Source: Lentibacillus jeotgali (GTDB taxonomy: Bacteria > Bacillota > Bacilli > Bacillales > Amphibacillaceae). From it: a stretch of 64,000 nucleotides of DNA. Of this stretch, positions 1-64,000 are shown piece after piece (position 1 is the first letter of the stretch; each line of letters opens with the position of its first letter). The notes beneath the pieces were generated by a model. That model was given only the letters and a program-made list of their open reading frames with translations. It searched no databases and was not told where the DNA came from. The stretch is from positions 62,001 through 126,000 of the forward strand of contig NZ_AGAV01000005.1 of NCBI RefSeq assembly GCF_000224785.1. Reading direction: 5' to 3'. The position numbers and the translations under genes were made by a program.

Positions 1-1
1 T

Positions 2-271
2 CAAAAGCTGTATGACAAGAAGGATGTGGAGATTTTAGCAGTTGATTTGACAGATACGGAAGAAAGCATAGAGGATGTCAGGGCGTTTGCGAAAGAATAT
101 GACATGACATTCCCGGTCCTGATGGATGAAAATTCTGATGTTGCTGATACGTATCAGGTAATGGCATATCCGACTTCCTATATGATTGATTCCAGTGGTC
201 ATGTACAATACATTGCTATGGGCGCAATGAATTATGACCTTATGGTTCAGGAATTGGAAAAGATGGAATAG
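2..271 (+). CDS. Thioredoxin-fold (TlpA/ResA-like) protein, C-terminal part
   Basis: The reading frame is open from the first bases of the window, so only the last ~89 residues are present and the start lies upstream. The visible part has the second half of a TlpA/ResA-type thioredoxin fold: a beta strand (EILAVDL), a helix, the stretch TFPVLMDE, a cis-proline loop (AYPTSYMID) and a final strand and helix ending in LEKME. The CxxC redox motif would lie upstream and cannot be checked. Proteins of this family are extracytoplasmic, membrane-anchored thiol-disulfide reductases, often in cytochrome c maturation. The ccdA-family gene 0.8 kb downstream fits that role, because CcdA supplies electrons to such proteins. 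Family is fairly sure, exact member is not. Confidence 0.8.
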   Translation, partial: QKLYDKKDVEILAVDLTDTEESIEDVRAFAKEYDMTFPVLMDENSDVADTYQVMAYPTSYMIDSSGHVQYIAMGAMNYDLMVQELEKME

Positions 272-280
272 CTTCTGATA

Positions 281-320
281 AGCAATGGAGGGTTTTGCCA
301 CACCTTCATTGCCTTTTTCT
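281..320 (+). terminator. Rho-independent terminator after the thioredoxin-like gene
   Basis: GCAATGGAGG (282-291) pairs with CCTTCATTGC (303-312) with one mismatch and is followed by a T-rich stretch. It lies 10 bases after the stop codon. Confidence 0.75.
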
Positions 321-399
321 ATTCAGAGAAAGCATATTCATCAAATTTTCATATTGGCAATGTATTATATGGTACGAGTATGAATGGAGGAATCATTTC

Positions 400-1047
400 G
401 TGGTGATAGCAAATAAATTAATGTCAATCGGGATAATGGTATTCAGTATTGGACTCGGGTTTATTATCCTGATTTTTTTGGGTGATTTGTCAAAGGAACA
501 ACGAAAGGACTACCTGGAAGAAATGATTTCACAGCTCACTAACCTAATTATTTTTGTCTGGGCAGGAAAAATTATATTGAATTTTCCCGTTTTCATGGAG
601 GACCCACTGTCCATCCTGGCTTATCCCAGTGACTCGGATTCATTTTATCTGGCTGTCGTTTTCAGTGCGGTGTTGTTTTTTTATAAGTCTTCAAAATGGC
701 AATTGGATACACTGTTGTTCCTGAAATCTTTCCTGCTTGTATTACTGACGGCGTCATTTGCATATGAATTTATTCAATACATATGGAACGATAATCAATT
801 TGCCTTCGGGTATCTAATTCTACTGACCATTCTCTTATTATTATTTATTTTTATGCAAAATGGTGTTGCATCAAGTACGTCCATCCTTGTTATATTAACT
901 GTTTGGTTCCTTGGCATTCTATTATTATTGTTTATTCAGCCGTTTGTGACTGTATTTGGCTATATGATCACACCATGGTTTCTGATGCTTGTTTTCGTCG
1001 TCGGTTTTTCATATATTCTATATTTGAAAAGAAAGAGGGGATCGTAA
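400..1047 (+). CDS. Hypothetical multi-pass membrane protein
   Basis: About 215 residues, strongly hydrophobic, with roughly six membrane-spanning segments and a basic C-terminus (LKRKRGS). I do not recognise a named family. The GTG at 400 (or the adjacent GTG at 403) is chosen as start because TGGAGG lies 9 bases upstream; the frame is open further upstream but that part runs through the preceding terminator. The stop overlaps the start of the ccdA-family gene (TAATG at 1045-1049), so the two are translationally coupled and may act together in a membrane thiol or cytochrome process. That link is inference from position. Confidence 0.65.
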   Translation: MVIANKLMSIGIMVFSIGLGFIILIFLGDLSKEQRKDYLEEMISQLTNLIIFVWAGKIILNFPVFMEDPLSILAYPSDSDSFYLAVVFSAVLFFYKSSKWQLDTLLFLKSFLLVLLTASFAYEFIQYIWNDNQFAFGYLILLTILLLLFIFMQNGVASSTSILVILTVWFLGILLLLFIQPFVTVFGYMITPWFLMLVFVVGFSYILYLKRKRGS

Positions 1048-1805
1048 TGGGTGGAATTGAAGCAGATACAATGTTAGTCGTTGGAATGTTTTTGGCCGTG
1101 GGTGCAGGTGCTTTGTCCTTTCTGTCACCATGCGTGCTGCCGATTTTTCCGGCTTATATGTCGTATATCACCGGTATCAGTGTAAAAGAATTGCAGGGAG
1201 ATCATAATACTAAAATTCGCCGACAGCTGTTAAGTCATTCACTCATCTTTCTGTTGGCGGTTTCCTTGGTATTTATCAGTTTGGGGGCAAGTGCTTCATT
1301 TATAGGCAATTGGGCACAGCAATTGCTCGTTGGGGAATCTGGACTGCTTATTCAGCGTATTGCCGGAATTCTTATTATTGTGATGGGATTATTTGTTGCC
1401 GGTTGGATTACCATTCCGTCATTGATGAAGGAAAAACGGTATCAATTCTCCAAAAGGCCGGCGGGGTATTTCGGGACATTTTTTATCGGACTTGGCTTTG
1501 CGGCAGGATGGACGCCGTGTATTGGACCGATTTTTGGATCAATTTTGCTTCTGGCCGCCAGTAATCCTGGTCAGGGTGTAGTTTACACGATCATGTATGT
1601 GATTGGTTTTTCATTACCGTTTCTTTTGTTGACGTTTTTCCTTGGTTCAACGAAATGGATTGTCAGACACAGCCAGGTGATTATGAAAGTTGGTGCAGTA
1701 ATTATGATTGTTATGGGCCTGGTGTTATTTTTCGGGCTGATGCCGCGTATTTCAGGTTTCTTGCTCGATCTGGTCGAGGGTACATGGTTATCTGAATTGG
1801 GATGA
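1047..1805 (+). CDS. ccdA: CcdA-family cytochrome c biogenesis / thiol-electron transport protein
   Basis: About 252 residues with six or seven membrane segments. The two family-defining motifs are present: a proline-flanked cysteine near the N-terminus (FLSPCVLPIFPAY) and a second one in the middle (GWTPCIGPIFGS). In this family these two membrane cysteines pass electrons from cytoplasmic thioredoxin to extracytoplasmic thiol proteins such as ResA. ATG 1047 overlaps the upstream stop codon and has GAGGGG about 7 bases before it. The longer open frame from 903 overlaps the upstream gene and is not used. The thioredoxin-like gene at the window start is a plausible partner. Confidence 0.9.
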   Translation: MGGIEADTMLVVGMFLAVGAGALSFLSPCVLPIFPAYMSYITGISVKELQGDHNTKIRRQLLSHSLIFLLAVSLVFISLGASASFIGNWAQQLLVGESGLLIQRIAGILIIVMGLFVAGWITIPSLMKEKRYQFSKRPAGYFGTFFIGLGFAAGWTPCIGPIFGSILLLAASNPGQGVVYTIMYVIGFSLPFLLLTFFLGSTKWIVRHSQVIMKVGAVIMIVMGLVLFFGLMPRISGFLLDLVEGTWLSELG

Positions 1806-1862
1806 TAATTCATGAAAGATCAATTTCTACTGTTATAATAGTACAATTAACTTGAGGTGGTC

Positions 1863-2047
1863 ATGGAGAAACAAACCATTCTAGTAGTTGAAGATGACAA
1901 GATGATTCGTGAATTAATAACTATTTATCTGGAAAAAGCGGGGTATGACGTTATTGAGGCTGCAGATGGGAAAAGGCTAAGCAGGCTTTTTTGACGTATC
2001 ATCCTTGCCTAATTCTACTTGATTTAATGCTTCCCAAAAAGAGGTGA
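1863..2047 (+). pseudogene. Response regulator receiver domain fragment, frameshifted and truncated
   Basis: ATG 1863 opens a receiver domain: QTILVVEDDKMIRELITIYL with the acidic pair (EDD), then IEAADG. The frame is lost near 1968-1972 and would stop at TGA 1992. Inserting one base after GATGG restores EKAKQAF, then the phosphoacceptor strand LILLDLMLPK, which stops at 2045-2047. Only about 60 of some 230 residues remain, with no output domain, so this is a decayed gene. A GAGGTGG site precedes the ATG. The 3' remnant also supplies the ribosome binding site of the methyltransferase that follows. Confidence 0.85.
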
Positions 2048-2050
2048 ATA

Positions 2051-2641
2051 TTGGTGGTGGAAAACAAACGTTTTGATCCTAAGAACGCTGATAAATTAAT
2101 GAGCAAGAAACGAAAAGCGGAACTACAACCTGAAAAAATAATTGATGAACATTTAAATGTAAATAAAGCGGACAAAGTTGCAGATTTAGGAGCAGGACCG
2201 GGCTTATTTACGATTCCTATAGCCAAGCTGACAGAAAGTGACGTCTATGCTGTAGATATTGAACCTGAAATGCTCGAAAGACTTAAAGGGAATGCAGAAA
2301 GGGAAAATATTGAAAACATTAAACTAATTGTGAGTGATCTTGAAAATATTAAACTCGCTGATCATTCGGTAACCCGTGTTCTAAACACATTTGTCATTCA
2401 TGAAGTCACAGATATAAACCAGGCAATTTATGAAATGAAACGCATTCTTAAACCGGGAGGATATTTGTTATTAGTGGATTGGGAAGCAGTTGAAACTGAA
2501 TCCGGACCTCCGCTTGAAATAAGAATCCCGTCTAAAGAAATGGATAACTTACTGAAAGAAAATGGATTCAATACGGAATTATTCTACATTGATTCAGAAC
2601 ACTATGCCATTAAGGCGAGAAAAGGAGAGAGAATTAATTGA
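2051..2641 (+). CDS. Class I SAM-dependent methyltransferase
   Basis: 196 residues. Motif I is VADLGAGPGLFT (about residues 44-55), followed by the acidic end of strand 2 (YAVDIEPEML), a motif-II-like LIVSDLEN and a post-motif RILKPGGYLLLVDWE. This is a UbiE/Methyltransf_11-type Rossmann fold that binds S-adenosylmethionine; the substrate cannot be read from sequence. TTG 2051 is chosen because AGAGGTG lies 4-5 bases upstream. The gene sits directly behind a response-regulator remnant and carries no obvious operon partner. Family certain, target unknown. Confidence 0.85.
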   Translation: MVVENKRFDPKNADKLMSKKRKAELQPEKIIDEHLNVNKADKVADLGAGPGLFTIPIAKLTESDVYAVDIEPEMLERLKGNAERENIENIKLIVSDLENIKLADHSVTRVLNTFVIHEVTDINQAIYEMKRILKPGGYLLLVDWEAVETESGPPLEIRIPSKEMDNLLKENGFNTELFYIDSEHYAIKARKGERIN

Positions 2642-2739
2642 GTAGTTAACCAATAATGTAATATGGTTAAGGCGTGAAATCACATGGCTGATTTAAAACA
2701 AATTTAAAGACTGTTTGGAATGGAAACATCAACAAAAGA

Positions 2740-2790
2740 GGAGATTTTTTAAAAAACAATCTCCCCTTCGGAATATTCTTCGGGAGATAA
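2740..2790. terminator. Possible overlapping hairpins between convergent genes
   Basis: GGAGATT (2740-2746) pairs with AATCTCC (2758-2764), and TCTCCC overlapping it pairs with GGGAGA near 2782. The two hairpins are mutually exclusive. They lie between the methyltransferase (+) and the MFS gene (-). The first has a T-rich loop rather than a clean T tail, so termination is tentative. Confidence 0.4.
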
Positions 2791-2843
2791 AACTCACCCA
2801 GGATACCAATTGATGCGGATAGCAATTTTTTCATGTGGTAAAT

Positions 2844-4067
2844 TTAGTTCGCCCTGGTTTCTGATGTTGTAGGTTCCATATTTACGGAAATCGAATGTTC
2901 CTTTTTTCCATGCATGACATAATAAAGAATTGTCGTAGCAAGGACCATGATACCCATGATGACGTATAGATTGCTGTATCCGGTTAATGGGATGATATAT
3001 CCAAGTACGTATGGTCCAAATCCAAGTCCGGCATCAAGCGCGATATAGTAGGTTGATGTTGCCAGTCCCATCCGATATGGCGGTGTCATCTTCACCGCAA
3101 TCGCCTGTGTGGTGGATTGCATATTACCAAACCCGAGACCCATAAGTACACCAGCTAATAATAGCGAGATACTGCTTTGTGCGGCACTTAACAGCAGTAG
3201 CCCTGCTCCAAATAGAAGGAAAGCCGGATACATGACCCAGTTTGCCCCTTTTAAGTCCATTAGGCGTCCAGTAAATGGTCGTGATACCAGGATTGCTACG
3301 GCATAGACAATAAAGAACAGACTTGCCGCTTCGACCAGGTCAATTTCAATCGCATAGAAATTAATAAAGGAAAGGACACTGGCATAGCCCACCGATATGA
3401 TGATGAGTACGAGTCCGATTGGTAATGCTTTTGGTTCCACAAAGCCGGAAAGCTTCAATTTCTTTTTACTTTCAGCAGCTGCAATCTTTGGCGGCTTTTT
3501 CGTGGCTGGTATTCTAGCAAATAAGGATATAATCAGGCTGATGATTCCCAATGCCAGACAAAAACCAAAAATCACCTGATAAGTCGTATGTGAACTCATA
3601 TATAGTCCAATGAACGGACCGATTGCCGTTGCAAGAGTAATGCTCATGCTGTAATAACCAATTCCTTCTCCCTTTCGCTCAGCAGGTATCACTTCCGCAA
3701 CAATGGTTCCTGTTGCTGTACTGGCTGCACCTAAGGCAATTCCATGCAATAAGCGGGTAATCAGAAAAAAGGTAATGCCTCCATCGACAAAGTATAATAG
3801 GGACATCAAAACAAAAAAGATGAGACCAAAATATAACATTTTTTTGTTACCAATAGATGTGATCAAACGGCCAATAAATAGCCGTCCGATTAATGTTCCA
3901 ATAATAAATATGCCTGTTACAAGTCCAGCCTGACTCTCCGATACATGAAACTGCTCTACTGCATAGACAGTCATAGTCACTAATAATAAATAAAAAACTA
4001 AATATAAGAAAAAATTTGCTAACGATATGATCATAAAATCTTTCGTCCAAAGCTTCGTTTGTTTCAC
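2844..4067 (-). CDS. MFS transporter (drug or metabolite efflux type)
   Basis: 407 residues with about 12 membrane segments and a long central basic loop (ATKKPPKIAAAESKKKLKLSG). An MFS motif-A-like loop between segments 2 and 3 reads GRLFIGRLITSIGNKK. The C-terminus is hydrophilic. The gene lies 11 bases downstream of a MarR-family gene on the same strand, with an operator-like palindrome in front of the pair. In this arrangement MarR usually represses an efflux pump and is released by the pump's substrate. The substrate cannot be predicted. Confidence 0.85.
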   Translation of the reverse strand: MKQTKLWTKDFMIISLANFFLYLVFYLLLVTMTVYAVEQFHVSESQAGLVTGIFIIGTLIGRLFIGRLITSIGNKKMLYFGLIFFVLMSLLYFVDGGITFFLITRLLHGIALGAASTATGTIVAEVIPAERKGEGIGYYSMSITLATAIGPFIGLYMSSHTTYQVIFGFCLALGIISLIISLFARIPATKKPPKIAAAESKKKLKLSGFVEPKALPIGLVLIIISVGYASVLSFINFYAIEIDLVEAASLFFIVYAVAILVSRPFTGRLMDLKGANWVMYPAFLLFGAGLLLLSAAQSSISLLLAGVLMGLGFGNMQSTTQAIAVKMTPPYRMGLATSTYYIALDAGLGFGPYVLGYIIPLTGYSNLYVIMGIMVLATTILYYVMHGKKEHSISVNMEPTTSETRAN

Positions 4068-4078
4068 GAACTATCTCC

Positions 4079-4498
4079 TCACTTGTTGATGTTGTTTCGG
4101 ATTTCCTCCATAATTCGAATGGTCTCCAGTTGTTCCTCTTCAGATATGCCTTGTAAAATCTCTTGTTCAAATTGGTCAATGCTGACACGGACATTCTCAT
4201 AAACGGTTCTGCCAAGCACTGTCAGCTGCATGCGTTTTTCGCGCTTGTCTTTTCCCGCCGCTTTCTCTACATAACCCAATCCTTCTAAACTGGCAAAGGT
4301 TCTGGTGACAGTTGGTTTCTCAACACCCTGATAATGGGAAATTTCGACAAGTGTTGCCGAACCAAAATTGTATAAGTAGTATAAAATGGTCCATTGTGCT
4401 CGATGCAGGTTATGTTTGTTCAGCTGCGCATTCAATTGATTTTCAAAAGGGCGGTATAACATGAGCAATTGGTGAAAGAACTTTTGTGTAGACTTTAT
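4079..4498 (-). CDS. MarR-family transcriptional regulator (apparent ATA start)
   Basis: Winged-helix regulator with the MarR core: HRAQWTILYYLYNFG, the recognition-helix region VEKPTVTRTFASLEGLGYVEK and the wing GKDKREKRMQLT. About 139 residues from 4498, the usual MarR length. The first standard start is TTG 4468, but no ribosome site precedes it and it drops the residues STQKFFHQL, which look like a normal MarR N-terminus. AGGAGGTG lies 6 bases before an in-frame ATA at 4498-4496, which suggests a non-canonical AUA start. It probably represses itself and the downstream MFS gene through the palindrome at 4519-4535. Confidence 0.85.
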   Translation of the reverse strand: MKSTQKFFHQLLMLYRPFENQLNAQLNKHNLHRAQWTILYYLYNFGSATLVEISHYQGVEKPTVTRTFASLEGLGYVEKAAGKDKREKRMQLTVLGRTVYENVRVSIDQFEQEILQGISEEEQLETIRIMEEIRNNINK

Positions 4499-4518
4499 GG
4501 GTTACACCTCCTGAAAAT

Positions 4519-4552
4519 AGTTATCAATGATAACTATTACCAATGATAACTT
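4519..4552. promoter_or_regulatory. MarR-type operator (palindrome plus second half-matching site)
   Basis: AGTTATCAATGATAACT (4519-4535) is a perfect 8-bp-arm palindrome around one central base. A second, imperfect copy follows at 4536-4551 (ATTACCAATGATAACT), offset by 16 bases. The pair sits immediately upstream of the MarR gene's Shine-Dalgarno site, where an autoregulating MarR protein would bind. Confidence 0.7.
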
Positions 4553-4660
4553 TTGTAGTGTAGCAATAAATTGAGAAGATGTCTAGTGTAAATTAAATGA
4601 TTTGAATCTAGTATTTTTGCTATACTAGATGGCATTGAATGAAAACTGAGGTGACCTTGA

Positions 4661-5038
4661 TTGGTAAATGCTATGAAAATAGTCCTTCATATTGGAGTGC
4701 TATATGTTATGTATATAATGGGAACATGGGTTCAGCAGGTATTTGGCCTGTTTATTCCGGGAAGTGTCATCGGTCTGATTCTTCTGTTTATCCTGCTGAT
4801 GGCAGGGATCATTAAAGCTCCTTGGGTAGAGGATGGCGCACGTTTTTTCATCAAGCATCTGGCATTGTTTTTCATTCCCGCAACGGTTGGTGTCATCAAT
4901 TATCTGGATCTGTTTTCAGGGGAGGGCCTGTTGCTGGTAGTCATCGGTCTTGTAAGTACACTCATGGTGATGATATCTGCGGGGCATGTGAGTCAATTAC
5001 TAATCGAGCACAAAGAGAGGAGTCACAGTAATGAGTAA
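4661..5038 (+). CDS. CidA/LrgA-family holin-like membrane protein
   Basis: 125 residues with four hydrophobic segments. The family stretch is LGL-like: FGLFIPGSVIGLILLFILL, then a segment around HLALFFIPATVGVINY that is typical of LrgA/CidA. These proteins form pairs with LrgB/CidB and are linked to holin-like membrane permeability and, in Bacillus and Staphylococcus, to export or import of small acids such as pyruvate. TTG 4661 is preferred because GAGGTG lies 7 bases before it. The gene overlaps lrgB by 8 bases. No LytTR regulator is adjacent, so control is unclear. Confidence 0.85.
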   Translation: MVNAMKIVLHIGVLYVMYIMGTWVQQVFGLFIPGSVIGLILLFILLMAGIIKAPWVEDGARFFIKHLALFFIPATVGVINYLDLFSGEGLLLVVIGLVSTLMVMISAGHVSQLLIEHKERSHSNE

Positions 5039-5720
5039 TCTTATCATTGGCTTAACGGCAGTTATTGGGACGATTGTCTGCTATCTCATTGGACTGAAGG
5101 TTTACCAGCAATGGCGCTATACGTTCATGGCTCCTGTCATTATTGCTACATTGATACTGGTTATGAGTTTGCTTCTCTTTCAAATTCCGTATGAGACTTA
5201 TATGATTGGCGGGGGGTGGATCAATCATCTGCTCGGACCTGCCGTAGTCGCCTTGGCTTATCCTTTGTATGAGCATCGGAATACACTCAAACAGCTTACC
5301 TTTCCCATTCTTACAGGAACCGTTATCGGTGCAGTAGTAGGCATCTCCAGCGGCATCCTGCTTAGTAAATGGGGAGGGGTGGGTGAGGAAATCATCTACT
5401 CGCTTATACCAAAAAATTCAACCACCCCAGTTGCAATGGAAGTGGCATCCGGGGTGGGGGGGATTGAGTCATTAGCTGCTGTGTTTGTCATGATTGCAGG
5501 AATTGGCGGTTCTATGCTTAGTTCGTTTGTTCTTAGATTTACCCGTGTCCATCATTATATCGGTACTGGTGTCGGTATCGGAAGTGCGAGCCATGCTATC
5601 GGGACGGCTATTGCCATGGAGCGTGATTCGCTGGAGGGTTCGGTAAGTACCATCGCCATGGTGGTGAGTGCAATTGTCGTATCGGTGATTGCGCCATTGT
5701 TTGCTGGATGGTGGATGTAG
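5031..5720 (+). CDS. LrgB/CidB-family membrane protein
   Basis: 229 residues. It carries the family signatures NHLLGPAVVALAYPLYE, PKNSTTPVAMEVA and GIGSASHAIGTAIA, with about seven membrane segments. It is the partner of the LrgA-like protein encoded just upstream, whose 3' end it overlaps by 8 bases, and both genes share one ribosome-reinitiation junction with an AGAGAGGAG site inside the upstream gene. The length matches LrgB proteins. The pair may control murein hydrolase activity or move small organic acids across the membrane. Confidence 0.9.
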   Translation: MSNLIIGLTAVIGTIVCYLIGLKVYQQWRYTFMAPVIIATLILVMSLLLFQIPYETYMIGGGWINHLLGPAVVALAYPLYEHRNTLKQLTFPILTGTVIGAVVGISSGILLSKWGGVGEEIIYSLIPKNSTTPVAMEVASGVGGIESLAAVFVMIAGIGGSMLSSFVLRFTRVHHYIGTGVGIGSASHAIGTAIAMERDSLEGSVSTIAMVVSAIVVSVIAPLFAGWWM

Positions 5721-5864
5721 AAGATAAAGAAATCTCAGTATCGATAATCCCAATACTTCCGTTATTTTCCTCAATTTAATAGGAAGTAAACTCTTGTCCA
5801 ATCGTGAGTCGCTTCCTTGAAATACAATATACTGCACCATATTTAAATGACGAGGGGTGTTTTG

Positions 5865-5999
5865 ATGAAACTCTACCTGGATCCGGGACACGGGGGTTCA
5901 GATCCTGGTGCACAAGGAAATGGATTGGATGAGAAGGATATCAATCTGGATATTGCGCGTCGCATCCGGAGCATATTAACGATGGTCAATCTATTTTGA
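5865..5999 (+). pseudogene. N-acetylmuramoyl-L-alanine amidase (Amidase_3), N-terminal fragment
   Basis: ATG 5865, with GAGGGGTG upstream, starts MKLYLDPGHGGSDPGAQGNG, the zinc-binding N-terminus of an amidase_3 domain (the His of DPGHGG is a metal ligand). Homology runs to about ARRIRSIL and the frame stops at 5997-5999 after 44 residues; a full domain is about 180 residues. The rest of the gene has been lost at a junction near 5975. Confidence 0.8.
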
Positions 6000-6073
6000 A
6001 TCTATATGAACGAATGATAAACTCAGCTATGCAAAATCTAGAGGAAATTCTTCAAGAAATAAAAATATCATAA
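5976..6073 (+). pseudogene. 3' fragment of an unrecognised gene fused to the amidase remnant
   Basis: In the frame one base off from the amidase fragment, the sequence from about 5978 reads NDGQSILNLYERMINSAM and continues as a charged helix ending in EIKIS before TAA 6071-6073. It looks like the helical C-terminus of another protein that was joined to the amidase 5' end by a deletion. I do not recognise the parent protein. Confidence 0.4.
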
Positions 6074-6336
6074 ACGAGCCGCAAGCTGCAACTTGTAACT
6101 CGTGACAGTTATTTGTTGAGAATGGCGGACTTAAGCAGAGTCGAAAAAGTAATGCAAAGCACATGAGCATAGTGAAGCAGGATATACATACGGGATAATT
6201 GTTTTAAAAATCAAAGCTTAGGGAATTAAGAGAAACGGGGACTAATGACTGTTAAAAGTTGCATAAGTGATATTTTATCTGATCTTTTAATTCACCCATA
6301 ATCTTCACTACTATTCACAAAAGGAGATTGATTAAC
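6074..6336. other. Intergenic stretch without recognised features
   Basis: No open frame with coding character and no strong hairpin. ACGAG (about 6073) and CTCGT (about 6099) could form a weak stem. The AAGGAG ribosome site of the next gene lies at 6321-6326. Confidence 0.5.
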
Positions 6337-7269
6337 ATGGCGAAACAAGTACAACTTGGTAAATCAGGATTATATGTGAATCCGGTTGGTCTTGGAACAA
6401 ATGCTGTAGGTGGACACAATTTATTTCCTGATACAGATGAAGAAGCAGGCAAAGAACTTGTGCGGACAGCCATTAACAATGGTGTTGATTTCTTAGATAC
6501 AGCCTATTTATATGGCCCGGGGCGCTCAGAGGAATTGGTTGGTGAAGTAGTCAAGGAAAGCGGCAAGCGATCCGATTTGGTTCTTGCTACAAAAGTTTCC
6601 CCAGTATTTAAGGATGACGGCATGGTCAATGACAATTCACCTGCCTTCTTAAAACAGGAAGTTGAAAACAGTCTTCAGCGGCTGCAAACGGACTATATTG
6701 ATTTAATGTATATCCATTATCCGGATGAGAAAACACCTGAGGCTGAAGCAGTCGGAGCCTTGAAAGAATTGAGGGATGAAGGAAAAATCCGTGCTATCGG
6801 TCTTTCCAATTTCACACCCGACCAATTGAAAGCAGCCGATAAGGACGGCTATGTTGACGTTTATCAGGGCGAATATAATCTATTGAACCGGGAAGCTGAG
6901 AATACTATTTTCCCTTATACAACTGAGCAAAATATTTCGTTTATCCCATACTTCCCTTTGGCAGCAGGACTGCTGGCAGGAAAATATGATAAGGATTCAC
7001 GTTTAAATGACCTGCAGGCGAACTCACCATACTTCAAGGAAGGAGCCTTCGAGCAAAATCTGGCGAAAGTGAACAAGGTGCGCCAAATTGCGGATGCAAA
7101 AGGTGCAGACGTAGCACATGTTGTCCTTGCGTGGTATTTAACGAGCGATACTATTGACGCCATCATTCCTGGTGCGAAACGGTCTGAGCAGGTGCTTAAT
7201 AATCTGAAAACCCTTGATGTTCAATTGACAGATGATGAAATTCAGGAGATTGACCGTATTTTTCAATAA
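6337..7269 (+). CDS. Aldo/keto reductase
   Basis: 310 residues from ATG 6337 (AAGGAG about 10 bases upstream; a TTG at 6328 is possible). The catalytic tetrad of the family is visible: Asp in VDFLDTA, Tyr in TAYLYGPG, Lys in LATKVSP and His in YIHYPDE. A C-terminal NADPH-binding segment follows ([14 protein letters not shown]). It resembles the YccK/IolS-type oxidoreductases of Bacillus, which reduce aldehydes or sugars with NADPH. It is transcribed alone and ends in its own terminator. The physiological substrate is unknown. Confidence 0.9.
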
Positions 7270-7379
7270 AGGTTGTTATAGGAATAGAAATTTCTGCAGC
7301 TGTATTATCCATTTGCCGTGGGTGGAATAGGTATTTCAAGATTGATCAATACGGGTTTGATTTTAAGGGTATATTATAT

Positions 7380-7421
7380 AAAAAGGACGCATTCCGAAGT
7401 AAGGGTCTGCGTCTTTTTTTG
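7380..7421 (+). terminator. Terminator after the aldo/keto reductase
   Basis: GACGCA (7386-7391) pairs with TGCGTC (7408-7413), flanked by AAAAAG and a run of seven T. It lies about 110 bases after the stop codon. Confidence 0.75.
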
Positions 7422-7594
7422 TTTTAAAACAAAAATGCATTAAACTGTTGAAAACAGGAATTGTTACAATCATGGCGGAAATATTGCGCGCTATTTTAGC
7501 CTTCTTGGAAAGTTACTTCCCGTAAGAGTAACCTTCTATGTTTGTATAATGGGTTGCTACCGAATTATAATAAAACAAAAGGAAGATAATCGTG

Positions 7595-8203
7595 ATGACA
7601 TGGGAAGTTCTTAATATCATAGGCACCCTTGCTTTTGCTATCAGTGGTGCCCTTATTGCAATGGAAGAGGATTATGATATCGTTGGTGTTCTGGTTTTAG
7701 GGTTTACAACTGCCTATGGAGGCAGTACAATTCGTAATTTATTAATCGGCATTCCAATCGAATCCGGCCCCATTTGGACACAGGGAAATTTGGTTGTTGC
7801 TGTTTTCTTCACGATTATTCTCATTTTTTTAATTCCGGATCGGTGGTGGATACAATATTGGAATAAATGGGGTATCTTTTTTGATGCGATCGGGTTAGCT
7901 TCATTTGCAATACAAGGGGCTTTGAGCGCTGTTGGCGTTAATGCGCCGTTGAGTGCTGTTCTCGTTGCTGCTACCTTGACCGGTTCAGGCGGGGGAATGA
8001 TCCGGGATGTCTTTGCCGGGAGAAAACCGATGATTTTTCGCAGAGAAATTTATGCGCTTTGGGCAACAATGGGCGGTTTAGTGGTTGGTCTTGGCATCGT
8101 CCAAGGACCTTGGACAACAGGCGCTCTGTTTGCCGGAATTGTTGCATTAAGGATGTGTTCGGTCCATTATCAATGGAGACTGCCCCGTCATTCTATATCT
8201 TAA
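7595..8203 (+). CDS. TRIC-type trimeric intracellular cation channel family protein
   Basis: 202 residues and about seven membrane segments. Two repeats show the UPF0126/TRIC pattern: IIGTLAFAISGALIAMEE followed by FTTAYGGSTIRNLLIG, and DAIGLASFAIQGALSA followed by TGSGGGMIRDVFAG. In the bacterial TRIC family these glycine-rich kinks line a potassium- or cation-conducting pore. GGAAGA lies 8 bases before ATG 7595; GTG 7592 is an alternative. The gene stands alone next to pseudogene debris on the other strand. The family call is firm, the physiological ion is not known. Confidence 0.88.
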   Translation: MTWEVLNIIGTLAFAISGALIAMEEDYDIVGVLVLGFTTAYGGSTIRNLLIGIPIESGPIWTQGNLVVAVFFTIILIFLIPDRWWIQYWNKWGIFFDAIGLASFAIQGALSAVGVNAPLSAVLVAATLTGSGGGMIRDVFAGRKPMIFRREIYALWATMGGLVVGLGIVQGPWTTGALFAGIVALRMCSVHYQWRLPRHSIS

Positions 8204-8252
8204 TGATCCGTTGCGGGACCCCTTTGATCCAAAAGAAGCAGCCGCATCAATG

Positions 8253-8533
8253 TTACAGCCGGTTCTGTCTCCATCGCTGGTAGGTGGCGAACAAGACACC
8301 GCCCACAAAAAAATCGACCCAATCATTTCGTGACCGGTAATCGGTTTTTGCAGCAAAATTACTCCCATGATCATGGCAATGAACGGTTCCAGGTTGGATA
8401 GTATGGATGCCCTTGAAGCAGCGGCATAACGAATATATTGATTCCAGATAAGTGTTGCTATACCATGGATGACAATTGCCGTTATGATCAAAAGTCCCCA
8501 TACTTGCCAGCTTCCGCCCAGAATATCAGCCAT
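8253..8533 (-). pseudogene. EamA-family (DMT) transporter remnant, 5'-truncated and frameshifted
   Basis: The minus strand from about 8533 reads the C-terminal EamA repeat: GIATLIWNQYIRYAAASRAS, then LEPFIAMIMGVILLQKPIT and GHEMIGSIF. At a run of seven T (complement of 8306-8312) the frame is wrong; adding one T restores VGGVLFATYQRWRQ and the stop at 8253. Only about 93 of some 300 residues remain. The first half of the gene, including its start, has been lost at a junction near 8550. The homopolymer shift could also be a sequencing artefact, but the truncation is real. Confidence 0.8.
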
Positions 8534-8555
8534 AGATAAGTTTTGAACATTGCAT

Positions 8556-8605
8556 TGCCCCTCTCTTTCATCATTTCACAAGGATGATAAGGCTGGGGCA
8601 TTTTT
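8556..8605. terminator. Hairpin with T tail within the pseudogene junction
   Basis: TGCCCC (8556-8561) pairs with GGGGCA (8595-8600), enclosing a TCATC/GATGA inner stem, followed by five T on the plus strand. It could stop plus-strand transcripts coming from the TRIC gene. It overlaps the 3' end of the amidohydrolase fragment. Confidence 0.45.
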
Positions 8606-8755
8606 ATGCACGATCTTTCCGTTTAGGTCGATGACGTTATTATCATTGGATTCATTATTGATCTTAACCGGCGTAATAGAATGTATTTTATCCTTCCTAA
8701 ATTCAATATCCCATCTGTTCTCCTGACCATAAAGTTTGGCGTTTCTTAAAAGCAT
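8576..8755 (-). pseudogene. Amidohydrolase (cytosine-deaminase-like) N-terminal fragment
   Basis: On the minus strand, ATG 8755 (with AGGAG upstream) starts MLLRNAKLYGQENRWDIEF, then IHSITPV and VIDLNGKIV. This is the small beta-sandwich N-terminus of metal-dependent amidohydrolases, just before the expected P-x-F-x-x-x-H-x-H metal motif. The motif is absent: after KIV the frame runs into the hairpin and stops at 8576-8578 after 59 residues. The assignment rests on a short stretch. Confidence 0.55.
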
Positions 8756-9038
8756 TTATGAATCACTCCTGATGTTATAAAGTTTTCAATAAGAATCATA
8801 CTGCAAATGCTATTTTCAATTCAAGTTTCCCCACTTAGTAATCCACAAATCCATTCTTCCAAGTTTTTAAGTATGATCCGTTAGGTGAATAGAGGTGACA
8901 TACTCATCTGCTGCTACTATAATAGAATCGACATAAATAGTTACTGTCTAACCAGGGGCATAAGATAGTTTTCTCCTGTTTTTTTATTGGGGCAGTGGAC
9001 TGATTCAATATCTTCTCGCCATGAAGGGACCGTACAGT
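8756..9038 (+). promoter_or_regulatory. Leader of the citrate two-component genes, with a sigma-A-like promoter
   Basis: GTGACA (8895-8900), 17 bases, then TATAAT (8918-8923) is a good vegetative promoter match, about 115 bases upstream of the sensor kinase start. Nothing else recognisable is present between the amidohydrolase remnant and the kinase. Confidence 0.5.
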
Positions 9039-10694
9039 ATGACTCATTTTCGTAAGCATAATAAAAAGCAAAATTTGTTGCCAAACGTCAAATTCGGTTT
9101 AAAATTCAAAATGGTCGGCTTGATCAGTCTGTTGATCGTTGGTATATTTATCATTTTTGCTGGATTCCTTCAAATATTTATTTCCGATACCATTGAGGAC
9201 CAGATGGGAAAACGCGCCTTAAGTGTGGCGCAGAGCGTTGCCAATATACCCCAAGTAGAAGAAGCCTTCCAATTGGGAAATCCTTCTTCTGTGATTCAGG
9301 AAATTGCAGAACCAATCCGGAAAGAAACAGGGGCAGAGTTTGTTGTTGTCGGAAACAGGGAAGGAATTCGATATTCTCACCCAAACCCTGACAGGATCGG
9401 GGAAAAAATGATAGAGGGGAATAACCTCCGTGCTCTTAGGGACGGAAAAGCCCACGTTTCCCGGAGCACTGGGTCCCTTGGATTGTCTATTCATGGAAGG
9501 GTGCCGATTCTAAATGAAGCAGGGGATATTATCGGCGTGGTATCTGTTGGTTTTCTTAATGAGGATGTTCAAGGTATTATAGCCAATCAGAGCCAAACTA
9601 TATGGATTACCCTGTCAGTCATTGTCCTATTAGGGATAGCAGGTGCCATTTTTATTGCGCGTTATATAAAGAAATTATTGTCCCATATGGAACCGGAGGA
9701 AATTTCCTACTTATTGCTGCAAAGGGAAGCGATATTGCAGTCAACCCACGAAGGAATGATAGCCATTGACAATAAGGGAATTGTAACGTTGATGAATACA
9801 GCCGCCAAACAAATTCTATTTGATAATGAGCACGAACCGGATCATTTTTCCGGGAAACCGATCAGTGAACTATTTCCTCATACCGATTTGACTGGTGTAC
9901 TGGAGACTGGCGAGAGTCATTACGACAAGGAAATGGTACTTGGAGAGAGTGTTGTATTAGTCAATCGGGTTCCTGTATACAGTGAAGGAACAATTGCCGG
10001 TGCTGTAGCCACATTTCGCAAAAAAACAGAAATTGAACATGTAACGCAGGAACTTGTGCAAATTAAACAGTATGCCAATGCGCAGCGTGCCCAGACGCAT
10101 GAATTTTCCAATAAACTCTATACGATTCTTGGTTTGCTTCAATTAGATGAAAAGCAGGAAGCCATCGATTTTATAAAAAGCGTAAAAAATATCCAACAGG
10201 AACGATCTCAGTTTTTGGCACAACATGTAGCAGATCCGGTAGTACAGGGTCTTTTGCAGGGCAAGTTTAACCAGGGAAATGAACTTGGGGTAACGATGAC
10301 TATTCATCCGGACAGTCAGCTTATCCAGCAATATAAGGGAAAGAAACAAGAGGCTTTAATTACCGGTCTCGGGAATCTGCTTGAAAATGCGATTGAATCA
10401 GTGAAAAATGGTCAGGAGAGGGAGCCGCGAATAGCCATCTTTTTTACAGATATGGGGGAAGATATCGTGGCAGAGGTGGAGGATTCCGGCCCTGGAGTTA
10501 CGGAAGAAGCTGCTCCATACATTTTTGAACAAGGATATTCTACTAAGGAATACGAAAACCGGGGACATGGCCTGGCATTGACCCGGCATATCGTGCATGC
10601 CTCAGGAGGCGAAGTTATTCTGGAAGAAGGAGAAATGGGCGGCGCCTGTTTTGTGATGATCATACCCGGAAATGGAGGGCATACGGATGAATGA
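9039..10694 (+). CDS. citS: CitA/DcuS-family sensor histidine kinase, citrate sensor
   Basis: 551 residues from ATG 9039, chosen over ATG 9021 because AAGGGA precedes it. Order of parts: N-terminal membrane helix (about 25-50), extracytoplasmic PASc sensor with RYSHPNPDRIG, second membrane helix (about 190-210), cytoplasmic PAS (EGMIAIDNKGIVTLMN), SpoOB-type phosphoacceptor HEFSNKLYTILGLLQL with its His, and a HATPase_c domain with N-box NLLENAIESV and G-box VEDSGPGV and GHGLAL. This family senses C4/C6 dicarboxylates or citrate. The CitT-like regulator overlaps its end and a citrate transporter follows, as for B. subtilis CitST-CitM. Confidence 0.9.
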   Translation: MTHFRKHNKKQNLLPNVKFGLKFKMVGLISLLIVGIFIIFAGFLQIFISDTIEDQMGKRALSVAQSVANIPQVEEAFQLGNPSSVIQEIAEPIRKETGAEFVVVGNREGIRYSHPNPDRIGEKMIEGNNLRALRDGKAHVSRSTGSLGLSIHGRVPILNEAGDIIGVVSVGFLNEDVQGIIANQSQTIWITLSVIVLLGIAGAIFIARYIKKLLSHMEPEEISYLLLQREAILQSTHEGMIAIDNKGIVTLMNTAAKQILFDNEHEPDHFSGKPISELFPHTDLTGVLETGESHYDKEMVLGESVVLVNRVPVYSEGTIAGAVATFRKKTEIEHVTQELVQIKQYANAQRAQTHEFSNKLYTILGLLQLDEKQEAIDFIKSVKNIQQERSQFLAQHVADPVVQGLLQGKFNQGNELGVTMTIHPDSQLIQQYKGKKQEALITGLGNLLENAIESVKNGQEREPRIAIFFTDMGEDIVAEVEDSGPGVTEEAAPYIFEQGYSTKEYENRGHGLALTRHIVHASGGEVILEEGEMGGACFVMIIPGNGGHTDE

Positions 10695-11421
10695 TAATAT
10701 ACAGGTTCTTATTATCGAAGACGATTTTCGGATTGCTGAAATAAACAGGAAATACGTCGAAATGGTAGAAGGGTATACCGTTGACGCAGTGGTAAAGACA
10801 GGGGAAGAAGCATTGGAAATCTTGCAAAAATGCAAATCCCGGCCACAGCTGATATTGCTTGATATTTATATCCCGGATGTAAAAGGAATGGAGCTGCTTT
10901 GGCAGATCCGTCATAAATATCATGATATAGATATGATAACGGTCACTGCTGCCAATGAGACATCGGCCATTGAAGAGGCTCTGCGGGGCGGGGTTTTTGA
11001 CTATATCGTGAAACCGGTGGATGCGGATCGTTTTGCTCAGTCTCTGAAGCGATATAAGCGGAGTCGTGAATATTTTGCTGCAAAAGAGACTTTGGAGCAG
11101 GAAGCGATCGATTCGATTACAGGCCTAAATCATTCATCGGTTTACAATGCTAAGACAAATGCAAATTTGCCTAAAGGAATTGATCCGATTACATTGAAAG
11201 ATATCACCGATTTTTTAAAGTCTGTCAAAGGAAAAGGGATAACAGCTGTGGAATTGAGCAAGCAAATCGGAACAAGTCGCTCCACCACCCGCCGGTATCT
11301 GGAATATCTGGTTTCCATGAGTGAGGTTACAACCACTTTGAAATACGGAAGTGTTGGCAGACCCGAACGTCAGTATATCATTCGTGAAACTTATGAACAA
11401 AATGAGCAATTTAATAAATAA
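10687..11421 (+). CDS. citT: CitT/DcuR-family response regulator
   Basis: 244 residues. The receiver domain has EDDF near the N-terminus, the phosphoacceptor Asp in ILLDIYIPD and the Lys in YIVKPVDADRF. The C-terminal half ends in a helix-turn-helix, ITAVELSKQIGTSRSTTRRY, followed by a wing. ATG 10687 overlaps the kinase by 8 bases and has GGAGGG 7 bases upstream; the earlier start at 10672 lacks a site. Phosphorylated by the CitS-like kinase, it would activate the citrate transporter promoter about 160 bases downstream. Confidence 0.9.
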   Translation: MNDNIQVLIIEDDFRIAEINRKYVEMVEGYTVDAVVKTGEEALEILQKCKSRPQLILLDIYIPDVKGMELLWQIRHKYHDIDMITVTAANETSAIEEALRGGVFDYIVKPVDADRFAQSLKRYKRSREYFAAKETLEQEAIDSITGLNHSSVYNAKTNANLPKGIDPITLKDITDFLKSVKGKGITAVELSKQIGTSRSTTRRYLEYLVSMSEVTTTLKYGSVGRPERQYIIRETYEQNEQFNK

Positions 11422-11431
11422 ACAACTTATC

Positions 11432-11459
11432 AGAAGAAGGTTTATCCTTCTTTTTTTTC
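11432..11459 (+). terminator. Terminator after citT
   Basis: AGAAGAAGG (11432-11440) pairs with CCTTCTT (11446-11452) across a five-base loop and runs into eight T. It separates the regulatory genes from citM, which therefore has its own promoter. Confidence 0.8.
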
Positions 11460-11509
11460 ATGCTAATTTATTAAATAACTCTCAAAAAAGGTATCTTTCC
11501 ATACTATAT

Positions 11510-11523
11510 TGCTAGCGTTTACA
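11510..11523 (+). promoter_or_regulatory. Candidate cre site (CcpA) upstream of citM
   Basis: TGCTAGCGTTTACA matches the Bacillus cre consensus TGWAANCGNTNWCA at 12 of 14 positions. It lies 60 bases before the citM start, where CcpA could impose carbon catabolite repression, as known for citM in B. subtilis. Confidence 0.55.
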
Positions 11524-11582
11524 TAGCAGGGGGGAGCCGTAATAATAATAAATTTTAACAATATGAAAGAAAGGACGATTCT

Positions 11583-12923
11583 ATGTTAAGTTTAATAGGA
11601 TTTGCAACCATACTTACGATTGTCTTCTTACTGATCAAAGGGAAAGTCTCACCTATCATTGCAATGGTATTAATACCTGTAATAGGCGCATTTGCCGCCG
11701 GTTATGGCTTTAGTGAAATTGGCGAATTTTTTAATCAGGGAATTGATCAAGTAATCAATGTTGCTGTTATGTTCGTTTTTGCGATTCTCTTTTTTGGGGT
11801 TATGCAGGATGCGGGGCTTTTTGATCCTTTAATCAATAAGATGATTGCGCTTTCCAAAGGGAATATTATTGCTATTTGTGTGGCTACCGTGTTGATTGCG
11901 GCACTTGCTCAAATGGATGGTTCCGGTGCATCGACATTTCTGATTACCATTCCGGCAATGCTCCCATTATATAAACGATTGAACATGGACCCTTATCTGC
12001 TGCTTCTCTTAATTGCTGGGAGTGCAGCCATCATGAATATGACGCCATGGGCAGGGCCTTTGGGACGGACTGCTTCTGTTCTAAATATAGATGTTACCGA
12101 ATTATGGTATCCGCTCATACAAATGCAAATTATTGGGATGGTATTGATGATCGGATTAGCAGTCTTCCTTGGATTCAGGGAGAGACGGAGAATTAAAGAG
12201 CGATTTGGACATCAAGTATCTTTCCAGGAGTCTGCAGCTGCACTTGAGGAGTCAACAGAAGAAATGGAGAAAGGGGACGGGAAGGCTTCCTTCACTGAAA
12301 ATTCACTTGCACGTCCGAACTTAATTTGGCTAAATGCTCTTATTACAATAGGTGTTGTAGCTGTGTTAGTATCAGGGATCATTCCAGCTGGCTTTGCGTT
12401 TATGATTGGGCTGAGTATTGCACTCCTAGTCAATTATCCGAAATTGAAAGACCAGACGGAAAGAATCAAGGCACATGCATCAAGTGCTTTAACGATGGCA
12501 ACGATTATTCTTGCTGCAGGGTCATTTTTGGGAATTCTGACAGGGTCAGGCATGCTCGATGCAATGGCAGAAGATGGTGTGGCAGTCATGCCTGATGCTG
12601 TTGGCTCGTATTTACACCTGATTATCGGTCTCTTGGGAGTGCCATTTGATCTACTGCTAAGTACAGATGCGTATTATTTTGCGTTGCTTCCTGTTGTTGA
12701 GCAGATCGCATCAGGTTTTGGCACAGATCCATTATCTACAGCTTATGCGATGATTATTGGGAACATCGTTGGGACATTCGTCAGTCCGCTTGCACCAGCG
12801 GTTTGGCTGGCACTCGGTTTGTCAGGCTTGGAAATGGGACGTCATATTAAATACTCCCTGCCGTGGTTATGGGGATTAAGCATTGTGCTGTTGATTATTG
12901 GAGTACTAATTGGCGTCGTTTAA
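11583..12923 (+). CDS. citM: CitMHS-family citrate transporter (metal-citrate:proton symporter)
   Basis: 446 residues with about 12 membrane segments and a charged central loop (residues ~205-240, rich in E and K). Family stretches include GKVSPIIAMVLIPVIGA near the N-terminus, AALAQMDGSGASTFLITIPA, MNMTPWAGPLGRTASVL and FVSPLAPAVWLALGLSG. These proteins import citrate complexed to divalent metal ions with protons. GAAAGGA lies upstream of ATG 11583. The adjacent CitST-like two-component system and the cre-like site fit induction by citrate and repression by preferred sugars. Confidence 0.92.
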   Translation: MLSLIGFATILTIVFLLIKGKVSPIIAMVLIPVIGAFAAGYGFSEIGEFFNQGIDQVINVAVMFVFAILFFGVMQDAGLFDPLINKMIALSKGNIIAICVATVLIAALAQMDGSGASTFLITIPAMLPLYKRLNMDPYLLLLLIAGSAAIMNMTPWAGPLGRTASVLNIDVTELWYPLIQMQIIGMVLMIGLAVFLGFRERRRIKERFGHQVSFQESAAALEESTEEMEKGDGKASFTENSLARPNLIWLNALITIGVVAVLVSGIIPAGFAFMIGLSIALLVNYPKLKDQTERIKAHASSALTMATIILAAGSFLGILTGSGMLDAMAEDGVAVMPDAVGSYLHLIIGLLGVPFDLLLSTDAYYFALLPVVEQIASGFGTDPLSTAYAMIIGNIVGTFVSPLAPAVWLALGLSGLEMGRHIKYSLPWLWGLSIVLLIIGVLIGVV

Positions 12924-12956
12924 TATCCTTCCTGCTACAGTTATAGGACAGCATGA

Positions 12957-13004
12957 GGGGCTGACCATGAAGCCGCCTGATTAGTGGCTTTTAGGGTCAG
13001 CCCC
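12957..13004. terminator. Long hairpin between convergent genes
   Basis: GGGGCTGACC (12957-12966) pairs perfectly with GGTCAGCCCC (12995-13004), with a small inner GCC/GGC stem. There is no long T run, but the hairpin lies just after citM and before a convergent remnant, so it probably ends transcription in both directions. Confidence 0.65.
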
Positions 13005-13016
13005 GATTCTGTTCAA

Positions 13017-13468
13017 CTAACATTCAGTGGGGGGAAGCACCCCACTGATCGATTTATATGCGAAGTTCATGATTGTCATGTCATCCATTGGCGGGTTGTG
13101 CAGTCCGGCCCGAATATCACGGTAATAGAGCTGTAGTTTGCTTTTCTTTGAGAGGCTTCGTGCACCAACAATTCTCATGGCCAAATCAACGACATGAACT
13201 GCTTTATTTACGACGGATAATTTAACCGCCCCCAGCTCAGGTCCCGTCGTGTTCCGTATGCTTTCATCACTCTTGTCCCATTTATCAGACACGGAGTAAA
13301 GGAGATGCTTTGCTTCTAGTAGGCCAAGTTCGATTTCTCCGAGTTTTTGTTTTACATTTGGCAAATCGGAAATGGTTCCTTTAATACTATTAGAGAATAG
13401 GTCGTTGCGAAATCCAGCGCAGCCTGTTGTGCAGCTTGCGCTATCCCTAAATAGAAAGCAGGTGATAT
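13017..13468 (-). pseudogene. Acyl-CoA dehydrogenase C-terminal remnant with frameshift
   Basis: The open part (13364 to 13017, minus strand) has the helical C-terminal domain of acyl-CoA dehydrogenases: LPNVKQKLGEIELGLLEAK, then AMRIVGARSLSKKSKLQLYY and RDIRAGLHNPPMDD. In two other frames just upstream the missing piece can be read as FYLGIAQAAQQAALDFATTY followed by SNSIKGTISD, so one indel near 13410 broke the gene. In-frame homology ends at a stop near 13469, so the N-terminal two thirds, including the FAD pocket, are gone. Confidence 0.8.
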
Positions 13469-13596
13469 TTAATCAAAGAAAATTTATCGGAATTATTTAT
13501 GTTATTATATCATTAATTTTACCTGTATTGTAATTAGAAGCGTCTGCTTGTATATTAATTAAAAAGTAGACTTTTTAAAATCCGACTGACAAAAAA

Positions 13597-13605
13597 GGGG
13601 GGGGG
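13597..13605 (+). repeat. Run of nine G at the ribosome binding site of the next gene
   Basis: Nine consecutive G lie directly upstream of ATG 13610 and overlap the Shine-Dalgarno region (AAAAAAGGGGG...). Homopolymers of this length are prone to slippage. Confidence 0.8.
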
Positions 13606-13609
13606 ACAT

Positions 13610-14458
13610 ATGACACAAAAAATTGCTGTTGTTATACTCCACGGAGCTGGTACACCCAAGGAAGATTTTGCGGCGGATATGATCAAAAAAATTACTGAAG
13701 GCTTCGGTAAAAAGCTAAACAAAGAGCATTTGGTATTCGAATCTGTATTTTGGTCTTCGGTATTTGAAAATGAAGAGAATAAATTATGGGAAAGGGTGCA
13801 TCAGGATGCAGAATTAGACTACCAATTATTGCGCCGCTTTGTCGTTGAGTTTTTTGCCGATGCTATAGCATATCAGCCTTCCTCAGAAGCCAACCACAAT
13901 TATGACAAGGTACATGCTCTTTTAGCTCAGTGTCTGAACAACCTTCAGGGAAACGCTGGATCAAGTGCTCCATTATGTGTGATCAGCCATAGCCTTGGCT
14001 CTGTCGTTGCCAGCAATTATTTTTATGATTTGCAGATGGGGCAAAAGAATATAGGGGAGCTCACAAAACAATATTCCGGGGATACGCCTTTAGAAAAAGG
14101 TGAAACACTTTCCTTATTTTACAGTTTGGGGAGCCCTCTAGCACTTTGGTCTCTCCGATTTAATGATTTTGGTGTCCCTATCAACGTTCCGTCTCCTTCA
14201 ATACATCACTATTATCCAAATATTGATGGTGAATGGTTAAATTTCTATGATAAAGATGATATTCTTGCTTATCCTTTAAAGGGATTAAATCTTGATTACC
14301 ATAAGGCTGTAACAAAAGATGCAGAAGTAAACGTTGGAGGATTGCTGACGAACTGGAACCCCTTTTCACACATTAAATACGATAGCGATAACTCTGTGAT
14401 CGATCGTATCGTTGATGGATTGGTTAGAATGTGGTATGAAATCAGTGATGACACATAA
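13610..14458 (+). CDS. Alpha/beta-hydrolase-like protein of unknown role
   Basis: 282 residues. It begins KIAVVILHGAGTPKEDFAA, a hydrolase-type first strand with the HG oxyanion loop, and has a nucleophile-elbow-like motif CVISHSLGSVVASNY (Ser near residue 126) and possible later acid and base residues (DKDDILAYPL; HIKYDSD). No signal peptide is seen, so it is probably cytoplasmic. It may be an esterase or lipase-like enzyme; I do not recognise a named family. It is monocistronic, with a poly-G ribosome site upstream and a strong terminator downstream. Confidence 0.65.
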   Translation: MTQKIAVVILHGAGTPKEDFAADMIKKITEGFGKKLNKEHLVFESVFWSSVFENEENKLWERVHQDAELDYQLLRRFVVEFFADAIAYQPSSEANHNYDKVHALLAQCLNNLQGNAGSSAPLCVISHSLGSVVASNYFYDLQMGQKNIGELTKQYSGDTPLEKGETLSLFYSLGSPLALWSLRFNDFGVPINVPSPSIHHYYPNIDGEWLNFYDKDDILAYPLKGLNLDYHKAVTKDAEVNVGGLLTNWNPFSHIKYDSDNSVIDRIVDGLVRMWYEISDDT

Positions 14459-14484
14459 ATCATGGGGATGTGTGAATTCCAAAT

Positions 14485-14527
14485 AAATGATGGGCTATCT
14501 ATTATGGACAGCCCATCATTGTTTTGA
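14485..14527. terminator. Bidirectional terminator between convergent genes
   Basis: AATGATGGGCT pairs with AGCCCATCATT across a short loop, followed by GTTTTG. It serves the hydrolase-like gene (+) and the NlpC/P60 gene (-). Confidence 0.8.
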
Positions 14528-14530
14528 CTA

Positions 14531-15322
14531 TTAATCAAATGATTTAGCACCTAAGTAGTGATTTTGCCAATAGTCTATGTCAAGGTCAGCAGTTGCAACA
14601 CCAGTATCTTCGGTACCCGCATGGATCATTTTATTGTTTCCTATATAGATGCCGCTGTGCGAAGGTCCACTTTTATATGTTCCTTCAAAGAATACAACGT
14701 CACCAACACTAGGCGAATCGACATGTTCACCATCTGAGGCCCACATATCAGCATGTGTTCTGCTTAAATCGGTGCCATTCTGTTCAAACACATAGTTAAT
14801 GAACCCGCTACTGTCAAATCCTTCACTTGGAGTTTCCCCTCCAGATACATAAGATTCTCCTACTAAGTTCTCTGCAGTAGACACAACATCAGAATCGGAC
14901 GAATTTGAAGTTATCGTTATGGTTTCGGATTGTGTTTTAGTTTCGGGTTCAGCTTCGGTTTTGCTTCCAGACGAAGATAGGGCTTGTTTCGTTTCAGGAC
15001 CTACTATTCCATCAACTGTCAACCCATGGTCAGACTGAAAATCTTCTACAGCATCTTTCGTTATAGGTCCGAAGATTCCGTCAAGATTATATGTATAATA
15101 ACCTTGGGAAGCAAGTTCGGATTGAGCTGACTCGACTGCTTCACCACGGTCACCTTGGTTTAACAGTGTCATTTCTGATGCTTCAATGGAAGAACCAGTA
15201 TCCGAAGAATTTGCGTTAGCTTTGGCTGACACATTCTCACTTAATGCAGGTGTGAATGCCAAAGATGTGACGAGTGCGGTGGAAACCACGGACGTCTTGA
15301 TTGGATGTTTAAGTTTAGTCAT
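14531..15322 (-). CDS. Secreted NlpC/P60-family protein with peptidoglycan-binding domain, catalytic Cys replaced by Ser
   Basis: 263 residues from ATG 15322 (the TTG at 15337 lies inside the ribosome site GGGGGA). Signal peptide about 1-33; PG_binding_1 domain about 52-115 (NQGDRGEAVESAQSELASQG, DGIFGPITKDAVEDFQ, VDGIVGPETKQAL); a Ser/Thr/Glu linker; NlpC/P60 domain about 144-263. The domain has SHSGIYIGNNKMIHA, with the catalytic His at about 222, and a final NHYLGAK. The expected nucleophile motif F-D-C-S-G reads FDSSG: codon 14812-14810 is AGT (Ser171). D,L-endopeptidases of this family need the Cys, so this copy is probably inactive, altered or a wall-binding protein. Confidence 0.85.
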   Translation of the reverse strand: MTKLKHPIKTSVVSTALVTSLAFTPALSENVSAKANANSSDTGSSIEASEMTLLNQGDRGEAVESAQSELASQGYYTYNLDGIFGPITKDAVEDFQSDHGLTVDGIVGPETKQALSSSGSKTEAEPETKTQSETITITSNSSDSDVVSTAENLVGESYVSGGETPSEGFDSSGFINYVFEQNGTDLSRTHADMWASDGEHVDSPSVGDVVFFEGTYKSGPSHSGIYIGNNKMIHAGTEDTGVATADLDIDYWQNHYLGAKSFD

Positions 15323-15586
15323 TGCGAATTCCCCCAACTTAAAAAATTGTCAGCTTGAAGCATTGTCATGTGAGTTTGTCTTCAATAATCAACACGTCTT
15401 CAAACTAAAACCCATTGTATCAGTTTATTGATACAAACAGGTTTCACCCATTTTAAACTCTAATTATGGTTGTTTTACATGTAGTCTTCTTTCTGTAAAC
15501 TTGGGGGGGGAAATAAGACCAAAAGTAGATATTCATGTTAATAAGCCTTCCGCTTGGTTATGTCGGTAGAGCCGGTATAGCGTTCA

Positions 15587-16246
15587 TCATTTTTTGAGAC
15601 GGCCATCGCGAATTTTCACGACCCGGTCACACATATCCAGGACACGTTCATCATGAGTAACCATGATCCCCGCTTTTTCACGATTTTTTATTTCATCAGC
15701 AAGCATTTCGACAACTTCCCGCCCCCGTTTGGAGTCCAGACTCGCGGTTGGTTCGTCTGCAAGGATTAGTTTCGGATCATTTATTAGTGCACGGGCAATG
15801 GCGACGCGCTGGCGCTCTCCGCCGGAAAGTTCACTCGGATAATTAGCAGTTCGGTGATCAAGTCCAAAATGCTTCAATAATTCACTGCTTTTGGATTCTC
15901 CCTTGTTTTTGGCGATTACATTGATAACTTGAAGCTGATCTTCTACCTTGAGATAGGGTATTAGATTCGCTGCCTGAAAAACAAAGCCAATTTTCCTGAG
16001 TCTTTGCCTAGTTATCTTTTGGGCTGATAGTTCTGCGACATCTTCGCCGTCAAGTAAAACCTTTCCGCTTGTTGGTGCTAACAGCGCTCCGGCAATCGAG
16101 AGCATGGTGCTTTTACCGGAACCGGACGGACCGATTATCGCAATGAATTCGCCTGATTTCACTTCCAGTGATGCATGATCCAACGCTTTAAACTCTTTGG
16201 GACCATCCTTATATACCTTTGATACGTTCTCCATTACCAGTGTCAC
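15587..16246 (-). CDS. hrtA: HrtA-like heme-efflux ABC transporter ATPase
   Basis: 219 residues, a single MacB/LolD-type ABC ATPase: Walker A GPSGSGKS (about residues 39-46), Q-loop FVFQAANLI, signature [13 protein letters not shown], Walker [11 protein letters not shown] and H-loop MVTHDE. It overlaps the permease gene by 4 bases. The order regulator-kinase-permease-ATPase on one strand, and the strong likeness of the regulator to HssR, point to the HrtBA heme exporter, which extracts excess heme from the membrane. The exact substrate is inferred from context. Confidence 0.85.
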
Positions 16247-17307
16247 TTTCCTGCCCCCTCTATGGCTTCAATTGGGTCTATTTTTACAATTTGAAAAAGC
16301 GAAACGAGTGAACCAACAATAGAAACAACTAAAATCAAAATAGAAGTCTGCAGCATCTCCCCGACTGTCAGCAGAAATGGCATGTCTTCCGGCAGCAGCA
16401 CAGCGGTTACCATAGTCAGTCCACCTGCAATGGCCGTACAAAGGAAGGTAATGAGCACAACCTGACCGACTACATTTTTTATTAGGTATAATGTTTTCGC
16501 ACCAAGCGCCTTTAACACGCCAAATTGGTCTCGTTTTTGCAATGTTATTACATAGAAAAAGGACGCAAGTACAAACGCTGCTATGACAAACATAAAGGTA
16601 ATCATCATGTTCAATGATGCCTGTTCCTGGGAATAGCTTGGAATCCCTTGCAGTGCTTTCTTTGTCGTTACCACATCATAGGAACCTTCTAATTCATGTT
16701 TAATGTCATCGATATTCGTTTCATCTGCTTTCAGGGCGAGGACATTTACGTCCTGTGATTCGCCGCCATCCGCATATACGACCGGTGTATGGCTGTAGCG
16801 CTGATTATCGGTAAAACCTGTAACCGTATAGGCACTGACTTCACTGAATGCCAGTTTATCACCAATTTTTACTCCCTCTTTTTTCAGGGAAGCATCGGCT
16901 ATGACACCATGATCGCGTTTAACTGTGTCACCTTCATTGACAGAAGGCATCAGCATTCCATCCGCTTCGGTAACAAATAAGGCGATATCCGTACTTTGGT
17001 CTGTATCATTTACAGATGCATTCATCATTCTGATCGACAGTGGGGTGACGTTATCCACGCCATCCATTTCAGCTGTTTTGCGCTTTATTTCCGGCGGGAT
17101 AGAGGACTTTGCCATATCCAGTTCCGCATCTGAATCCATCACGATGTAGTCTGCCTGCAAATGCTGTATGGCTGAAGCATTATCTGCTGACAGCCCTTGG
17201 GCCAAACCTGATATAATAAAAATCAGCAAAGCTATTAGTACCATAATAAGACTGATTAATACGTATCGGAACTTTGCATAAATTAGTTCACGAATTGCAA
17301 GAAACAT
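16243..17307 (-). CDS. hrtB: HrtB-like FtsX-family ABC permease
   Basis: 354 residues from ATG 17307, preceded by AGGAGTGG; the longer frame to 17331 covers the ribosome site. Layout: N-terminal membrane helix (YVLISLIMVLIALLIFIISG), a large extracytoplasmic domain (about 40-230), then three membrane helices, the FtsX/MacB pattern with four helices. The opening MFLAIRELIYAKFRYVLI is typical of HrtB. It works with the ATPase encoded downstream. Expression is probably controlled by the HssR-like regulator through the direct repeat at 17351-17370. Confidence 0.85.
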   Translation of the reverse strand: MFLAIRELIYAKFRYVLISLIMVLIALLIFIISGLAQGLSADNASAIQHLQADYIVMDSDAELDMAKSSIPPEIKRKTAEMDGVDNVTPLSIRMMNASVNDTDQSTDIALFVTEADGMLMPSVNEGDTVKRDHGVIADASLKKEGVKIGDKLAFSEVSAYTVTGFTDNQRYSHTPVVYADGGESQDVNVLALKADETNIDDIKHELEGSYDVVTTKKALQGIPSYSQEQASLNMMITFMFVIAAFVLASFFYVITLQKRDQFGVLKALGAKTLYLIKNVVGQVVLITFLCTAIAGGLTMVTAVLLPEDMPFLLTVGEMLQTSILILVVSIVGSLVSLFQIVKIDPIEAIEGAGK

Positions 17308-17350
17308 TTTGACCACTCCTGTTCTCTCCACACGTTAAGTATACGTTTGG

Positions 17351-17370
17351 AATATGAACAGAGGATGAAC
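17351..17370 (-). promoter_or_regulatory. HssR-box-like direct repeat upstream of hrtBA
   Basis: On the minus strand the sequence is GTTCATCCTCTGTTCATATT, two GTTCAT units with 11-base spacing. This matches the known Staphylococcus HssR target of two GTTCATATT repeats separated by two bases. A TATACT -10 element follows about 16 bases after the second GTTCAT. The site lies in the short gap between the kinase stop codon and the permease start. Confidence 0.75.
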
Positions 17371-17376
17371 AAAAGA

Positions 17377-18753
17377 TTACTCATATGGAATATTGACCGT
17401 AAACGTGGAACCTTTTCCGGGCTCACTATCCACCATAATCGTTCCGCGGTGAAGCTCAATTACTTTTTTCGTGATAGACAGGCCCAGCCCTGTACTGTTT
17501 TCCGTGCGTGTTCTCGCTTTATCAACTTTATAAAATTGGTCAAACAGGAAGGGAAGGTCTTTTATGGCGATGCCTATCCCCGTATCTTCCACCACGATCC
17601 AGGCTCCTGTTTTATCATCGAAGGAACGAATTGTAATCGTACCGCCGGTCTCTGTATAGCGAATAGCATTTTCTGCTAGGTTCATCCAAACCTGGAATAG
17701 TAAACTTGGATCACCAGTGACGGTTGTTGGAACGAGGTCCATTTCAATTGTGATGTCTTTTTCCTGCCATTGCCATTCGGTAGCCAGCACGACTTCCTTC
17801 AGCTGTTCTGCTGCGTCATAGCGAATCATCTCCATCTCTTTTTCATGGTCCAAGGAAGTGAGAGTAAGCAGTTGTTTGCTAAGTAATGATAATCGCTTGC
17901 TTTCTTTTTCGATAATCGTCAAATAATGCGAGCGTTCCTTTTCAGTCAGATTTTCGTCCTTGATCGCCCGGGAGAACCCTTGGATTGATGTGAGGGGTGA
18001 CTGGATCTCATGGGAGACACTTGAGACAAATTCCTGCCGCTTTTCCTCAGTTCTCTCCAAACTGTCACTCATTTTTTTAAAATCACTTGCGAGACGGCCG
18101 ATTTCATCGTGTCTGTGTACATCCATTTTTAGATGATAATTTCCGGCAGCTATTTTCTTTGTTGCTTCTGTCAGCTTTTTAATTGGCTTGACAACAAATT
18201 GGGTGCTGATTAATACCATTAAGAAACTGAAAAGCAAGGTCAGTATGAGAAGCACTGCAAGGAATATACGCATTTCTCCAAATTGCTGCATGGTATCAGG
18301 ACGAACAAACAGGGCATATGTTGCTCCATTTACTTCGATTGGAACGCCGATGGTATTTTCAAGATGGTTGTCGAAAAAGCCGGTGACAAATGGCTTCCAG
18401 GGGTAATTTCTAATCCCGTGATAAACGTCACCATTCAGAACCTCCTGGATCTCTGATTGTTCCATTTTTGTTGAAGAGAATGATTCCCCGAACGTTTTAG
18501 CATCGCCATTCTGGTTGACTAAATAAAACTTGTAGCCAAGGTCAGCTATCGACGTTAAGAAAGCCGGTAAGGACTGGTTACTGTTTCCTTCATAAATGGA
18601 TTCAATGTTTTTTGCGATATGTGTTATTTTTTGGTCATTTTCGGGTTTTAAATAAATTTGATAGTAAATATTTGTCACAGCAAAAGCTACGATTGCACTT
18701 GCAATCATAATTGCCATTGTAATGACAATAATACGCACATAAAGTGTACGCAT
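17377..18753 (-). CDS. hssS: HssS-like heme-sensing histidine kinase
   Basis: 458 residues: membrane helix about 8-30, extracytoplasmic sensor about 31-165, second helix about 166-186, HAMP (QFVVKPIKKLTEATKKIAAG), HisKA with SSVSHEIQSPLTSIQGFSRA, and HATPase_c with NLAENAIRYT, VVEDTGIGI and STGLGLSITKKV. Length and layout match HssS (about 457 residues). It starts at ATG 18753 with GGAGGTC upstream. It would autophosphorylate when heme accumulates in the membrane and pass the phosphate to the regulator encoded 40 bases upstream. Confidence 0.85.
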   Translation of the reverse strand: MRTLYVRIIVITMAIMIASAIVAFAVTNIYYQIYLKPENDQKITHIAKNIESIYEGNSNQSLPAFLTSIADLGYKFYLVNQNGDAKTFGESFSSTKMEQSEIQEVLNGDVYHGIRNYPWKPFVTGFFDNHLENTIGVPIEVNGATYALFVRPDTMQQFGEMRIFLAVLLILTLLFSFLMVLISTQFVVKPIKKLTEATKKIAAGNYHLKMDVHRHDEIGRLASDFKKMSDSLERTEEKRQEFVSSVSHEIQSPLTSIQGFSRAIKDENLTEKERSHYLTIIEKESKRLSLLSKQLLTLTSLDHEKEMEMIRYDAAEQLKEVVLATEWQWQEKDITIEMDLVPTTVTGDPSLLFQVWMNLAENAIRYTETGGTITIRSFDDKTGAWIVVEDTGIGIAIKDLPFLFDQFYKVDKARTRTENSTGLGLSITKKVIELHRGTIMVDSEPGKGSTFTVNIPYE

Positions 18754-18793
18754 GTGATGACCTCCAATCTGCCTTGGGAGTTTTCCGAAGCAG

Positions 18794-19471
18794 TCATTCT
18801 TTATTGGCGACGAGCTTATACCCCAGCCCTCTTACAGTCTGAATTGAAAAGCCATGGCTATCTGTTGTGAAACGCTCACGCAGTCGTTTAATATGAACGT
18901 CCACGGTCCGGTCGCTCCCTTCAAAATCATTGCCCCAGACAAGATTGATTAACTGTTCGCGCGTAAATGTCCGGTTCGGATAATTCGCCAGTTGGGCCAA
19001 TAATTCAAATTCTTTTAAGGGTAAGATGATTGTTTTTCCGTTGGCTTGTACTTCATAGCTTTTTCGGTTGATTGTTGTATCCCCGATGCGGATGATCTCT
19101 TCACTTATCATCTGAAACCTGCGAAGTAATGCTTTGATGCGATACAAGACTTCTTTCGGTTCAAAAGGCTTTGTAATATAATCATCTGTTCCTGCAAGAA
19201 AGGCCTGTTCTTTGTCTTTCATTTCTCCCTTGGCTGTGATCATCAGGACGGGAATATCATAGTCATTCCGGATCTCTTTGCATAGATGATACCCATCCAC
19301 ATTCGGCATCATAATATCGACAAGTGCAAGATGTATATGCTGTTCTTCCAGCTTTGTCAGTGCTTCCTCTCCATCTTGCGCTTCGATTGTTTTATAGTTA
19401 TCCTTTTGTAAATACAGTCGCAGCAGCTCACGGATATGTGAATCATCATCGACGATAAGAATGGTGATCAT
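18794..19471 (-). CDS. hssR: HssR-like OmpR-family response regulator
   Basis: 225 residues. Receiver domain with VDDDSHIREL, the phosphoacceptor Asp in LALVDIMMPNVDG and Lys in DDYITKPFEPKEV; C-terminal winged helix with FTREQLINLVWGNDFEG, RTVDVHIKRLRERF and TVRGLGYKL. Length and motifs are close to Staphylococcus HssR. It heads the hssR-hssS-hrtB-hrtA run and has GGAGGTC 7 bases before its ATG. Predicted to bind the GTTCAT direct repeat and switch on hrtBA when heme is toxic. Confidence 0.87.
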   Translation of the reverse strand: MITILIVDDDSHIRELLRLYLQKDNYKTIEAQDGEEALTKLEEQHIHLALVDIMMPNVDGYHLCKEIRNDYDIPVLMITAKGEMKDKEQAFLAGTDDYITKPFEPKEVLYRIKALLRRFQMISEEIIRIGDTTINRKSYEVQANGKTIILPLKEFELLAQLANYPNRTFTREQLINLVWGNDFEGSDRTVDVHIKRLRERFTTDSHGFSIQTVRGLGYKLVANKE

Positions 19472-19710
19472 GATAGACCTCCTTTGTTACATTTATCGTA
19501 CCACATATAGGGCGCTTCTCTGTCGAAAAATCGCTTATGTTCCAAACATCACCGTTATAGGAGGGGCTGATAGACAAAACCGATCATGGCTTCACGTGAA
19601 GAAGTTGCATAAATATAGTAATTTGGATTTTTTAAAAAGTTTATAAAAAACAATTGACAGAAGAGACGAATTATTTTAGTATAAAATATAATTAATTTTA
19701 TAGACTTACT
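19472..19710. promoter_or_regulatory. Divergent promoter region, with promoter for the SAM riboswitch transcript
   Basis: TTGACA (19654-19659), 17 bases, TAGTAT (19677-19682) points rightward into the first SAM riboswitch. The left part would hold the hssR promoter on the minus strand. No gene is seen here. Confidence 0.5.
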
Positions 19711-19872
19711 TTCTTATCCAGAGAGGTGGAGGGATATGGCCCGCTGAAGCCTCGGCAACAGATTCTTATACAGGAGTACTGTGCCAATTCCATCATGCAA
19801 TAGCCTGAAAGATAAGAAAAGGTGATGATGGCCATCATAAACCCTTTTCTTATTAGAAAAAGGGTTTTGTTT
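19711..19872 (+). ncRNA. SAM-I (S-box) riboswitch, first of two, with terminator
   Basis: P1 is TTCTTATC (19711-19718) with GATAAGAA (19811-19818). The conserved S-box core is complete: AGAGGTGGAGGGA, GAAGCCTCGGCAACA, GTGCCAATTCC and GCAATAGCCTGAAAGATAAG. It is followed by the terminator hairpin AACCCTTTTCT/AGAAAAAGGGTT with TTTTGTTTT (19838-19872). SAM binding favours the terminator, so downstream genes would be expressed when S-adenosylmethionine is scarce. It is followed directly by a second S-box. Confidence 0.93.
19838..19872 (+). terminator. Terminator of the first S-box
   Basis: AAACCCTTTTCT pairs with AGAAAAAGGGTTT, followed by TGTTTT; the expression platform of the first SAM riboswitch. 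Confidence 0.88.
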
Positions 19873-19915
19873 TATAATAATAGATTTAATAATGAACAAT
19901 TGAATACTTCGAAAG

Positions 19916-20096
19916 CTTCTTATCCAGAGAGAGGGAGGGACTGACCCGCTGAACTCTCGGCAACCAGCCAGTGGCATGAAAGTGCACATTACGGCCCGGT
20001 GCCAATTTCAGAGGATTTTTTGCCAAAATCCGAAGATGAGAAGGCTGTAGCAAAGTTGTTTTTGTGAACCCTTCTCTTTTTTGGAGAAGGGTTTTT
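19916..20096 (+). ncRNA. SAM-I (S-box) riboswitch, second of two, with terminator
   Basis: P1 is TTCTTATC (19917-19924) with GATGAGAA (20035-20042). Core elements: AGAGAGAGGGAGGGA, GAACTCTCGGCAACCAGCC, GGTGCCAATTTC and CCGAAGATGAGAAGG. The terminator AACCCTTCTC/GAGAAGGGTT with a T tail lies at 20067-20096. It lies 44 bases after the first S-box terminator, so a transcript must escape both terminators to reach the genes beyond. The first ORF behind it is only 22 codons long. Confidence 0.93.
20067..20096 (+). terminator. Terminator of the second S-box
   Basis: AACCCTTCTC pairs with GAGAAGGGTT and is followed by TTTT; the expression platform of the second SAM riboswitch. Confidence 0.88.
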
Positions 20097-20181
20097 AACT
20101 TTTAAGGGGGTGACGCAGAGAAGGAAGTCGGTCAATTACATGCGATATTCACATCAATTAAAAATGAAAGGAGAATAAAAA

Positions 20182-20250
20182 ATGGCAGTAGAAACATTTA
20201 AAGCTACAACATACTTAGGGGAGAATTTGCAAGTTGGGACGACAAAATAA
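20182..20250 (+). pseudogene. Truncated OsmC-like ORF behind the SAM riboswitches
   Basis: ATG 20182 with AAAGGAG upstream opens only 22 codons: MAVETFKATTYLGENLQVGT then TK and TAA. The start resembles the N-terminus of OsmC/Ohr-type peroxiredoxin proteins (a short beta strand followed by LGENLQV), and the remainder of such a gene (about 120 residues) is missing. It is the only ORF directly behind the second S-box, so it is probably the remnant of the original riboswitch target. The family call rests on few residues. Confidence 0.5.
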
Positions 20251-20281
20251 CAGCCTTTTTTAATGATAGGAGGCAGGTACG

Positions 20282-21451
20282 ATGAAAACTGTTTTATTAG
20301 ATGGGGTTAGAACACCTTTTGGAAAGTGGAAAGGTGCACTTTCCAAACTATCTGCTGTCGAGCTAGGTACAAGCGCAGTGGCAGCATTATTACATCGTTA
20401 TCCCGAAGCCAGGAAAGCAGACGGAGCCATACTTGCTCAAGTCATTCAGGCAGGAACAGGCCAAAATCCCGCAAGACAAGTTGCTTATCATGCTGGAATA
20501 GATCCGGAAACGCCTGCAATTACACTCAACAACGTATGTTTGGGAGGAATTGCAACGATCGCAGATGCTTCGCGACGGATTCAGTTGAATGAAGGCAATT
20601 TATATCTCGTTGGCGGGTTTGATTCGATGACAAATGCCCCACATACCGCGAATATCCGAATGAAAAGCGGGATTGGACATACACAGTTAAATGACACGTT
20701 ACAAAATGATGGACTATGGTGTGCTTTAACGGATCAATCAATGGGAACGCTCACTGACCATTACAACCATATTTATAAAATACCCCGCCAGGAACAAGAT
20801 GAATATGCAGCACTATCCCAGCGGCGGGCAGCCGATGCCCAGGCTGGTGGTAAACTGGCAGATGAAATTGCCTCTATAACCGATTTACTAGAAGCAGACG
20901 AAGGAATTCGTGTGAATACAACGATTGACAAGCTGAGCAATCTTCCTCCCGCTTTCTCCCCCGAGGGGACGATCACAGCGGGGAATGCTTCGCAAATGAC
21001 TGACGGCGCAAGTGTGGGCCTTGTTACGTCTGAAGAAAATGCACAAAACTTAAATCAAACACCACTTGCGGAAGTTATTGACTGGCAAGAAGTGGCAGGC
21101 CCTGATGCCAGTTTGCAAACGAAGCCAGCAAAGGCCGTCAAAAATTTGCTGGAAAGACAGCATTTATCCATTGACGATATTGATTTGTTTGAAATTAACG
21201 AAGCCTTTGCCAGTGTTGTCATTGCCAGCTGCCGCGAATTAGGCGTTAACTATGATCATGTCAATGTCAATGGTGGAGCGATCGCTGTCGGTCACCCGCT
21301 CGGCGGTACCGGAGTCCGGCTCGTGCTAACGCTTGCGTATGAGTTGAGACGACGTGGGGGCGGAAAAGGAATTGCCTCTTTATGCGGTGGTGGCGGCCAA
21401 GCATTCGCTATCTTAATAGAAGTACCGAAAACGAAAGGAGAATCCGCATGA
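20282..21451 (+). CDS. Thiolase (acetyl-CoA acetyltransferase)
   Basis: 389 residues. The acyl-accepting Cys is in NNVCLGG (about residue 86), the C-terminal NEAFA helix and the second active-site region GHPLGGTGVR and CGGGGQAFA are all present, as in degradative and biosynthetic thiolases. It splits acetoacetyl-CoA into two acetyl-CoA or acts on a related 3-ketoacyl-CoA. AGGAGG precedes ATG 20282. It overlaps the acetoacetyl-CoA synthetase start by 4 bases (ATGA), so the two steps, activation and thiolysis of acetoacetate, are made together. Confidence 0.92.
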   Translation: MKTVLLDGVRTPFGKWKGALSKLSAVELGTSAVAALLHRYPEARKADGAILAQVIQAGTGQNPARQVAYHAGIDPETPAITLNNVCLGGIATIADASRRIQLNEGNLYLVGGFDSMTNAPHTANIRMKSGIGHTQLNDTLQNDGLWCALTDQSMGTLTDHYNHIYKIPRQEQDEYAALSQRRAADAQAGGKLADEIASITDLLEADEGIRVNTTIDKLSNLPPAFSPEGTITAGNASQMTDGASVGLVTSEENAQNLNQTPLAEVIDWQEVAGPDASLQTKPAKAVKNLLERQHLSIDDIDLFEINEAFASVVIASCRELGVNYDHVNVNGGAIAVGHPLGGTGVRLVLTLAYELRRRGGGKGIASLCGGGGQAFAILIEVPKTKGESA

Positions 21452-23391
21452 CAACAGAACTGACGCAACAACGTTCCACGATTCTTTGGGAGCCAGCCCG
21501 TAAAGATATCGAACAGTCACATATCAACGCTTTTGCAGCATTTGCCAATCAGCCGCTTTTTCCTTATGAACGGCTGCATCACTGGTCCATTGCTCATTTA
21601 GATGAGTTTTGGTCAAATGTATGGGACTACGCCGAGATTATTGGCAAAAAAGGGGAGCAAATCTACATACCTTCAGATTCCATGCCTGATGTCCAATGGT
21701 TCCCTGAAGCAGAATTGAATTTCGCTGAGAATTTATTGAGAGGCGACGACCAGCGAATCGTTGCCTATGAAGCAGACGAAACGGGATTTCAACGCTCGAT
21801 TCAATTAAAAGAATTGAAGCAAATTGTTGCCAGCGCTCAGAGCGGACTGAAAGAACTGGGTGTCGAAAAAGGAGATCGGGTGGCAGGGGTAACCATCAAT
21901 AACATCCAGGGTCTTGCTGCGTTGCTCGCAACGGTTTCACTTGGTGCGGTGTGGACGTCTTGTTCTCCCGATTTCGGTGCAAAAGGCATGATTGACCGTA
22001 TTGGGCAGGCACAGCCAAAAGTGCTGTTTTCTGTCCTTTCCTATCAATATAAGCAAAAGCCTTTTGAAATGACAGACAAGGTCAAAGAAGCGAGTAACGC
22101 AATCAGCAGCTTAACTGCCATCGTCACACTGAACGGTGAGCTTGAATCGGATAAGCTTGATACGCTTACATGGGATTCATTATGTGACAATCAGGCGGAA
22201 GTGCCTGATTATATCAGAGTTCCATTCGAACATCCACTGTACATTTTATATACGTCCGGGACGACCGGGCTGCCGAAAGCTATTGTCCATTCTGCTGGCG
22301 GCACTTTACTTCAACATGTCAAGGAACACCAGCTGCACTGTGACGTGCACAAAAATGATGTTCTTTTTTGGTATACCAATACCGCTTGGATGATGTATCC
22401 GTGGCTTGTGACAGGACTGGCCAGTGAAGCGGCAATCCTTTTATATGATGGCTCCCCCGTGCGAACTGATGATGTCACGCACCTTTGGCGGGTTGCAGAT
22501 CAAATAGGAGTCACCCATTTTGGGACAAGCCCAAAATATTTAGAAACGCTGATGAAAAACAATGTTGGACTGCAGAGGGATTACCAGCTCGATACGCTCA
22601 GGAGCGTTTTGTCCTGTGGTGCACCTCTAAGTGCTGAACAATACGATTGGGTATATCAAACGATTAAACAAGATATTGTGCTTGCATCCATTTCCGGGGG
22701 CACTGAAATTATTGGCTGTTTCGTAATGGGCACACCGGTTCACCCTGTCCGCAGAGGTGAAATCACTTGCAAGGCGTTAGGGATGGCCGTTGATGTTCTT
22801 GATGAAAGGGGAGCGTCGGTTTATGCCGAAAAAGGCGATCTCGTTTGTACCCAGCCAGCACCTAGCATGCCAATTACCTTTTACGGAAAAGAAGGAGATG
22901 AACGTTATCGAAACACTTATTTTTCGAAATGGCCGGGGATATGGACGCATGGTGATTTTGTTGAGCAGACAGTTGATGAAACGTTTATTATTTATGGACG
23001 GTCAGATACGACGTTAAATCCCGGGGGCGTTCGGATCGGTACAGCCGAAATTTATAAAGTTGTCGAGCAGCATGCACAAGTCAAGGATTCGATAGTTTTT
23101 GGTCTGCCTGTTGATAATGACGAAGAAATAGTGCTATGTCTTGTGGCTGATCAACAAGACGAGCTGTTAATCAAGGATATTCGTCAGCAAATTCGGACGC
23201 ATGCATCTCCCAGACACGTTCCGAAACGGATTTACTTTGTAGACGAAATCCCTTATACGATTAATGGAAAAAAGGTAGAAGGTGCTGCAAAAACGGAAGC
23301 GCTGGGATATGAAGTGAAAAATAAAGCATCTCTAAGCAATCCAGATAGTTTAGCGACTTTTACAAGATTGATAGAAAGGAAGTATTACTAA
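21448..23391 (+). CDS. Acetoacetyl-CoA synthetase
   Basis: 647 residues from ATG 21448 (AAAGGAG upstream). It is an ANL-family adenylate-forming ligase: P-loop ILYTSGTTGLPKAIVHS (about residue 266), SGGTEIIGCF motif, GDFVEQT motif, and C-terminal hinge and Lys region YGRSDTTLNPGGVRIGTAEI and TINGKKVE. The long N-terminal extension with the Trp-rich FWSNVWDYAEIIG is characteristic of acetoacetyl-CoA synthetase. It makes acetoacetyl-CoA from acetoacetate, ATP and CoA; the thiolase just upstream then cleaves it. Exact substrate (acetoacetate or another short keto acid) is not proven. Confidence 0.9.
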   Translation: MTTELTQQRSTILWEPARKDIEQSHINAFAAFANQPLFPYERLHHWSIAHLDEFWSNVWDYAEIIGKKGEQIYIPSDSMPDVQWFPEAELNFAENLLRGDDQRIVAYEADETGFQRSIQLKELKQIVASAQSGLKELGVEKGDRVAGVTINNIQGLAALLATVSLGAVWTSCSPDFGAKGMIDRIGQAQPKVLFSVLSYQYKQKPFEMTDKVKEASNAISSLTAIVTLNGELESDKLDTLTWDSLCDNQAEVPDYIRVPFEHPLYILYTSGTTGLPKAIVHSAGGTLLQHVKEHQLHCDVHKNDVLFWYTNTAWMMYPWLVTGLASEAAILLYDGSPVRTDDVTHLWRVADQIGVTHFGTSPKYLETLMKNNVGLQRDYQLDTLRSVLSCGAPLSAEQYDWVYQTIKQDIVLASISGGTEIIGCFVMGTPVHPVRRGEITCKALGMAVDVLDERGASVYAEKGDLVCTQPAPSMPITFYGKEGDERYRNTYFSKWPGIWTHGDFVEQTVDETFIIYGRSDTTLNPGGVRIGTAEIYKVVEQHAQVKDSIVFGLPVDNDEEIVLCLVADQQDELLIKDIRQQIRTHASPRHVPKRIYFVDEIPYTINGKKVEGAAKTEALGYEVKNKASLSNPDSLATFTRLIERKYY

Positions 23392-24551
23392 TGTCGCGCA
23401 AACCTCACGGGGCAATTATTGGTATTGGCGAGCTGAAACCGGAACGCTATTCAGAAGGGAAGACAACTCTGAGTTTAATCGCGGATTCAGTTCGAGAGGC
23501 AATTAAGGATGCTGGTATTTCCAAAGATGTGGTTGACGGATTACTTGTTGGTCCACAGGTTGGCGAGACACCCCAGCACGTTCCTGCAACTGTATCGGAA
23601 TATTTAGGCATTAATCCGACGATGTCGAATATGGTAGATCTTGGCGGAGCGACGGGGCCGGGAATGATTTGGCGGGCAGCCGCTGCCATTAAAATGGGCA
23701 TGTGTGAAACCGTCGTATGCGTATTAGCGAACAAAAATGAAAAAGGTGAAACATTGCGTTCACCAAACCGCAATCCCATTCGGGAATTCGATGTACCATT
23801 TGGAGCTTTAGGTGCCAATACTTCTTATGCATTGTTGAAGCGGCAGCACATGGAAAAACACGGTTCGACTCAAGAGCAATTCGCAAAAATCGCTTATTGG
23901 TCCAGAAAAAATGCCCAGCTCAATCCAAATGCAATTTTTTACGGCAAGCCCTTGGAACTGAATGACATTCTTTCATCGCCGATGATAGCTGATCCGCTTC
24001 ATCTTTTAGAAATTGTGATGCCGGTTGCCGGTGGGGCAGCAGTAATCGTTACTTCCGAAGATCGTGCGGAACAAGGAAAGCATAGACCCGTTTATCTGAA
24101 AGGAGCAGGCGAAAAAATCACTCATCGTGCAGTTAGCCAGGCACCGGACATTGATGATCTGCCATTTCAATATTCAATTCCATATGCCCTTGATCAAGCG
24201 GAAATTGATATTCATGACATTGACTTGTTGTCTCTATATGATTGTTATACCAGTGTTGTCGCCACACAATTGGAAAGTACCGGTCTCTGTGGGCCCGGTG
24301 AATTTGGCCATTTTATCGAAAATCATAGTTTTGGGCATGATGGAGACTATCCGCTGAATACGCATGGCGGTCAGCTCGGGTTTGGTCAGGCTGATTTAGC
24401 CGGGGGAATGTCTCATGTGATTGAATCCGTCTATCAATTGCGCGGTGATGCAGAGCAACGACAAATTCCAAACGCCCGGCATGCACTTGTTACGGGTAAT
24501 GGGGCAACTCTAAGCGAAACCACAGCACTTGTGTTGGGGGGAGTATCATGA
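23391..24551 (+). CDS. Thiolase-like (SCP-x/lipid-transfer type) protein
   Basis: 386 residues with a thiolase fold. C-terminal features are clear: LYDCYTSVVATQLE, NTHGGQLGFGQADLAGG and ALVTGNGATLSETTALV. The N-terminal region where active thiolases have a catalytic Cys reads NMVDLGGATGPGMIWRA, with no Cys, so it may be non-catalytic or work by a different mechanism. Proteins of this type pair with DUF35 zinc-ribbon/OB-fold partners, and exactly such a gene overlaps its 3' end. It starts where the synthetase stops. Probable role: part of a thiolase/DUF35 complex handling acyl-CoA intermediates. Confidence 0.8.
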   Translation: MSRKPHGAIIGIGELKPERYSEGKTTLSLIADSVREAIKDAGISKDVVDGLLVGPQVGETPQHVPATVSEYLGINPTMSNMVDLGGATGPGMIWRAAAAIKMGMCETVVCVLANKNEKGETLRSPNRNPIREFDVPFGALGANTSYALLKRQHMEKHGSTQEQFAKIAYWSRKNAQLNPNAIFYGKPLELNDILSSPMIADPLHLLEIVMPVAGGAAVIVTSEDRAEQGKHRPVYLKGAGEKITHRAVSQAPDIDDLPFQYSIPYALDQAEIDIHDIDLLSLYDCYTSVVATQLESTGLCGPGEFGHFIENHSFGHDGDYPLNTHGGQLGFGQADLAGGMSHVIESVYQLRGDAEQRQIPNARHALVTGNGATLSETTALVLGGVS

Positions 24552-24961
24552 ACATTTCGTTACCAAAACCTGTCAAGACATCAATAAGTAAGCCGTTTTG
24601 GGACAGTATCGCTAAGGAAAGGTTTTCACTCCAGTTCTGCGATGACTGCAGCCGGGCTATCTTCTACCCCAGGGCGCATTGTCCGCACTGCTTTAGTGAT
24701 CAATTGACATGGAAAGAGGCATCCGGACAGGGCAGGTTAAAAACATGGAGCATCATTTATCGGACAGGTCACCCTGCCTGGCAGGAGAAGACTCCGTATG
24801 TCGTCGGTGTGGTGGAATTGGAAGAAGGCCCTTCAATGCTGACACATTTGCTAATAGAACCAAGTGAGATTACCTATCAAATGGATGTTTCGGTCTGCTT
24901 TACGACAATTGAAGGCGAAGTACTGCCTTTTTTCAAGGCAAAAGGAGAGGAGAGGCCATGA
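24548..24961 (+). CDS. DUF35 (Zn-ribbon/OB-fold) acyl-CoA-associated protein
   Basis: 137 residues. An N-terminal rubredoxin-like zinc ribbon with four Cys (FCDDCSRAIFYPRAHCPHC, residues ~34-52) precedes an OB-fold (GRLKTWSIIYRTGHPAW, YVVGVVELEEG). Such proteins bind the thiolase partner and acyl-CoA. The gene overlaps the thiolase-like gene by 4 bases and the next small ORF by 4 bases (ATGA), so the cluster is tightly coupled. Confidence 0.88.
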   Translation: MNISLPKPVKTSISKPFWDSIAKERFSLQFCDDCSRAIFYPRAHCPHCFSDQLTWKEASGQGRLKTWSIIYRTGHPAWQEKTPYVVGVVELEEGPSMLTHLLIEPSEITYQMDVSVCFTTIEGEVLPFFKAKGEERP

Positions 24962-25053
24962 TCCTGACTTATTTTCTGTTAGTCGCTGTATGCTGGGTGA
25001 TCGGTATTGTTTTATGGAGAAAAGTTTATGTCGGCAGAAAGGAGGAAAACTGA
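24958..25053 (+). CDS. Small membrane protein, possible symporter accessory subunit
   Basis: 31 residues: one hydrophobic helix (LTYFLLVAVCWVIGIVLW) followed by a basic tail (RKVYVGRKEEN). ATG 24958 overlaps the stop of the DUF35 gene, and GGAGG follows at the end of the ORF as the ribosome site of the symporter 3 bases downstream. Small hydrophobic proteins of this kind accompany some sodium/solute symporters. It is too short for reliable family assignment, but the coupling on both sides supports translation. Confidence 0.6.
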   Translation: MILTYFLLVAVCWVIGIVLWRKVYVGRKEEN

Positions 25054-25056
25054 GGC

Positions 25057-26553
25057 ATGCTAACCAGCTCGAGTGTTTTGTTATGGACGGTTGTTATTCT
25101 ATTGATCATTTACTTTGCTCTTGTTACTTGGATTGGCAAGCGAGGAAGCGCGCATAGTCAATCAATGAATGGCTTTGCGACAGCGCGGGGAAAGGTAAGT
25201 CCTGTGCTGGTTGGAGCCAGTTTTGCTACCTCCTATGCTAGTGCGAACCTGTTTATTGGTGTACCGGGACTTGCTTATCAATACGGAACTTCAGTTCTTT
25301 GGTATACGCTAGGTTGTTTTGGCGTCTCCTGGATTGCCTTATTACTATTTGCCAAAGCTTTTTGGCGTTACGGAAAAAAACTCGGACGTGTATCGACACT
25401 GCCTGAATGGCTGGGGAGACGTTACAATTCAAAAACGTTACAAGTCCTTGTTACTATATTGATTTTATTTAATGTCTATTATATCGTCGGCCAAAATGTT
25501 GGTCTTGCGACGATTTTTGAAACCGTGATTGGCATCCCGTATGAATGGGGTATCGTTATTGGTGTGACAATTACTATTCTTTATATAGGGCTTGGCGGCG
25601 CATTTGCTCAAATGATTACTGATGGGATTCAAGGAATCTTAATGGCAGTGACATCGGTTTTGATTATGGTATCGTTGTTTTGGACAATCGGTGGCGGATT
25701 TAATATCTTCGGCGAATTGACAGAGCAATTAGCAGCGATTGATCCGAATTTAACTGGCGCAGTCGGGACTGATGGTCCATATAATAGTGTGCTTGCGATT
25801 ATGGCTGTCCAATTTATGTTATTCAGTTTTGTATTAATGCCTCACCTATTAAACAAAGTTTTATCAATTGAAACCGAAGAAGAGCTTGCTCCATTTACGA
25901 TGTCTGCTGGAATTATTTTGTGTATCATTTCCACATTAATGGTGCTTGGCGGGCTGGCAGCACGTGTATTGTTCCCGGCATTGGAAAGTGCCGATTCAGC
26001 GATACCGATGTACGTTATTGAAGCTTTCCCGGGTGTGATTGCCGCGATAATGATTGTTGGAATTATTTCAGCAATCTTATCAAGTACAGACAGTTTGTAT
26101 CTAGGAATCACAACGAGTATTGGCAACGACTTTTATCGGTTACTGGCACCACTTTTTTTGAAAGATATTTCAGCTGCTGAGCTGGATCGAAAATCTGTTA
26201 AAGCAGCTAAAGGTTCTCTGGTTGCTGTTGGATTGGTATCACTCTATTTTTCATTGGAACGACCGGATTCATTGTCGATTCTGATTCAGTTTAGCTTTTC
26301 AGCGATTATCTCAGGGATTATTGCACCGATTACTCTAGGCTATTTCTGGAAGCATGCCAATAACTACGGTGCCATCGCGTCATTAATTACAGGGACAACA
26401 CTTTATGTCGTATTTACCTCGTTTAATATCGTTGCGAATATTTACCTGGCAATGTTTTTCAGTTCTTTGGCCGGTTTTGCAGTTATGGGAGTTATTAGCG
26501 CAATTACTTCTAATGAGAGCGATCAAAACCTCCTGTTAAAAAAATCAGGTTAA
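25057..26553 (+). CDS. Sodium:solute symporter (SSS family)
   Basis: 498 residues and about 13 membrane segments, with SSS landmarks GASFATSYASANLFIGVPG (start of the transport core), YIGLGGAFAQMITDGIQG and ISAILSSTDSLYLGI. It lies in an operon with an acetoacetyl-CoA synthetase and thiolases, so it probably imports a short carboxylate such as acetoacetate or 3-hydroxybutyrate with sodium. That substrate is inference from context; SSS members also carry sugars, pantothenate or proline. GGAGG precedes ATG 25057. Confidence 0.88.
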   Translation: MLTSSSVLLWTVVILLIIYFALVTWIGKRGSAHSQSMNGFATARGKVSPVLVGASFATSYASANLFIGVPGLAYQYGTSVLWYTLGCFGVSWIALLLFAKAFWRYGKKLGRVSTLPEWLGRRYNSKTLQVLVTILILFNVYYIVGQNVGLATIFETVIGIPYEWGIVIGVTITILYIGLGGAFAQMITDGIQGILMAVTSVLIMVSLFWTIGGGFNIFGELTEQLAAIDPNLTGAVGTDGPYNSVLAIMAVQFMLFSFVLMPHLLNKVLSIETEEELAPFTMSAGIILCIISTLMVLGGLAARVLFPALESADSAIPMYVIEAFPGVIAAIMIVGIISAILSSTDSLYLGITTSIGNDFYRLLAPLFLKDISAAELDRKSVKAAKGSLVAVGLVSLYFSLERPDSLSILIQFSFSAIISGIIAPITLGYFWKHANNYGAIASLITGTTLYVVFTSFNIVANIYLAMFFSSLAGFAVMGVISAITSNESDQNLLLKKSG

Positions 26554-26587
26554 TAAGCTCTGATCATTAAAGCTTAGTGTAAAACAA

Positions 26588-26627
26588 CAAAAGTCCGGGG
26601 TGATGAAAATCGCCTCCGGACTTTTGC
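26588..26627 (+). terminator. Terminator of the acetoacetate-type operon
   Basis: AAAAGTCCGG (26589-26598) pairs with CCGGACTTTT (26616-26625), 35 bases after the symporter stop. Confidence 0.9.
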
Positions 26628-26761
26628 TTCTACCTGTAAAGTTAATTTCAATATGCTGAAACAAATGGTTCATAAAACAGATTCTATGTTAATTCTATAT
26701 TACTGCCTTGAGTGGTAAGTGAAATACTAATTGAGTAAATTTTCGCTTTTACGGCGATATC

Positions 26762-26935
26762 TTATGTGGTTTTCTGAGTAATTGAATAATCTTCTGCAAT
26801 ATCTTCTATATGCGACAAAACTTGATCCCTTCTATGGTAAATATGTTCGTGCATCGCAACGCGGGCACGTTCAATATCCTGTTCCTCTATTGCATTAAGA
26901 ATGGTGTTATGTGCTTCGAGAGAGTATCTCATCAG
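26762..26935 (-). pseudogene. GntR-family (FCD domain) regulator C-terminal remnant
   Basis: On the minus strand from the junction near 26935 the frame reads RYSLEAHNTILNAIEEQDIE, then RARVAMHEHIYHRRDQVLSH, and ends at TAA 26764-26762. This is the last part of a FadR/FCD-type ligand-binding domain (A-H-x-x-I-L-x-A-I and A-M-x-x-H). Everything upstream, including the DNA-binding domain, has been lost at the point where a truncated symporter on the other strand begins. Confidence 0.8.
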
Positions 26936-27925
26936 TTAGGTGTTATCTTCTTTGTTATTATCATGCTGATTTACGGCTGGCTGGGTGGAATGCGATCCGT
27001 TGCCTATACAGACACCATTCAGGGATTCGCATTGTTGATTGGAGTATTTTTGTTGTTAATCGGTTCGATCATTTATTTTGGCGGGGTGCCTACGTCAACC
27101 GATTATATGCGGGCGTATTCTCCTGAAAAAATTGGTATACCTGATGCAGCGGGGGTCAGGAACTGGTTAAGTTTGCTTCTTTTAATTGGAATCGGGGCCG
27201 CAGTATATCCTCATGCTATCCAGCGAATATTTGCGGCAAAAAGCGAAAAAACATTGAAGCGCTCATTCAGTAGGATGGCATGGATGCCTTTTGTAACGGC
27301 TGGAGTGGTTTTTTTAATAGGGATAATAGGTATTAATGCGTTCCCTGGATTGTCAACGGGGGATTCTGAACAGCTTGTAGGTATGATGGCAAGTACTATA
27401 GCGAGTCAGAATGCTCTATTCTATTGGGCAATGATTTTATTGTTTGGTGGCGTTATTGCAGCAATCGTATCGACCGCTGATTCTATATTGCTGACATTTT
27501 CATCAATTATTTCAAACGATTTATATGGAAACTACATTAATCCTAAGGCTTCTCAGCGCAAAAAGCTGCTCGTGGGCAAACTGGCAGGTGTGGTAGCTGT
27601 AGGTATTCTGATATTAATTGCATGGTTCCCGCCAGCAACACTTTACCAGATTTTTGTCCTGAAGTTTGAATTGCTTATTCAGATTTCTCCAGGGTTTATT
27701 CTGGGGCTATACTGGAATCGCCTTCATCCGAAAGCTGTCTTCGCAGGGATGTTCGCAGGAACAGCAGTAGCATCAGTGATGACAGTCTTAGGTCTTTCAT
27801 GGCTCAATATTGCAAGCGGCTTGTGGGGGCTTCTCTTAAACTTGAGTATTTGTGTGCTTGGAAGTCTTATGATGACTGTCTCTGAGAAGGAAGAAAACGA
27901 ATCAGAACAAGTCATTAGCGTATAG
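26936..27925 (+). pseudogene. Sodium:solute symporter, N-terminally truncated
   Basis: From about 26936 the plus strand encodes LGVIFFVIIMLIYGWLGGMR and continues through an SSS-type protein to 27925 (about 330 residues, roughly nine membrane segments, including IAAIVSTADSILLTFSSIIS). The first ~150 residues are missing, and the open frame upstream is antisense to the GntR remnant. No ribosome site exists at a usable start, so expression is unlikely. The intact symporter copy is at 25057, but the sequences differ, so this was a different transporter. Confidence 0.8.
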
Positions 27926-28003
27926 TAATGCGAACCACTTAATAGACGTACTGAATGCCCTTTACAAAATTCACAAAATTATTTATCATGAAACTACATG
28001 AAA

Positions 28004-28114
28004 ACTGCATAACCGATAGGCACTAGGGGGGCTGCCGGAAGTGGCGGCTGAGAGGATTTTGTATCTGACCCTTTGAACCCGAACTGGATAATACCAGCGT
28101 GGGGAAGTGCAGTT
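28004..28114 (+). ncRNA. TPP riboswitch (THI box)
   Basis: The conserved TPP aptamer is complete: CTAGGGGGGCTGCC, GGCTGAGAGG, TGACCCTTTGAACC, then CTGGATAATACCAGCG and GGGGAAGTG. It lies in front of ykoF and is followed by a terminator at 28153-28184. ACTGCA (28004-28009) and TGCAGT (28108-28113) could form the basal stem and compete with the terminator stem. TPP excess would stop transcription of ykoFEDC. Confidence 0.95.
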
Positions 28115-28152
28115 CACAGTATGATTAATGAACGTGATCATGATATATGTGC

Positions 28153-28184
28153 AAACTGCATTCCCTCGGGAGTGCAGTTTTTTT
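28153..28184 (+). terminator. Terminator of the TPP riboswitch
   Basis: AAACTGCA pairs with TGCAGTTT around a TTCCCTCGGGAG hairpin loop, followed by T residues; the expression platform for ykoFEDC. Confidence 0.88.
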
Positions 28185-28211
28185 GTTAAAAAATTAAGGA
28201 GGAGGAGAAAC

Positions 28212-28805
28212 ATGAATAGCAACAATTGCGGAACAAGCAGACTTGCAGGGTGCCAGTTCACTTTGTATCCGATGAGTGACAAGTTCGTTGACATTATTTT
28301 GGGGGCGCTGGAAGAAGTGGACACGTCGAAGGTTTGGAAGGAAACCGATGACGTGAGCACGTGTGTGCGTGGGAAGATGGTACACGTTTTCGATGTGATT
28401 AAGGCACTTTTTCTGCATGCGGCAAAGACAGGGGAACATATAGCGATGAGCGGCACGTTTTCTATCGGTTGCCCGGGAGATTCAGATGCGGATTCCTATA
28501 TGGATGAAGTGGATACACCGCTAAATGAAACAAAATCAAATGAGTTACTTCAGAAAGCCGGCTGTAAATTTTCCCTTTACCCGATGGGCACAGAGGATTA
28601 TATGGACGCAATCTACGAACAAATTGATCTTTCCAAACACCGGAACGTTAAGGTGAGTGCTGCTCATTACGCGACGAGACTAGATGGCGAGGTGAAAGAT
28701 ATCTTTCAAGCGTTATATCAGTCTTTTGACAGTGTGCAGGAGAAGGTCTCCCATGTCACCATGTCATTTACTATTTCGGCCAACAGTCCATCCAATAAGG
28801 CATAA
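28212..28805 (+). CDS. ykoF: YkoF, HMP/thiamine-binding protein
   Basis: 197 residues from ATG 28212 with GGAGGAGG upstream. Two tandem ferredoxin-like YkoF domains can be seen from their parallel openings: AGCQFTLYPMSDKFVDII (about residues 12-29) and AGCKFSLYPMGTEDYMDAI (about residues 117-135). In B. subtilis YkoF binds thiamine or its pyrimidine moiety and is co-transcribed with the ECF transporter YkoEDC. Here it is the first gene behind the TPP riboswitch. Its role as a cytoplasmic binding partner of the transporter follows from that knowledge. Confidence 0.93.
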   Translation: MNSNNCGTSRLAGCQFTLYPMSDKFVDIILGALEEVDTSKVWKETDDVSTCVRGKMVHVFDVIKALFLHAAKTGEHIAMSGTFSIGCPGDSDADSYMDEVDTPLNETKSNELLQKAGCKFSLYPMGTEDYMDAIYEQIDLSKHRNVKVSAAHYATRLDGEVKDIFQALYQSFDSVQEKVSHVTMSFTISANSPSNKA

Positions 28806-28816
28806 AGGGGATTTTT

Positions 28817-29422
28817 ATGACGAAGCAATGGAAATTGAAAGAAATTGTCTTGATGTCGATTTTGGGCGTGGTCTTCGGGGTTATTTACCTGGCATTCTTT
28901 CTGGTTGGCGAAGGAATTCGGAATATCCTGGCGCCATTGGGTTTGGCACCGTTTGGCTATGAAGTCATCTATGGCGTTTGGTTTATTGTCGCAATAATGG
29001 CGGCTTACATTCTCCGTAAGCCTGGAGTTGCCTTCACTGCCGAAGTGATCGCAGGCGTCGTCGAGATCTTGCTTGGTTCGGCGGCTGGGCCTGGGTTGCT
29101 TCTTTCAGCCGCCATTCAGGGGGCAGGTGCAGAACTTGTTTTTGCCTTGACCGGGTGGAAGGATTATCGGCTGCGGGTTCTCGTATTATCCGGTATATCG
29201 ACTGCCGTGGTCAGTTTTGCCTGGCATTTGTATTCAGCCGGGATGATTGCCCTGGCACCGTGGCTGATTATCTCAACGTTGATTGTACGGATTATCAGTG
29301 CCGCTCTGATCTCGGGGGTTCTTGGCAAATGGCTCAGCGATCAGCTCGCAAAAACTGGTGTGCTCCGAGGCTATGCTTTAGGGAAAGACTTACAAAGGAA
29401 GCGGAAATATGAAAGTGCTTAA
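28817..29422 (+). CDS. ykoE: YkoE, ECF transporter S component (HMP/thiamine)
   Basis: 201 residues with about six membrane segments. It starts KEIVLMSILGVVFGVIYLAF and has the stretches EVIAGVVEILLGSAAGPG and IQGAGAELVFALTGWKDY. This is the substrate-capturing integral membrane subunit of the ECF-type transporter for hydroxymethylpyrimidine or thiamine. The gene lies 11 bases after ykoF, and its stop overlaps the ykoD start region by 14 bases. Confidence 0.93.
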   Translation: MTKQWKLKEIVLMSILGVVFGVIYLAFFLVGEGIRNILAPLGLAPFGYEVIYGVWFIVAIMAAYILRKPGVAFTAEVIAGVVEILLGSAAGPGLLLSAAIQGAGAELVFALTGWKDYRLRVLVLSGISTAVVSFAWHLYSAGMIALAPWLIISTLIVRIISAALISGVLGKWLSDQLAKTGVLRGYALGKDLQRKRKYESA

Positions 29423-31004
29423 GGGATACCAGAAGCCGATAATAGAGGTGCATAATTTTTCCTTTTCCTATGAAGAAGTCGATGAACAACGGTTATTTGA
29501 TGGTCTTGACTTTAAGCTGAACCAAAATGAAGTAACGCTTTTAATGGGACCAAGCGGATCAGGGAAAAGCAGCCTGGCGCTTTGTCTCAACGGACTCTAT
29601 CCGGAAGCCGTCGAAGGGACGTCTTCCGGGGATATCTTTTTCCTTGGAGAAAACATCCAGGAATATGAGAAAGGTGAGTTGACCCAGGAAATCGGTATTG
29701 TCTTCCAGGATCCGGAAAGCCAGTTTTGCATGATTACAGTGGAGGATGAGCTGGCGTTCACTCTGGAAAATAGAAAGATTCCCGCTTCCGACATTCGTGG
29801 AAGAATTGAATCGGTGCTGAGAGCCGTCGGTATGAAAGGTTTTAATCAGCACAAAATTCATGAATTCTCGGGTGGTCAGAAACAAAAAATTGCCCTCGCT
29901 GCCGTACTTCTGCTTGAACCCAAATTGCTGATTCTTGATGAACCAACAGCGAATTTGGACCCGGTATCAAGCCTGGAATTTATTGGGCTCGTGGAGGGGA
30001 TACAAAGGGAACAGCAGATATCTGTTCTGATTATTGAGCATCAGGCTGAGGAATGGCTCCGGCTGATTGATAGGATATTGGTAATGGGAAGCGACGGGCT
30101 TCTTTTGGCGAGTAATGTCCCGGAGCGGCTGTTCATAGAAGAAAGGCAACTCCTGGAACGCGAAGGCATTTTTCTGCCTGGAAAATATTCCAATCGCCCT
30201 GCCTTTCGAGAAAGGTGGCATTGGGACGTGCAATCCGATGAAAAAGTTCTTTCTGCCCGTGGTTTGTCTTTTTCCCGCGGAAAACAAGACGTATTGAAGA
30301 AGGTGAATATGGATATCCGTGGCGGGGAGTTTGTTGCTGTTGCCGGGGAGAATGGAGCAGGAAAATCGACGCTTCTTCAACTATTGGCCGGACTTCTGGA
30401 GCCGGGAGAAGGGGAAATCTGCATGTTTGACCGCCCACTTCGAAAATGGCAGGAGAATGACCTGCGGAAGCGGATGGGTTTTGTGTTCCAGAATCCGGAA
30501 CATCAGTTTATAACTGATACTGTTTATGAGGAGCTGACATTCGGGATGAAACTCAACGGTTATGCCGAAGAAGAAATGAAAAATACCGCTGAAGGGCTGA
30601 TGGAACAGTTTTATCTGACGGAACACCGTCACAGCAATCCGTTTGCTTTAAGCGGCGGACAGAAGCGGCGTTTGAGTGTGGCGACGGTGCTTGATGAGAC
30701 CCCTGATGTGCTGTTGTTTGATGAGCCGACATTCGGTCAGGATGCCGCTACAACGGTTGAATTAATGGATTATGTCATGGGGCTCAAAGCGAAGGGGAAG
30801 GCAATTATTTTCGTTACCCATGATATGAATATTTTAGACACTGCCGATCGTGTCGATGTCCTGGAACAGGGAAAAGTGGCGTTCTCTGGGCCACCGGATT
30901 CTTTATGGCAGGAAAGGAAACTCCTTAGCGAAGCCAGGCTGCTGCTTCCGGCAAGGCTTCGGCAAAAGCAACGGGAAGGTGAGATTTATGATCTCATCCA
31001 TTAA
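29409..31004 (+). CDS. ykoD: YkoD, ECF transporter ATPase with two ABC domains
   Basis: 531 residues with two ABC domains in one chain. Domain 1: Walker [10 protein letters not shown], signature FSGGQKQKIALAA, Walker B LLILDEPTANLDP. Domain 2: Walker A GENGAGKSTLLQLL, signature LSGGQKRRLSVATV, Walker B VLLFDEPTFGQD. The double ATPase energises YkoE through the YkoC coupling protein. ATG 29409 has AAAGGAAG upstream and overlaps ykoE. Confidence 0.95.
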   Translation: MKVLKGYQKPIIEVHNFSFSYEEVDEQRLFDGLDFKLNQNEVTLLMGPSGSGKSSLALCLNGLYPEAVEGTSSGDIFFLGENIQEYEKGELTQEIGIVFQDPESQFCMITVEDELAFTLENRKIPASDIRGRIESVLRAVGMKGFNQHKIHEFSGGQKQKIALAAVLLLEPKLLILDEPTANLDPVSSLEFIGLVEGIQREQQISVLIIEHQAEEWLRLIDRILVMGSDGLLLASNVPERLFIEERQLLEREGIFLPGKYSNRPAFRERWHWDVQSDEKVLSARGLSFSRGKQDVLKKVNMDIRGGEFVAVAGENGAGKSTLLQLLAGLLEPGEGEICMFDRPLRKWQENDLRKRMGFVFQNPEHQFITDTVYEELTFGMKLNGYAEEEMKNTAEGLMEQFYLTEHRHSNPFALSGGQKRRLSVATVLDETPDVLLFDEPTFGQDAATTVELMDYVMGLKAKGKAIIFVTHDMNILDTADRVDVLEQGKVAFSGPPDSLWQERKLLSEARLLLPARLRQKQREGEIYDLIH

Positions 31005-31767
31005 CCCGTCGATTAAGCTGGTTGCCGTCTTGATTCCGGGAATATTGCTCGGACTCACATATGGTGTCTTCACGCCGTTATTGTATTTTATATTTATGTT
31101 GATGGTAACTTTCACCATGACCAATATTCCGATTTTGCGCTGGCTGAAACTGTTTAGCCCATTTATCATTCTCGCACTGGGCTTTGCCTGGACGACCATG
31201 CTTTATGCCAATCAGACCTTTTCCGGCGGTGAAGAAATCTTTAGCCTATGGGCGTTTGAAGTGACGGCTGGCAGTTTCCAGACAGGGGTGAGTGTTGGAC
31301 TCAGATCGCTCTGTTTCGGTGCACTGTCTCTGATGTTTATCCTGACAACGGATTCGACGAAATTGATGCTCAGCTTCATGCAGCAATTCAAACTACCACC
31401 GAAAATTACATACGGCATCCTGGCCGGTTACCGCTTCTTGCCCGTATTCCAGCATGAACTGCAGATACTTAGACAGGCACACCGCGTCCGGGGTTTCAGC
31501 CGGGCGCGTGGCATTAAAGGAAGGCTCAATCAATTCCGGCGTTATGCGATTCCACTTCTGGCAAACGGCATCCGAAAAGCGGAGCGTGTCTCCATTGCAA
31601 TGGAATCGAAGGGTTTCACCGGTGACACTGACCGCACACATTATCATCGTATGACTGTCGGAAAGCGTGACTGGCTGTTCTTTGCATTAATGGTCGGTGT
31701 CTTGATAGCTGTGTTTGCTTTGTCGTATTACTTGGGCTACTTGCAAATATTTGGGAAGCAGTTTTGA
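30988..31767 (+). CDS. ykoC: YkoC, ECF transporter T component
   Basis: 259 residues from ATG 30988, with GAAGGTGAG upstream and a 17-base overlap with ykoD; the longer upstream frame lies inside ykoD. It has about five membrane segments and the two coupling helices expected of EcfT proteins, with LRQAHRVRGFSRARG and RKAERVSIAMESKGF (both rich in Arg and Gly). It links the ATPase YkoD to the S component YkoE. A terminator follows the gene. Confidence 0.93.
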   Translation: MISSINPSIKLVAVLIPGILLGLTYGVFTPLLYFIFMLMVTFTMTNIPILRWLKLFSPFIILALGFAWTTMLYANQTFSGGEEIFSLWAFEVTAGSFQTGVSVGLRSLCFGALSLMFILTTDSTKLMLSFMQQFKLPPKITYGILAGYRFLPVFQHELQILRQAHRVRGFSRARGIKGRLNQFRRYAIPLLANGIRKAERVSIAMESKGFTGDTDRTHYHRMTVGKRDWLFFALMVGVLIAVFALSYYLGYLQIFGKQF

Positions 31768-31790
31768 ATGACTGCCGGATAACTCAATTA

Positions 31791-31824
31791 ACCATCAGGT
31801 ACGATCCTGGTGGTTTCTTTTTTG
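31791..31824 (+). terminator. Terminator of the yko operon
   Basis: ACCATCAGG (31791-31799) pairs with CCTGGTGGT (31806-31814), followed by TTCTTTTTT. It lies 24 bases after ykoC. Confidence 0.85.
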
Positions 31825-31882
31825 AAAAACTGATGATATGGTTATTATGTTGTTATTTTGACGTGGTAATGAAAGGGGTAAA

Positions 31883-32266
31883 ATGATGCCGGTTAATCTG
31901 CCTGCAACACAAATCTATAAGCTGAACATTATTTCCGGTGTTCTGTTTTTTCTGGCAAGCTTCATAACAAGTTTAGTGACATCCATTAACTTTCTGACAA
32001 TGCTTATCCTTACACTCATCGTCATCATTTATTGGATTCTGGCTGTTGTCCTTACCGGGTTATATAAAACGTCACGAAATATTAAGCAAATACATTTGAA
32101 AACAGTCATCAGTCTTGTCGTCATAATGATTGTATTTTCTCTTCAACAGCTTATGTTTATTAACATACCATTTTCTGCGAGCTCTTTATTTTTCGCTTTT
32201 AGCTTAGTTTTCTTGACATTGCTGCATACTGTGTATTTTCGGCTAAGGTTTCATGGAGACTGGTAG
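31883..32266 (+). CDS. Hypothetical small membrane protein
   Basis: 127 residues with four hydrophobic segments and a short basic loop (KTSRNIKQIHLK). GAAAGGGG precedes the paired start ATGATG at 31883. No family is recognised. It is bounded by terminators on both sides and so is transcribed alone. Confidence 0.7.
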   Translation: MMPVNLPATQIYKLNIISGVLFFLASFITSLVTSINFLTMLILTLIVIIYWILAVVLTGLYKTSRNIKQIHLKTVISLVVIMIVFSLQQLMFINIPFSASSLFFAFSLVFLTLLHTVYFRLRFHGDW

Positions 32267-32347
32267 TCAAGTAAAGTCATTGAGATACAGCATGAGATGC
32301 GGTAATAATGCTGTAAATTTAATGATGGGATCATAATCATAACTATT

Positions 32348-32376
32348 AAGCCTCCCACAATTGTGAGAGGCTTTTA
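32348..32376. terminator. Bidirectional terminator hairpin
   Basis: AAGCCTCCCACAA pairs with TTGTGAGAGGCTT (one mismatch), followed by TTAAT. It lies downstream of the small membrane protein. Confidence 0.8.
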
Positions 32377-32590
32377 ATATATCGATAGATAAAATACTAA
32401 TGTTATCTTAAAGAGGTGGTATTCTGATGGATACTTCCTGATCAGAGGTATGCTGCTTCCAGGATTTTCAGGTTTATTTGAAAAGATAAAGATCAGAACC
32501 GCGCATAAATGATCGATTGATCCAGGAGGTTTAACGATAGAATTACAAGGAAATAGTAGCATTGAATCGTTATAAAAGAGGTGTGAATAT
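32377..32590. other. Intergenic stretch, short frames only
   Basis: Contains GAGGTGG followed by ATG at 32426 but stops after four codons, and another 20-codon frame. These may be remnants or random. GAGGTG of the SDR gene lies at the end. Confidence 0.4.
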
Positions 32591-33328
32591 ATGGAATGGA
32601 ACGGAAAAACAGTTGTTATTACAGGCGCAAGCAGTGGAATTGGCGAAGCAACCGCTGAAAGGTTTGTTCGGGAAGGTGCAAATGTCGTTCTGGCAGCAAG
32701 AAGACAAGATAGGCTGGAAGAAATCCGCCAGCGGTTAAATGAATACGAAGGCAGCATTGCCATCAAAACGACAGATGTGGCTTCCCGTCAGGAAGTGGAA
32801 GATCTGATTCAGTATGCCATTGACGAATTTAGTCAGGTTGACGTCCTGTTCAATAATGCCGGTCTCATGCCGCTCAGTTATATGAAAAATAAAAAGATTG
32901 ATGAATGGGAGCGGATGGTTGATGTCAATGTAAAAGGTGTCCTGTATGGTATCGGTGCTGTACTGCCGCATATGATTGAACGCAACGAAGGGCATATTTT
33001 AACCACTTCTTCCGTTGCCGGTCATGAAGTATTTCCTTCAGGCGCCGTATACAGCGGTACAAAATTTGCCGCCAGAGTAATTATGGAAGGGCTTGCCAAG
33101 GAAGTGACGAATACAAATATCCGAACAACGTCAATATCGCCGGGTGTGGTTGCTACAGAATTGATGGAAACCATTACCGACGAGGATGTTCTGAATAAAC
33201 AGAAGCAGCGCGGCAGTCAATTCACCCCGCTTCAAGGCATGGATATCGCCAATGCGGTCTTCTACGCAGTCAACCAGCCGCAGAACGTCGATGTCAACGA
33301 AGTCATCGTCCGCCCGAATAATCAATAA
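32591..33328 (+). CDS. Short-chain dehydrogenase/reductase
   Basis: 245 residues. Classical SDR: cofactor loop TGASSGIGEATAERF, the NNAG motif in FNNAGLMPL, catalytic Ser in TTSSVAG, catalytic Tyr and Lys in VYSGTKFAA, and the PG motif SPGVVATELM. Basic residues after the first turn (AARRQDR) suggest NADP(H). GAGGTG precedes ATG 32591. It is monocistronic; substrate cannot be predicted. Similar proteins in Bacillaceae are annotated as general oxidoreductases. Confidence 0.92.
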   Translation: MEWNGKTVVITGASSGIGEATAERFVREGANVVLAARRQDRLEEIRQRLNEYEGSIAIKTTDVASRQEVEDLIQYAIDEFSQVDVLFNNAGLMPLSYMKNKKIDEWERMVDVNVKGVLYGIGAVLPHMIERNEGHILTTSSVAGHEVFPSGAVYSGTKFAARVIMEGLAKEVTNTNIRTTSISPGVVATELMETITDEDVLNKQKQRGSQFTPLQGMDIANAVFYAVNQPQNVDVNEVIVRPNNQ

Positions 33329-33535
33329 AGTTGAACTTCATTTAATGGGGTGTTTTTTCCCACTGACAGTTAGTTGAACCGAATCGTTTAAAAATTACTC
33401 ATTTCTGCCACAATTTCAACAATGATATGCCATAATTCTTCTGTATAGTAGAACATACCCCCTTCGATAGGGGCGAAGGATTAACACGGTTTTCCCATCC
33501 CACTTTAAACCGAGCAAAATCCAAGGAGGAGCGAA

Positions 33536-33790
33536 ATGTTTAAACCTGATCGAAACAAGGCCGAGCCTGGTGATATCATCGAGTTTGAACAGAATGGCAT
33601 GTTAGTGCAGGGTGAAGTTCTGCCATCGAAGACTAAAAATAGTATTATTGCTGATATATCAGGCACAAAAGGCTATGAAAAATTGAACCATGGCTACACG
33701 AACACTGTTGTCAGTCACAAAAGCTACAGGATTATTGATCAGACGTCTGATGCAGTGAAAGCCAATCAATTAAGGAGTGTCTACGGATGA
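33536..33790 (+). CDS. YkvS-family (DUF2187) protein
   Basis: 84 residues. It reads PGDIIEFEQNGMLVQGEVLP in its first half and VVSHKSYRII later, the pattern of DUF2187/YkvS, a small SH3-like beta barrel of unknown function. CAAGGAGGAG precedes ATG 33536. Its stop overlaps the start of an FbpB-like gene (ATGA at 33787-33790), so the two are translationally coupled. Confidence 0.85.
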   Translation: MFKPDRNKAEPGDIIEFEQNGMLVQGEVLPSKTKNSIIADISGTKGYEKLNHGYTNTVVSHKSYRIIDQTSDAVKANQLRSVYG

Positions 33791-33930
33791 GAGCGAAACC
33801 TCCAAAGTTTGAGCAACTGGTACAAGAAAACAAACAGGAATTAATGTCTGATGAGAAACAAATCTCTCAAATTGAGCTGCGTCTGGATAAGAAACAGGCA
33901 GCGGCAATGAACGAAAAACAAGATGCATAG
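33787..33930 (+). CDS. FbpB-family small basic protein
   Basis: 47 residues: PKFEQLVQENKQELMSDEKQ and then IELRLDKKQ, close to the small basic FbpB-type proteins that assist the iron-sparing sRNA FsrA in B. subtilis. It overlaps the YkvS-like gene by 4 bases. The short sequence supports the family but not the exact role; no iron-box is seen. Confidence 0.7.
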   Translation: MRAKPPKFEQLVQENKQELMSDEKQISQIELRLDKKQAAAMNEKQDA

Positions 33931-33985
33931 CGTCTTGTTGTTGTATAAGAACCCTTCCTTTTAAACTATAATCGAAAACAAATAG

Positions 33986-34041
33986 GAAAAAGGGGCATGA
34001 TTGAGGAAATTATTTTTCCTTATATCATGTCCCTTTTTTTG
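33986..34041 (+). terminator. Strong terminator after the FbpB-like gene
   Basis: AAAAGGGGCATGAT pairs with ATCATGTCCCTTTTT (one mismatch), with further AGGAAA/TTTTCCT pairing in the loop and seven T. Confidence 0.88.
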
Positions 34042-34145
34042 TTCTCATTTCGATTATATAAAAAAGGGAGAAAAGTATTAACTGTCAGATATGGTCGAAA
34101 TCTGAAGAAATTAGCAGGGATTCTACGAAATAAACTTTGTGAACT

Positions 34146-34185
34146 TTATACAATAAAAATTGCACAGATTTTTGAAATTGTATAA
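34146..34185. promoter_or_regulatory. Inverted repeat upstream of the OpuC operon, possible GbsR-type operator
   Basis: TTATACAAT (34146-34154) and ATTGTATAA (34177-34185) form perfect 9-bp arms separated by 22 bases. The promoter TTGTAT-16-TATACT for the operon follows at about 34200-34227. This placement would let a choline/betaine-type repressor such as the GbsR protein encoded downstream block opuC transcription. Operator function is inferred. Confidence 0.45.
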
Positions 34186-34273
34186 GGATAAATGCTTGTT
34201 TGTATGAATGGCTTTTTCCTCTATACTTGTAAAAGTGTTCAAACGGAAAGTAATTTTTGGAGGTGCAATCACA

Positions 34274-35428
34274 TTGTTACAGTTTAACCACGTGTTCAAA
34301 ACATATTCAGACGGTACATCAGCCGTCAAAGATTTAAACTTAAAAATAAATAAAGGAGAGTTTGTTTGTTTTATCGGTCCCAGTGGATGCGGAAAAACAA
34401 CAACTATGAAAATGGTAAATCGTCTGATCGACATAACTGAAGGTTCCATTTTGGTCGATGACAAGGATATTAAGGATCAGGATGCTGTCGAATTGCGGCG
34501 TTCGATGGGATATGTCATTCAGCAGATCGGTCTGATGCCGCATATGACCATTAAAGAAAACATCGTGCTTGTCGGAACCCTCCTGAAATGGTCGAAGGAG
34601 AGGAAGGATGAGCGTGCTCGTGAACTGCTGAAGCTTGTTAATATGCCAGAGGAATACCTGGATAAATATCCGCATGAACTTAGTGGTGGCCAGCAGCAGC
34701 GTATTGGTGTTCTGCGGGCACTTGCCGTCAACCCCCCGCTTATTTTGATGGATGAACCTTTCGGGGCACTTGACCCGATTACAAGAGATTCTTTGCAGGA
34801 GGAATTTAAAAAACTGCAAAAGGAACTTAACAAAACGATTATATTTGTTACGCACGACATGGATGAGGCGCTTAAGCTGGCAGATAAAGTCGTCATCATG
34901 CGTGACGGTGAAGTCGTTCAGGCTGATACACCGGAGGAAATTCTAAGACATCCGGCAAATGAATTTGTAGAAGAATTTCTTGGCCGGGATCGTCTTATTC
35001 AGGGTAAACCTGATGTGACAACTGTCGGGCAGATTATGGAAAGTTCTCCGGTAACAGCTCAAACTGGTGCGACGCTCAAATCAGCGATATCTACTATGCG
35101 CGACCGGCATGTTGATTCATTGCTTGTCGTTGACTCGAATAATGTGCTGCAGGGTTACATTGATATTGAAGCGATGAACCTGAACTATAAGAAGGCAAAC
35201 ATTGTTGATGATTTGATGGAAACAGACGTGTTTTCAGTATCCGGTGAGAGTCTACTGCGCGACACGGTTCACAAAATTCTTCGCCGGGGAGCAGCATACG
35301 TTCCGGTTGTGGATGAAGCTTACCATCTGGAAGGCATCGTAACGCGTGCAACACTTGCCAATTTGGTCTATGACACGATTTGGGGCGACGGCAAGGAGCT
35401 CGAAGAAAAGGTAGCAGCAGCGGAATAG
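34274..35428 (+). CDS. opuCA: OpuCA, osmoprotectant ABC transporter ATPase with CBS domains
   Basis: 384 residues from TTG 34274 (GGAGGTG 9 bases upstream; the frame back to 34208 has no site). ABC domain: Walker A GPSGCGKTTT, signature LSGGQQQRIGVLRA, Walker B ILMDEPFGALDP and H-loop FVTHDMDEAL. Two C-terminal CBS domains (about residues 250-370) sense ionic strength or cyclic di-AMP in this family. It drives uptake of glycine betaine, carnitine or choline together with OpuCB, OpuCC and OpuCD, encoded next. The adjacent carnitine-degrading operon makes carnitine a likely substrate. Confidence 0.93.
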   Translation: MLQFNHVFKTYSDGTSAVKDLNLKINKGEFVCFIGPSGCGKTTTMKMVNRLIDITEGSILVDDKDIKDQDAVELRRSMGYVIQQIGLMPHMTIKENIVLVGTLLKWSKERKDERARELLKLVNMPEEYLDKYPHELSGGQQQRIGVLRALAVNPPLILMDEPFGALDPITRDSLQEEFKKLQKELNKTIIFVTHDMDEALKLADKVVIMRDGEVVQADTPEEILRHPANEFVEEFLGRDRLIQGKPDVTTVGQIMESSPVTAQTGATLKSAISTMRDRHVDSLLVVDSNNVLQGYIDIEAMNLNYKKANIVDDLMETDVFSVSGESLLRDTVHKILRRGAAYVPVVDEAYHLEGIVTRATLANLVYDTIWGDGKELEEKVAAAE

Positions 35429-35441
35429 GAGGTGTGTAGCA

Positions 35442-36086
35442 ATGATGGAGTTTTTTGCAGAACATGGAAATGAGCTGGTCATAAAAACGTGGGAACACTT
35501 TTATATTTCACTGGCAGCTATGTTACTAGGCGTAATAGTTGCAGTACCGCTCGGTGTCCTGCTATCACGGGTGCCGAAATTGGCTGACAGGTTAATTTCA
35601 TTTGTTGGTATTTTACAGACCATTCCAAGTCTGGCGATTTTGGCCTTTTTCATTCCGATAGTAGGCATCGGAAAAATCCCGGCGATCCTGGCACTGTTTT
35701 TTTACTCACTGCTTCCGATTTTACGTAATACGTATATAGGGGTTCGTGACGTAGATCAAGGCGTTGTGGAAGCTGGAAAAGGCATGGGAATGAGTAATTG
35801 GCAATCAGTTCTAAAAATGGAATTGCCATTATCACTGCCGGTTATTATGGCTGGGATTCGGCTCTCGACTGTTTATTTGATTGGATGGGCTGCACTCGCC
35901 GCATTTATCGGCGGTGGCGGACTTGGTGATTTTATATTTGACGGTTTGAATCTGTATCAGCCATCACTGATTCTGGCTGGAACGATCCCGGCAACGATTT
36001 TAGCAGTGATTGCCGATCGTTCACTGGCACTATTGGAAAGTAAACTCACACCTGAGGGATTAAAGGACAGCTATGAAGCAGCATAA
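35442..36086 (+). CDS. opuCB: OpuCB, osmoprotectant ABC transporter permease
   Basis: 214 residues, about six membrane segments, with the permease loop VVEAGKGMGMSNWQSVLKME and PVIMAGIRLSTVYLIGWAALAAFIGGGGLG. Together with OpuCD it forms the transmembrane channel. AGGAGGTG precedes the start (ATGATG at 35442). It lies between the ATPase and the binding lipoprotein, in the usual opuC order. Confidence 0.94.
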   Translation: MMEFFAEHGNELVIKTWEHFYISLAAMLLGVIVAVPLGVLLSRVPKLADRLISFVGILQTIPSLAILAFFIPIVGIGKIPAILALFFYSLLPILRNTYIGVRDVDQGVVEAGKGMGMSNWQSVLKMELPLSLPVIMAGIRLSTVYLIGWAALAAFIGGGGLGDFIFDGLNLYQPSLILAGTIPATILAVIADRSLALLESKLTPEGLKDSYEAA

Positions 36087-36103
36087 CGTTGGAGGTGAAC
36101 GGA

Positions 36104-37033
36104 TTGAAGAGTCGATTAGTTAAAGGATTTGGTATATGTATGTTGGTTGTGATGCTTTCAGGCTGCTCATTGCCCGGACTTGCAGGCACATCACAGGATA
36201 CAATTAAAATCGGATCGTTGACCCAATCTGAATCGGAAACAATGGCCCAAATGCTCGCCATTTTAATTGAAAGAGAAACAGACGCGCAAACTGAACTGGT
36301 GACAAAACTTGGTTCATCCATTGTACAGCATCAGGGGATGCAGCGGGGAGACATTGATATATCAAGCACTCGCTATACCGGTACAGATATAGCGGGAGCG
36401 CTTGATATGGAGCCAATTAAGGATCCGGATAAGGCGCTTAAAACGGTAAAACGCGAATTTCAGGATCGATTCAATCAGACCTGGGAAGAAACATATGGGT
36501 TTGCAAACAGTTATTCCATTGCTGTTACAGAGGAATTTGCTGCAGAACACGATATTGAGACAATCTCTGATCTTGAGCCTCTTGCAGATGATTTACGATT
36601 CGGTGTTGATAATGCCTGGGTTAACCGGGAAGGCGATGGCTATGAAGGATTCCAGGAAACGTACTTTGACTTTGGCAATGTTTATCCGATGAATCTGGGT
36701 CTCGTCTATCAGGCGGCAGCAACCGGTAATATGGATGTCGTGCTGGCCTATTCTTCAGACGGTCGAATCAAAGAATATAATTTAAAAGTGCTGGAGGATG
36801 ATAAGCAGTTCTTCCCGCCTTATGACGCTTCACCGGTGATAAATAATGAAGTTCTGGAAAAATATCCGAAAATCAAAGATATCACTAGGCGTCTTCACAA
36901 TGAGATTTCCACAGAGGAAATGCAGGAATTGAATTATATGGCGGATGTTGAGCGGGTCAACCCACGAAAAGTAGCCAAACAATTCCTTGAAAAAAATAAT
37001 TACTTCGAGAACGATCAGGAAGGAGGCGGTTAA
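36104..37033 (+). CDS. opuCC: OpuCC, osmoprotectant-binding lipoprotein
   Basis: 309 residues from TTG 36104 (GGAGGTG 6 bases upstream). The signal peptide ends in the lipobox VMLSGC, so the mature protein is anchored to the membrane surface. The body has the OpuAC-type fold: IKIGSLTQSESETMAQMLAI, STRYTGTDIAGAL, and the ligand region with YGFANSYSIAV and VNREGDGYEG. It captures quaternary ammonium compounds for the permeases OpuCB and OpuCD. Confidence 0.92.
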   Translation: MKSRLVKGFGICMLVVMLSGCSLPGLAGTSQDTIKIGSLTQSESETMAQMLAILIERETDAQTELVTKLGSSIVQHQGMQRGDIDISSTRYTGTDIAGALDMEPIKDPDKALKTVKREFQDRFNQTWEETYGFANSYSIAVTEEFAAEHDIETISDLEPLADDLRFGVDNAWVNREGDGYEGFQETYFDFGNVYPMNLGLVYQAAATGNMDVVLAYSSDGRIKEYNLKVLEDDKQFFPPYDASPVINNEVLEKYPKIKDITRRLHNEISTEEMQELNYMADVERVNPRKVAKQFLEKNNYFENDQEGGG

Positions 37034-37034
37034 T

Positions 37035-37682
37035 GTGGGGACAATACAAGAATTCATCAATTATGTAGGTGCGAATGCTGATTATATTTGGACAGAGTTT
37101 TACAGGCATTTTCTGATGTCGATCTATGGCGTGTTATTTGCGTCGATTATATCGATTCCGATTGGGATCCTTATTGCAAAATATGGCAAGCTGAGCAGTT
37201 GGGTACTGGCTGCAGGAAGTATCATTCAAACGATCCCGGCATTAGGCGCCATGGCCGTGATTATGATTGTGATGGGGCTTGGTACAAATACGGCGATTAC
37301 TACATTAGTGCTTTATTCAATTCTACCAATTACCCAAAATACGTATGTTGGCATGAAAAATGTTGACAAGACAGTTATTGAAGCCGGTTACGCGTCCGGT
37401 ATGACGAAATTTCAGTTGTTAAGAATGGTTGAAATCCCTCTGGCGGTCAGTGTGATTATGGCGGGTATCCGAACGGCTCTGGTTATCGGTATTGGCATAA
37501 TAGCAATCGGCGCGTTTATCGGTGCCGGGGGACTGGGGGCCATCATTGTGACAGGAACCAATGCTACGGATGGCACGCCCATCATCCTTGCCGGGGCTAT
37601 CCCGACAGCTATTATGGCCATTTTGGCTGATGTTGTCCTGGGGTGGATTGAACAAAGATTGCAGCCGGGCAAGACAGCTTAA
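37035..37682 (+). CDS. opuCD: OpuCD, osmoprotectant ABC transporter permease
   Basis: 215 residues from GTG 37035, one base after the lipoprotein stop, with GGAGGCGG 6 bases upstream. It has about six membrane segments and the permease loop VIEAGYASGMTKFQLLRMVE, then VIMAGIRTALVIGIGIIAIG. It forms the second transmembrane subunit. The opuC operon of four genes ends here; the gbsR-like gene starts 91 bases downstream. Confidence 0.94.
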   Translation: MGTIQEFINYVGANADYIWTEFYRHFLMSIYGVLFASIISIPIGILIAKYGKLSSWVLAAGSIIQTIPALGAMAVIMIVMGLGTNTAITTLVLYSILPITQNTYVGMKNVDKTVIEAGYASGMTKFQLLRMVEIPLAVSVIMAGIRTALVIGIGIIAIGAFIGAGGLGAIIVTGTNATDGTPIILAGAIPTAIMAILADVVLGWIEQRLQPGKTA

Positions 37683-37773
37683 TGAAGTGGTATCCAACGC
37701 TGGAACAGCAATTTTAATTTAATACCCAAAATGATAAGGTTTAGTTAATCACGTCATAAAAAGGGAGATTGAC

Positions 37774-38331
37774 ATGTCTAATCAAAACGAAAAAATTGAA
37801 GATGTCAAAACGCAATTTATCGAAAAAATAACCGATAATATGAATGCTTTTGGGGCTCCGACAAGCGTTGGCCGAGTTCTTGGGATCATTTACATGAATG
37901 GGGAGCCGATGACACTGGATGAGCTGGCAGCCGAAACGGGAATGAGCAAGACCAGGATGAGCCAGATTGTTCGGGAAATGATCGATATGAATATTGCTGA
38001 ACGTGTATTTAAAAAAGGTGTTCGCAAAGACTTATATCAGGTTGAAGAAGATTATTACGAAACATTCATTTCGCTATTTACATCGACATGGCAAAGGGCG
38101 ATCAGCCGAAGCAGACACTTTGAACAACGGCTTAAGAAAAAAATCGATGAGTTAAAGCAGGATCCGGAATTGACTGAAGACAATGAACAGGCAATTAATG
38201 AATTACTGACTGAACTCCACGAATGGACGGAATACTATGATTGGATTCGCCGTGTCAATAACTTTTTCGAAAGTGGAGAAATTTTTAAGCATGTACCTAA
38301 AAAATCAACAGGAGGCGATAAAGATGAATAA
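37774..38331 (+). CDS. gbsR: GbsR/MarR-family regulator (choline- or carnitine-responsive type)
   Basis: 185 residues with a winged helix (DELAAETGMSKTRMSQIVRE, recognition helix; wing VFKKGVRKDLYQVEEDY) and a helical C-terminal part. This is the GbsR/OpcR type, which represses osmoprotectant uptake or choline-to-betaine conversion and is released by choline or a related ligand. It overlaps the first carnitine gene by 8 bases, so it is the first gene of that operon and probably regulates it and opuC. The ligand is inferred. Confidence 0.85.
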   Translation: MSNQNEKIEDVKTQFIEKITDNMNAFGAPTSVGRVLGIIYMNGEPMTLDELAAETGMSKTRMSQIVREMIDMNIAERVFKKGVRKDLYQVEEDYYETFISLFTSTWQRAISRSRHFEQRLKKKIDELKQDPELTEDNEQAINELLTELHEWTEYYDWIRRVNNFFESGEIFKHVPKKSTGGDKDE

Positions 38332-39217
38332 AAACGTCATTCTATCATGTGCGGTGACAGGAGCAGGAGACACCACTGCCAAAAGTCCGCATGTACCGGT
38401 GACGCCGAAAGAGATTGCCGATTCGGCAATTAAAGCAGCCAAAGCAGGTGCGACGATAGCTCATGTCCATGCGCGTGAACCGAAAACAGGCGGGTTGAGC
38501 CATGATGTCAGTCTGTATCAGGAAATAGTGGAACGGATACGCGAGTCGGAGACCGATGTGATTATTAACATTACATCCGGCGGCGGCGGTGACTGGGTTC
38601 CGAGCGAAGATGATCCGACTAGCGGTGGCGAAGGGACTGACATCCAGACACCTGAAGAACGCCATGAACCAGTCGGCAAACTGCTGCCGGAAATGTGCAC
38701 ACTTGATTGCGGGAGCACTAATTTCGGCAACATGCTTTATGTCAGCCCGACTGACTGGCTGCGCAGGCAGGCAAAACTTGTCCAGGAAAGCGGTGTGAAG
38801 CCTGAACTGGAATGTTTCGACACAGGGCATGTTCGTTTTGCCAACCAATTGATTAATGAAGGTTTGATTGACGGTGATCCGCTATACCAATTCTGTCTCG
38901 GTATACCTTGGGGAGCGGCAGCTGATGCTGAAACGTTGTCCTATATGAAAAGCCGGATTCCGGAAAACGGCAGATGGGCAGCCTTTGGAATCGGTCGGAT
39001 GCAGTTGCCGATTGTTGCGGAATCCGTTCTGCAAGGCGGAAACATCCGCGTAGGGCTGGAGGACAATCTTTATCTGAAAAAAGGACAGCTGGCAACAAAC
39101 GAACAGCTTGTCGATAAAGCTGCCGGCATTGTACAAAGTCTGGGATCTGATATCATGACACCGGCTGAAGCACGCAAAGAATTAAATCTTTTAAACCCAT
39201 ATGGAAAGGAAGACTAG
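38324..39217 (+). CDS. Beta-keto acid cleavage enzyme (BKACE), dehydrocarnitine cleavage
   Basis: 297 residues from ATG 38324 (ACAGGAGG 9 bases upstream). It is a DUF849/BKACE TIM barrel: VILSCAVTGAGDTTAKSP, the metal-binding AHVHAREPKTGG with HxH, NITSGGG, and PELECFDTGHV. Such enzymes transfer the acyl part of a beta-keto acid to CoA with acetyl-CoA. Next to a carnitine dehydrogenase and a thioesterase, the substrate is most likely 3-dehydrocarnitine, giving betainyl-CoA and acetoacetate, as known for Pseudomonas. Confidence 0.88.
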   Translation: MNKNVILSCAVTGAGDTTAKSPHVPVTPKEIADSAIKAAKAGATIAHVHAREPKTGGLSHDVSLYQEIVERIRESETDVIINITSGGGGDWVPSEDDPTSGGEGTDIQTPEERHEPVGKLLPEMCTLDCGSTNFGNMLYVSPTDWLRRQAKLVQESGVKPELECFDTGHVRFANQLINEGLIDGDPLYQFCLGIPWGAAADAETLSYMKSRIPENGRWAAFGIGRMQLPIVAESVLQGGNIRVGLEDNLYLKKGQLATNEQLVDKAAGIVQSLGSDIMTPAEARKELNLLNPYGKED

Positions 39218-39218
39218 C

Positions 39219-40190
39219 ATGACAGCGCAGGAACAATCAATAAAAAACATTACCGTTGTCGGGACAGGCGTTATCGGCAACGGCTGGATTACACGATTTT
39301 TGGCAAACGGCTATACGGTTACAGCTTCAGACCTGGATCCGGCTGCTGAAGCACGTACGCGTGATGCTGTTGAAAGAGCATGGCCGAAAATGGAAGAAAT
39401 GGGGCTGGCAGAAGGCGCTTCGCAGGATAACCTGTTTTTTGAACCGGATATGCAGTCAGCTTTGGCTAATGCAGACTTTGTACAGGAAAATGTACCGGAG
39501 CGGGAGGAATTAAAGCGAAGTGTGATCGCCGATATCGATAAATATGCACCAAATGAAGCCGTAATTGCATCAAGTACATCCGGAATACTGCCGAGTACGT
39601 TGCAGGCGGATTGTCGGCACCACCCTGAACGCGTCATGGTTGCACATCCGTTCAATCCGGTATATCTGGTGCCCCTTGTTGAGCTTGTCGGTGGCAACAA
39701 AACCAGCGTGTCTTTCATTGAAAAAGCAAAGAATTTTTACGATGGTATGAAAATGAAGCCGCTTGTTGTGCACCAGGAAATAGAAGGGCATATAGCCGAT
39801 CGACTGATGGAGGCCATCTGGCGTGAATCACTGCATATCGTTAATGATGGTGTGGCAACGACTGAAGAAGTTGATGCCTCGATCATATATGGACCGGGAC
39901 TTCGCTGGGCACTGATGGGGCCTTTCATGACCTTGCACATGGGCGGCGGAAAACAGGGCATGCGCCATTTGCTGAAACAGTTCGGTCCGGCATTAAAATT
40001 GCCATGGACGAAGCTGGAAGCACCGGAATTAACAGATGAACTGGCAGATAAGGTGGTAACCGGGAGTGAAACACAAACCGGTGATGTGGAAATGGAAAAA
40101 CTTGAAGAACGACGCGATCAATTTTTAATTGAGCTGCAGCAGCTGCTGGAAAAATACTGGCCGGGAGCTAACCTGGAAGGCAGACTGTAA
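39219..40190 (+). CDS. L-carnitine dehydrogenase
   Basis: 323 residues of the 3-hydroxyacyl-CoA dehydrogenase family. NAD-binding GTGVIGNGWITRFLANGY with an acidic residue at the end of the second strand (TASDLD), then FVQENVPEREELK, SSTSGILPS, and AHPFNPVYLVPLVE; the C-terminal half forms the helical dimer domain. ATG 39219 follows the BKACE stop by one base and has GGAAAGGAAG upstream. It oxidises L-carnitine to 3-dehydrocarnitine with NAD+. The gene neighbourhood (BKACE, thioesterase, OpuC) supports the specific call. Confidence 0.88.
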   Translation: MTAQEQSIKNITVVGTGVIGNGWITRFLANGYTVTASDLDPAAEARTRDAVERAWPKMEEMGLAEGASQDNLFFEPDMQSALANADFVQENVPEREELKRSVIADIDKYAPNEAVIASSTSGILPSTLQADCRHHPERVMVAHPFNPVYLVPLVELVGGNKTSVSFIEKAKNFYDGMKMKPLVVHQEIEGHIADRLMEAIWRESLHIVNDGVATTEEVDASIIYGPGLRWALMGPFMTLHMGGGKQGMRHLLKQFGPALKLPWTKLEAPELTDELADKVVTGSETQTGDVEMEKLEERRDQFLIELQQLLEKYWPGANLEGRL

Positions 40191-40213
40191 GATGATGATA
40201 AGGGGGATATACC

Positions 40214-40687
40214 ATGGGTGAAGCGAAGGTAATTATTCAGAATACGGTTCCGAAAAAATGGATTGATTATAACGGTCATATGAATGATGCTGAATATGTC
40301 CGTGCATTCAGCTGGGGTGTCGATCGTTTCATGAATCTGATTGGCATTACAGAAGGTTTTCGTGAACGGAACCAGTATACGATTTATACGATGGAGACGC
40401 ACGTTTGTTACCTGGATGAAATGAAGCTTGATGAATCATTCGAAGTCCACATACAAATTATCGACTATGATGCCAAACGTGCCCATGTGTTTTATGAACT
40501 GTTCGGAGAGAATGGCAAACGTGCGGCAACGAGTGAACAGATGCTCATGGGGATCGATCAATCAGCCGGCAGGGCGGCATCATTTCCGGAAGAAATCTAT
40601 GAAAACTTGAAGGAACTGGCAGAGGACCATACACCTGATGAAAAACCGAAAGAAGCAGGACGCGTGATCGGAATCAAACGAAAATAA
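40214..40687 (+). CDS. Hotdog thioesterase, betainyl-CoA hydrolysis
   Basis: 157 residues, a single 4HBT-type hotdog domain: DYNGHMNDAEYVRAFSWGVD with the conserved N/H/D region, then THVCYLDEMKLDESF. AAGGGGG precedes ATG 40214, 23 bases after the dehydrogenase stop. In the carnitine pathway it would hydrolyse betainyl-CoA to glycine betaine and CoA, which completes conversion of carnitine to the compatible solute. It ends the operon before a strong terminator. Confidence 0.82.
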   Translation: MGEAKVIIQNTVPKKWIDYNGHMNDAEYVRAFSWGVDRFMNLIGITEGFRERNQYTIYTMETHVCYLDEMKLDESFEVHIQIIDYDAKRAHVFYELFGENGKRAATSEQMLMGIDQSAGRAASFPEEIYENLKELAEDHTPDEKPKEAGRVIGIKRK

Positions 40688-40748
40688 CCGCGTCATCCAA
40701 GTCATACTTGAGTTGACTGTGTAACGACAAAATAAACATTAGGATAGA

Positions 40749-40793
40749 AAAAACAGCCGCTGATACTGGCCTGCATCAGCGGCTGTTTTTTTA
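40749..40793 (+). terminator. Terminator of the carnitine operon
   Basis: AAAAACAGCCGCTGAT pairs with ATCAGCGGCTGTTTTT, followed by T residues. Very stable 16-bp stem. Confidence 0.95.
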
Positions 40794-40858
40794 TATAAAA
40801 CTTCTGGAAATATCAGCCAAGAGTCAGGACGTGGGCGGGAGAACCATCCCCTACTAAT

Positions 40859-41626
40859 TTATTCATCATCCTGGTCTACGCTTCCAACCAGCTGCATCCG
40901 CTGGTTAAACAGGGCAGGATATGACAGATAGCCGAGCATGATACTGGTAACCACGGCAGTCGTCAGCAGAAGGAATAGAATGAGTAATTGAAAGAGCACT
41001 GCCTGCACGGGATCAGCGCCGGCAATGATTTGGCCGCTCATCATTCCCGGCAGCTGGACAAGCCCGATTGTTTTCTGACTTTCAATTGTTGGGATGGTGC
41101 TTGCCTGAATGGCTGTGATCAGCTGCGTATGAATTGCCTGCTTTGGTGTTCCGCCGAGCGATAGAATAAGCTCGGTTTCATCGTGATGATCCTCGATTTC
41201 CGAAGTAAACCGGTTAAGGAACAAGATAGCAAGCACCATAGAGTTTCCGACAACCATACCGCTTATAGGGATAATATATTGAGCGGTTGCCGGTGTGATG
41301 TTCAGCCCGAGCAGAATTGCCTGTGTCAGTATTTCCACAAATATGAAAGTGACAACCAGCTTCCAAACGATCCCCTTGATGCCGGCACCTTTTCGTTGGG
41401 CATTGTGAGTGGCGGCCACAATCATAAGGACGACCATCAGTATAATATAAATCATATTTTCGGAATCGAAGACGAATTGCAGAACATATCCGACAGCCAG
41501 TAGCTGAATGATGGATCGCACCGCTGCGATGATTGTATCTTTCTCAAGGCCAAGGTTAAGCGTTTTGGATAAAATGAGCGGGATAATTACGAACAACAGC
41601 GAGATCGATAATGTCAGAAGGCTCAT
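40859..41626 (-). CDS. fetB: FetB-like ABC permease (UPF0014, YbbM type)
   Basis: 255 residues with about six membrane segments and the family stretches RSIIQLLAVGYVLQFVF, THNAQRKGAG and LGGTPKQAIHTQLITAI, ending in PGMMSGQIIAGADPVQA. This is the UPF0014 family, in which E. coli FetB works with FetA in iron export. It overlaps the ATPase gene by 4 bases. Function in this organism could also be phosphate- or metal-related; export is inference. Confidence 0.85.
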   Translation of the reverse strand: MSLLTLSISLLFVIIPLILSKTLNLGLEKDTIIAAVRSIIQLLAVGYVLQFVFDSENMIYIILMVVLMIVAATHNAQRKGAGIKGIVWKLVVTFIFVEILTQAILLGLNITPATAQYIIPISGMVVGNSMVLAILFLNRFTSEIEDHHDETELILSLGGTPKQAIHTQLITAIQASTIPTIESQKTIGLVQLPGMMSGQIIAGADPVQAVLFQLLILFLLLTTAVVTSIMLGYLSYPALFNQRMQLVGSVDQDDE

Positions 41627-42351
41627 TCGACTTCACCTCGTACAAACTGTTTCACCCGGTCATTTTGCGGATTTCTAAGGAAATTGCTTTCACCGGTCTC
41701 GACGAGCTCCCCGTCCATCATAACCCAGGTATAATGGCCAATTGACAGTGCTTGCTGCAGATTGTGGGTAATCCAAAGAATGGTTGTCCCATACTGATCG
41801 TTAATTTTTTCGATGAGTTTTTCAATGTCCTGCCGTGAGACACTGTCCAGTGAAGAAGTGATTTCATCAAGCAGCAAAATATCAGGCCGGTTCACGAGCG
41901 TACGGGCAATTGATAATTTCTGCCGCTGTCCGCCAGATAAGTCCTTTATTTTCTTTTGCAAAGACACTTCACTCAAACCGACCATTTTCAGCAAATCATT
42001 GGCCCGGCCTTCTTTTAATTCTTTTCCCTGCAATTTTGATGGAAGCTCCAGGTTTTTTTGGACGGTACCGCTGATCATCGTTGCTTTTTGCAGAGCAATC
42101 CCGACATTGCGGCGTAATTCGATCGGTTCGTAATTCTCGATTCGTTTCTCTTTGATAATAATCTCCCCAGAATCTGGTGATTGCAGGCCGTTGCAGAGTT
42201 TGAACAGGGTTGTTTTTCCCGCACCGGAGGGTCCGACTAACGTTGTGATTTTTCCCTCCGGAATGGCTCCTGTAATGCTTTTAAGAATATGTACGCCATC
42301 TGCGGAATAATCGATATGATCAAACCGTATGGCTTCCACGGGAGCTGTCAT
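41623..42351 (-). CDS. fetA: FetA-like ABC transporter ATPase
   Basis: 242 residues from ATG 42351 (AAGGGACGTG upstream); the open frame to 42510 lacks a site and coding character. It has Walker A GPSGAGKTT, Q-loop VGIALQKATMI, signature LSGGQRQKLSIAR, Walker B ILLDEITSSLDS and H-loop WITHNLQQAL. Together with the UPF0014 permease it forms a FetAB-like transporter, and the pair is the only operon on this strand here. Confidence 0.87.
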   Translation of the reverse strand: MTAPVEAIRFDHIDYSADGVHILKSITGAIPEGKITTLVGPSGAGKTTLFKLCNGLQSPDSGEIIIKEKRIENYEPIELRRNVGIALQKATMISGTVQKNLELPSKLQGKELKEGRANDLLKMVGLSEVSLQKKIKDLSGGQRQKLSIARTLVNRPDILLLDEITSSLDSVSRQDIEKLIEKINDQYGTTILWITHNLQQALSIGHYTWVMMDGELVETGESNFLRNPQNDRVKQFVRGEVE

Positions 42352-42516
42352 ATTTGTCACGTCCCTTATGCCTGGTAAATTTGTATTCAACTGAATGAAC
42401 CATGGTACAAATATTATAAAATGCGTTAGAAGTTTTTGGAAGTAAAGTGACGAGCACATACTGTTCGCCTGCGTATAAGCATCGTCATATAACAGCAACT
42501 TATTAAGCAAACTCCC

Positions 42517-43014
42517 CTACGTTTTGGTGCCGCCTAGTTCCAGCCGTTTCAAAAGAAGCCAGCGAATGATGCCGCCAACAATCAGACCGACCGGCAATCC
42601 GCCCAGCATCGGTAGCCACATGGGCCCGATCAACTGCCCGAATATCGTAAAGCTTTTTGAGAAAATCAGTCCAACGGTTACAAAATAAGCAGAAAACACG
42701 AATGGAACAAAGGCATATGGTTTGCTTTTGCCTTCAGCATCTTTGTATGCATCCCACATGGCAAAAAAATAAAGGCACGGGTAAAACATCAGCCATCCAT
42801 AGTTTGTCTGATTAATCGCTTCCTGTATTTCACCGTTAAAACTTAAAATAATAATGGCATTGAAGTTTCCGTATATGTTCACAATAAATTCCAGCGTAAT
42901 AAGTAAAAGACCTTTAAGATATTTATGATTGAGAAGTTGTCCAAATCCGGGCAAGGCAATACTCCATAGCAGTGCTTCAAGTTTATCTTTATTTCTCCCG
43001 TTCTTCCTGGCCAT
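42517..43014 (-). CDS. Hypothetical membrane protein (TM2-like)
   Basis: 165 residues from ATG 43014 (GTG 43026 is another option); neither has a strong ribosome site. About four to five membrane segments, with a basic start MARKNGRNKDKLEALLWSI and the feature LPGFGQLLNHKYLKGLLLI, as seen in small integral membrane proteins of Bacillaceae. No named family recognised with confidence. It lies 166 bases upstream of the FetA-like gene on the same strand. Confidence 0.6.
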   Translation of the reverse strand: MARKNGRNKDKLEALLWSIALPGFGQLLNHKYLKGLLLITLEFIVNIYGNFNAIIILSFNGEIQEAINQTNYGWLMFYPCLYFFAMWDAYKDAEGKSKPYAFVPFVFSAYFVTVGLIFSKSFTIFGQLIGPMWLPMLGGLPVGLIVGGIIRWLLLKRLELGGTKT

Positions 43015-43262
43015 TCGTTCTACCACTTACGGCTCGGTTCCGGCTTATTTGTTTCCCGGACACTGCTTTTTAAGGCTACCCTATTTCGTTTATGATATAA
43101 TCTGCTCTTTTCGCTTATCATCATCGCCTTCTCCTTTCACAAGCACAGACATGCAATCTCGGACTGAGCCTTAGTTTGGCTGGAATGAAAAGTCTTATAC
43201 CGTATAAATCGTGTATTTTGGGGAAACCAAAGGGAGACGACAGAAGTAAATGAGGTAATGGG

Positions 43263-44813
43263 ATGAGATTCAGCTCATTTTTCAGAAGCAAACACAAGAA
43301 CAATGAGAATACGCATGAATTTCCGGTTGATCTTAAAAAATCGCTGGATAAAAATCTGGATACATTGAAACAAATGCTGGAAAATCCAAATGATTTGATG
43401 ATACGTGTATTTTCTCTGGGTCAGACGGAACGGCGCTGTGCCATTGTTTATATTGATGGTCTGGCCGATAGAATGGAAATTAATACGAATGTGATGAAAA
43501 ACCTTCAGCTATTTGCTTATAAAGAAAATCTTCCAGCTGGAGCAGGTAAGTTGCTGCAGGAGGTGGAAAAAGAGCTCGTCTCAGTCGGTGATGTTACCAC
43601 GGGCCATGATCTGGATGATGCTGCAAACGGTCTCCTTTATGGAAGTACACTGGTTTATCTGGATGGAGTCGATCAGGTGTTAATCATTGGTATGAAAGGA
43701 TGGGATACCCGTGCCATCTCAGAACCGATTTCCGAATCGCTGATCAGGGGACCGCGTGAAGGATTCACCGAAAACTACAGGACAAATACCACGATGATTC
43801 GCCGCCATATCCGCGATCCGAATTTAAGATTTAAAACGTATGATATCGGCCGGCGTTCCAAGAAAAAACTGTCTGTCGCATACATAGAAGGGATCATTCA
43901 TCCCGACTTGATCAAAGAGATTGATCGACGGGTTAAATCAATTGATTTGGATGACGCACCAGAGTCAGGTTTTATTGAAGAATGGATTGAGGACAGTTTT
44001 CTGTCACCGTTTCCGCAGCTCATAAACACGGAGCGGCCTGATAAAGTTTCCACCGCACTTCTGCAGGGGAAGGCAGGCATTATCCTGGATGGGACACCAT
44101 TTGCTCTGATAGCCCCGGCGACACTTGGAGGCACTTTGCAATCGCCTGAAGATTATTATGAGCGGTGGATGATCGGAAGTTTTTTGAGATTATTGCGTTA
44201 TTTTGCGTCATTTCTGGCTATGTTCCTGCCGGCATTGTATATTGCGCTGGTTTCCTATCACCAGGGGATGATACCTTCCCAGCTTGCGTTTTCCATTGCA
44301 GCCACCCGTGAAGGTGTCCCGTTCCCGGCATTTATTGAGGCTATCATGATGGGAATGACGATGGAACTACTCCGCGAAGCCGGTGCACGCCTGCCGACAA
44401 CCATCGGAAATACCATTGGGATTGTCGGCGGTCTTGTCATTGGGGAGGCAGCTGTTCAAGCGGGAATTGTCAGTCCGGTTATGGTAATTGTTGTCGCACT
44501 GACTGCGATTGCTTCATTTTCCATACCTGCGTACAGTGTAGCCATTTCCTTCCGCCTTCTGCGCTTCGCTTTCATGATGGCTGCCGCGATTCTTGGTTTG
44601 TATGGAATTGTGCTTATCTACATTATGATTAACATTCACATCGTCAATTTGAAGAGTATTGGTGTTCCTTATTCAGCACCATTTTCGCCGACTTTCTTCA
44701 GGGACTGGAAAGATCTTGTTTTACGGGCTCCCATTACGATGCGACCAAGAAGGCCATCTTTTTTGCGGACAGATGACAGCAAATCTGCCAATAAGGGGGA
44801 TTCCAGTCAATGA
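43263..44813 (+). CDS. GerA-family spore germinant receptor, A subunit
   Basis: 516 residues. A hydrophilic N-terminal region of about 300 residues (VEKELVSVGDVTTG, DDAANGLLYGSTLVYLDG, WDTRAISEPISESLIRGPREGF, RSKKKLSVAYIEGI) precedes five or six membrane segments, the GerA/GerKA/SpoVAF layout. GAGG precedes ATG 43263. The subunit senses germinants in the inner spore membrane with the B and C subunits encoded next. Overlap of 4 bases with the B gene. It proves that the organism sporulates. Confidence 0.93.
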   Translation: MRFSSFFRSKHKNNENTHEFPVDLKKSLDKNLDTLKQMLENPNDLMIRVFSLGQTERRCAIVYIDGLADRMEINTNVMKNLQLFAYKENLPAGAGKLLQEVEKELVSVGDVTTGHDLDDAANGLLYGSTLVYLDGVDQVLIIGMKGWDTRAISEPISESLIRGPREGFTENYRTNTTMIRRHIRDPNLRFKTYDIGRRSKKKLSVAYIEGIIHPDLIKEIDRRVKSIDLDDAPESGFIEEWIEDSFLSPFPQLINTERPDKVSTALLQGKAGIILDGTPFALIAPATLGGTLQSPEDYYERWMIGSFLRLLRYFASFLAMFLPALYIALVSYHQGMIPSQLAFSIAATREGVPFPAFIEAIMMGMTMELLREAGARLPTTIGNTIGIVGGLVIGEAAVQAGIVSPVMVIVVALTAIASFSIPAYSVAISFRLLRFAFMMAAAILGLYGIVLIYIMINIHIVNLKSIGVPYSAPFSPTFFRDWKDLVLRAPITMRPRRPSFLRTDDSKSANKGDSSQ

Positions 44814-45916
44814 CGCGCTTTGAGTATTCTGATGATTATATTAGTGACAAGGAAATTCTGATTGCTGTCCCTTCCATTATGATTGGGGTAGGGATTCTAT
44901 CGGTTCCGAAAGACCTGGCAGAACAGACGATTGGCTCTGATGGCTGGCTCCCTCTAGCGGCAGGCGGCGTTATTGTTATTGCCATGACATGGTTAGTGGC
45001 CCGTTTGGCTGCAAAATTTCCGCAGCAAAGTTTCCTTGCCTATTCGTCAAAGATCACCTCCAGACCTGCCGGGATTGCTTTTACGGTGCTGCTCTCTATC
45101 CAGGGCATTATGCTGACGGCCTATGAGACACGTATTATAGCAAATGTGGCCGACCAATATCTGTTTGACAGAACACCCGTTGAAGTAGTGGCGCTCGCCT
45201 TTTTGCTTGTTGTGGTATATGCCGTGTCAGGATCCCGGACAGGTTTGTTTCGGCTGAATATGATGTTCCTCCCGATCATTTTGGCAATATCACTTATTGT
45301 TATGGTATTTACGACAGGATGGTTTGAACCCGGCAATCTGCTTCCAGTTATGAGGACAGATGCAGCCGGTTTTTGGAATGCGATGAATCAGAGTACGTTT
45401 TCCTATATCGGGTTTGGCATTCTTTTGTTTTATACGGCATTGGTAAAAAATCCGAAAAATGTTCCGTGGAAAGCTTCAGCCGGTGCTTCGATTGCTGTCT
45501 TCCTCTATATTCTGTTCTATCTGATCTGTATTGGTGTTTTCGGTAATTTGGTAACAGCCAACCTGCAGTATCCCACTGTTGAATTGGCGAAGGAGGTTAA
45601 AATTCCCGGCGGCTTTTTTGAACGTTTTGAATCATTATTTTTTGTGATTTGGATTATGGCAATCTTTAATACGACAACAATGGCAATGGATGCAGCTGTG
45701 TTTGCGTTAAATTCGATTTTTAAAAAGGATCGGAAAATGCCAATTATTTTTCTGCTTGCCCCACTGGCATACTTAATGGGAATGATACCTGAGGACATCA
45801 ATGAGGTGTCAGCGTTTGGAACATTCACATCCTACTACGGGGCTGCGATTACTGTATCAATTACGATTCTGCTTTATATGATAGCAAAACTCAGAGGTGT
45901 TAAAGCCAATGATTAA
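44810..45916 (+). CDS. GerB-family spore germinant receptor, B subunit (permease-like)
   Basis: 368 residues, about ten membrane segments of the GerB/APC-like fold. It begins FEYSDDYISDKEILIAVPSI, includes GIGILSVPKDLAEQTIGSDGWL-like early residues, and VKNPKNVPWKA in the middle. It binds nutrient germinants with the A subunit. It overlaps the A gene by 4 bases and the C gene by 8 bases, so the operon is fully coupled. Confidence 0.93.
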   Translation: MTRFEYSDDYISDKEILIAVPSIMIGVGILSVPKDLAEQTIGSDGWLPLAAGGVIVIAMTWLVARLAAKFPQQSFLAYSSKITSRPAGIAFTVLLSIQGIMLTAYETRIIANVADQYLFDRTPVEVVALAFLLVVVYAVSGSRTGLFRLNMMFLPIILAISLIVMVFTTGWFEPGNLLPVMRTDAAGFWNAMNQSTFSYIGFGILLFYTALVKNPKNVPWKASAGASIAVFLYILFYLICIGVFGNLVTANLQYPTVELAKEVKIPGGFFERFESLFFVIWIMAIFNTTTMAMDAAVFALNSIFKKDRKMPIIFLLAPLAYLMGMIPEDINEVSAFGTFTSYYGAAITVSITILLYMIAKLRGVKAND

Positions 45917-47087
45917 GTGGATATGCCGACTTCAATTTATCTTAATGATTGCTTTTATGACAGGCTGTTGGGATAGTGTAGAGATTGAGCAGCGAGGCTT
46001 TGTGCTGGGGATTGCAGTTGATGTGCCGAAAGAAGGAACAGGCAATGAAAATGCGGCAACAATGACCAACCAGCTTGTTGTTCCGTCAGCTCTCGGGGGA
46101 CCAACGCAAAGCAGCGGTGATCAAAAAGCGTTTGCCAACTTATCAGCTACCGGAAACAGTATGTTCGCTGTTTTACGGGAATTGAGTACGCAGACAAGCC
46201 GTTCACCTTATCTTCCACACCTGCAGGCTATGGTTGTATCTTCGGAACTTGCTGAAAAACCGCATATGTTTGCAAGTATCATGGATTTGTTCCTCCGTGA
46301 CCATGAAATGCGACGGAGTGTGAGCATCATCATTTCAGAGGGAGAGGCGAAAGAAATGCTTGAAGTGACAACTGAAAATGAAAAAATTCCTGTGATGCAT
46401 ATTCAGTCGACTCTGGAAAACAGTTATAAAAATGCCGGTGTCATCAAACCAGTCCGGATCGGTGAAGTGCACAGTTACCTGCTAAAGCAAGACAGTTATG
46501 TGCTCCCGAGGATGGTCAAGCGGGGTGATAAGCTGGATCACGAGGGTGCGGCGGTCTTTCAGGGCTACAGCAATCGCATGATCGGTACACTCGGATCACA
46601 AGAAACTAAGGGGTATAATCTGATAACCGGCAGGACTGCGGGCGGGAGTCTTAAGGCTGAAGTAGAGGATCAGCCGGTGACAGTAGAAATGATGAGTCTG
46701 AATAGTTCCATCAGGATCACAAACATAGCCGCAGAGCGTGTTGATGTTTCGGTAAATGCTCAGGTGGAAGGGCAAATATCCGAAACATTTGGCACACAAA
46801 ACGTGACGTCTGAAGAAAATGTAAAGGAATTGGAAAAAAGTATGGAATCCAAAATGAAAAAGCTGATGAATCAGACAATCGAAAAGGTACAGAAAGAATT
46901 GCAGGCCGATGTTCTTGGTATCGAAGAAGAACTGCGCCGGCATCACTATAACCATTGGGAGAAGATTAAGAATGACTGGGACCACGGTCAAAACATTTTT
47001 GCCGAAAGCACGATAAATGTTACTGCACAGGTTAATATTGACGCACCTGGTGCAGCTGACAAGACGCAAAAACAGAGGAGCAGATAG
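45909..47087 (+). CDS. Ger(x)C-family germinant receptor, C subunit (lipoprotein)
   Basis: 392 residues from ATG 45909 (AGAGGTG 9 bases upstream; the earlier frame start at 45897 lacks a site). Lipobox AFMTGCWDS makes Cys the lipidated residue. The family opening CWDSVEIEQRGFVLGIAVD and a long helical C-terminal domain (ENVKELEKSMESKMKKLMNQ) are clear. It completes the GerABC-type receptor complex on the outer face of the inner spore membrane. It overlaps the B gene by 8 bases. Confidence 0.93.
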   Translation: MIKWICRLQFILMIAFMTGCWDSVEIEQRGFVLGIAVDVPKEGTGNENAATMTNQLVVPSALGGPTQSSGDQKAFANLSATGNSMFAVLRELSTQTSRSPYLPHLQAMVVSSELAEKPHMFASIMDLFLRDHEMRRSVSIIISEGEAKEMLEVTTENEKIPVMHIQSTLENSYKNAGVIKPVRIGEVHSYLLKQDSYVLPRMVKRGDKLDHEGAAVFQGYSNRMIGTLGSQETKGYNLITGRTAGGSLKAEVEDQPVTVEMMSLNSSIRITNIAAERVDVSVNAQVEGQISETFGTQNVTSEENVKELEKSMESKMKKLMNQTIEKVQKELQADVLGIEEELRRHHYNHWEKIKNDWDHGQNIFAESTINVTAQVNIDAPGAADKTQKQRSR

Positions 47088-47090
47088 GAT

Positions 47091-47240
47091 ATGTGGGATG
47101 TCCTGATAGCGAAATTTCCCGGTATGATGACACTTTTTTGCACATTTTTGGCTTTTGCCATACCTTATGTGACATATAAAGTGAACCAAAAACTGCATAA
47201 AGCGGGGGATCCTCCGTGGAAAAAGCAGGAAAGGGAATAA
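47091..47240 (+). CDS. Small membrane protein behind the germinant receptor (possible D subunit)
   Basis: 49 residues: MWDVLIAKFPGMMTLFCTFL and a second half ending in a basic, hydrophilic tail (KLHKAGDPPWKKQERE). GAGGAG and AGGAT precede ATG 47091, three bases after the Ger(x)C stop. Some gerA-type operons carry a small D gene for a short membrane protein that tunes the receptor. That role is inferred; similarity in a sequence this short is weak. Confidence 0.55.
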   Translation: MWDVLIAKFPGMMTLFCTFLAFAIPYVTYKVNQKLHKAGDPPWKKQERE

Positions 47241-47310
47241 TGTATCAGAAAATCGGCAAGTGAAAAACAACATGGTACAATAATGGCAGTAATTAATCAG
47301 GAGGGGAACG

Positions 47311-48807
47311 ATGAACCTATACACATACATGCAACTCGATGCGGTCGATATCGCTGAATTGATACGGATGAAAGAAATGACTCCGGATGAATTCCTCAAC
47401 CTTGCTTTTCAGCGCCTTGAGCAGGTGAATCCCGCTCTGAATGCCGTCGTACATACCCGCAAAGACCGTGTGATGGCTGAAGTGGAGAGTCTGGGTGTTG
47501 AACGGTCTTTCTCAGGCGTTCCAATGCTTCTAAAAAACCTTTCCCAGTCACTTGAAAATGAACCGATCACATCTTCATCGAAACTGATGAAGGATCATAT
47601 CGGCCGTCAGGACTCTAACTACGTCAGTAAATTGCGTGCGGCCGGATTTTTATTTATGGGACATACGAATACACCGGAATTTGGTCTTAAAAATATTACG
47701 GAGCCTGAAGTTCATGGACTGACACGAAATCCTTGGAATACGAATTACGCCTCAGGTGGTTCCAGCGGGGGAGCAGCTGCGGCAGTCGCCTCAGGTGTCG
47801 TCCCGGCAGCGGGTGCCAGTGATGGCGGCGGGTCGATTCGCATCCCGGCTTCATTTACCGGGTTGTTCGGCTTAAAACCGACACGCGGGCGTACGCCAGT
47901 GGGGCCCGGTGCCGGCCGGCAATGGCAGGGAGCCTCCATAGATTTTGCTCTTAGCCGGAGCGTCCGTGACAGTGCAGCATTGCTTGATATTTTGCAAGTT
48001 GTTCAGCCCGAAGCAGCGTTTCAGACACCTGCATTTCCGGGTTCATATAAAACCGATATGGCGGTGCCTTTTAAAGGACAGCTGCGAATTGCTTATACGA
48101 CAGAATCGCCGGTTGGTACACCGGTTTCAGACGATGCACGTGAAGCCGTTGTCAAGACGGTCTGCTGGCTGGAGAAATCCGGGCATATTGTCGAGGAGCA
48201 AGACCATGATGTAGATGGCGTCCGGATAATGCAGGATTACTATCTGATGAACAGCGGCGAAATATCAGCGGTTACAGCCCGATTGGAACGTTTGCTGGAA
48301 AGGGAACTTACCCCTGAAGATGTTGAAATCGAAACATGGCTTTTGCATAAAGCAGGGAAATCTGTATCTGCGGCGGAATTTTCAGCAAGTCTTGCGTCAT
48401 GGGATATGGCTGCAGCCCAAATGGAAGCATTCCACCGGACGTATGATTTCTTCATCACACCAGCTGCAGCTTATACGGCACCTGAAGTGGGCGAACTTTC
48501 CCATTCATCCGGGGAGCAGCAATTGTGGCGCAGCAAGATGGAGACTGCGAACAAAGCGGAACAACAGGCAATCATCTGGGATATCTTTTTGCCAAGTCTC
48601 ACTTATACACCATTTACCCAACTTGCCAATCTGACTGGCCAGCCAGCGATGTCTGTCCCGGTACACCTTTCAAAAGAAGGGCTTCCATTGGGTGTACAGG
48701 TGATGGCATCCAAGGGTAGAGAATATATGCTGCTTAAGCTGGCTTATCAGCTGGAGCAGTCCGATATTTGGGTGGGGATGAAAGGTAATCCCATGATGAC
48801 TGTATAA
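47311..48807 (+). CDS. Amidase signature family enzyme
   Basis: 498 residues. The amidase signature is complete: the Gly/Ser-rich [20 protein letters not shown], the catalytic Ser loop [20 protein letters not shown], and the upstream catalytic Lys in [10 protein letters not shown]. It hydrolyses an amide bond; the substrate is unclear (related enzymes act on 6-aminohexanoate-type oligomers or aryl amides). TCAGGAGGGG precedes ATG 47311. It stands alone between the germination and MoxR operons. No signal peptide. Confidence 0.9.
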
Positions 48808-48942
48808 AAAGGAAGGTTTTAACGCATAATGGATTCTAGTATTCCTTAATAGACTAAGTTACATCAGCAACTCTACTTTTACTTCATAGGTCGTTTCTAG
48901 TATAGTTAAAATGTAATAGAATGCTGGGGAGGCGTTTACCGG

Positions 48943-49908
48943 ATGATGCAGGATACCGCTATTTACAATGAAAAGATTGAGAGAGTTCTATCGAATATAA
49001 ATAAAGTTATGATTGGCAAGGAAGAAGAAGCAGCACTCAGCCTTGTGGCGCTTTTAGCCCAGGGTCATGTGCTGCTAGAAGATGTACCCGGTGTTGGTAA
49101 AACGATGCTTGTCAGAACATTGGCTAAATCATTGGACTGTGACTTCAGACGTATTCAGTTCACGCCGGATTTACTGCCTGCCGATGTGACGGGGGTATCA
49201 ATCTATAATCCTAAGGAATTGAAATTCGAGTTTCGTTCAGGTCCGATTTTGGGTAATATTGTGCTTGCTGATGAGATTAACCGTACATCACCAAAGACAC
49301 AGTCGTCATTGCTTGAAGGTATGGAGGAAATGAATGTCACGGTCGATGGTAATACGATTCCGTTGAAGCGGCCTTTCTTTGTCATGGCCACCCAGAATCC
49401 GATAGAGTATGAAGGAACTTATCCGCTTCCCGAAGCCCAGCTTGACCGGTTTATCCTCAAAATGAAACTTGGCTACCCGTCAGCTGAACAGGAGATGGAG
49501 ATGCTGGAGCGCACCTCCAGGAACCATCCGATTGACGAGATTTCAGCTGTTATGGACAGAGATGAATTGCTGGCTGTGCAGGAAAAGGTTAAGGATGTTT
49601 ATATTGATCAGAATGTGCAGCAATATATTATTAGATTGGCAACCGGAACAAGGCAGGACACTGCGATCTATCTCGGTGTCAGCCCACGCGGATCGATTGC
49701 CTTGATGAAAGCTGCCAAAGCATACGCCTATATTCATGGCCGGGACTATGTTCTGCCGGATGATGTGAAGTATTTGGCACCATTCATATTAGCTCACCGG
49801 ATTATTCTAAACACCGAAGCGAAATATGACGGAATGACAGCTGACGCCGTTATTGAAAAAATTGTCCGAAATACACACATTCCTATACGAAGGGACTTTG
49901 ATTCATGA
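48943..49908 (+). CDS. MoxR-family AAA+ ATPase
   Basis: 321 residues. AAA+ domain with Walker A EDVPGVGKTM, Walker B VLADEINRTSPKTQSSLLEG, and sensor region ATQNPIEYEGTYPLPEAQLDRF, then the MoxR-type C-terminal lid. It starts the MoxR/DUF58/transglutaminase operon, the yeaC-yeaD-yebA order of B. subtilis ahead of guaA. MoxR ATPases act as chaperones for partner proteins. GGGGAGG lies upstream of ATG 48943. It overlaps the DUF58 gene by 4 bases. Confidence 0.92.
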   Translation: MMQDTAIYNEKIERVLSNINKVMIGKEEEAALSLVALLAQGHVLLEDVPGVGKTMLVRTLAKSLDCDFRRIQFTPDLLPADVTGVSIYNPKELKFEFRSGPILGNIVLADEINRTSPKTQSSLLEGMEEMNVTVDGNTIPLKRPFFVMATQNPIEYEGTYPLPEAQLDRFILKMKLGYPSAEQEMEMLERTSRNHPIDEISAVMDRDELLAVQEKVKDVYIDQNVQQYIIRLATGTRQDTAIYLGVSPRGSIALMKAAKAYAYIHGRDYVLPDDVKYLAPFILAHRIILNTEAKYDGMTADAVIEKIVRNTHIPIRRDFDS

Positions 49909-51173
49909 AAGATACGATCAGATTTGCAGGCAAATTGAGTTTCGTAATCTTTCTTCTGCTGCTCCTTTTTTCATTTGCGATGTTCCAGGGTGGATTTGTA
50001 AGTTGGTTTTTGTTTTTTGCCACCCTGCCGATTCTCTTATATCATTTGGGGCTATTGTTTTATCCGCTAAAAAACTGGCATGTTACACGAAGCCTTTCCC
50101 GCTATGTCACCAGAGCAGGTGGCCGCATTGAGGTAAAGCTTCGCATCAAACGTTCCACTCCGTATCCGCTGTATTATTGTATATGTGAAGAGATATTTCC
50201 AGATACACTTCAGAAAGCTGATGACTATCACGAACGACAGCGCTCTCTGGGAAATCCGAAAAAAATGAACATCCCGCGCAGGAACAAAAAGATTGTTTTC
50301 CCCGGATTCAGGCGCGATATTGAACTGTCTTATATCATCGACCAAATACCACGCGGTGAGCACCAGCTGCAGGCAGTGCGTGTTCGGACTGGTGATGTCT
50401 TCGGAATTGTGACAAAAGAACATGTTTTTTATGTGGATGACAGGATTGTCGCCATGCCGAATGAGCGGCCCATCAGGTTGACAGAAAGCATTAACAGCTA
50501 TGATCAAGGGTCGGCCTCATCACAATCAGTGCACTTGAAAAATACGAATGTCGCCACAGGCATCAGGGAGTACATGCCTGGAGATAAATTCTCCTGGATT
50601 GACTGGAAGCAGACGGCGAAAAAAAATACCGTCATCACAAAGGAATTTGAACAGGAAAAAAGCACGAGTACACTGCTTATCCTGGACGCCTGCCTAAATG
50701 AGGGGATAAATGAGCCTGCCTTTGAAACGGGGATTGAACTGACGATGTCACTGCTTGAAACAGTTGAAAAACAGACATCTCAAGCAGGTTTTATGTCAAT
50801 TGGTGAAAAGACGGTTTACTTTCCGCTGCATAACGACCCAGGCAAACACGATTGGATAAGAAGATATTTGACCAGGATTCAGCCCGGAGGAACGGTTCCG
50901 TTTCCTGTTAAATTGAGGGAAGAGATGATGCAAATCACATCAGGAGCGAACATGATCCTTGTCACGACCAATTTGGAAGACCAATTCTACGATGTGATCA
51001 AGAAGGCCAGGCAGCGAACTAAAAATCTGGTGGTTGTACTAATTCAGGCCTCGGCACTGATTTCCGGACAGGAGCAGAATATGATTCAAAAGCTCCGGGC
51101 AGAAGGCGTTGTGATGAATGTTCTGACCGAAGAAACGTTAGCCAGGAAAATGATAGAGGTGAATGTCGTTTGA
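49905..51173 (+). CDS. DUF58-domain membrane protein
   Basis: 422 residues. Two N-terminal membrane helices (residues ~10-55), then a cytoplasmic part with DUF58, whose signature is GDKFSWIDWKQTAKKNTVIT, and a VWA-like end with DACLNEG. DUF58 proteins are encoded with MoxR and transglutaminase partners. The gene overlaps the transglutaminase gene by 4 bases. Its function is unknown beyond partnership in this membrane system. Confidence 0.9.
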   Translation: MKDTIRFAGKLSFVIFLLLLLFSFAMFQGGFVSWFLFFATLPILLYHLGLLFYPLKNWHVTRSLSRYVTRAGGRIEVKLRIKRSTPYPLYYCICEEIFPDTLQKADDYHERQRSLGNPKKMNIPRRNKKIVFPGFRRDIELSYIIDQIPRGEHQLQAVRVRTGDVFGIVTKEHVFYVDDRIVAMPNERPIRLTESINSYDQGSASSQSVHLKNTNVATGIREYMPGDKFSWIDWKQTAKKNTVITKEFEQEKSTSTLLILDACLNEGINEPAFETGIELTMSLLETVEKQTSQAGFMSIGEKTVYFPLHNDPGKHDWIRRYLTRIQPGGTVPFPVKLREEMMQITSGANMILVTTNLEDQFYDVIKKARQRTKNLVVVLIQASALISGQEQNMIQKLRAEGVVMNVLTEETLARKMIEVNVV

Positions 51174-53359
51174 AACCAAAAATTCCGTATATATACACCT
51201 CACTTTTGTATGCATGTGCGTTCATTCTATTTTTGGAATGGCTGTATCCCGTTAATCAAATCGGTGACGTAACCAATATAACCGTGTTTATACTGTATAC
51301 AGTGTTTTGTTTCTTTATATCGGCACTCGGGGTGAAATGGTGGCTGTCAATGCCGCTGAAAGGCCTGGGGCTCATGTTTATCATCAACAGTCTGTATATG
51401 GCAGCTCCGGTTTTAAGCAGATCATGGTTTGAACAGCTGCTGATGGAAGTTGGCTACAACTTGAATGCTTTGATGACCCAGCAATGGTATGAGCTGACGC
51501 CATTATTCCGCAGTGTCTTGTTTTTGCTGCTCATTTGGATGCTGAGTTACCTGCTTCATTATTGGTTTATCGTCATGAAACGAATCTTTGTGTTTGTTTT
51601 ACTGACCTTTGTTTATTTAAGTTTATTGGATACGTTCACAGTTTATGAGGCAAATGGCGCCATCGTCCGCACATTCATCATATCGTTTGTGGCGCTTGGT
51701 ATGTCGAACTTTTATAAAGAAATTGATCGCGAGTCGGTCCGTTTCTCATGGCTGAAAAATTCCCCTGCGTGGGGGCTACCCCTTGTCGGTGTGGTCTTGT
51801 TTTCAACCTTGGTCGGGTACGCTGCTCCAAAATTTGACCCGCAGTGGCCCGATCCGGTTCCATTTATTCAGAGTGCCGCCCAGAATGCCGGTGGCTCCGG
51901 CAGTGGTACGGGCATCCAAAAAGTTGGTTACGGTGAGAATGACAGCAGGCTTGGCGGATCGTTTGTACAGGATTATACGCCGGTTTTCCAGGCAGCGGCT
52001 AAAGAGGAACATTACTGGCGTGTGGAGACGAAAGACCTCTATACTGGAAAAGGGTGGGAAAAGTCCGCTGACCCGCAGTATGAACTGCAGGAGGGCGGCG
52101 AAGTTGGCCTTGAGACCTTTTCGGGTGATGTTGAAACGGAAGATTTTGATACAATGATCGATTTTCAGAATGAAAGTCATTTGGAAAAACTGGTCTACCC
52201 GTATGGTATATCCGAAGTCGAGTCGGAACAGTACGTTGACTTACAACTTGATCGCAGGTATGGAGAGATACGGACAGAGCTTGATGGGGATGGGATGCGG
52301 CTTGATCAATATACCATCACTTATGAATCGCCATCGTTTTCGATTGACAAGCTGCGTGAAGTCAACCCTGACGAGGATCCTGAAGCTATATCGGACCGTT
52401 ATACACAATTGCCGGGCTCGCTCCCTGACCGTGTAGGCGAGCTGGCAGCAGATATTACAGAAGACGATGACAACCGTTACGATAAAGCGCGTACCATTGA
52501 ATCGTATTTCGGACGGAACGGGTTTACGTACCAGATTAGTAATGTTCCTGTCCCTGATGAAGATCAGGATTATGTCGATCAGTTTTTGTTTGAATCAAAA
52601 GTGGGCTACTGTGATAATTATTCCACGGCAATGGTCGTGATGTTGCGGTCGCTTGATATCCCGGCGCGCTGGGCAAAAGGGTTTACCAGCGGCGAAATTA
52701 TCGAAAGTGGCGACACAACAGATGATTATGATATTTATGAAGTTACGAATGCCAACGCCCATTCCTGGGTGGAAGTCTATTTTCCAGGTTCTGGATGGGT
52801 TCCATTCGAGCCGACTCAAGGCTTCTCAAACTTGGGTGAGTTCCATATGAATGTTGACGAAACCAGTCAGGACGACACACTGGATTCTGAAGAAGCACAA
52901 ACAGCACAGGGCCAGCAGCAAGAGGTACAAGAGGAAGATGAGAGTGAAACATCGGCAGTCCGGAATGATAATAACACGTCTAATTTTGAAATGAACTGGT
53001 GGTATTTGCTCATCGGCATAGCGGTTGTTGGATTAATTGTCTGGCTTATATACCGGACGAGATTCCGTTGGCGAACGGCCTATTTATTCCGTAAACTGAC
53101 ACGACGTAAAGATGCTAAGACATTTCAGGATGCATTTCACTGTCTGCTGGAGCTTCTGAACCATAAAGGTATGGCCAAAAGCCCCGACCAGACATTGCGT
53201 GAATACGCCAAGCGGGTTGACTTCCGCTACGGGACTCATGAAATGCATCATTTAACGGCCCATTATGAACGTATCCTGTATAAAAATGAGATGAACAATC
53301 AGGAAACCGTTAAATTAAGCCAATCATGGAAATATTTAATGAAGCAAATAATGGCTTGA
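51170..53359 (+). CDS. TgpA-like transglutaminase-domain membrane protein
   Basis: 729 residues from TTG 51170 (GAGGTG 7 bases upstream). About six N-terminal membrane helices, a large extracytoplasmic domain, a transglutaminase core with catalytic Cys in KVGYCDNYSTAMVVMLRSL, His in NANAHSWVEVYFPG and Asp after GWVPFEPTQG, then a further helix (about 615-635) and a cytoplasmic C-terminal DUF4129-like domain. The gene ends the operon and precedes the guaA riboswitch. Likely a cell-surface protein-modifying or protease-like enzyme; target unknown. Confidence 0.9.
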   Translation: MKPKIPYIYTSLLYACAFILFLEWLYPVNQIGDVTNITVFILYTVFCFFISALGVKWWLSMPLKGLGLMFIINSLYMAAPVLSRSWFEQLLMEVGYNLNALMTQQWYELTPLFRSVLFLLLIWMLSYLLHYWFIVMKRIFVFVLLTFVYLSLLDTFTVYEANGAIVRTFIISFVALGMSNFYKEIDRESVRFSWLKNSPAWGLPLVGVVLFSTLVGYAAPKFDPQWPDPVPFIQSAAQNAGGSGSGTGIQKVGYGENDSRLGGSFVQDYTPVFQAAAKEEHYWRVETKDLYTGKGWEKSADPQYELQEGGEVGLETFSGDVETEDFDTMIDFQNESHLEKLVYPYGISEVESEQYVDLQLDRRYGEIRTELDGDGMRLDQYTITYESPSFSIDKLREVNPDEDPEAISDRYTQLPGSLPDRVGELAADITEDDDNRYDKARTIESYFGRNGFTYQISNVPVPDEDQDYVDQFLFESKVGYCDNYSTAMVVMLRSLDIPARWAKGFTSGEIIESGDTTDDYDIYEVTNANAHSWVEVYFPGSGWVPFEPTQGFSNLGEFHMNVDETSQDDTLDSEEAQTAQGQQQEVQEEDESETSAVRNDNNTSNFEMNWWYLLIGIAVVGLIVWLIYRTRFRWRTAYLFRKLTRRKDAKTFQDAFHCLLELLNHKGMAKSPDQTLREYAKRVDFRYGTHEMHHLTAHYERILYKNEMNNQETVKLSQSWKYLMKQIMA

Positions 53360-53414
53360 CCAACGATTAAATGGTTAGGTAGAATAATGAGTGTTAAAAT
53401 AGATGATAAATAAG

Positions 53415-53490
53415 CGCCATTCATATATCCTCGATAATATGGATCGAAAGTTTCTACCGGGGTACCGTAAATACCCTGACTATGAAGGCG
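53415..53490 (+). ncRNA. Guanine riboswitch of guaA
   Basis: Purine aptamer with P1 CGCCATTCATA/TATGAAGGCG, loop elements GTTTCTACC and CCGTAAA in the conserved L2/L3 positions, and CTGACTATG at the 3' junction. The pyrimidine after GA is C, which in this family selects guanine over adenine. It is followed by a terminator (53516-53582) upstream of guaA. Confidence 0.93.
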
Positions 53491-53515
53491 GAATTCAATA
53501 GGTTGACGTGATATG

Positions 53516-53582
53516 TAACCTGGATTTCTGCCTTCCTGCAGCTTTTGGCTGTATGCTGGCAGAAGTTCAGGTTATTTTTTGG
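53516..53582 (+). terminator. Terminator of the guaA riboswitch
   Basis: AACCTG (53517-53522) pairs with CAGGTT (53568-53573), and TTCTGCC pairs with GGCAGAA inside it, followed by ATTTTTT. Guanine would favour this hairpin. Confidence 0.85.
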
Positions 53583-53625
53583 TTTCGTGAGATGAGACGC
53601 CCGGTTCGCTCGGTGTTGTCTCTGA

Positions 53626-53738
53626 TTCGCGCGACACTACCATTATTTCGCGCGAAAAGTACGAAAATCGCGCGACACCCACTGAATTTCGCGCGAGGTC
53701 CGCATGAAATCGCGCGTCACCATTCACAATTCGCGCGA
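53626..53738. repeat. Array of six TCGCGCGA palindromes at 20-21-bp intervals
   Basis: Nine-base units WTCGCGCGW begin at 53626, 53647, 53667, 53688, 53709 and 53730. The core TCGCGCGA is its own reverse complement; one unit (53709) ends in T. The 11-12 bases between units are not conserved. The array lies between the riboswitch terminator and guaA. Possible roles: protein binding on one face of the helix, or a decayed repeat family. Confidence 0.9.
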
Positions 53739-53806
53739 GATAATGAGTATTAGGATTCTTCGACGACAAAATAGATGCAAAAAGCACTGGATAGGAGCGG
53801 AAATAA

Positions 53807-55342
53807 ATGGAACAGAATGAAATGATTTTAGTACTGGACTTTGGCAGCCAGTATAACCAGCTGATTACTAGACGGATCAGGGAGCATGGTGTGTATAGTG
53901 AATTGCACTCCCATAAGATAACGGCGGATCAGGTGAGACAAATGAATCCAACAGGAATTATCCTGTCAGGCGGGCCGCATAGTGTTTATGATGACAACAG
54001 TTTCCGTTGCGACCCGAACATTTTCGAACTCGGAATTCCGGTCCTTGGCATCTGTTACGGCATGCAACTGATGGCACTTCACTATGGCGGTGAGGTTTCC
54101 AAAGCAGCTAACCGTGAGTATGGGAAAGCTGAAATAACTCTAAAGCAGAATCCAGTATTGTTCGGGGATACGCCTGATAAACAAGCTGTCTGGATGAGCC
54201 ATGGCGATAAGGTGATAAAGACACCGGAGTCATTCCAGACGGATGCAACCAGTCCATCGACACCGATTGCTGCGATGAGTAATCCGGAGAGCCAATTATA
54301 TGGTGTGCAGTTTCATCCAGAAGTGCGCCACTCGGAATATGGCCATCAGCTGCTGAAGCACTTCGTTTATGATGTGTGCAGCTGTCAAGGTGATTGGACG
54401 ATTGAAAACTTTATCGAGATGAAAGTGGACGATATCCGGAAGCAGGTCGGTGGCCGAAAAGTGCTCTGTGCCCTTAGCGGTGGGGTCGATTCATCGGTTG
54501 TAGCGGCGCTGATCCATAAAGCAATCGGTAAGCAGCTGACCTGTATTTTTGTTGATCATGGACTCCTGAGAAAAAATGAAGCAGACGAGGTTACGAAAAC
54601 CTTTCAGGATGATTTTGATATGAATTTCATTAAAATTGATGCCGCTGAGCGGTTTTTGTCGAAGTTAGAAGGAGTGGATGATCCGGAGCAGAAGCGGAAA
54701 ATCATTGGCAACGAATTTATATATGTTTTTGACGACGAGGCTGACAAAATAAAAGATATTGATTTTCTGGCACAGGGGACGCTTTATACGGATGTCATTG
54801 AAAGCGGCACGGACACAGCCCAGACAATCAAGTCGCATCATAATGTTGGCGGGCTGCCGGAAGACATGCAATTTGACTTGATTGAACCGCTGAATACCTT
54901 GTTTAAAGATGAAGTGCGCGAACTTGGTCTCCAGCTTGGACTACCGGAAAGTATCGTTTGGCGCCAGCCGTTCCCAGGGCCGGGTCTTGCTATCCGTGTT
55001 CTTGGCGAGGTCACCGAAGAAAAACTGGAAATTGTTCGTGAATCAGACGCGATTTTACGTGAAGAAATTGCTGCTGCCGGGCTGGAACGGGACATCTGGC
55101 AATACTTCACTGTTCTTCCTGATATCCGGAGTGTTGGCGTTATGGGTGACGCCCGGACATATGATTACACCATTGGGATCAGGGCAGTTACGTCAGTTGA
55201 CGGGATGACTTCCGACTGGGCGCGAATTCCATGGGATATTCTTGAGCATATTTCAACTCGACTGGTTAACGATGTCGAACATATTAACCGTGTTGTTTAT
55301 GATGTCACCAGCAAGCCGCCTGCAACAATCGAGTGGGAATGA
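53807..55342 (+). CDS. guaA: GMP synthase (glutamine-hydrolysing)
   Basis: 511 residues. Class I glutamine amidotransferase domain with the nucleophile in [10 protein letters not shown] and the His-Glu pair in [12 protein letters not shown] (about residues 1-200), then the ATP-pyrophosphatase domain with [18 protein letters not shown] and the dimerisation domain ending in [15 protein letters not shown]. It makes GMP from XMP, glutamine and ATP. AGGAG precedes ATG 53807. The guanine riboswitch upstream gives product feedback. Length is normal. Confidence 0.97.
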
Positions 55343-55376
55343 CGAACAATATAAAAATATATTAATGTAACGTTCG
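55343..55376. promoter_or_regulatory. PurR box pair upstream of pbuG
   Basis: CGAAC at 55343-55347 (in ATGACGAACAAT) and the inverted GTTCG at 55372-55376 (in AACGTTCGTATT) have starts 29 bases apart. The same 29-base spacing occurs in the purE leader at 62870/62899. The two motifs fit the inverted PurBox pair bound by PurR in Bacillus. Confidence 0.7.
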
Positions 55377-55384
55377 TATTTTGA

Positions 55385-55413
55385 TTGACGATGTCGAATT
55401 TTTATAGTAATAT
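55385..55413 (+). promoter_or_regulatory. Sigma-A promoter of pbuG
   Basis: TTGACG (55385-55390), 17 bases, TAATAT (55408-55413). It lies directly downstream of the PurBox pair and 17 bases before the guanine aptamer. Confidence 0.75.
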
Positions 55414-55429
55414 AGCGATATAATTTAAT

Positions 55430-55501
55430 AGTTGCGTATAATTCGGGAATAGGGCCCAGGAGTTTCTACCAGATCACCGTAAATGGTCTGACTACGCAAG
55501 A
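55430..55501 (+). ncRNA. Guanine riboswitch of pbuG
   Basis: P1 TTGCGTA (55432-55438)/TACGCAA (55493-55499), conserved AGTTTCTACC, CACCGTAAA and CTGACTACG. The base after GA is C, so guanine or hypoxanthine is the expected ligand. Two terminator-like hairpins follow before pbuG. Confidence 0.93.
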
Positions 55502-55559
55502 TTGAGTCATGACGATGAACAGTTGAATGTTTCTTCTGATTGCTTTTTCTTGCTTTGTT

Positions 55560-55595
55560 TGCACTCTTGCCCCGGCAGGAGTGTTTTTATTTTGG
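55560..55595 (+). terminator. First hairpin downstream of the pbuG riboswitch
   Basis: CACTCTTGCC (55562-55571) pairs with GGCAGGAGTG (55574-55583), followed by TTTTTATTTT. It is the classical terminator of the aptamer. Confidence 0.85.
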
Positions 55596-55633
55596 CAGTT
55601 AAGAAGATAAATCCTTTCTTACTGCATAAGTGC

Positions 55634-55682
55634 AACTTAGGTTTATCGCCATTAAAGCTTGGCGATAAACCAAGTTTTATAA
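55634..55682 (+). terminator. Second hairpin in the pbuG leader
   Basis: AACTTAGGTTTATCGCC (55634-55650) pairs with GGCGATAAACCAAGTT (55661-55676), followed by TTAT. It lies only a few bases before the pbuG ribosome site, so it could be a second terminator or a translational attenuator. Confidence 0.65.
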
Positions 55683-55700
55683 GGAAAGTAGGGAGAAACG

Positions 55701-57035
55701 ATGAGAAAATATTTTCGTTTTGAGGAATTAGGTACGAGTTACAGACAGGAATTCATGGCCGGCATGACGACATTTTTGGCCATGGCGTATATTTTATTTG
55801 TGAACCCGTCAACGCTGGCGCTGGTCGGTGTTGAGGAATTGCCTGAAGGGATGACACGGATTGATCAGGGAGCGGTCTTTACAGCTACTGCGATTGCTGC
55901 CGCGCTAGGTACCTTGATCATGGGTGTGCTCGCAAAGTACCCGATCGCTCTTGCTCCCGGAATGGGCCTGAATGCATTCTTCTCCTATACGGTTATATTA
56001 GGATTTGGGATCCCTTGGGAAACAGCGCTTGCCGGTGTTTTGGCATCCGGACTCATTTTTATTGTATTGACATTAACCGGCCTGCGCGAAAAAGTGATTA
56101 ATGCGATTCCTTCCAACCTGAAAATGGCTGTTGGTGCCGGGATTGGTCTTTATATTGCATTTATAGGCTTTCAGAACGCTGGCATTATTGTCGGAGATGA
56201 TGCGACCCTTGTGGCATTGGGTGATTTAACGTCACCAACTGTACTGCTTGCCATTTTTGGCATTGTGATTTCGGTTATTTTACTGAGTCTCAATGTTAAA
56301 GGCGGTATTTTTTACGGTATGATTCTGACCGCAATTACAGGGATGGTTACCGGTCTAATTAACACGCCGGATGGCATCGGCGATATCGTTGGTGAAGTGC
56401 CAAGTGTTGCACCGACATTCGGTCAGGCGATTATACACTTTGGTGACATTTTTACGATAGAAATGCTTGTTGTTATATTGACGTTTTTGTTTGTTGACTT
56501 CTTTGATACAGCGGGAACGCTTGTGGCAGTGGCCAATCAGGCAGGGTTAATGAAAGATAACAAACTGCCGCGTGCCGGAAAAGCACTGCTTTCTGATTCA
56601 GCTGCTACGGTCGCCGGGGCAGTTATCGGAACATCGACGACAACGTCTTATATTGAATCAACTTCAGGTGTTGGAGCAGGCGGCCGTACAGGGTTTACCT
56701 CTGTTGTGACAGCGGGGTTTTTCATTCTGGCATTATTTTTCTCACCGCTATTGAGCGTCGTGACGGCGGAAGTGACCGCACCAGCCTTGATCATTGTCGG
56801 TGTTATGATGTCCGCTTCTATGAAAAACATCGCCTGGGATGAGTTTGAGATTGCTGTGCCGGCATTTTTGACAGTCGTTACAATGCCGCTCGCCTACAGC
56901 ATTGCAACCGGGATTGCCATCGGCTTCGTTTTTTACCCAATCACCATGATCTTGAAAGGGCGCATCAAAGAGATTCATCCGGTTATGTACGCCTTGTTTG
57001 TGATATTTATTTTGTATTTTATATTTCTGAGCTAG
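55701..57035 (+). CDS. pbuG: NCS2 guanine/hypoxanthine permease
   Basis: 444 residues with about 13-14 membrane segments. AzgA-like NCS2 landmarks: TFLAMAYILFVNPSTLALVG near the start, ALAPGMGLNAFFSYTVILG, VDFFDTAGTLVAVANQAGLM and the signature GTSTTTSYIESTSGVGAGGR. It imports guanine and hypoxanthine with protons. Regulation by a guanine riboswitch and PurBoxes is visible in its leader. GTAGGGAGA precedes ATG 55701. It follows guaA, as in B. subtilis. Confidence 0.95.
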   Translation: MRKYFRFEELGTSYRQEFMAGMTTFLAMAYILFVNPSTLALVGVEELPEGMTRIDQGAVFTATAIAAALGTLIMGVLAKYPIALAPGMGLNAFFSYTVILGFGIPWETALAGVLASGLIFIVLTLTGLREKVINAIPSNLKMAVGAGIGLYIAFIGFQNAGIIVGDDATLVALGDLTSPTVLLAIFGIVISVILLSLNVKGGIFYGMILTAITGMVTGLINTPDGIGDIVGEVPSVAPTFGQAIIHFGDIFTIEMLVVILTFLFVDFFDTAGTLVAVANQAGLMKDNKLPRAGKALLSDSAATVAGAVIGTSTTTSYIESTSGVGAGGRTGFTSVVTAGFFILALFFSPLLSVVTAEVTAPALIIVGVMMSASMKNIAWDEFEIAVPAFLTVVTMPLAYSIATGIAIGFVFYPITMILKGRIKEIHPVMYALFVIFILYFIFLS

Positions 57036-57070
57036 GGACAAGGTGTCTTACATCTTGTTCCCTTCTTTTT
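57034..57070 (+). terminator. Terminator of pbuG
   Basis: GGGACAAGGTGT pairs with ACATCTTGTTCCC across CTT, followed by TTCTTTTT. Confidence 0.85.
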
Positions 57071-57224
57071 ATATCCCGCAGATGTAACAAAAGGGACCGG
57101 GAGATTTTAGTATAATATTGGGATAAAAATGTAAGGAGACAGCTGCGCACTATTGTCAACGTAGCGGGCAGCTCTCCCCGATTATGTGGTAGCCTGGAAG
57201 TGGGTGAATAGTCCCATTGCTTCT

Positions 57225-58622
57225 TTATGCTATATAATCTTCTTCGGATACCTCTTTGTTTTCGTTTTTTATATAATATTTACCTTTTGTGGCGACAGCT
57301 AGCGTCACGGTTATTACTGCGGCCAGAAGTGCTGCGAAAAATGCAGCGGTACTTTGTAAAAATGATCCCATAAAACCTAATGCGGCTGCCGTCCCTAAAG
57401 CACTTGCCACTAATAAGGATATAACGCCTACTGGATTCCATTTATACAAATTTTGTTGGCGTGCTTCATAGTAAAGCGGACCGATTTTTAATAGTTTTTT
57501 GACAATAACGGCGTCGGTCACCAAGATAGACGCCCAGGTCATGAGGAAGACACCCTGGAAGGTCATGACCGTATCCAGGTGATTGACAATACCCCCAAGC
57601 ATTAAAATCATAGCGGTTATTCCCGTTACAACTACCCAAAAGCGTCTGCCCGGTGTAAATTTAAAAATATTTTCAAAGAAAGTGGACAGGGATAGGGAAC
57701 CGCTGTATATATTGGTAATATTAATTCTTACTTGTGTCAGCATTGTAAATAATGCGCCCCAGATTCCAAGGAGAAGTACAATATATACACCAGGATTTGG
57801 CTCTCCCAGACGAACTCCAAACCAAATACCAAGACCGCCCATTATACCAAAACAGAAAATCTGTGGAATAAAGCCAATAGCGAATATCCCTATTTTTGTA
57901 TCTTTTGGCTTTAGAAAACGGGCATAATCTGAGGCAAGCAATGGTGTCAGCCCCATGATTCCATGCTGCATTCCAATACAAAGCAGTAAAGCTGTTCCTC
58001 CAACTTGAACCCCCTCCGGCATATAGTTCCAGAAGGTGCCATTATAGGTGGAAGGCGTGAGTGCAGCCATAATAATTGCTGCGATAAGAAATAAGAAGAA
58101 AAGCGGCAATGACCATTTTTGCAATTTATCTAATTGCTTAATGCCAAACCAATTTAATGGAATTACAATCGAACCGAAGAAAACAATTAATAGCCATTCC
58201 GGAATGGCAGGGAAAAAAGAGTGTACGGCAGCTATGAGAATTAAACCCTCGAGAGCACAATACATGATAAAATTCGTGGCGTAAATAAAAGACGTTAACG
58301 AGGCTCCAACATATCCAAATCCGCCACCGCGGGATAACAGGTTCACATTCATCCCCGACTTAGCGGATAAGTATGCAATAAATGTACCTAGAATACCCGC
58401 GATAACAATAGCGTATACAGCTGATATGATAGCATTAATTGCCCCAAATTGCAGGGCCATCACACTCCCCATTTGGAAATAAAAAATCGCTGTTGCAATA
58501 CCAAATGTAATATTTGTAATACTTAGCCAACCCATGTTCCTTTTTTCACGAGGAACACGGTCCAGGGAATAATCATCATTCATTTCTTCGCTGGATTGTT
58601 GATTAGTTGGAACAGATTCCAT
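57225..58622 (-). CDS. NCS1-family purine/cytosine-type permease
   Basis: 465 residues from ATG 58622 (TAGGAGTG upstream; the longer frame to 58733 lacks a site). About 12 membrane segments. NCS1 features include a cytoplasmic start DRVPREKRNMGWLSITNITF, GMQHGIMGLTPLLASDYARF in the middle and TNIYSGSLSLS later. NCS1 proteins import nucleobases or related compounds such as cytosine, allantoin or thiamine precursors. Its place next to the purine genes suggests a nucleobase. No riboswitch seen in its leader. Confidence 0.85.
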   Translation of the reverse strand: MESVPTNQQSSEEMNDDYSLDRVPREKRNMGWLSITNITFGIATAIFYFQMGSVMALQFGAINAIISAVYAIVIAGILGTFIAYLSAKSGMNVNLLSRGGGFGYVGASLTSFIYATNFIMYCALEGLILIAAVHSFFPAIPEWLLIVFFGSIVIPLNWFGIKQLDKLQKWSLPLFFLFLIAAIIMAALTPSTYNGTFWNYMPEGVQVGGTALLLCIGMQHGIMGLTPLLASDYARFLKPKDTKIGIFAIGFIPQIFCFGIMGGLGIWFGVRLGEPNPGVYIVLLLGIWGALFTMLTQVRINITNIYSGSLSLSTFFENIFKFTPGRRFWVVVTGITAMILMLGGIVNHLDTVMTFQGVFLMTWASILVTDAVIVKKLLKIGPLYYEARQQNLYKWNPVGVISLLVASALGTAAALGFMGSFLQSTAAFFAALLAAVITVTLAVATKGKYYIKNENKEVSEEDYIA

Positions 58623-58979
58623 AGTATCACTCCTATTCTTGTTAGTAATGTCACATTCTTTTCCCTTTCGAAATGGAGAACTCAAATTTGCCGCAATGTT
58701 ATTAAACCTAACACTCGTGTCATAAGGTATCAAACTAAGTATTCTTACGTATTTTGTGATAATAATGCAAAAAGCGTCTTATATCTTCGTATAACTACCT
58801 TTAACTCAGTATTATGAGGCAACAAGTTAATTTAAGCGCTTTCTTTATTATTGATGGGCAGGTTATACCAAATTTAATGGTAGGTGGAGGAGAGATTCAT
58901 TAAGAGTTTTTACTGTTCAGTATGGTGTGAACAGCTCCGGCAGGATGACAAAGGCAAGAGTGCGATATTGCCCAAACCT
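58623..58979. other. Leader of the NCS1 permease, no further recognised elements
   Basis: About 360 bases, A/T-rich near the permease start. I searched for purine, TPP and SAM aptamers on the minus strand and saw none. The right side holds the 5' end of the repeat array. Confidence 0.5.
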
Positions 58980-59072
58980 TATCGGCAGAAGGTGCGCAAT
59001 ATCGGCAGAAGAGAAGGAATATCGGCAGAAGAAGCAAAACGTCAGCAGAAAAAACACCCATATCAGCAGAAG
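58980..59072. repeat. Array of five RTCRGCAGAA units at 20-21-bp intervals
   Basis: Ten-base units start at 58981, 59001, 59021, 59041 and 59062: ATCGGCAGAA three times, GTCAGCAGAA and ATCAGCAGAA. Most are preceded by AT or TT. The intervening 10-11 bases are purine-rich and not conserved. More degenerate copies may continue to the left (TCCGGCAGGA near 58936). The array is 3' of msrA and upstream of the NCS1 permease. Its period matches the TCGCGCGA array near guaA. Confidence 0.88.
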
Positions 59073-59103
59073 CAAGAGTTCGAGTAAAAAAAGAGGAGCG
59101 ACT

Positions 59104-59640
59104 CTACACCTGCTCCCCCCATACTTTCTCAATATATTCATCCCGGCCTGATTCTGCGCGGTCCTTCTGGTAATATGCCTTGTTTTTTTTATAGAAATCC
59201 TGGTGGTAATCTTCGGCTGGATAGAAGGTTGCAGCCGGCAAAACCTTCGTAACAATCGGGTCCTTGAATTTTCCGCTTTCAGCAATTGACTGCCTTGATT
59301 TTTCAGCGAGCTCCTGCTGTTCGCCATCATGGTAAAAAATAGCTGTTCGGTATGAGCTCCCGCGGTCATGAAACTGGCCGCCATCATCAGTTGGGTCAAT
59401 CTGCATCCAGTAGATATCTAAAATCTCCTTATACGTTATAACAGAAGGGTCATATGTGATTTGCACCGCTTCATAATGACCGGTCGTCCCGCTCTTCACA
59501 TCTTCATAAGCCGGATTTGCTGTATGACCGCCGGTGTAGCCGGATACCACACCGTGAATACCGTCCCATTGATCGAATGGCTTTACCATACACCAGAAAC
59601 AGCCCCCGGCAAACGTCGCATTCTTCAGTTGATCCGTCAT
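59104..59640 (-). CDS. msrA: Peptide-methionine (S)-S-oxide reductase
   Basis: 178 residues from ATG 59640 (TTGGAGGAAG upstream). The active-site motif GGCFWCM is at about residue 13, then the SGYTGGHTANPAYEDV and TTGHYEAVQITYDP blocks and the HRDGSSYRTAIF-like GQFHDRGSSYRTAIFY, ending with a substrate loop and a normal C-terminus. It repairs methionine-S-sulfoxide in proteins. Its MsrA length is normal and no MsrB domain is fused. It reads toward the repeat array. Confidence 0.95.
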   Translation of the reverse strand: MTDQLKNATFAGGCFWCMVKPFDQWDGIHGVVSGYTGGHTANPAYEDVKSGTTGHYEAVQITYDPSVITYKEILDIYWMQIDPTDDGGQFHDRGSSYRTAIFYHDGEQQELAEKSRQSIAESGKFKDPIVTKVLPAATFYPAEDYHQDFYKKNKAYYQKDRAESGRDEYIEKVWGEQV

Positions 59641-59730
59641 GTCTGCTTCCTCCAAATGATTCTGTTTGTTCATCCACTATAACATAAATGCGGTTTGCCC
59701 GGCAGAAGTTTTGCACGAACTGACCTTAGA

Positions 59731-60222
59731 TTAAAAGTAGTACGGTCCAAAAAATGTTGCAAGCATTAGGATATGCGCTCCGGCAAAATAGATAATTCGT
59801 GCTGGTGCGTGCCAATCGCGTGCCGCCTTTGTTGATTGTGCAGCGATGAAGGTAATTAAGGCGAAAGACAGGATAAAGATATATGAGTTTCCGGTGAATG
59901 TTAAAAAATCCGGTGCTCTGGCAAACATATCCTCAATAAATACGAGGTGCCGGAAAATGAAGGCGGCCAGCATCCCGAATGTCTTTCCAAGGGCACGCAG
60001 CCACTCATCTTGTTTAAGCCCCGATGCTTTCGCTACGACTGCCGGATTACTGGTGGAAACGAAAATGTCGTTGGTTTCAGCACTGTGTTCAAGCCACATA
60101 ACGGTTGATTCGTTCAGCCACTGCGGGTCAACTGAACTTTTGGGGGAGTTGCTTTTTCGTTTGGACTGAATCGCTCCGCTGTCTGTTATACTGGCTGAAT
60201 AGACGTTAAATGCCTGGTTCCC
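59731..60222 (-). pseudogene. Membrane protein reading frame without a start (disrupted gene)
   Basis: The frame is open from a TAG near 60225 down to 59731 and reads NVYSASITDSGAIQSKRKS, then DPQWLNESTVMWLEHSAETN and a helical region with three membrane segments (VLF/AFIFRHLVF, YIFILSFALITFIA, IIYFAGAHILMLATFFGPYY). The only ATG, at 60099, sits in mid-domain and lacks a ribosome site, so upstream sequence is needed. It may be the 3' part of the same broken gene as the frame at 60265-60715. I do not recognise the family. Confidence 0.45.
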
Positions 60223-60264
60223 CTAGTACTTTGTTTCCGAAAAGCCGCTCGCACTGAAGAGGAG

Positions 60265-60715
60265 CTACGGCGATTCATTCTGATATGAAACAGTTATATC
60301 ACTTGCTTCGCTCAAATTGTCTCCACCGGCGGGGTCGGGAAAGCTCAATGATATCAGCGATGGTTCCTCGTCACTGCCGAGGGAGGTTTCTGCCAAATAT
60401 GTATAGGATTCAGGTGTAGCCTGGTTTTGTTTTTGGATAGTTTCCAGTATATAGGCAAGTGAGTTGTTATGTATGGCAAAATACCGTCTGCATGGCATCG
60501 ATTTGGAATGATTCGGCATGAACACGCTTGGCATTAGTGCCGTTTAGCTGATAGACATTGAGTTCCACATCATTGTTGAGGGCTATCTCCGTCATAACCC
60601 TGCTCCAGTCCTGTTCCAGCCGTTCCGTTACATCGGAAATACTCTGATTGAGCATCAGAAAAATCCCAGTAATCATAACAATCGATGGCAAAATCCAAAA
60701 AAGATGTTTTTTCAT
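60265..60715 (-). pseudogene. Frameshifted gene for a membrane-anchored extracytoplasmic protein
   Basis: ATG 60715 starts MKKHLFWILPSIVMITGIFL, a signal anchor, then an extracytoplasmic stretch with DVTERLEQDWSRVMTEIALN and FQIDAMQ. The frame stops after 82 codons. Another frame takes over at about 60480 with RYFAIHNNSLAYILETIQKQ and ends at 60265. A single-base shift restores one coding frame. A TGA/TAG-rich stretch follows, so the downstream frame at 59731-60222 may have been the same gene. Confidence 0.55.
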
Positions 60716-60955
60716 TTCCGCCCCTCCCTATCTGTATCATGAATTTATCATAAACTCTTGAAAATATATTTTTTCGCTGGATAATTTATGGTACATTATG
60801 ATGTAATGTACTAGTTTACCACTTTATCCCGTCTTAGTGGATAATCAGTAAGACCCCCGCTTCAATATTTTGGATTCAATCCCCCTCAAATAACAACGTG
60901 TGTGGTTTTGTTTTTCAGGTATTAAAGATACAATATAAAAAAAGAGGTGAATCAA

Positions 60956-61666
60956 ATGACGAAACCAGTCGTTAATATAATCCTGACAGGGAAAGTAAAG
61001 CGAATGGGGAGTCCGGATGCCGAAGACCGGATGGAGAGACCATGGAAAAGCGGCATCTTCAAAACGCAAGTAGACGGCGATCAGTGGATTGGATTTGAAG
61101 GGTTTGTCAAAGATGAAATAGCTGATAAAAAAGCTCACGGAGGTCCGGAAAAGGCTGTTTTCGCTTATCCAGCAAAACATTATGCCCATTGGCGGGAAGA
61201 CCTAAATATAGACGATATTGGCGTCGGGGCGATGGGAGAGAATCTGTCGCTTGAAAATGTTGATGAAACATCTGTCTGCATAGGTGATACATACCGGTTC
61301 GGCGACAGCATCCTTCAGGTTTCACAACCCCGCAGGCCATGCTGGAAGCCTGCTCGTCGTTTTCGCGTGATGGATTTTGCTTTAAAAATCCAAAACAGCG
61401 GGCTGACAGGCTGGTATTACCGAGTGCTGCAGGAAGGCTATGCAGGGGCGGGGATGGAGATGGAGCTTATCGATCGTCCGCATCCTGAATGGACCATTGC
61501 TGCCTGCAACGAGGTCATGTATGTGAGGAAGAGGGATCTTGATCTCGCTGAGCAGCTGGCGACATGCGATCTGCTTGCGCCTAACTGGAAGAAGTCGTTG
61601 AATAAGCGGCTTCAGGGAAAACAGTCGTCTGATGCCAAGCGCGTGTACGGACCAAATAAGGTTTAG
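60956..61666 (+). CDS. MOSC-domain protein (YiiM-like)
   Basis: 236 residues from ATG 60956 (GAGGTG 8 bases upstream). MOSC core: DEIADKKAHGGPEKAVFAYP, GVGAMGENLSLENV, and the conserved Cys in QVSQPRRPCWKPARRF. MOSC domains carry molybdenum cofactor sulfuration or Moco-dependent detoxification such as reduction of N-hydroxylated compounds. C-terminal extension after the domain is typical of YiiM. Monocistronic; convergent with the Hsp20 gene. Confidence 0.88.
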   Translation: MTKPVVNIILTGKVKRMGSPDAEDRMERPWKSGIFKTQVDGDQWIGFEGFVKDEIADKKAHGGPEKAVFAYPAKHYAHWREDLNIDDIGVGAMGENLSLENVDETSVCIGDTYRFGDSILQVSQPRRPCWKPARRFRVMDFALKIQNSGLTGWYYRVLQEGYAGAGMEMELIDRPHPEWTIAACNEVMYVRKRDLDLAEQLATCDLLAPNWKKSLNKRLQGKQSSDAKRVYGPNKV

Positions 61667-62097
61667 GTCTCATCCGTCAGCCGGATGTTCACCTTATTTC
61701 GGCTGCTTTCATCTGAAATGAGCCGATGTAGATGAATTATAACCAGGCCATTCTGGTAGGTAGCATTTATCTTGTCGCGCCGGACTGGGTATGGCAGCGT
61801 GATCGTCCGCTCAAAAACACCCTGGAGAATCTCTTCCTTGACCACGGTACCGACTGCATAGCCAATGTCGATATCGCCTTTCAGTTCCAGTGTTGCATGG
61901 TCCACATAAATATCAATTTTATTCAGGTCGGTTAATCCGGGAATGCTCGCTACACAAATCAGTTCATGATCTTGCTGATAAATATTGATTTGCGGAATTG
62001 TTGGTTTTATAATATTTTCAAATTCATTCCAAAAATTTTCGCCAAAAAAATGATCCATATTTTTCCGCCAGTCAGACATTTGTTTGAAAGGATCCAT
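61663..62097 (-). CDS. Hsp20/alpha-crystallin family protein
   Basis: 144 residues from ATG 62097 (GGGGTG upstream). The N-terminal part MDPFKQMSDWRKNMDHFF and the alpha-crystallin beta-sandwich with HELICVASIPGLTDLNKIDI, then VFERTITLPYPVRRDKINAT and NGLVIIHL, are typical of Hsp20. These proteins hold unfolding proteins under heat stress, and some relatives are spore coat proteins. It overlaps the MOSC stop by 4 bases on the opposite strand. Confidence 0.88.
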   Translation of the reverse strand: MDPFKQMSDWRKNMDHFFGENFWNEFENIIKPTIPQINIYQQDHELICVASIPGLTDLNKIDIYVDHATLELKGDIDIGYAVGTVVKEEILQGVFERTITLPYPVRRDKINATYQNGLVIIHLHRLISDESSRNKVNIRLTDET

Positions 62098-62215
62098 GAT
62101 AACACCCCATTTCAATAAAATGTTACGATAATTTATGCATCGGCGCGATAATAGGTGAATATCATGATTCAGGAAAAATCAATTGTCCCGGCTTTAACCG
62201 GTAGGAGGTAAAAAG

Positions 62216-62845
62216 TTGCTCAGTAATGCGTTTGTTATGGTAGCCATTATATTAGTCATCAATATTGTTTATGTGTCGCTTTCGACCATGCGGATGATTT
62301 TGACGTTAAAAGGGCGGCGCTACATGGCTGCGTTTGTGAGTATGTTCGAAATCGTGGTTTACGTTCTCGGGCTGGGGCTTGTGTTGGATAACTTGAACGA
62401 AATTCAAAATATCCTTGCCTATGCTATCGGTTTTGGTATTGGTGTTATTGTCGGGACTAAAATTGAAGAAAAGCTGGCGCTGGGCTACATTACTGTCAAT
62501 GTTATTTCATCTGATCCCTATATCGAATTCACACGTCAGCTTCGCGAAAAAGGATATGGCGTGACAAGCTGGTTTGCTTATGGAATGGAGGGTGACCGGC
62601 TCGCCATGCAAATTCTGACACCCAGAAAATATGAACTGAAGCTTTACGAAACAATCAAAACGATTGACCCGAAAGCGTTTATTATTTCCTATGAACCGAA
62701 ACAGATCAACGGCGGCTTCTGGGTGAAACAAGTACGAAAGGGTCGATTGTTCAATAATAATAGCGGGGCCACGGCTCCCCCAGCAGCCCAGCGGTCGGTT
62801 GCAAAGCCGGGGAATAACCGCAGTCAGCACCATTTTAACAAATAA
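62216..62845 (+). CDS. yebE: YebE-like DUF2179 (UPF0316) membrane protein
   Basis: 209 residues from TTG 62216 (TAGGAGG upstream). Three membrane segments (about 1-20, 40-60, 65-85), then a cytosolic DUF2179 domain ([20 protein letters not shown] and [19 protein letters not shown]). Similar YebE lies between pbuG and purE in B. subtilis, and here it is in the same place. The domain may bind a ligand such as a cyclic nucleotide, but the function is unknown. The C-terminus is a low-complexity tail. Confidence 0.85.
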
Positions 62846-62869
62846 GGTGAGTGTTTGTTCTGCAAAAAC

Positions 62870-62903
62870 CGAACATTAAAATTTAATTATATATAATCGT
62901 TCG
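62870..62903. promoter_or_regulatory. PurR box pair upstream of purE
   Basis: AAAACCGAACATT contains CGAAC at 62870-62874; ATCGTTCGATTTTT contains GTTCG at 62899-62903. The starts are 29 bases apart, exactly as in the pbuG leader. This fits an inverted PurBox pair bound by PurR, with guanine effects through PRPP. Confidence 0.78.
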
Positions 62904-62910
62904 ATTTTTG

Positions 62911-62940
62911 TTGACATCATTAATCCGCCTCTGCTATGAT
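62911..62940 (+). promoter_or_regulatory. Sigma-A promoter of purE
   Basis: TTGACA (62911-62916), 18 bases, TATGAT (62935-62940). It lies directly after the PurBox pair and before the guanine aptamer. Confidence 0.75.
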
Positions 62941-62961
62941 GAGACCATAAAATTCATACGC

Positions 62962-63032
62962 TGCCTCATATATTTTCGGGAATATGGCCTGAAAGTTTCT
63001 ACCCGGCACCGTAAATGCTGGACTATGAGGGA
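62962..63032 (+). ncRNA. Guanine riboswitch of purE
   Basis: P1 CCTCATA (62964-62970)/TATGAGG (63024-63030), then AAGTTTCTACC, CACCGTAAA, and CTGGACTATGAGG with C after GA, indicating guanine. The transcript would be stopped at 63119-63172 when guanine is abundant. Confidence 0.93.
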
Positions 63033-63118
63033 GGATGGGACCACTGTGGCTACGCGGCTGTTTGACCTGTGCATGCAGCGTCAGGATTTCAGCAGCCATA
63101 CGTTTATTTAGTTGTGCT

Positions 63119-63172
63119 AAGTCTATTCATCTTCTCTCATAGAAATGAGGGAGACGGATAGACTTATTTTAA
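63119..63172 (+). terminator. Terminator of the purE riboswitch
   Basis: AAGTCTAT (63119-63126) pairs with ATAGACTT and CTCTCAT pairs with ATGAGGGAG inside it, followed by ATTTTAATTT. Confidence 0.82.
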
Positions 63173-63269
63173 TTTAATCTGTATCTACTTTTATTTCTGT
63201 TTAATCCTTACAGTTGGTGTATACTGCGACATAAGTGCTATGTTGATTTCGGCATAGTGTTACTTTCTG
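63173..63269. other. Intergenic DNA before the palindromic elements
   Basis: No coding frame or motif seen between the riboswitch terminator and element A. Confidence 0.5.
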
Positions 63270-63398
63270 CCTCGCAGCCCGTATACACTTCGCCTTCCGG
63301 GGGCGGCTGGTAAGCCTCCTCGTGCTGGCGCACTGCGGGGTCTCACCGATGCCTTAGCTCCCCCAGGAGTCTTCGTGTATACGGGCTGCTAGTGAGGA
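63270..63398. repeat. Palindromic element A (imperfect MITE-like repeat)
   Basis: Outer arms CAGCCCGTATACAC (63275-63288) and GTGTATACGGGCTG (63375-63388) are perfect inverted repeats of 14 bp with extra CCTC/GAGG outside. The interior is also partly paired. It is the reverse-complement relative of element B. No transposase is nearby. Confidence 0.8.
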
Positions 63399-63469
63399 AT
63401 TATACGCTTTAGTGTTTATTCAAAGCCAATAAATAAATGTACCGAGATTATAAACGCACAACACCAGTG

Positions 63470-63584
63470 GGGGAAAAACACGAAGACTCCTGCGGGAAAG
63501 CGAAGACGATGAGACCCCGCAGTGAGCGGTTTTCTCACGAGGAGGCTCATCGCGAGCCCGCGGAAAGCGAAGTGTTTTTCCGGA
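63470..63584. repeat. Palindromic element B (imperfect MITE-like repeat)
   Basis: Outer arms GGAAAAACAC (63472-63481) and GTGTTTTTCC (63572-63581) are perfect inverted repeats. Inside are CACGAAGACTCCTGCGGG, GAGACCCCGCAGTG, CACGAGGAGGCTC and GCCCGCGGAAAGCGAAG, which match element A read on the opposite strand. The two elements face each other about 80 bases apart. Confidence 0.8.
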
Positions 63585-63698
63585 ACGGCAGTCAACCAAC
63601 ATTTTAAACAATGTCGCAGTTTATGGATTTTGTTCTAAAAACAAGATAGGATTAGAAAATAGCTGCTATTAATTATAAATCGCGAAAAGAGGGATAGG

Positions 63699-64000
63699 AT
63701 GGCACGCGTTGGGGTCATTATGGGCAGTATCTCGGATTGGGAAACGATGAAACATACATGCAGCACATTGGATGAATTACACATCCCTTACGAAAAAGAA
63801 GTGATCTCGGCACACCGGACACCTGACGATATGTTCACATATGCAAAACAGGCAAGAGAGAAGGGGTTGAACGTCATTATCGCGGGGGCCGGCGGAGCGG
63901 CGCATTTGCCGGGGATGGTTGCAGCACAAACGATACTGCCGGTCATCGGGGTGCCGGTTCAGTCAAAAGCACTGAACGGACTCGATTCTTTGCTTTCAAT
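63699..64000 (+). CDS. purE: N5-carboxyaminoimidazole ribonucleotide mutase, 5' part
   Basis: About 100 residues visible, running off the window. [14 protein letters not shown] with the nucleotide-binding loop, then [12 protein letters not shown] with the catalytic His, and [20 protein letters not shown] are typical of class I PurE. It moves the carboxyl group in N5-CAIR to CAIR during purine synthesis. GAGGGATAGG lies before ATG 63699. It is downstream of PurBoxes and a guanine riboswitch but separated from the terminator by about 530 bases. Confidence 0.95.

Follow-up and report, generated by a model that had tools for sequence, protein, structure and literature searches.

A Predicted Carnitine-to-Glycine Betaine Operon with a GbsR-Family Regulator and a Conserved Promoter Repeat in Lentibacillus jeotgali

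Introduction

In Bacillus, carnitine is usually regarded as an osmoprotectant that cells take up and retain. The caiX-cdhCAB-hocS operon enables Pseudomonas aeruginosa to form glycine betaine from carnitine; in the accessible part of the report, this operon contains a gene for a carnitine-binding protein and has a dedicated regulator, CdhR, and osmoprotection is named among its uses together with nutrition (PMC5806209). In the available sections of another paper, the last step in P. aeruginosa was ascribed to DhcAB and not to a thioesterase, and a single S. meliloti enzyme was reported to carry out the first step as well as the last (PMC12482172).

A related gene set was reported in Staphylococcus xylosus, whose opuCABCD and lcdH lie close together and were upregulated in salted meat (PMC4742526, PMC5620643, PMC7698506). 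The first of the three values given was 24.8 for opuCABCD and 22.8 for lcdH (PMC4742526), and the authors proposed from these genes that carnitine is converted to glycine betaine for osmoprotection (PMC4742526, PMC5620643). The accessible text of these papers names neither a BKACE step nor a thioesterase step (PMC4742526, PMC5620643, PMC7698506). In B. subtilis, OpcR-opuC and GbsR-gbsAB/opuB are circuits in which a GbsR-family repressor with an A/T-rich operator controls osmoprotectant import or synthesis (PMC7396694, PMC6207618). Here we describe a locus in a 64,000-nucleotide stretch of the L. jeotgali genome (contig NZ_AGAV01000005.1, positions 62,001 to 126,000), referred to as the window.

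Gene Organization of the Locus

The features were located as follows.

33988..34042, + strand: upstream hairpin with a T run, probable terminator (-28.3 kcal/mol, z -8.4; equalled by 0 of 200 shuffles)
34142..34171, no strand assigned: predicted GbsR-type operator, an A/T-rich inverted repeat upstream of opuCA (leave-group-out matrix)
34200..34227, + strand: putative opuCA promoter, TTGTAT - 16 bp - TATACT (from the sequence)
34274..35428, + strand: opuCA, ATPase with CBS domains (TTG start behind GGAGG; TIGR01186 proV 495.9 bits, cut-off 326.6)
35442..36086, + strand: opuCB, permease (HMM domain match)
36089..37033, + strand: opuCC, binding lipoprotein (lipobox LSGCS)
37035..37682, + strand: opuCD, permease (GTG start; HMM domain match)
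37774..38331, + strand: GbsR-family (OpcR/CudC-like) regulator (HMM families, alignment)
38324..39217, + strand: BKACE, predicted dehydrocarnitine cleavage enzyme, cdhC-like (PF05853 334 bits, cut-off 24.8)
39219..40190, + strand: carnitine-3-dehydrogenase-like protein (CDH), cdhA-like (3HCDH_N/3HCDH; NCBIfam L-carnitine dehydrogenase as best model)
40214..40687, + strand: hotdog thioesterase (TE), predicted betainyl-CoA thioesterase, cdhB-like (4HBT_2; PDB 5eo2 1.7e-26, 2hlj 4.5e-25)
40747..40792, + strand: downstream hairpin with a T run, probable terminator (-28.4 kcal/mol, z -7.8; equalled by 0 of 200 shuffles)

We take cdhC, cdhA and cdhB of P. aeruginosa to encode BKACE, dehydrogenase and thioesterase, respectively, which gives the same order as in the window. 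The sequence-only reading had named this gene set and an overlap of the regulator and BKACE genes; all eight genes were found on the + strand, with limits equal to those given or no more than a few codons off, and the overlap is 8 bp, the gbsR stop lying over the BKACE start. The bounding hairpins, the operator-like repeat and the recurrence of the arrangement in other genera go beyond that reading. The eight co-directional genes sit between the two strong hairpins and look like one operon, from which we infer co-transcription. The consensus scan for promoters and terminators returned 4 terminator-like sites compared to 6.1 in shuffles, and neither bounding hairpin was among them.

The transporter genes encode OpuAC, ABC_tran, CBS and permease domains, that is, an ATPase with CBS domains, two permeases and an OpuCC-type binding protein. 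The first TTG of opuCC is at 36089, while the TTG at 36104 behind GGAGG is the better fit. The best PDB match of OpuCC was 3ppn, a glycine betaine/carnitine/choline-binding protein (356 bits), and the four cage tyrosines of the solved carnitine-binding OpuCC, at the positions that we take them to occupy there, are kept in the structure-match alignment. This is the sole close OpuCC found in a search of the genome, the second match being 33% identical.

The regulator has a MarR-type winged helix of the GbsR/CudC/OpcR kind, and its SKTRMSQ stretch is common to opuC-linked family members. It was rejected as the choline regulator CudC/GbsR proper, with 148 bits to the CudC model, under the equivalog cut-off of 218 bits. 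Another protein of the same genome meets that cut-off (279 vs 218 bits), and its gene is divergent to a betaine-aldehyde dehydrogenase gene (714 bits, cut-off 669). The CudC role is thus filled by a different protein, which indicates that choline conversion has its own regulator in this genome.

The locus is probably a single osmoprotectant-supply operon for carnitine import and conversion to glycine betaine under GbsR/OpcR-like repression. OpuC would import carnitine, and probably other solutes too. The dehydrogenase would oxidize carnitine to 3-dehydrocarnitine, with NAD+ reduced to NADH; BKACE would convert 3-dehydrocarnitine and acetyl-CoA into betainyl-CoA and acetoacetate; and the thioesterase would hydrolyze betainyl-CoA to glycine betaine and CoA. 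Salvage of acetoacetate by a CoA-transferase may follow. Through binding to the inverted repeat, the regulator would keep the entire unit repressed as long as no carnitine-related ligand is available.

Comparison with Described Systems and Distribution in Other Genomes

In P. aeruginosa the regulator is the divergent CdhR, not a GbsR-family protein, the core transporter CbcWV is encoded elsewhere, and the operon includes hocS, a short-chain acylcarnitine hydrolase gene, as far as the accessible text describes it (PMC5806209). The S. xylosus-type locus (L180) has the order TetR-BKACE-CDH-TE-opuCABCD-esterase; it differs in its TetR regulator, in the downstream position of opuC and in having no GbsR-type repeat (best 3.6 bits). 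The B. subtilis circuits concern choline and general import, and the word carnitine occurs 0 and 2 times in the accessible main text of PMC7396694 and PMC6207618, respectively, in neither case about such a gene set. The alphaproteobacterial carnitine 3-dehydrogenases (Paracoccus L062, Leisingera L108, Rhizobium L109) share the predicted chemistry and have a BKACE gene nearby; they are longer, with a thioesterase-like end and no separate thioesterase gene after them, and stand with other regulators and transporters.

BKACE, CDH and TE were contiguous in this order in 71 of the 80 named CDH loci kept, including all of those in Bacillota (38/38). Of 29 loci fetched from relatives, 24 had the three genes in succession. 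The gbsR gene adjoined BKACE in 13 of these 24 and in 10 of the 80 named loci. This synteny rules out a chance neighborhood of genes. The rarity implied by the sequence-only reading was not supported: the linkage recurs in named loci of Oceanobacillus, Salinibacillus, Cytobacillus, Peribacillus and Geomicrobium, a version of the locus with TetR occurs in staphylococci, and opuC with lcdH of S. xylosus was already published.

Osmoprotection and Carbon Supply

An operon mainly for carbon and energy would oxidize carnitine to gain NADH and acetoacetate, the latter worth two acetyl-CoA once activated, with glycine betaine as a by-product to be stored, exported or degraded. We consider this unlikely. 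It is in line with the nutritional use also given for the P. aeruginosa operon in the accessible text (PMC5806209), with the presence of the same enzymes beside a TetR gene in other Bacilli, with an acetoacetate-CoA ligase gene annotated in the Leisingera cluster, and with two adjacent CoA-transferase subunits (PF01144) in the window's genome, which could equally serve the carbon use of acetoacetate. Rieske alpha subunits were found in 5 of the 24 genomes searched (G002, G003, G011, G035 and G040), all of which carry BKACE-CDH-TE loci, G002 in the window's own arrangement; betaine breakdown is therefore possible there. A 159-162 aa ORF follows in each of the four Rieske alpha neighborhoods read, which may rather point to aromatic-ring dioxygenases.

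The window's genome itself gave no match to the three betaine-breakdown families searched (FAO_M, MTTB and the Rieske alpha subunit), and FAO_M and MTTB were found in 0 of 26 and 0 of 24 genomes, respectively. This result, the OpuC linkage and a regulator of the GbsR family whose predicted site is conserved at the OpuC promoter argue against a mainly nutritional role; they form the backing, circumstantial in kind, for the osmoprotective use that the sequence-only reading had considered likely. The absence of the three families, together with choline conversion under its own CudC, favors osmoprotection, as we infer, and in our proposal glycine betaine would accumulate because the tested breakdown families are absent from the genome.

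Predicted Operator and Extent of Control

A conserved A/T-rich inverted repeat in the controlled promoter is what a GbsR-family operator looks like, and an operator was predicted at 34142-34171, with an extra half-site ATTGTATAA beside it at 34177-34185. A single match to the repeat occurred in the window, compared with 0.08 expected, and 7 of 100 shuffled sequences contained one; the whole genome had one site with at most 2 mismatches. Between the end of the repeat and the putative -35 box of opuCA lie 28 bp. That promoter was not picked up by the consensus scan; TTGnnn-16-TATACT was read by eye upstream in several relatives. The published OpcR operator lies on the -35 box, whereas the repeat in the window lies upstream of the putative one, so repression is not evident from position.

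First-pass consensus scores over 107 loci were 17-22 of 24 in 24 GbsR loci, 15-20 in 32 TetR loci and 12-22 in 51 others. The consensus had been derived from these very loci, which makes the scores circular, and a matrix leaving out the scored locus's own group was therefore used; the groups and the 21 sites were hand-chosen from the first-pass scores. With this matrix, the repeat was the top match at the expected promoter in 21/21 GbsR loci scored, three of the 24 having been omitted beforehand: L112, whose fetched stretch covers just 78 bases ahead of opuCA (best match 1.2 bits, elsewhere), L034, with its best match of 33.8 bits in front of genes other than these, and L119, where the match of 14.9 bits is 148 bp ahead of gbsR. 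At the window's locus the top match reached 32.9 bits and the next 7.2 bits, and a strong internal repeat before gbsR was thus rejected. The relative L039 has a repeat before gbsR (25.4 bits).

Controls were 24 of the 107 loci, picked by hand, including L112, L034 and L119, and scored with the full matrix. Thirteen TetR-type loci scored at most 11.0 bits, and the BCCT-type loci without gbsR L045, L047, L135 and L147 had no repeat (0.5-7.3 bits). Against a clean split stand L037 (19.0 bits) and L041 (27.9 bits), both of which have a TetR-type gene and BKACE in a second copy.

Control of opuC only, as by OpcR in B. subtilis, with the enzymes downstream outside any common control, would agree with the OpcR-type regulators of opuC known from the accessible text of PMC6207618 and PMC7396694, with the position of the repeat and putative promoter at opuCA, and with L097, L100 and L101, opuC-hydrolase loci in the genomes of three relatives that have a gbsR gene of their own at a distance from the enzymes (L097 runs to the end of its contig). 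This arrangement is improbable for the window, where the gbsR stop overlaps the BKACE start and the 91-bp gap before gbsR gave no strong hairpin in the stability scan; a second promoter may lie within this gap. In other loci gbsR stays beside BKACE even where opuC is divergent or replaced by BCCT, and in L043 and L111 the repeat lies between BCCT and BKACE with no adjacent gbsR. Joint control of transport and conversion is thus the reading that we prefer.

Carnitine-Related Enzymes

In BKACE, H47-x-H49, R225 and E246 aligned with Kce 2y7d, giving the His-x-His metal motif and the GLED motif, with the residue roles that we presume. In a tree of 43 rows, Bacillota and Gammaproteobacteria make up a group of 31 rows (83/99) that includes the window's BKACE and is separate from Kce and L058-L060. 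At one fork without resolved branching, this group meets PDB chains 3c6c and 9zsc as well as the carnitine-linked rows from Alphaproteobacteria. Cys129 and Cys191, found after the fact, occur in 37/37 inner rows and 0/5 outer rows compared.

CDH scored 377 bits to the NCBIfam L-carnitine dehydrogenase equivalog (PRK07066), the best of the 19 families listed and under the 414-bit cut-off, and is therefore termed carnitine-dehydrogenase-like, with a function suggested by context. Its two best models were carnitine ones, and the best non-carnitine model (227.5 bits) was 122 bits lower. G15-x-G17-x-x-G20, D38, H143 and E155 were invariant in a 9-row alignment, as the NAD motif and catalytic residues, roles that we assume. 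The thioesterase is a 4HBT_2 hotdog protein placed after CDH, and its best NCBIfam match (131 bits) covers positions 347-495 at the C-terminal end of the 495-position carnitine 3-dehydrogenase model, from which CdhB-like activity was predicted. Among the PDB matches of the enzymes, none was a solved carnitine dehydrogenase or dehydrocarnitine-cleaving BKACE under such a name, and no paper joining dehydrocarnitine, thioesterase and glycine betaine was found in the open-access library searched.

Homology makes a strong case for the predicted assignment carnitine to 3-dehydrocarnitine to betainyl-CoA to glycine betaine, and the pathway put forward earlier, from OpuC import through oxidation and acetyl-CoA-dependent cleavage to betainyl-CoA hydrolysis, is supported at the level of families, gene order and context. 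Action on another beta-hydroxy quaternary ammonium compound or beta-keto acid, which the breadth of the BKACE and 3-hydroxyacyl-CoA dehydrogenase families, the sub-cut-off CDH score and the tree fork would allow, is slightly less probable still than control of opuC only, given the 122-bit lead of the carnitine models, the thioesterase match and the two cysteines.

Discussion

Such enzymes have been described in other bacteria; the less known part of the system is the regulator with its predicted DNA site. No description of a GbsR-family regulator of carnitine genes was found in the one open-access library searched, a scope outside which most subscription papers fall. What is new here is the A/T-rich inverted repeat upstream of opuCA; opuC and lcdH of S. 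xylosus with an osmoprotective reading are already in print (PMC4742526, PMC5620643).

More tentatively, we consider it possible, at somewhat less than even confidence, that a Bacillaceae sub-branch of GbsR/OpcR senses carnitine or a derivative and controls essentially one operon per genome, so that carnitine, rather than only being stored, would serve alongside choline as a dedicated second precursor for glycine betaine. Hydrolases of the CocE/NonD (as in L038), esterase or serine-hydrolase type that are built into the unit of several relatives would extend the range to acylcarnitines.

The predicted 30-bp site makes the question of sensing directly testable. If the proposal is true, the operon found in many Bacillota would open a second precursor route to glycine betaine, a central osmoprotectant of bacteria, in this case under a GbsR-family switch of its own. 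Conversion of carnitine by such an operon would then agree with the salt-linked increase in carnitine dehydrogenase transcripts published for food staphylococci.

Organization of the Predicted Operon

OpuC uptake, a GbsR-type regulator and carnitine-to-betaine enzymes had been proposed to form one locus by the sequence-only reading, and the gene set as a whole was confirmed. All of its genes were found on one strand, and the HMM families agreed with those proposed. The window lies on contig C27 of a 3.78-Mb genome, and the relevant features are as follows.

33988-34042, hairpin with a T run (z = -8.4; 0 of 200 shuffles equally stable)
34142-34171, A/T-rich inverted repeat, the predicted operator
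34274-40687, + strand, opuCABCD, gbsR (GbsR-family regulator), BKACE, CDH (carnitine-dehydrogenase-like) and TE (hotdog thioesterase)
40747-40792, hairpin with a T run (z = -7.8; 0 of 200 shuffles equally stable)

The reported overlap of gbsR and BKACE was also seen, the stop of the former and the start of the latter sharing 8 bp. No comparable hairpin was found in the 91-bp gap between opuCD and gbsR (z = -0.9). Since strong hairpins with T runs lie at both ends, these eight genes appear to form a single unit some 6.6 kb long. Elsewhere in the window, one gene followed by ECF transporter genes (28128-31767), presumably YkoF-like and then YkoE/D/C-like, is a probable thiamine-precursor uptake operon, and three genes at 43263-47087 presumably resemble a gerA-type spore germination receptor operon.

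Assignment of the Enzymes

The top two NCBIfam models for the dehydrogenase were both carnitine dehydrogenases (377 and 350 bits; third model, 227.5 bits), the best score being under the equivalog cut-off of 414 bits. The closest named carnitine dehydrogenase was that of Oceanobacillus senegalensis (84%), among the best 80 of at least 521 relatives, from which the nearest records may be missing. The thioesterase aligned to the C-terminal part of the NCBIfam carnitine 3-dehydrogenase model and matched two solved thioesterases, 5eo2 and 2hlj, the latter of which, as we take it, comes from the carnitine locus of Pseudomonas putida. In BKACE, the metal-site motif and further active-site residues were kept in the alignment with Kce (the BKACE of PDB 2y7d); the roles assigned to these residues, like the assignment of each P. 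aeruginosa cdh gene to its enzyme, are our assumption.

In a 43-row tree, BKACE fell in a group of 31 rows (support 83/99) with members from Bacillota and Gammaproteobacteria, most of which adjoin a carnitine dehydrogenase gene, and Kce and the BKACEs of loci L058-L060 fell outside. Lying near annotated carnitine 3-dehydrogenases, the Paracoccus, Leisingera and Rhizobium rows share an unresolved fork with PDB chains 3c6c and 9zsc and the 31-row group; the border of the carnitine BKACE group is therefore not sharp. Homology and gene context strongly back the predicted route, in which carnitine would be converted through 3-dehydrocarnitine and betainyl-CoA to glycine betaine. Gammaproteobacterial CDHs (among loci L133-L171) were about 58-62% identical to that of the window and alphaproteobacterial ones 44-46%, and exchange of CDH among salt-adapted bacteria is possible.

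Distribution and Gene Neighborhoods

BKACE was matched in 24 of the 80 genomes searched, including the window's own and one (G050) at 33% identity only. BKACE, CDH and TE were consecutive in 24 of the 29 relatives' loci fetched; the other five comprised BKACE copies without full neighbors (L037, L041) and distant BKACEs (L058-L060). The gene beside BKACE in the 24 loci was gbsR in 13, a TetR gene in eight and neither in three. Among the 13 gbsR loci, opuCABCD was upstream and co-directional in six, with a hydrolase gene between in two, and divergent in two; a BCCT gene was divergent in three, binding-protein and serine-hydrolase genes lay upstream in L034, and no transporter was recognized near L046. 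In L041, a second BKACE copy (8960-9904) beside short gbsR- and CDH-like stretches is perhaps a decayed operon duplicate.

A profile scan of named genomes, from which the best 80 of at least 521 relatives were kept, gave contiguous BKACE, CDH and TE in 71 (Bacillota 38/38, others 33/42) and gbsR directly upstream in 10. Among named loci, the window's arrangement also occurred in O. senegalensis, Oceanobacillus sp. J11TS1 and Salinibacillus xinjiangensis, with an extra CocE/NonD hydrolase gene in the opuCD-gbsR interval. All named Staphylococcus loci but one had the order TetR, BKACE, CDH, TE, opuCABCD, esterase (L172, L176, L179, L180); the fifth, that of S. simulans (L173), had no opuC downstream. 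A S. epidermidis plasmid record had a layout identical to these four; its carnitine dehydrogenase frame is broken near the end (L061, about 8950-9900), where no gene is listed. In TetR-associated enzyme clusters (L050-L057, L117, L118, L123, L126, L128, L132, L136, L139, L157, L165), an OpuA-like ABC importer and a CocE hydrolase often come next.

The CocE/NonD-family hydrolase, a protein of about 560-580 aa, is repeatedly encoded next to opuC and the carnitine genes, either in the opuCD-gbsR interval (L032, L038, L110, L112, L116) or after opuCD (L040, L049, L097, L100, L101, L122). It is a candidate acylcarnitine or acylcholine esterase, in a place analogous to that of hocS in P. aeruginosa. 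Two further unrelated families occupy the same neighborhood in staphylococci and some Bacillaceae, namely the esterase after opuCD in the four Staphylococcus loci and a serine hydrolase (Pfam Beta-lactamase family; L034, L043, L050, L052, L178).

The Regulator and Its Predicted Operator

The window's regulator belongs to the GbsR family, yet scored under the CudC cut-off (148 vs. 218 bits). Of the four further GbsR homologues encoded in the genome, one scored as CudC (279 bits); divergent to it lies a gene for betaine-aldehyde dehydrogenase, itself over its cut-off, so that a separate regulator serves choline conversion. A tree of 36 rows placed carnitine-linked and opuC-linked regulators in a 30-row clade (99/100) that excluded the genome's other four, the details being unsure given the midpoint root and several long branches.

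An A/T-rich inverted repeat was found in the upstream sequences. The window has a single match (34142-34171; 0.08 expected; present in 7 of 100 shuffles), which is the genome's only site at two or fewer mismatches; the six sites at three mismatches were similar to the reversed-pattern control (5 matches in all). When each locus was scored with a matrix from which its own group had been left out, the best match preceded opuCA, gbsR or BCCT in 21/21 hand-chosen loci (18.7-34.8 bits), three of the 24 GbsR loci (L112, L034, L119) being omitted. Second-best matches did not exceed 12.0 bits, apart from those of L039 (25.4, before gbsR) and L114 (16.3, same promoter). The strong repeat was absent from the 13 TetR-type loci scored, two of them staphylococcal (0.4-11.0 bits). 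Two more loci, L037 and L041, which combine a TetR-type gene with a second copy of BKACE, scored 19.0 and 27.9 bits. In L043 (36.0 bits) and L111 (36.3 bits) the repeat lies between BCCT and BKACE although gbsR is not adjacent, a point in favor of control in trans; the repeat was absent from four other BCCT-type loci without gbsR. The window's repeat ends 28 bp upstream of a putative -35 box, whereas the published OpcR operator overlaps the -35 and that of GbsR sits downstream of the start (PMC7396694).

The pathway itself is known from Pseudomonas, as the sequence-only reading had said: caiX-cdhCAB-hocS of P. aeruginosa leads from carnitine to glycine betaine, with osmoprotection named among its uses (PMC5806209). 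DhcAB is named for the same species, and a single enzyme of S. meliloti is credited with the dehydrogenase and betainyl-CoA steps (PMC12482172). In S. xylosus in salted meat, opuCABCD and lcdH transcripts rose (by the first listed of three values, 24.8 and 22.8), which was read as carnitine uptake and glycine betaine formation (PMC4742526), a reading repeated later (PMC5620643); higher lcdH expression was noted in a dairy matrix, too (PMC7698506). In the main text of a survey of 179 GbsR-family proteins, carnitine appears twice and never for such a gene set (PMC6207618), and no paper describing a GbsR-family regulator of carnitine genes was found in the open-access literature covered. The novelty is the regulator with its predicted site, not the enzymes or the idea.

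Fate of Glycine Betaine

Candidate betaine-breakdown families were searched in the window's genome and in relatives. FAO_M, which we take to be of the dimethylglycine/sarcosine dehydrogenase type, had no match in 26 genomes, and MTTB none in 24. The Rieske alpha subunit was not found in the window's genome; it occurred in five of 24 genomes searched, all with BKACE-CDH-TE loci and one (G002) with the window's own arrangement. An ORF of 159-162 aa follows it in the four read, a pairing that recalls aromatic-ring dioxygenases. Two CoA-transferase subunits are encoded side by side in the window's genome and could salvage acetoacetate, and the operon's OpuC is the only close OpuC there. The absence of FAO_M, MTTB and the Rieske alpha subunit from this genome, the CoA-transferase pair and the sole close OpuC together favor accumulation of betaine by the organism, and the operon probably has an osmoprotective role.
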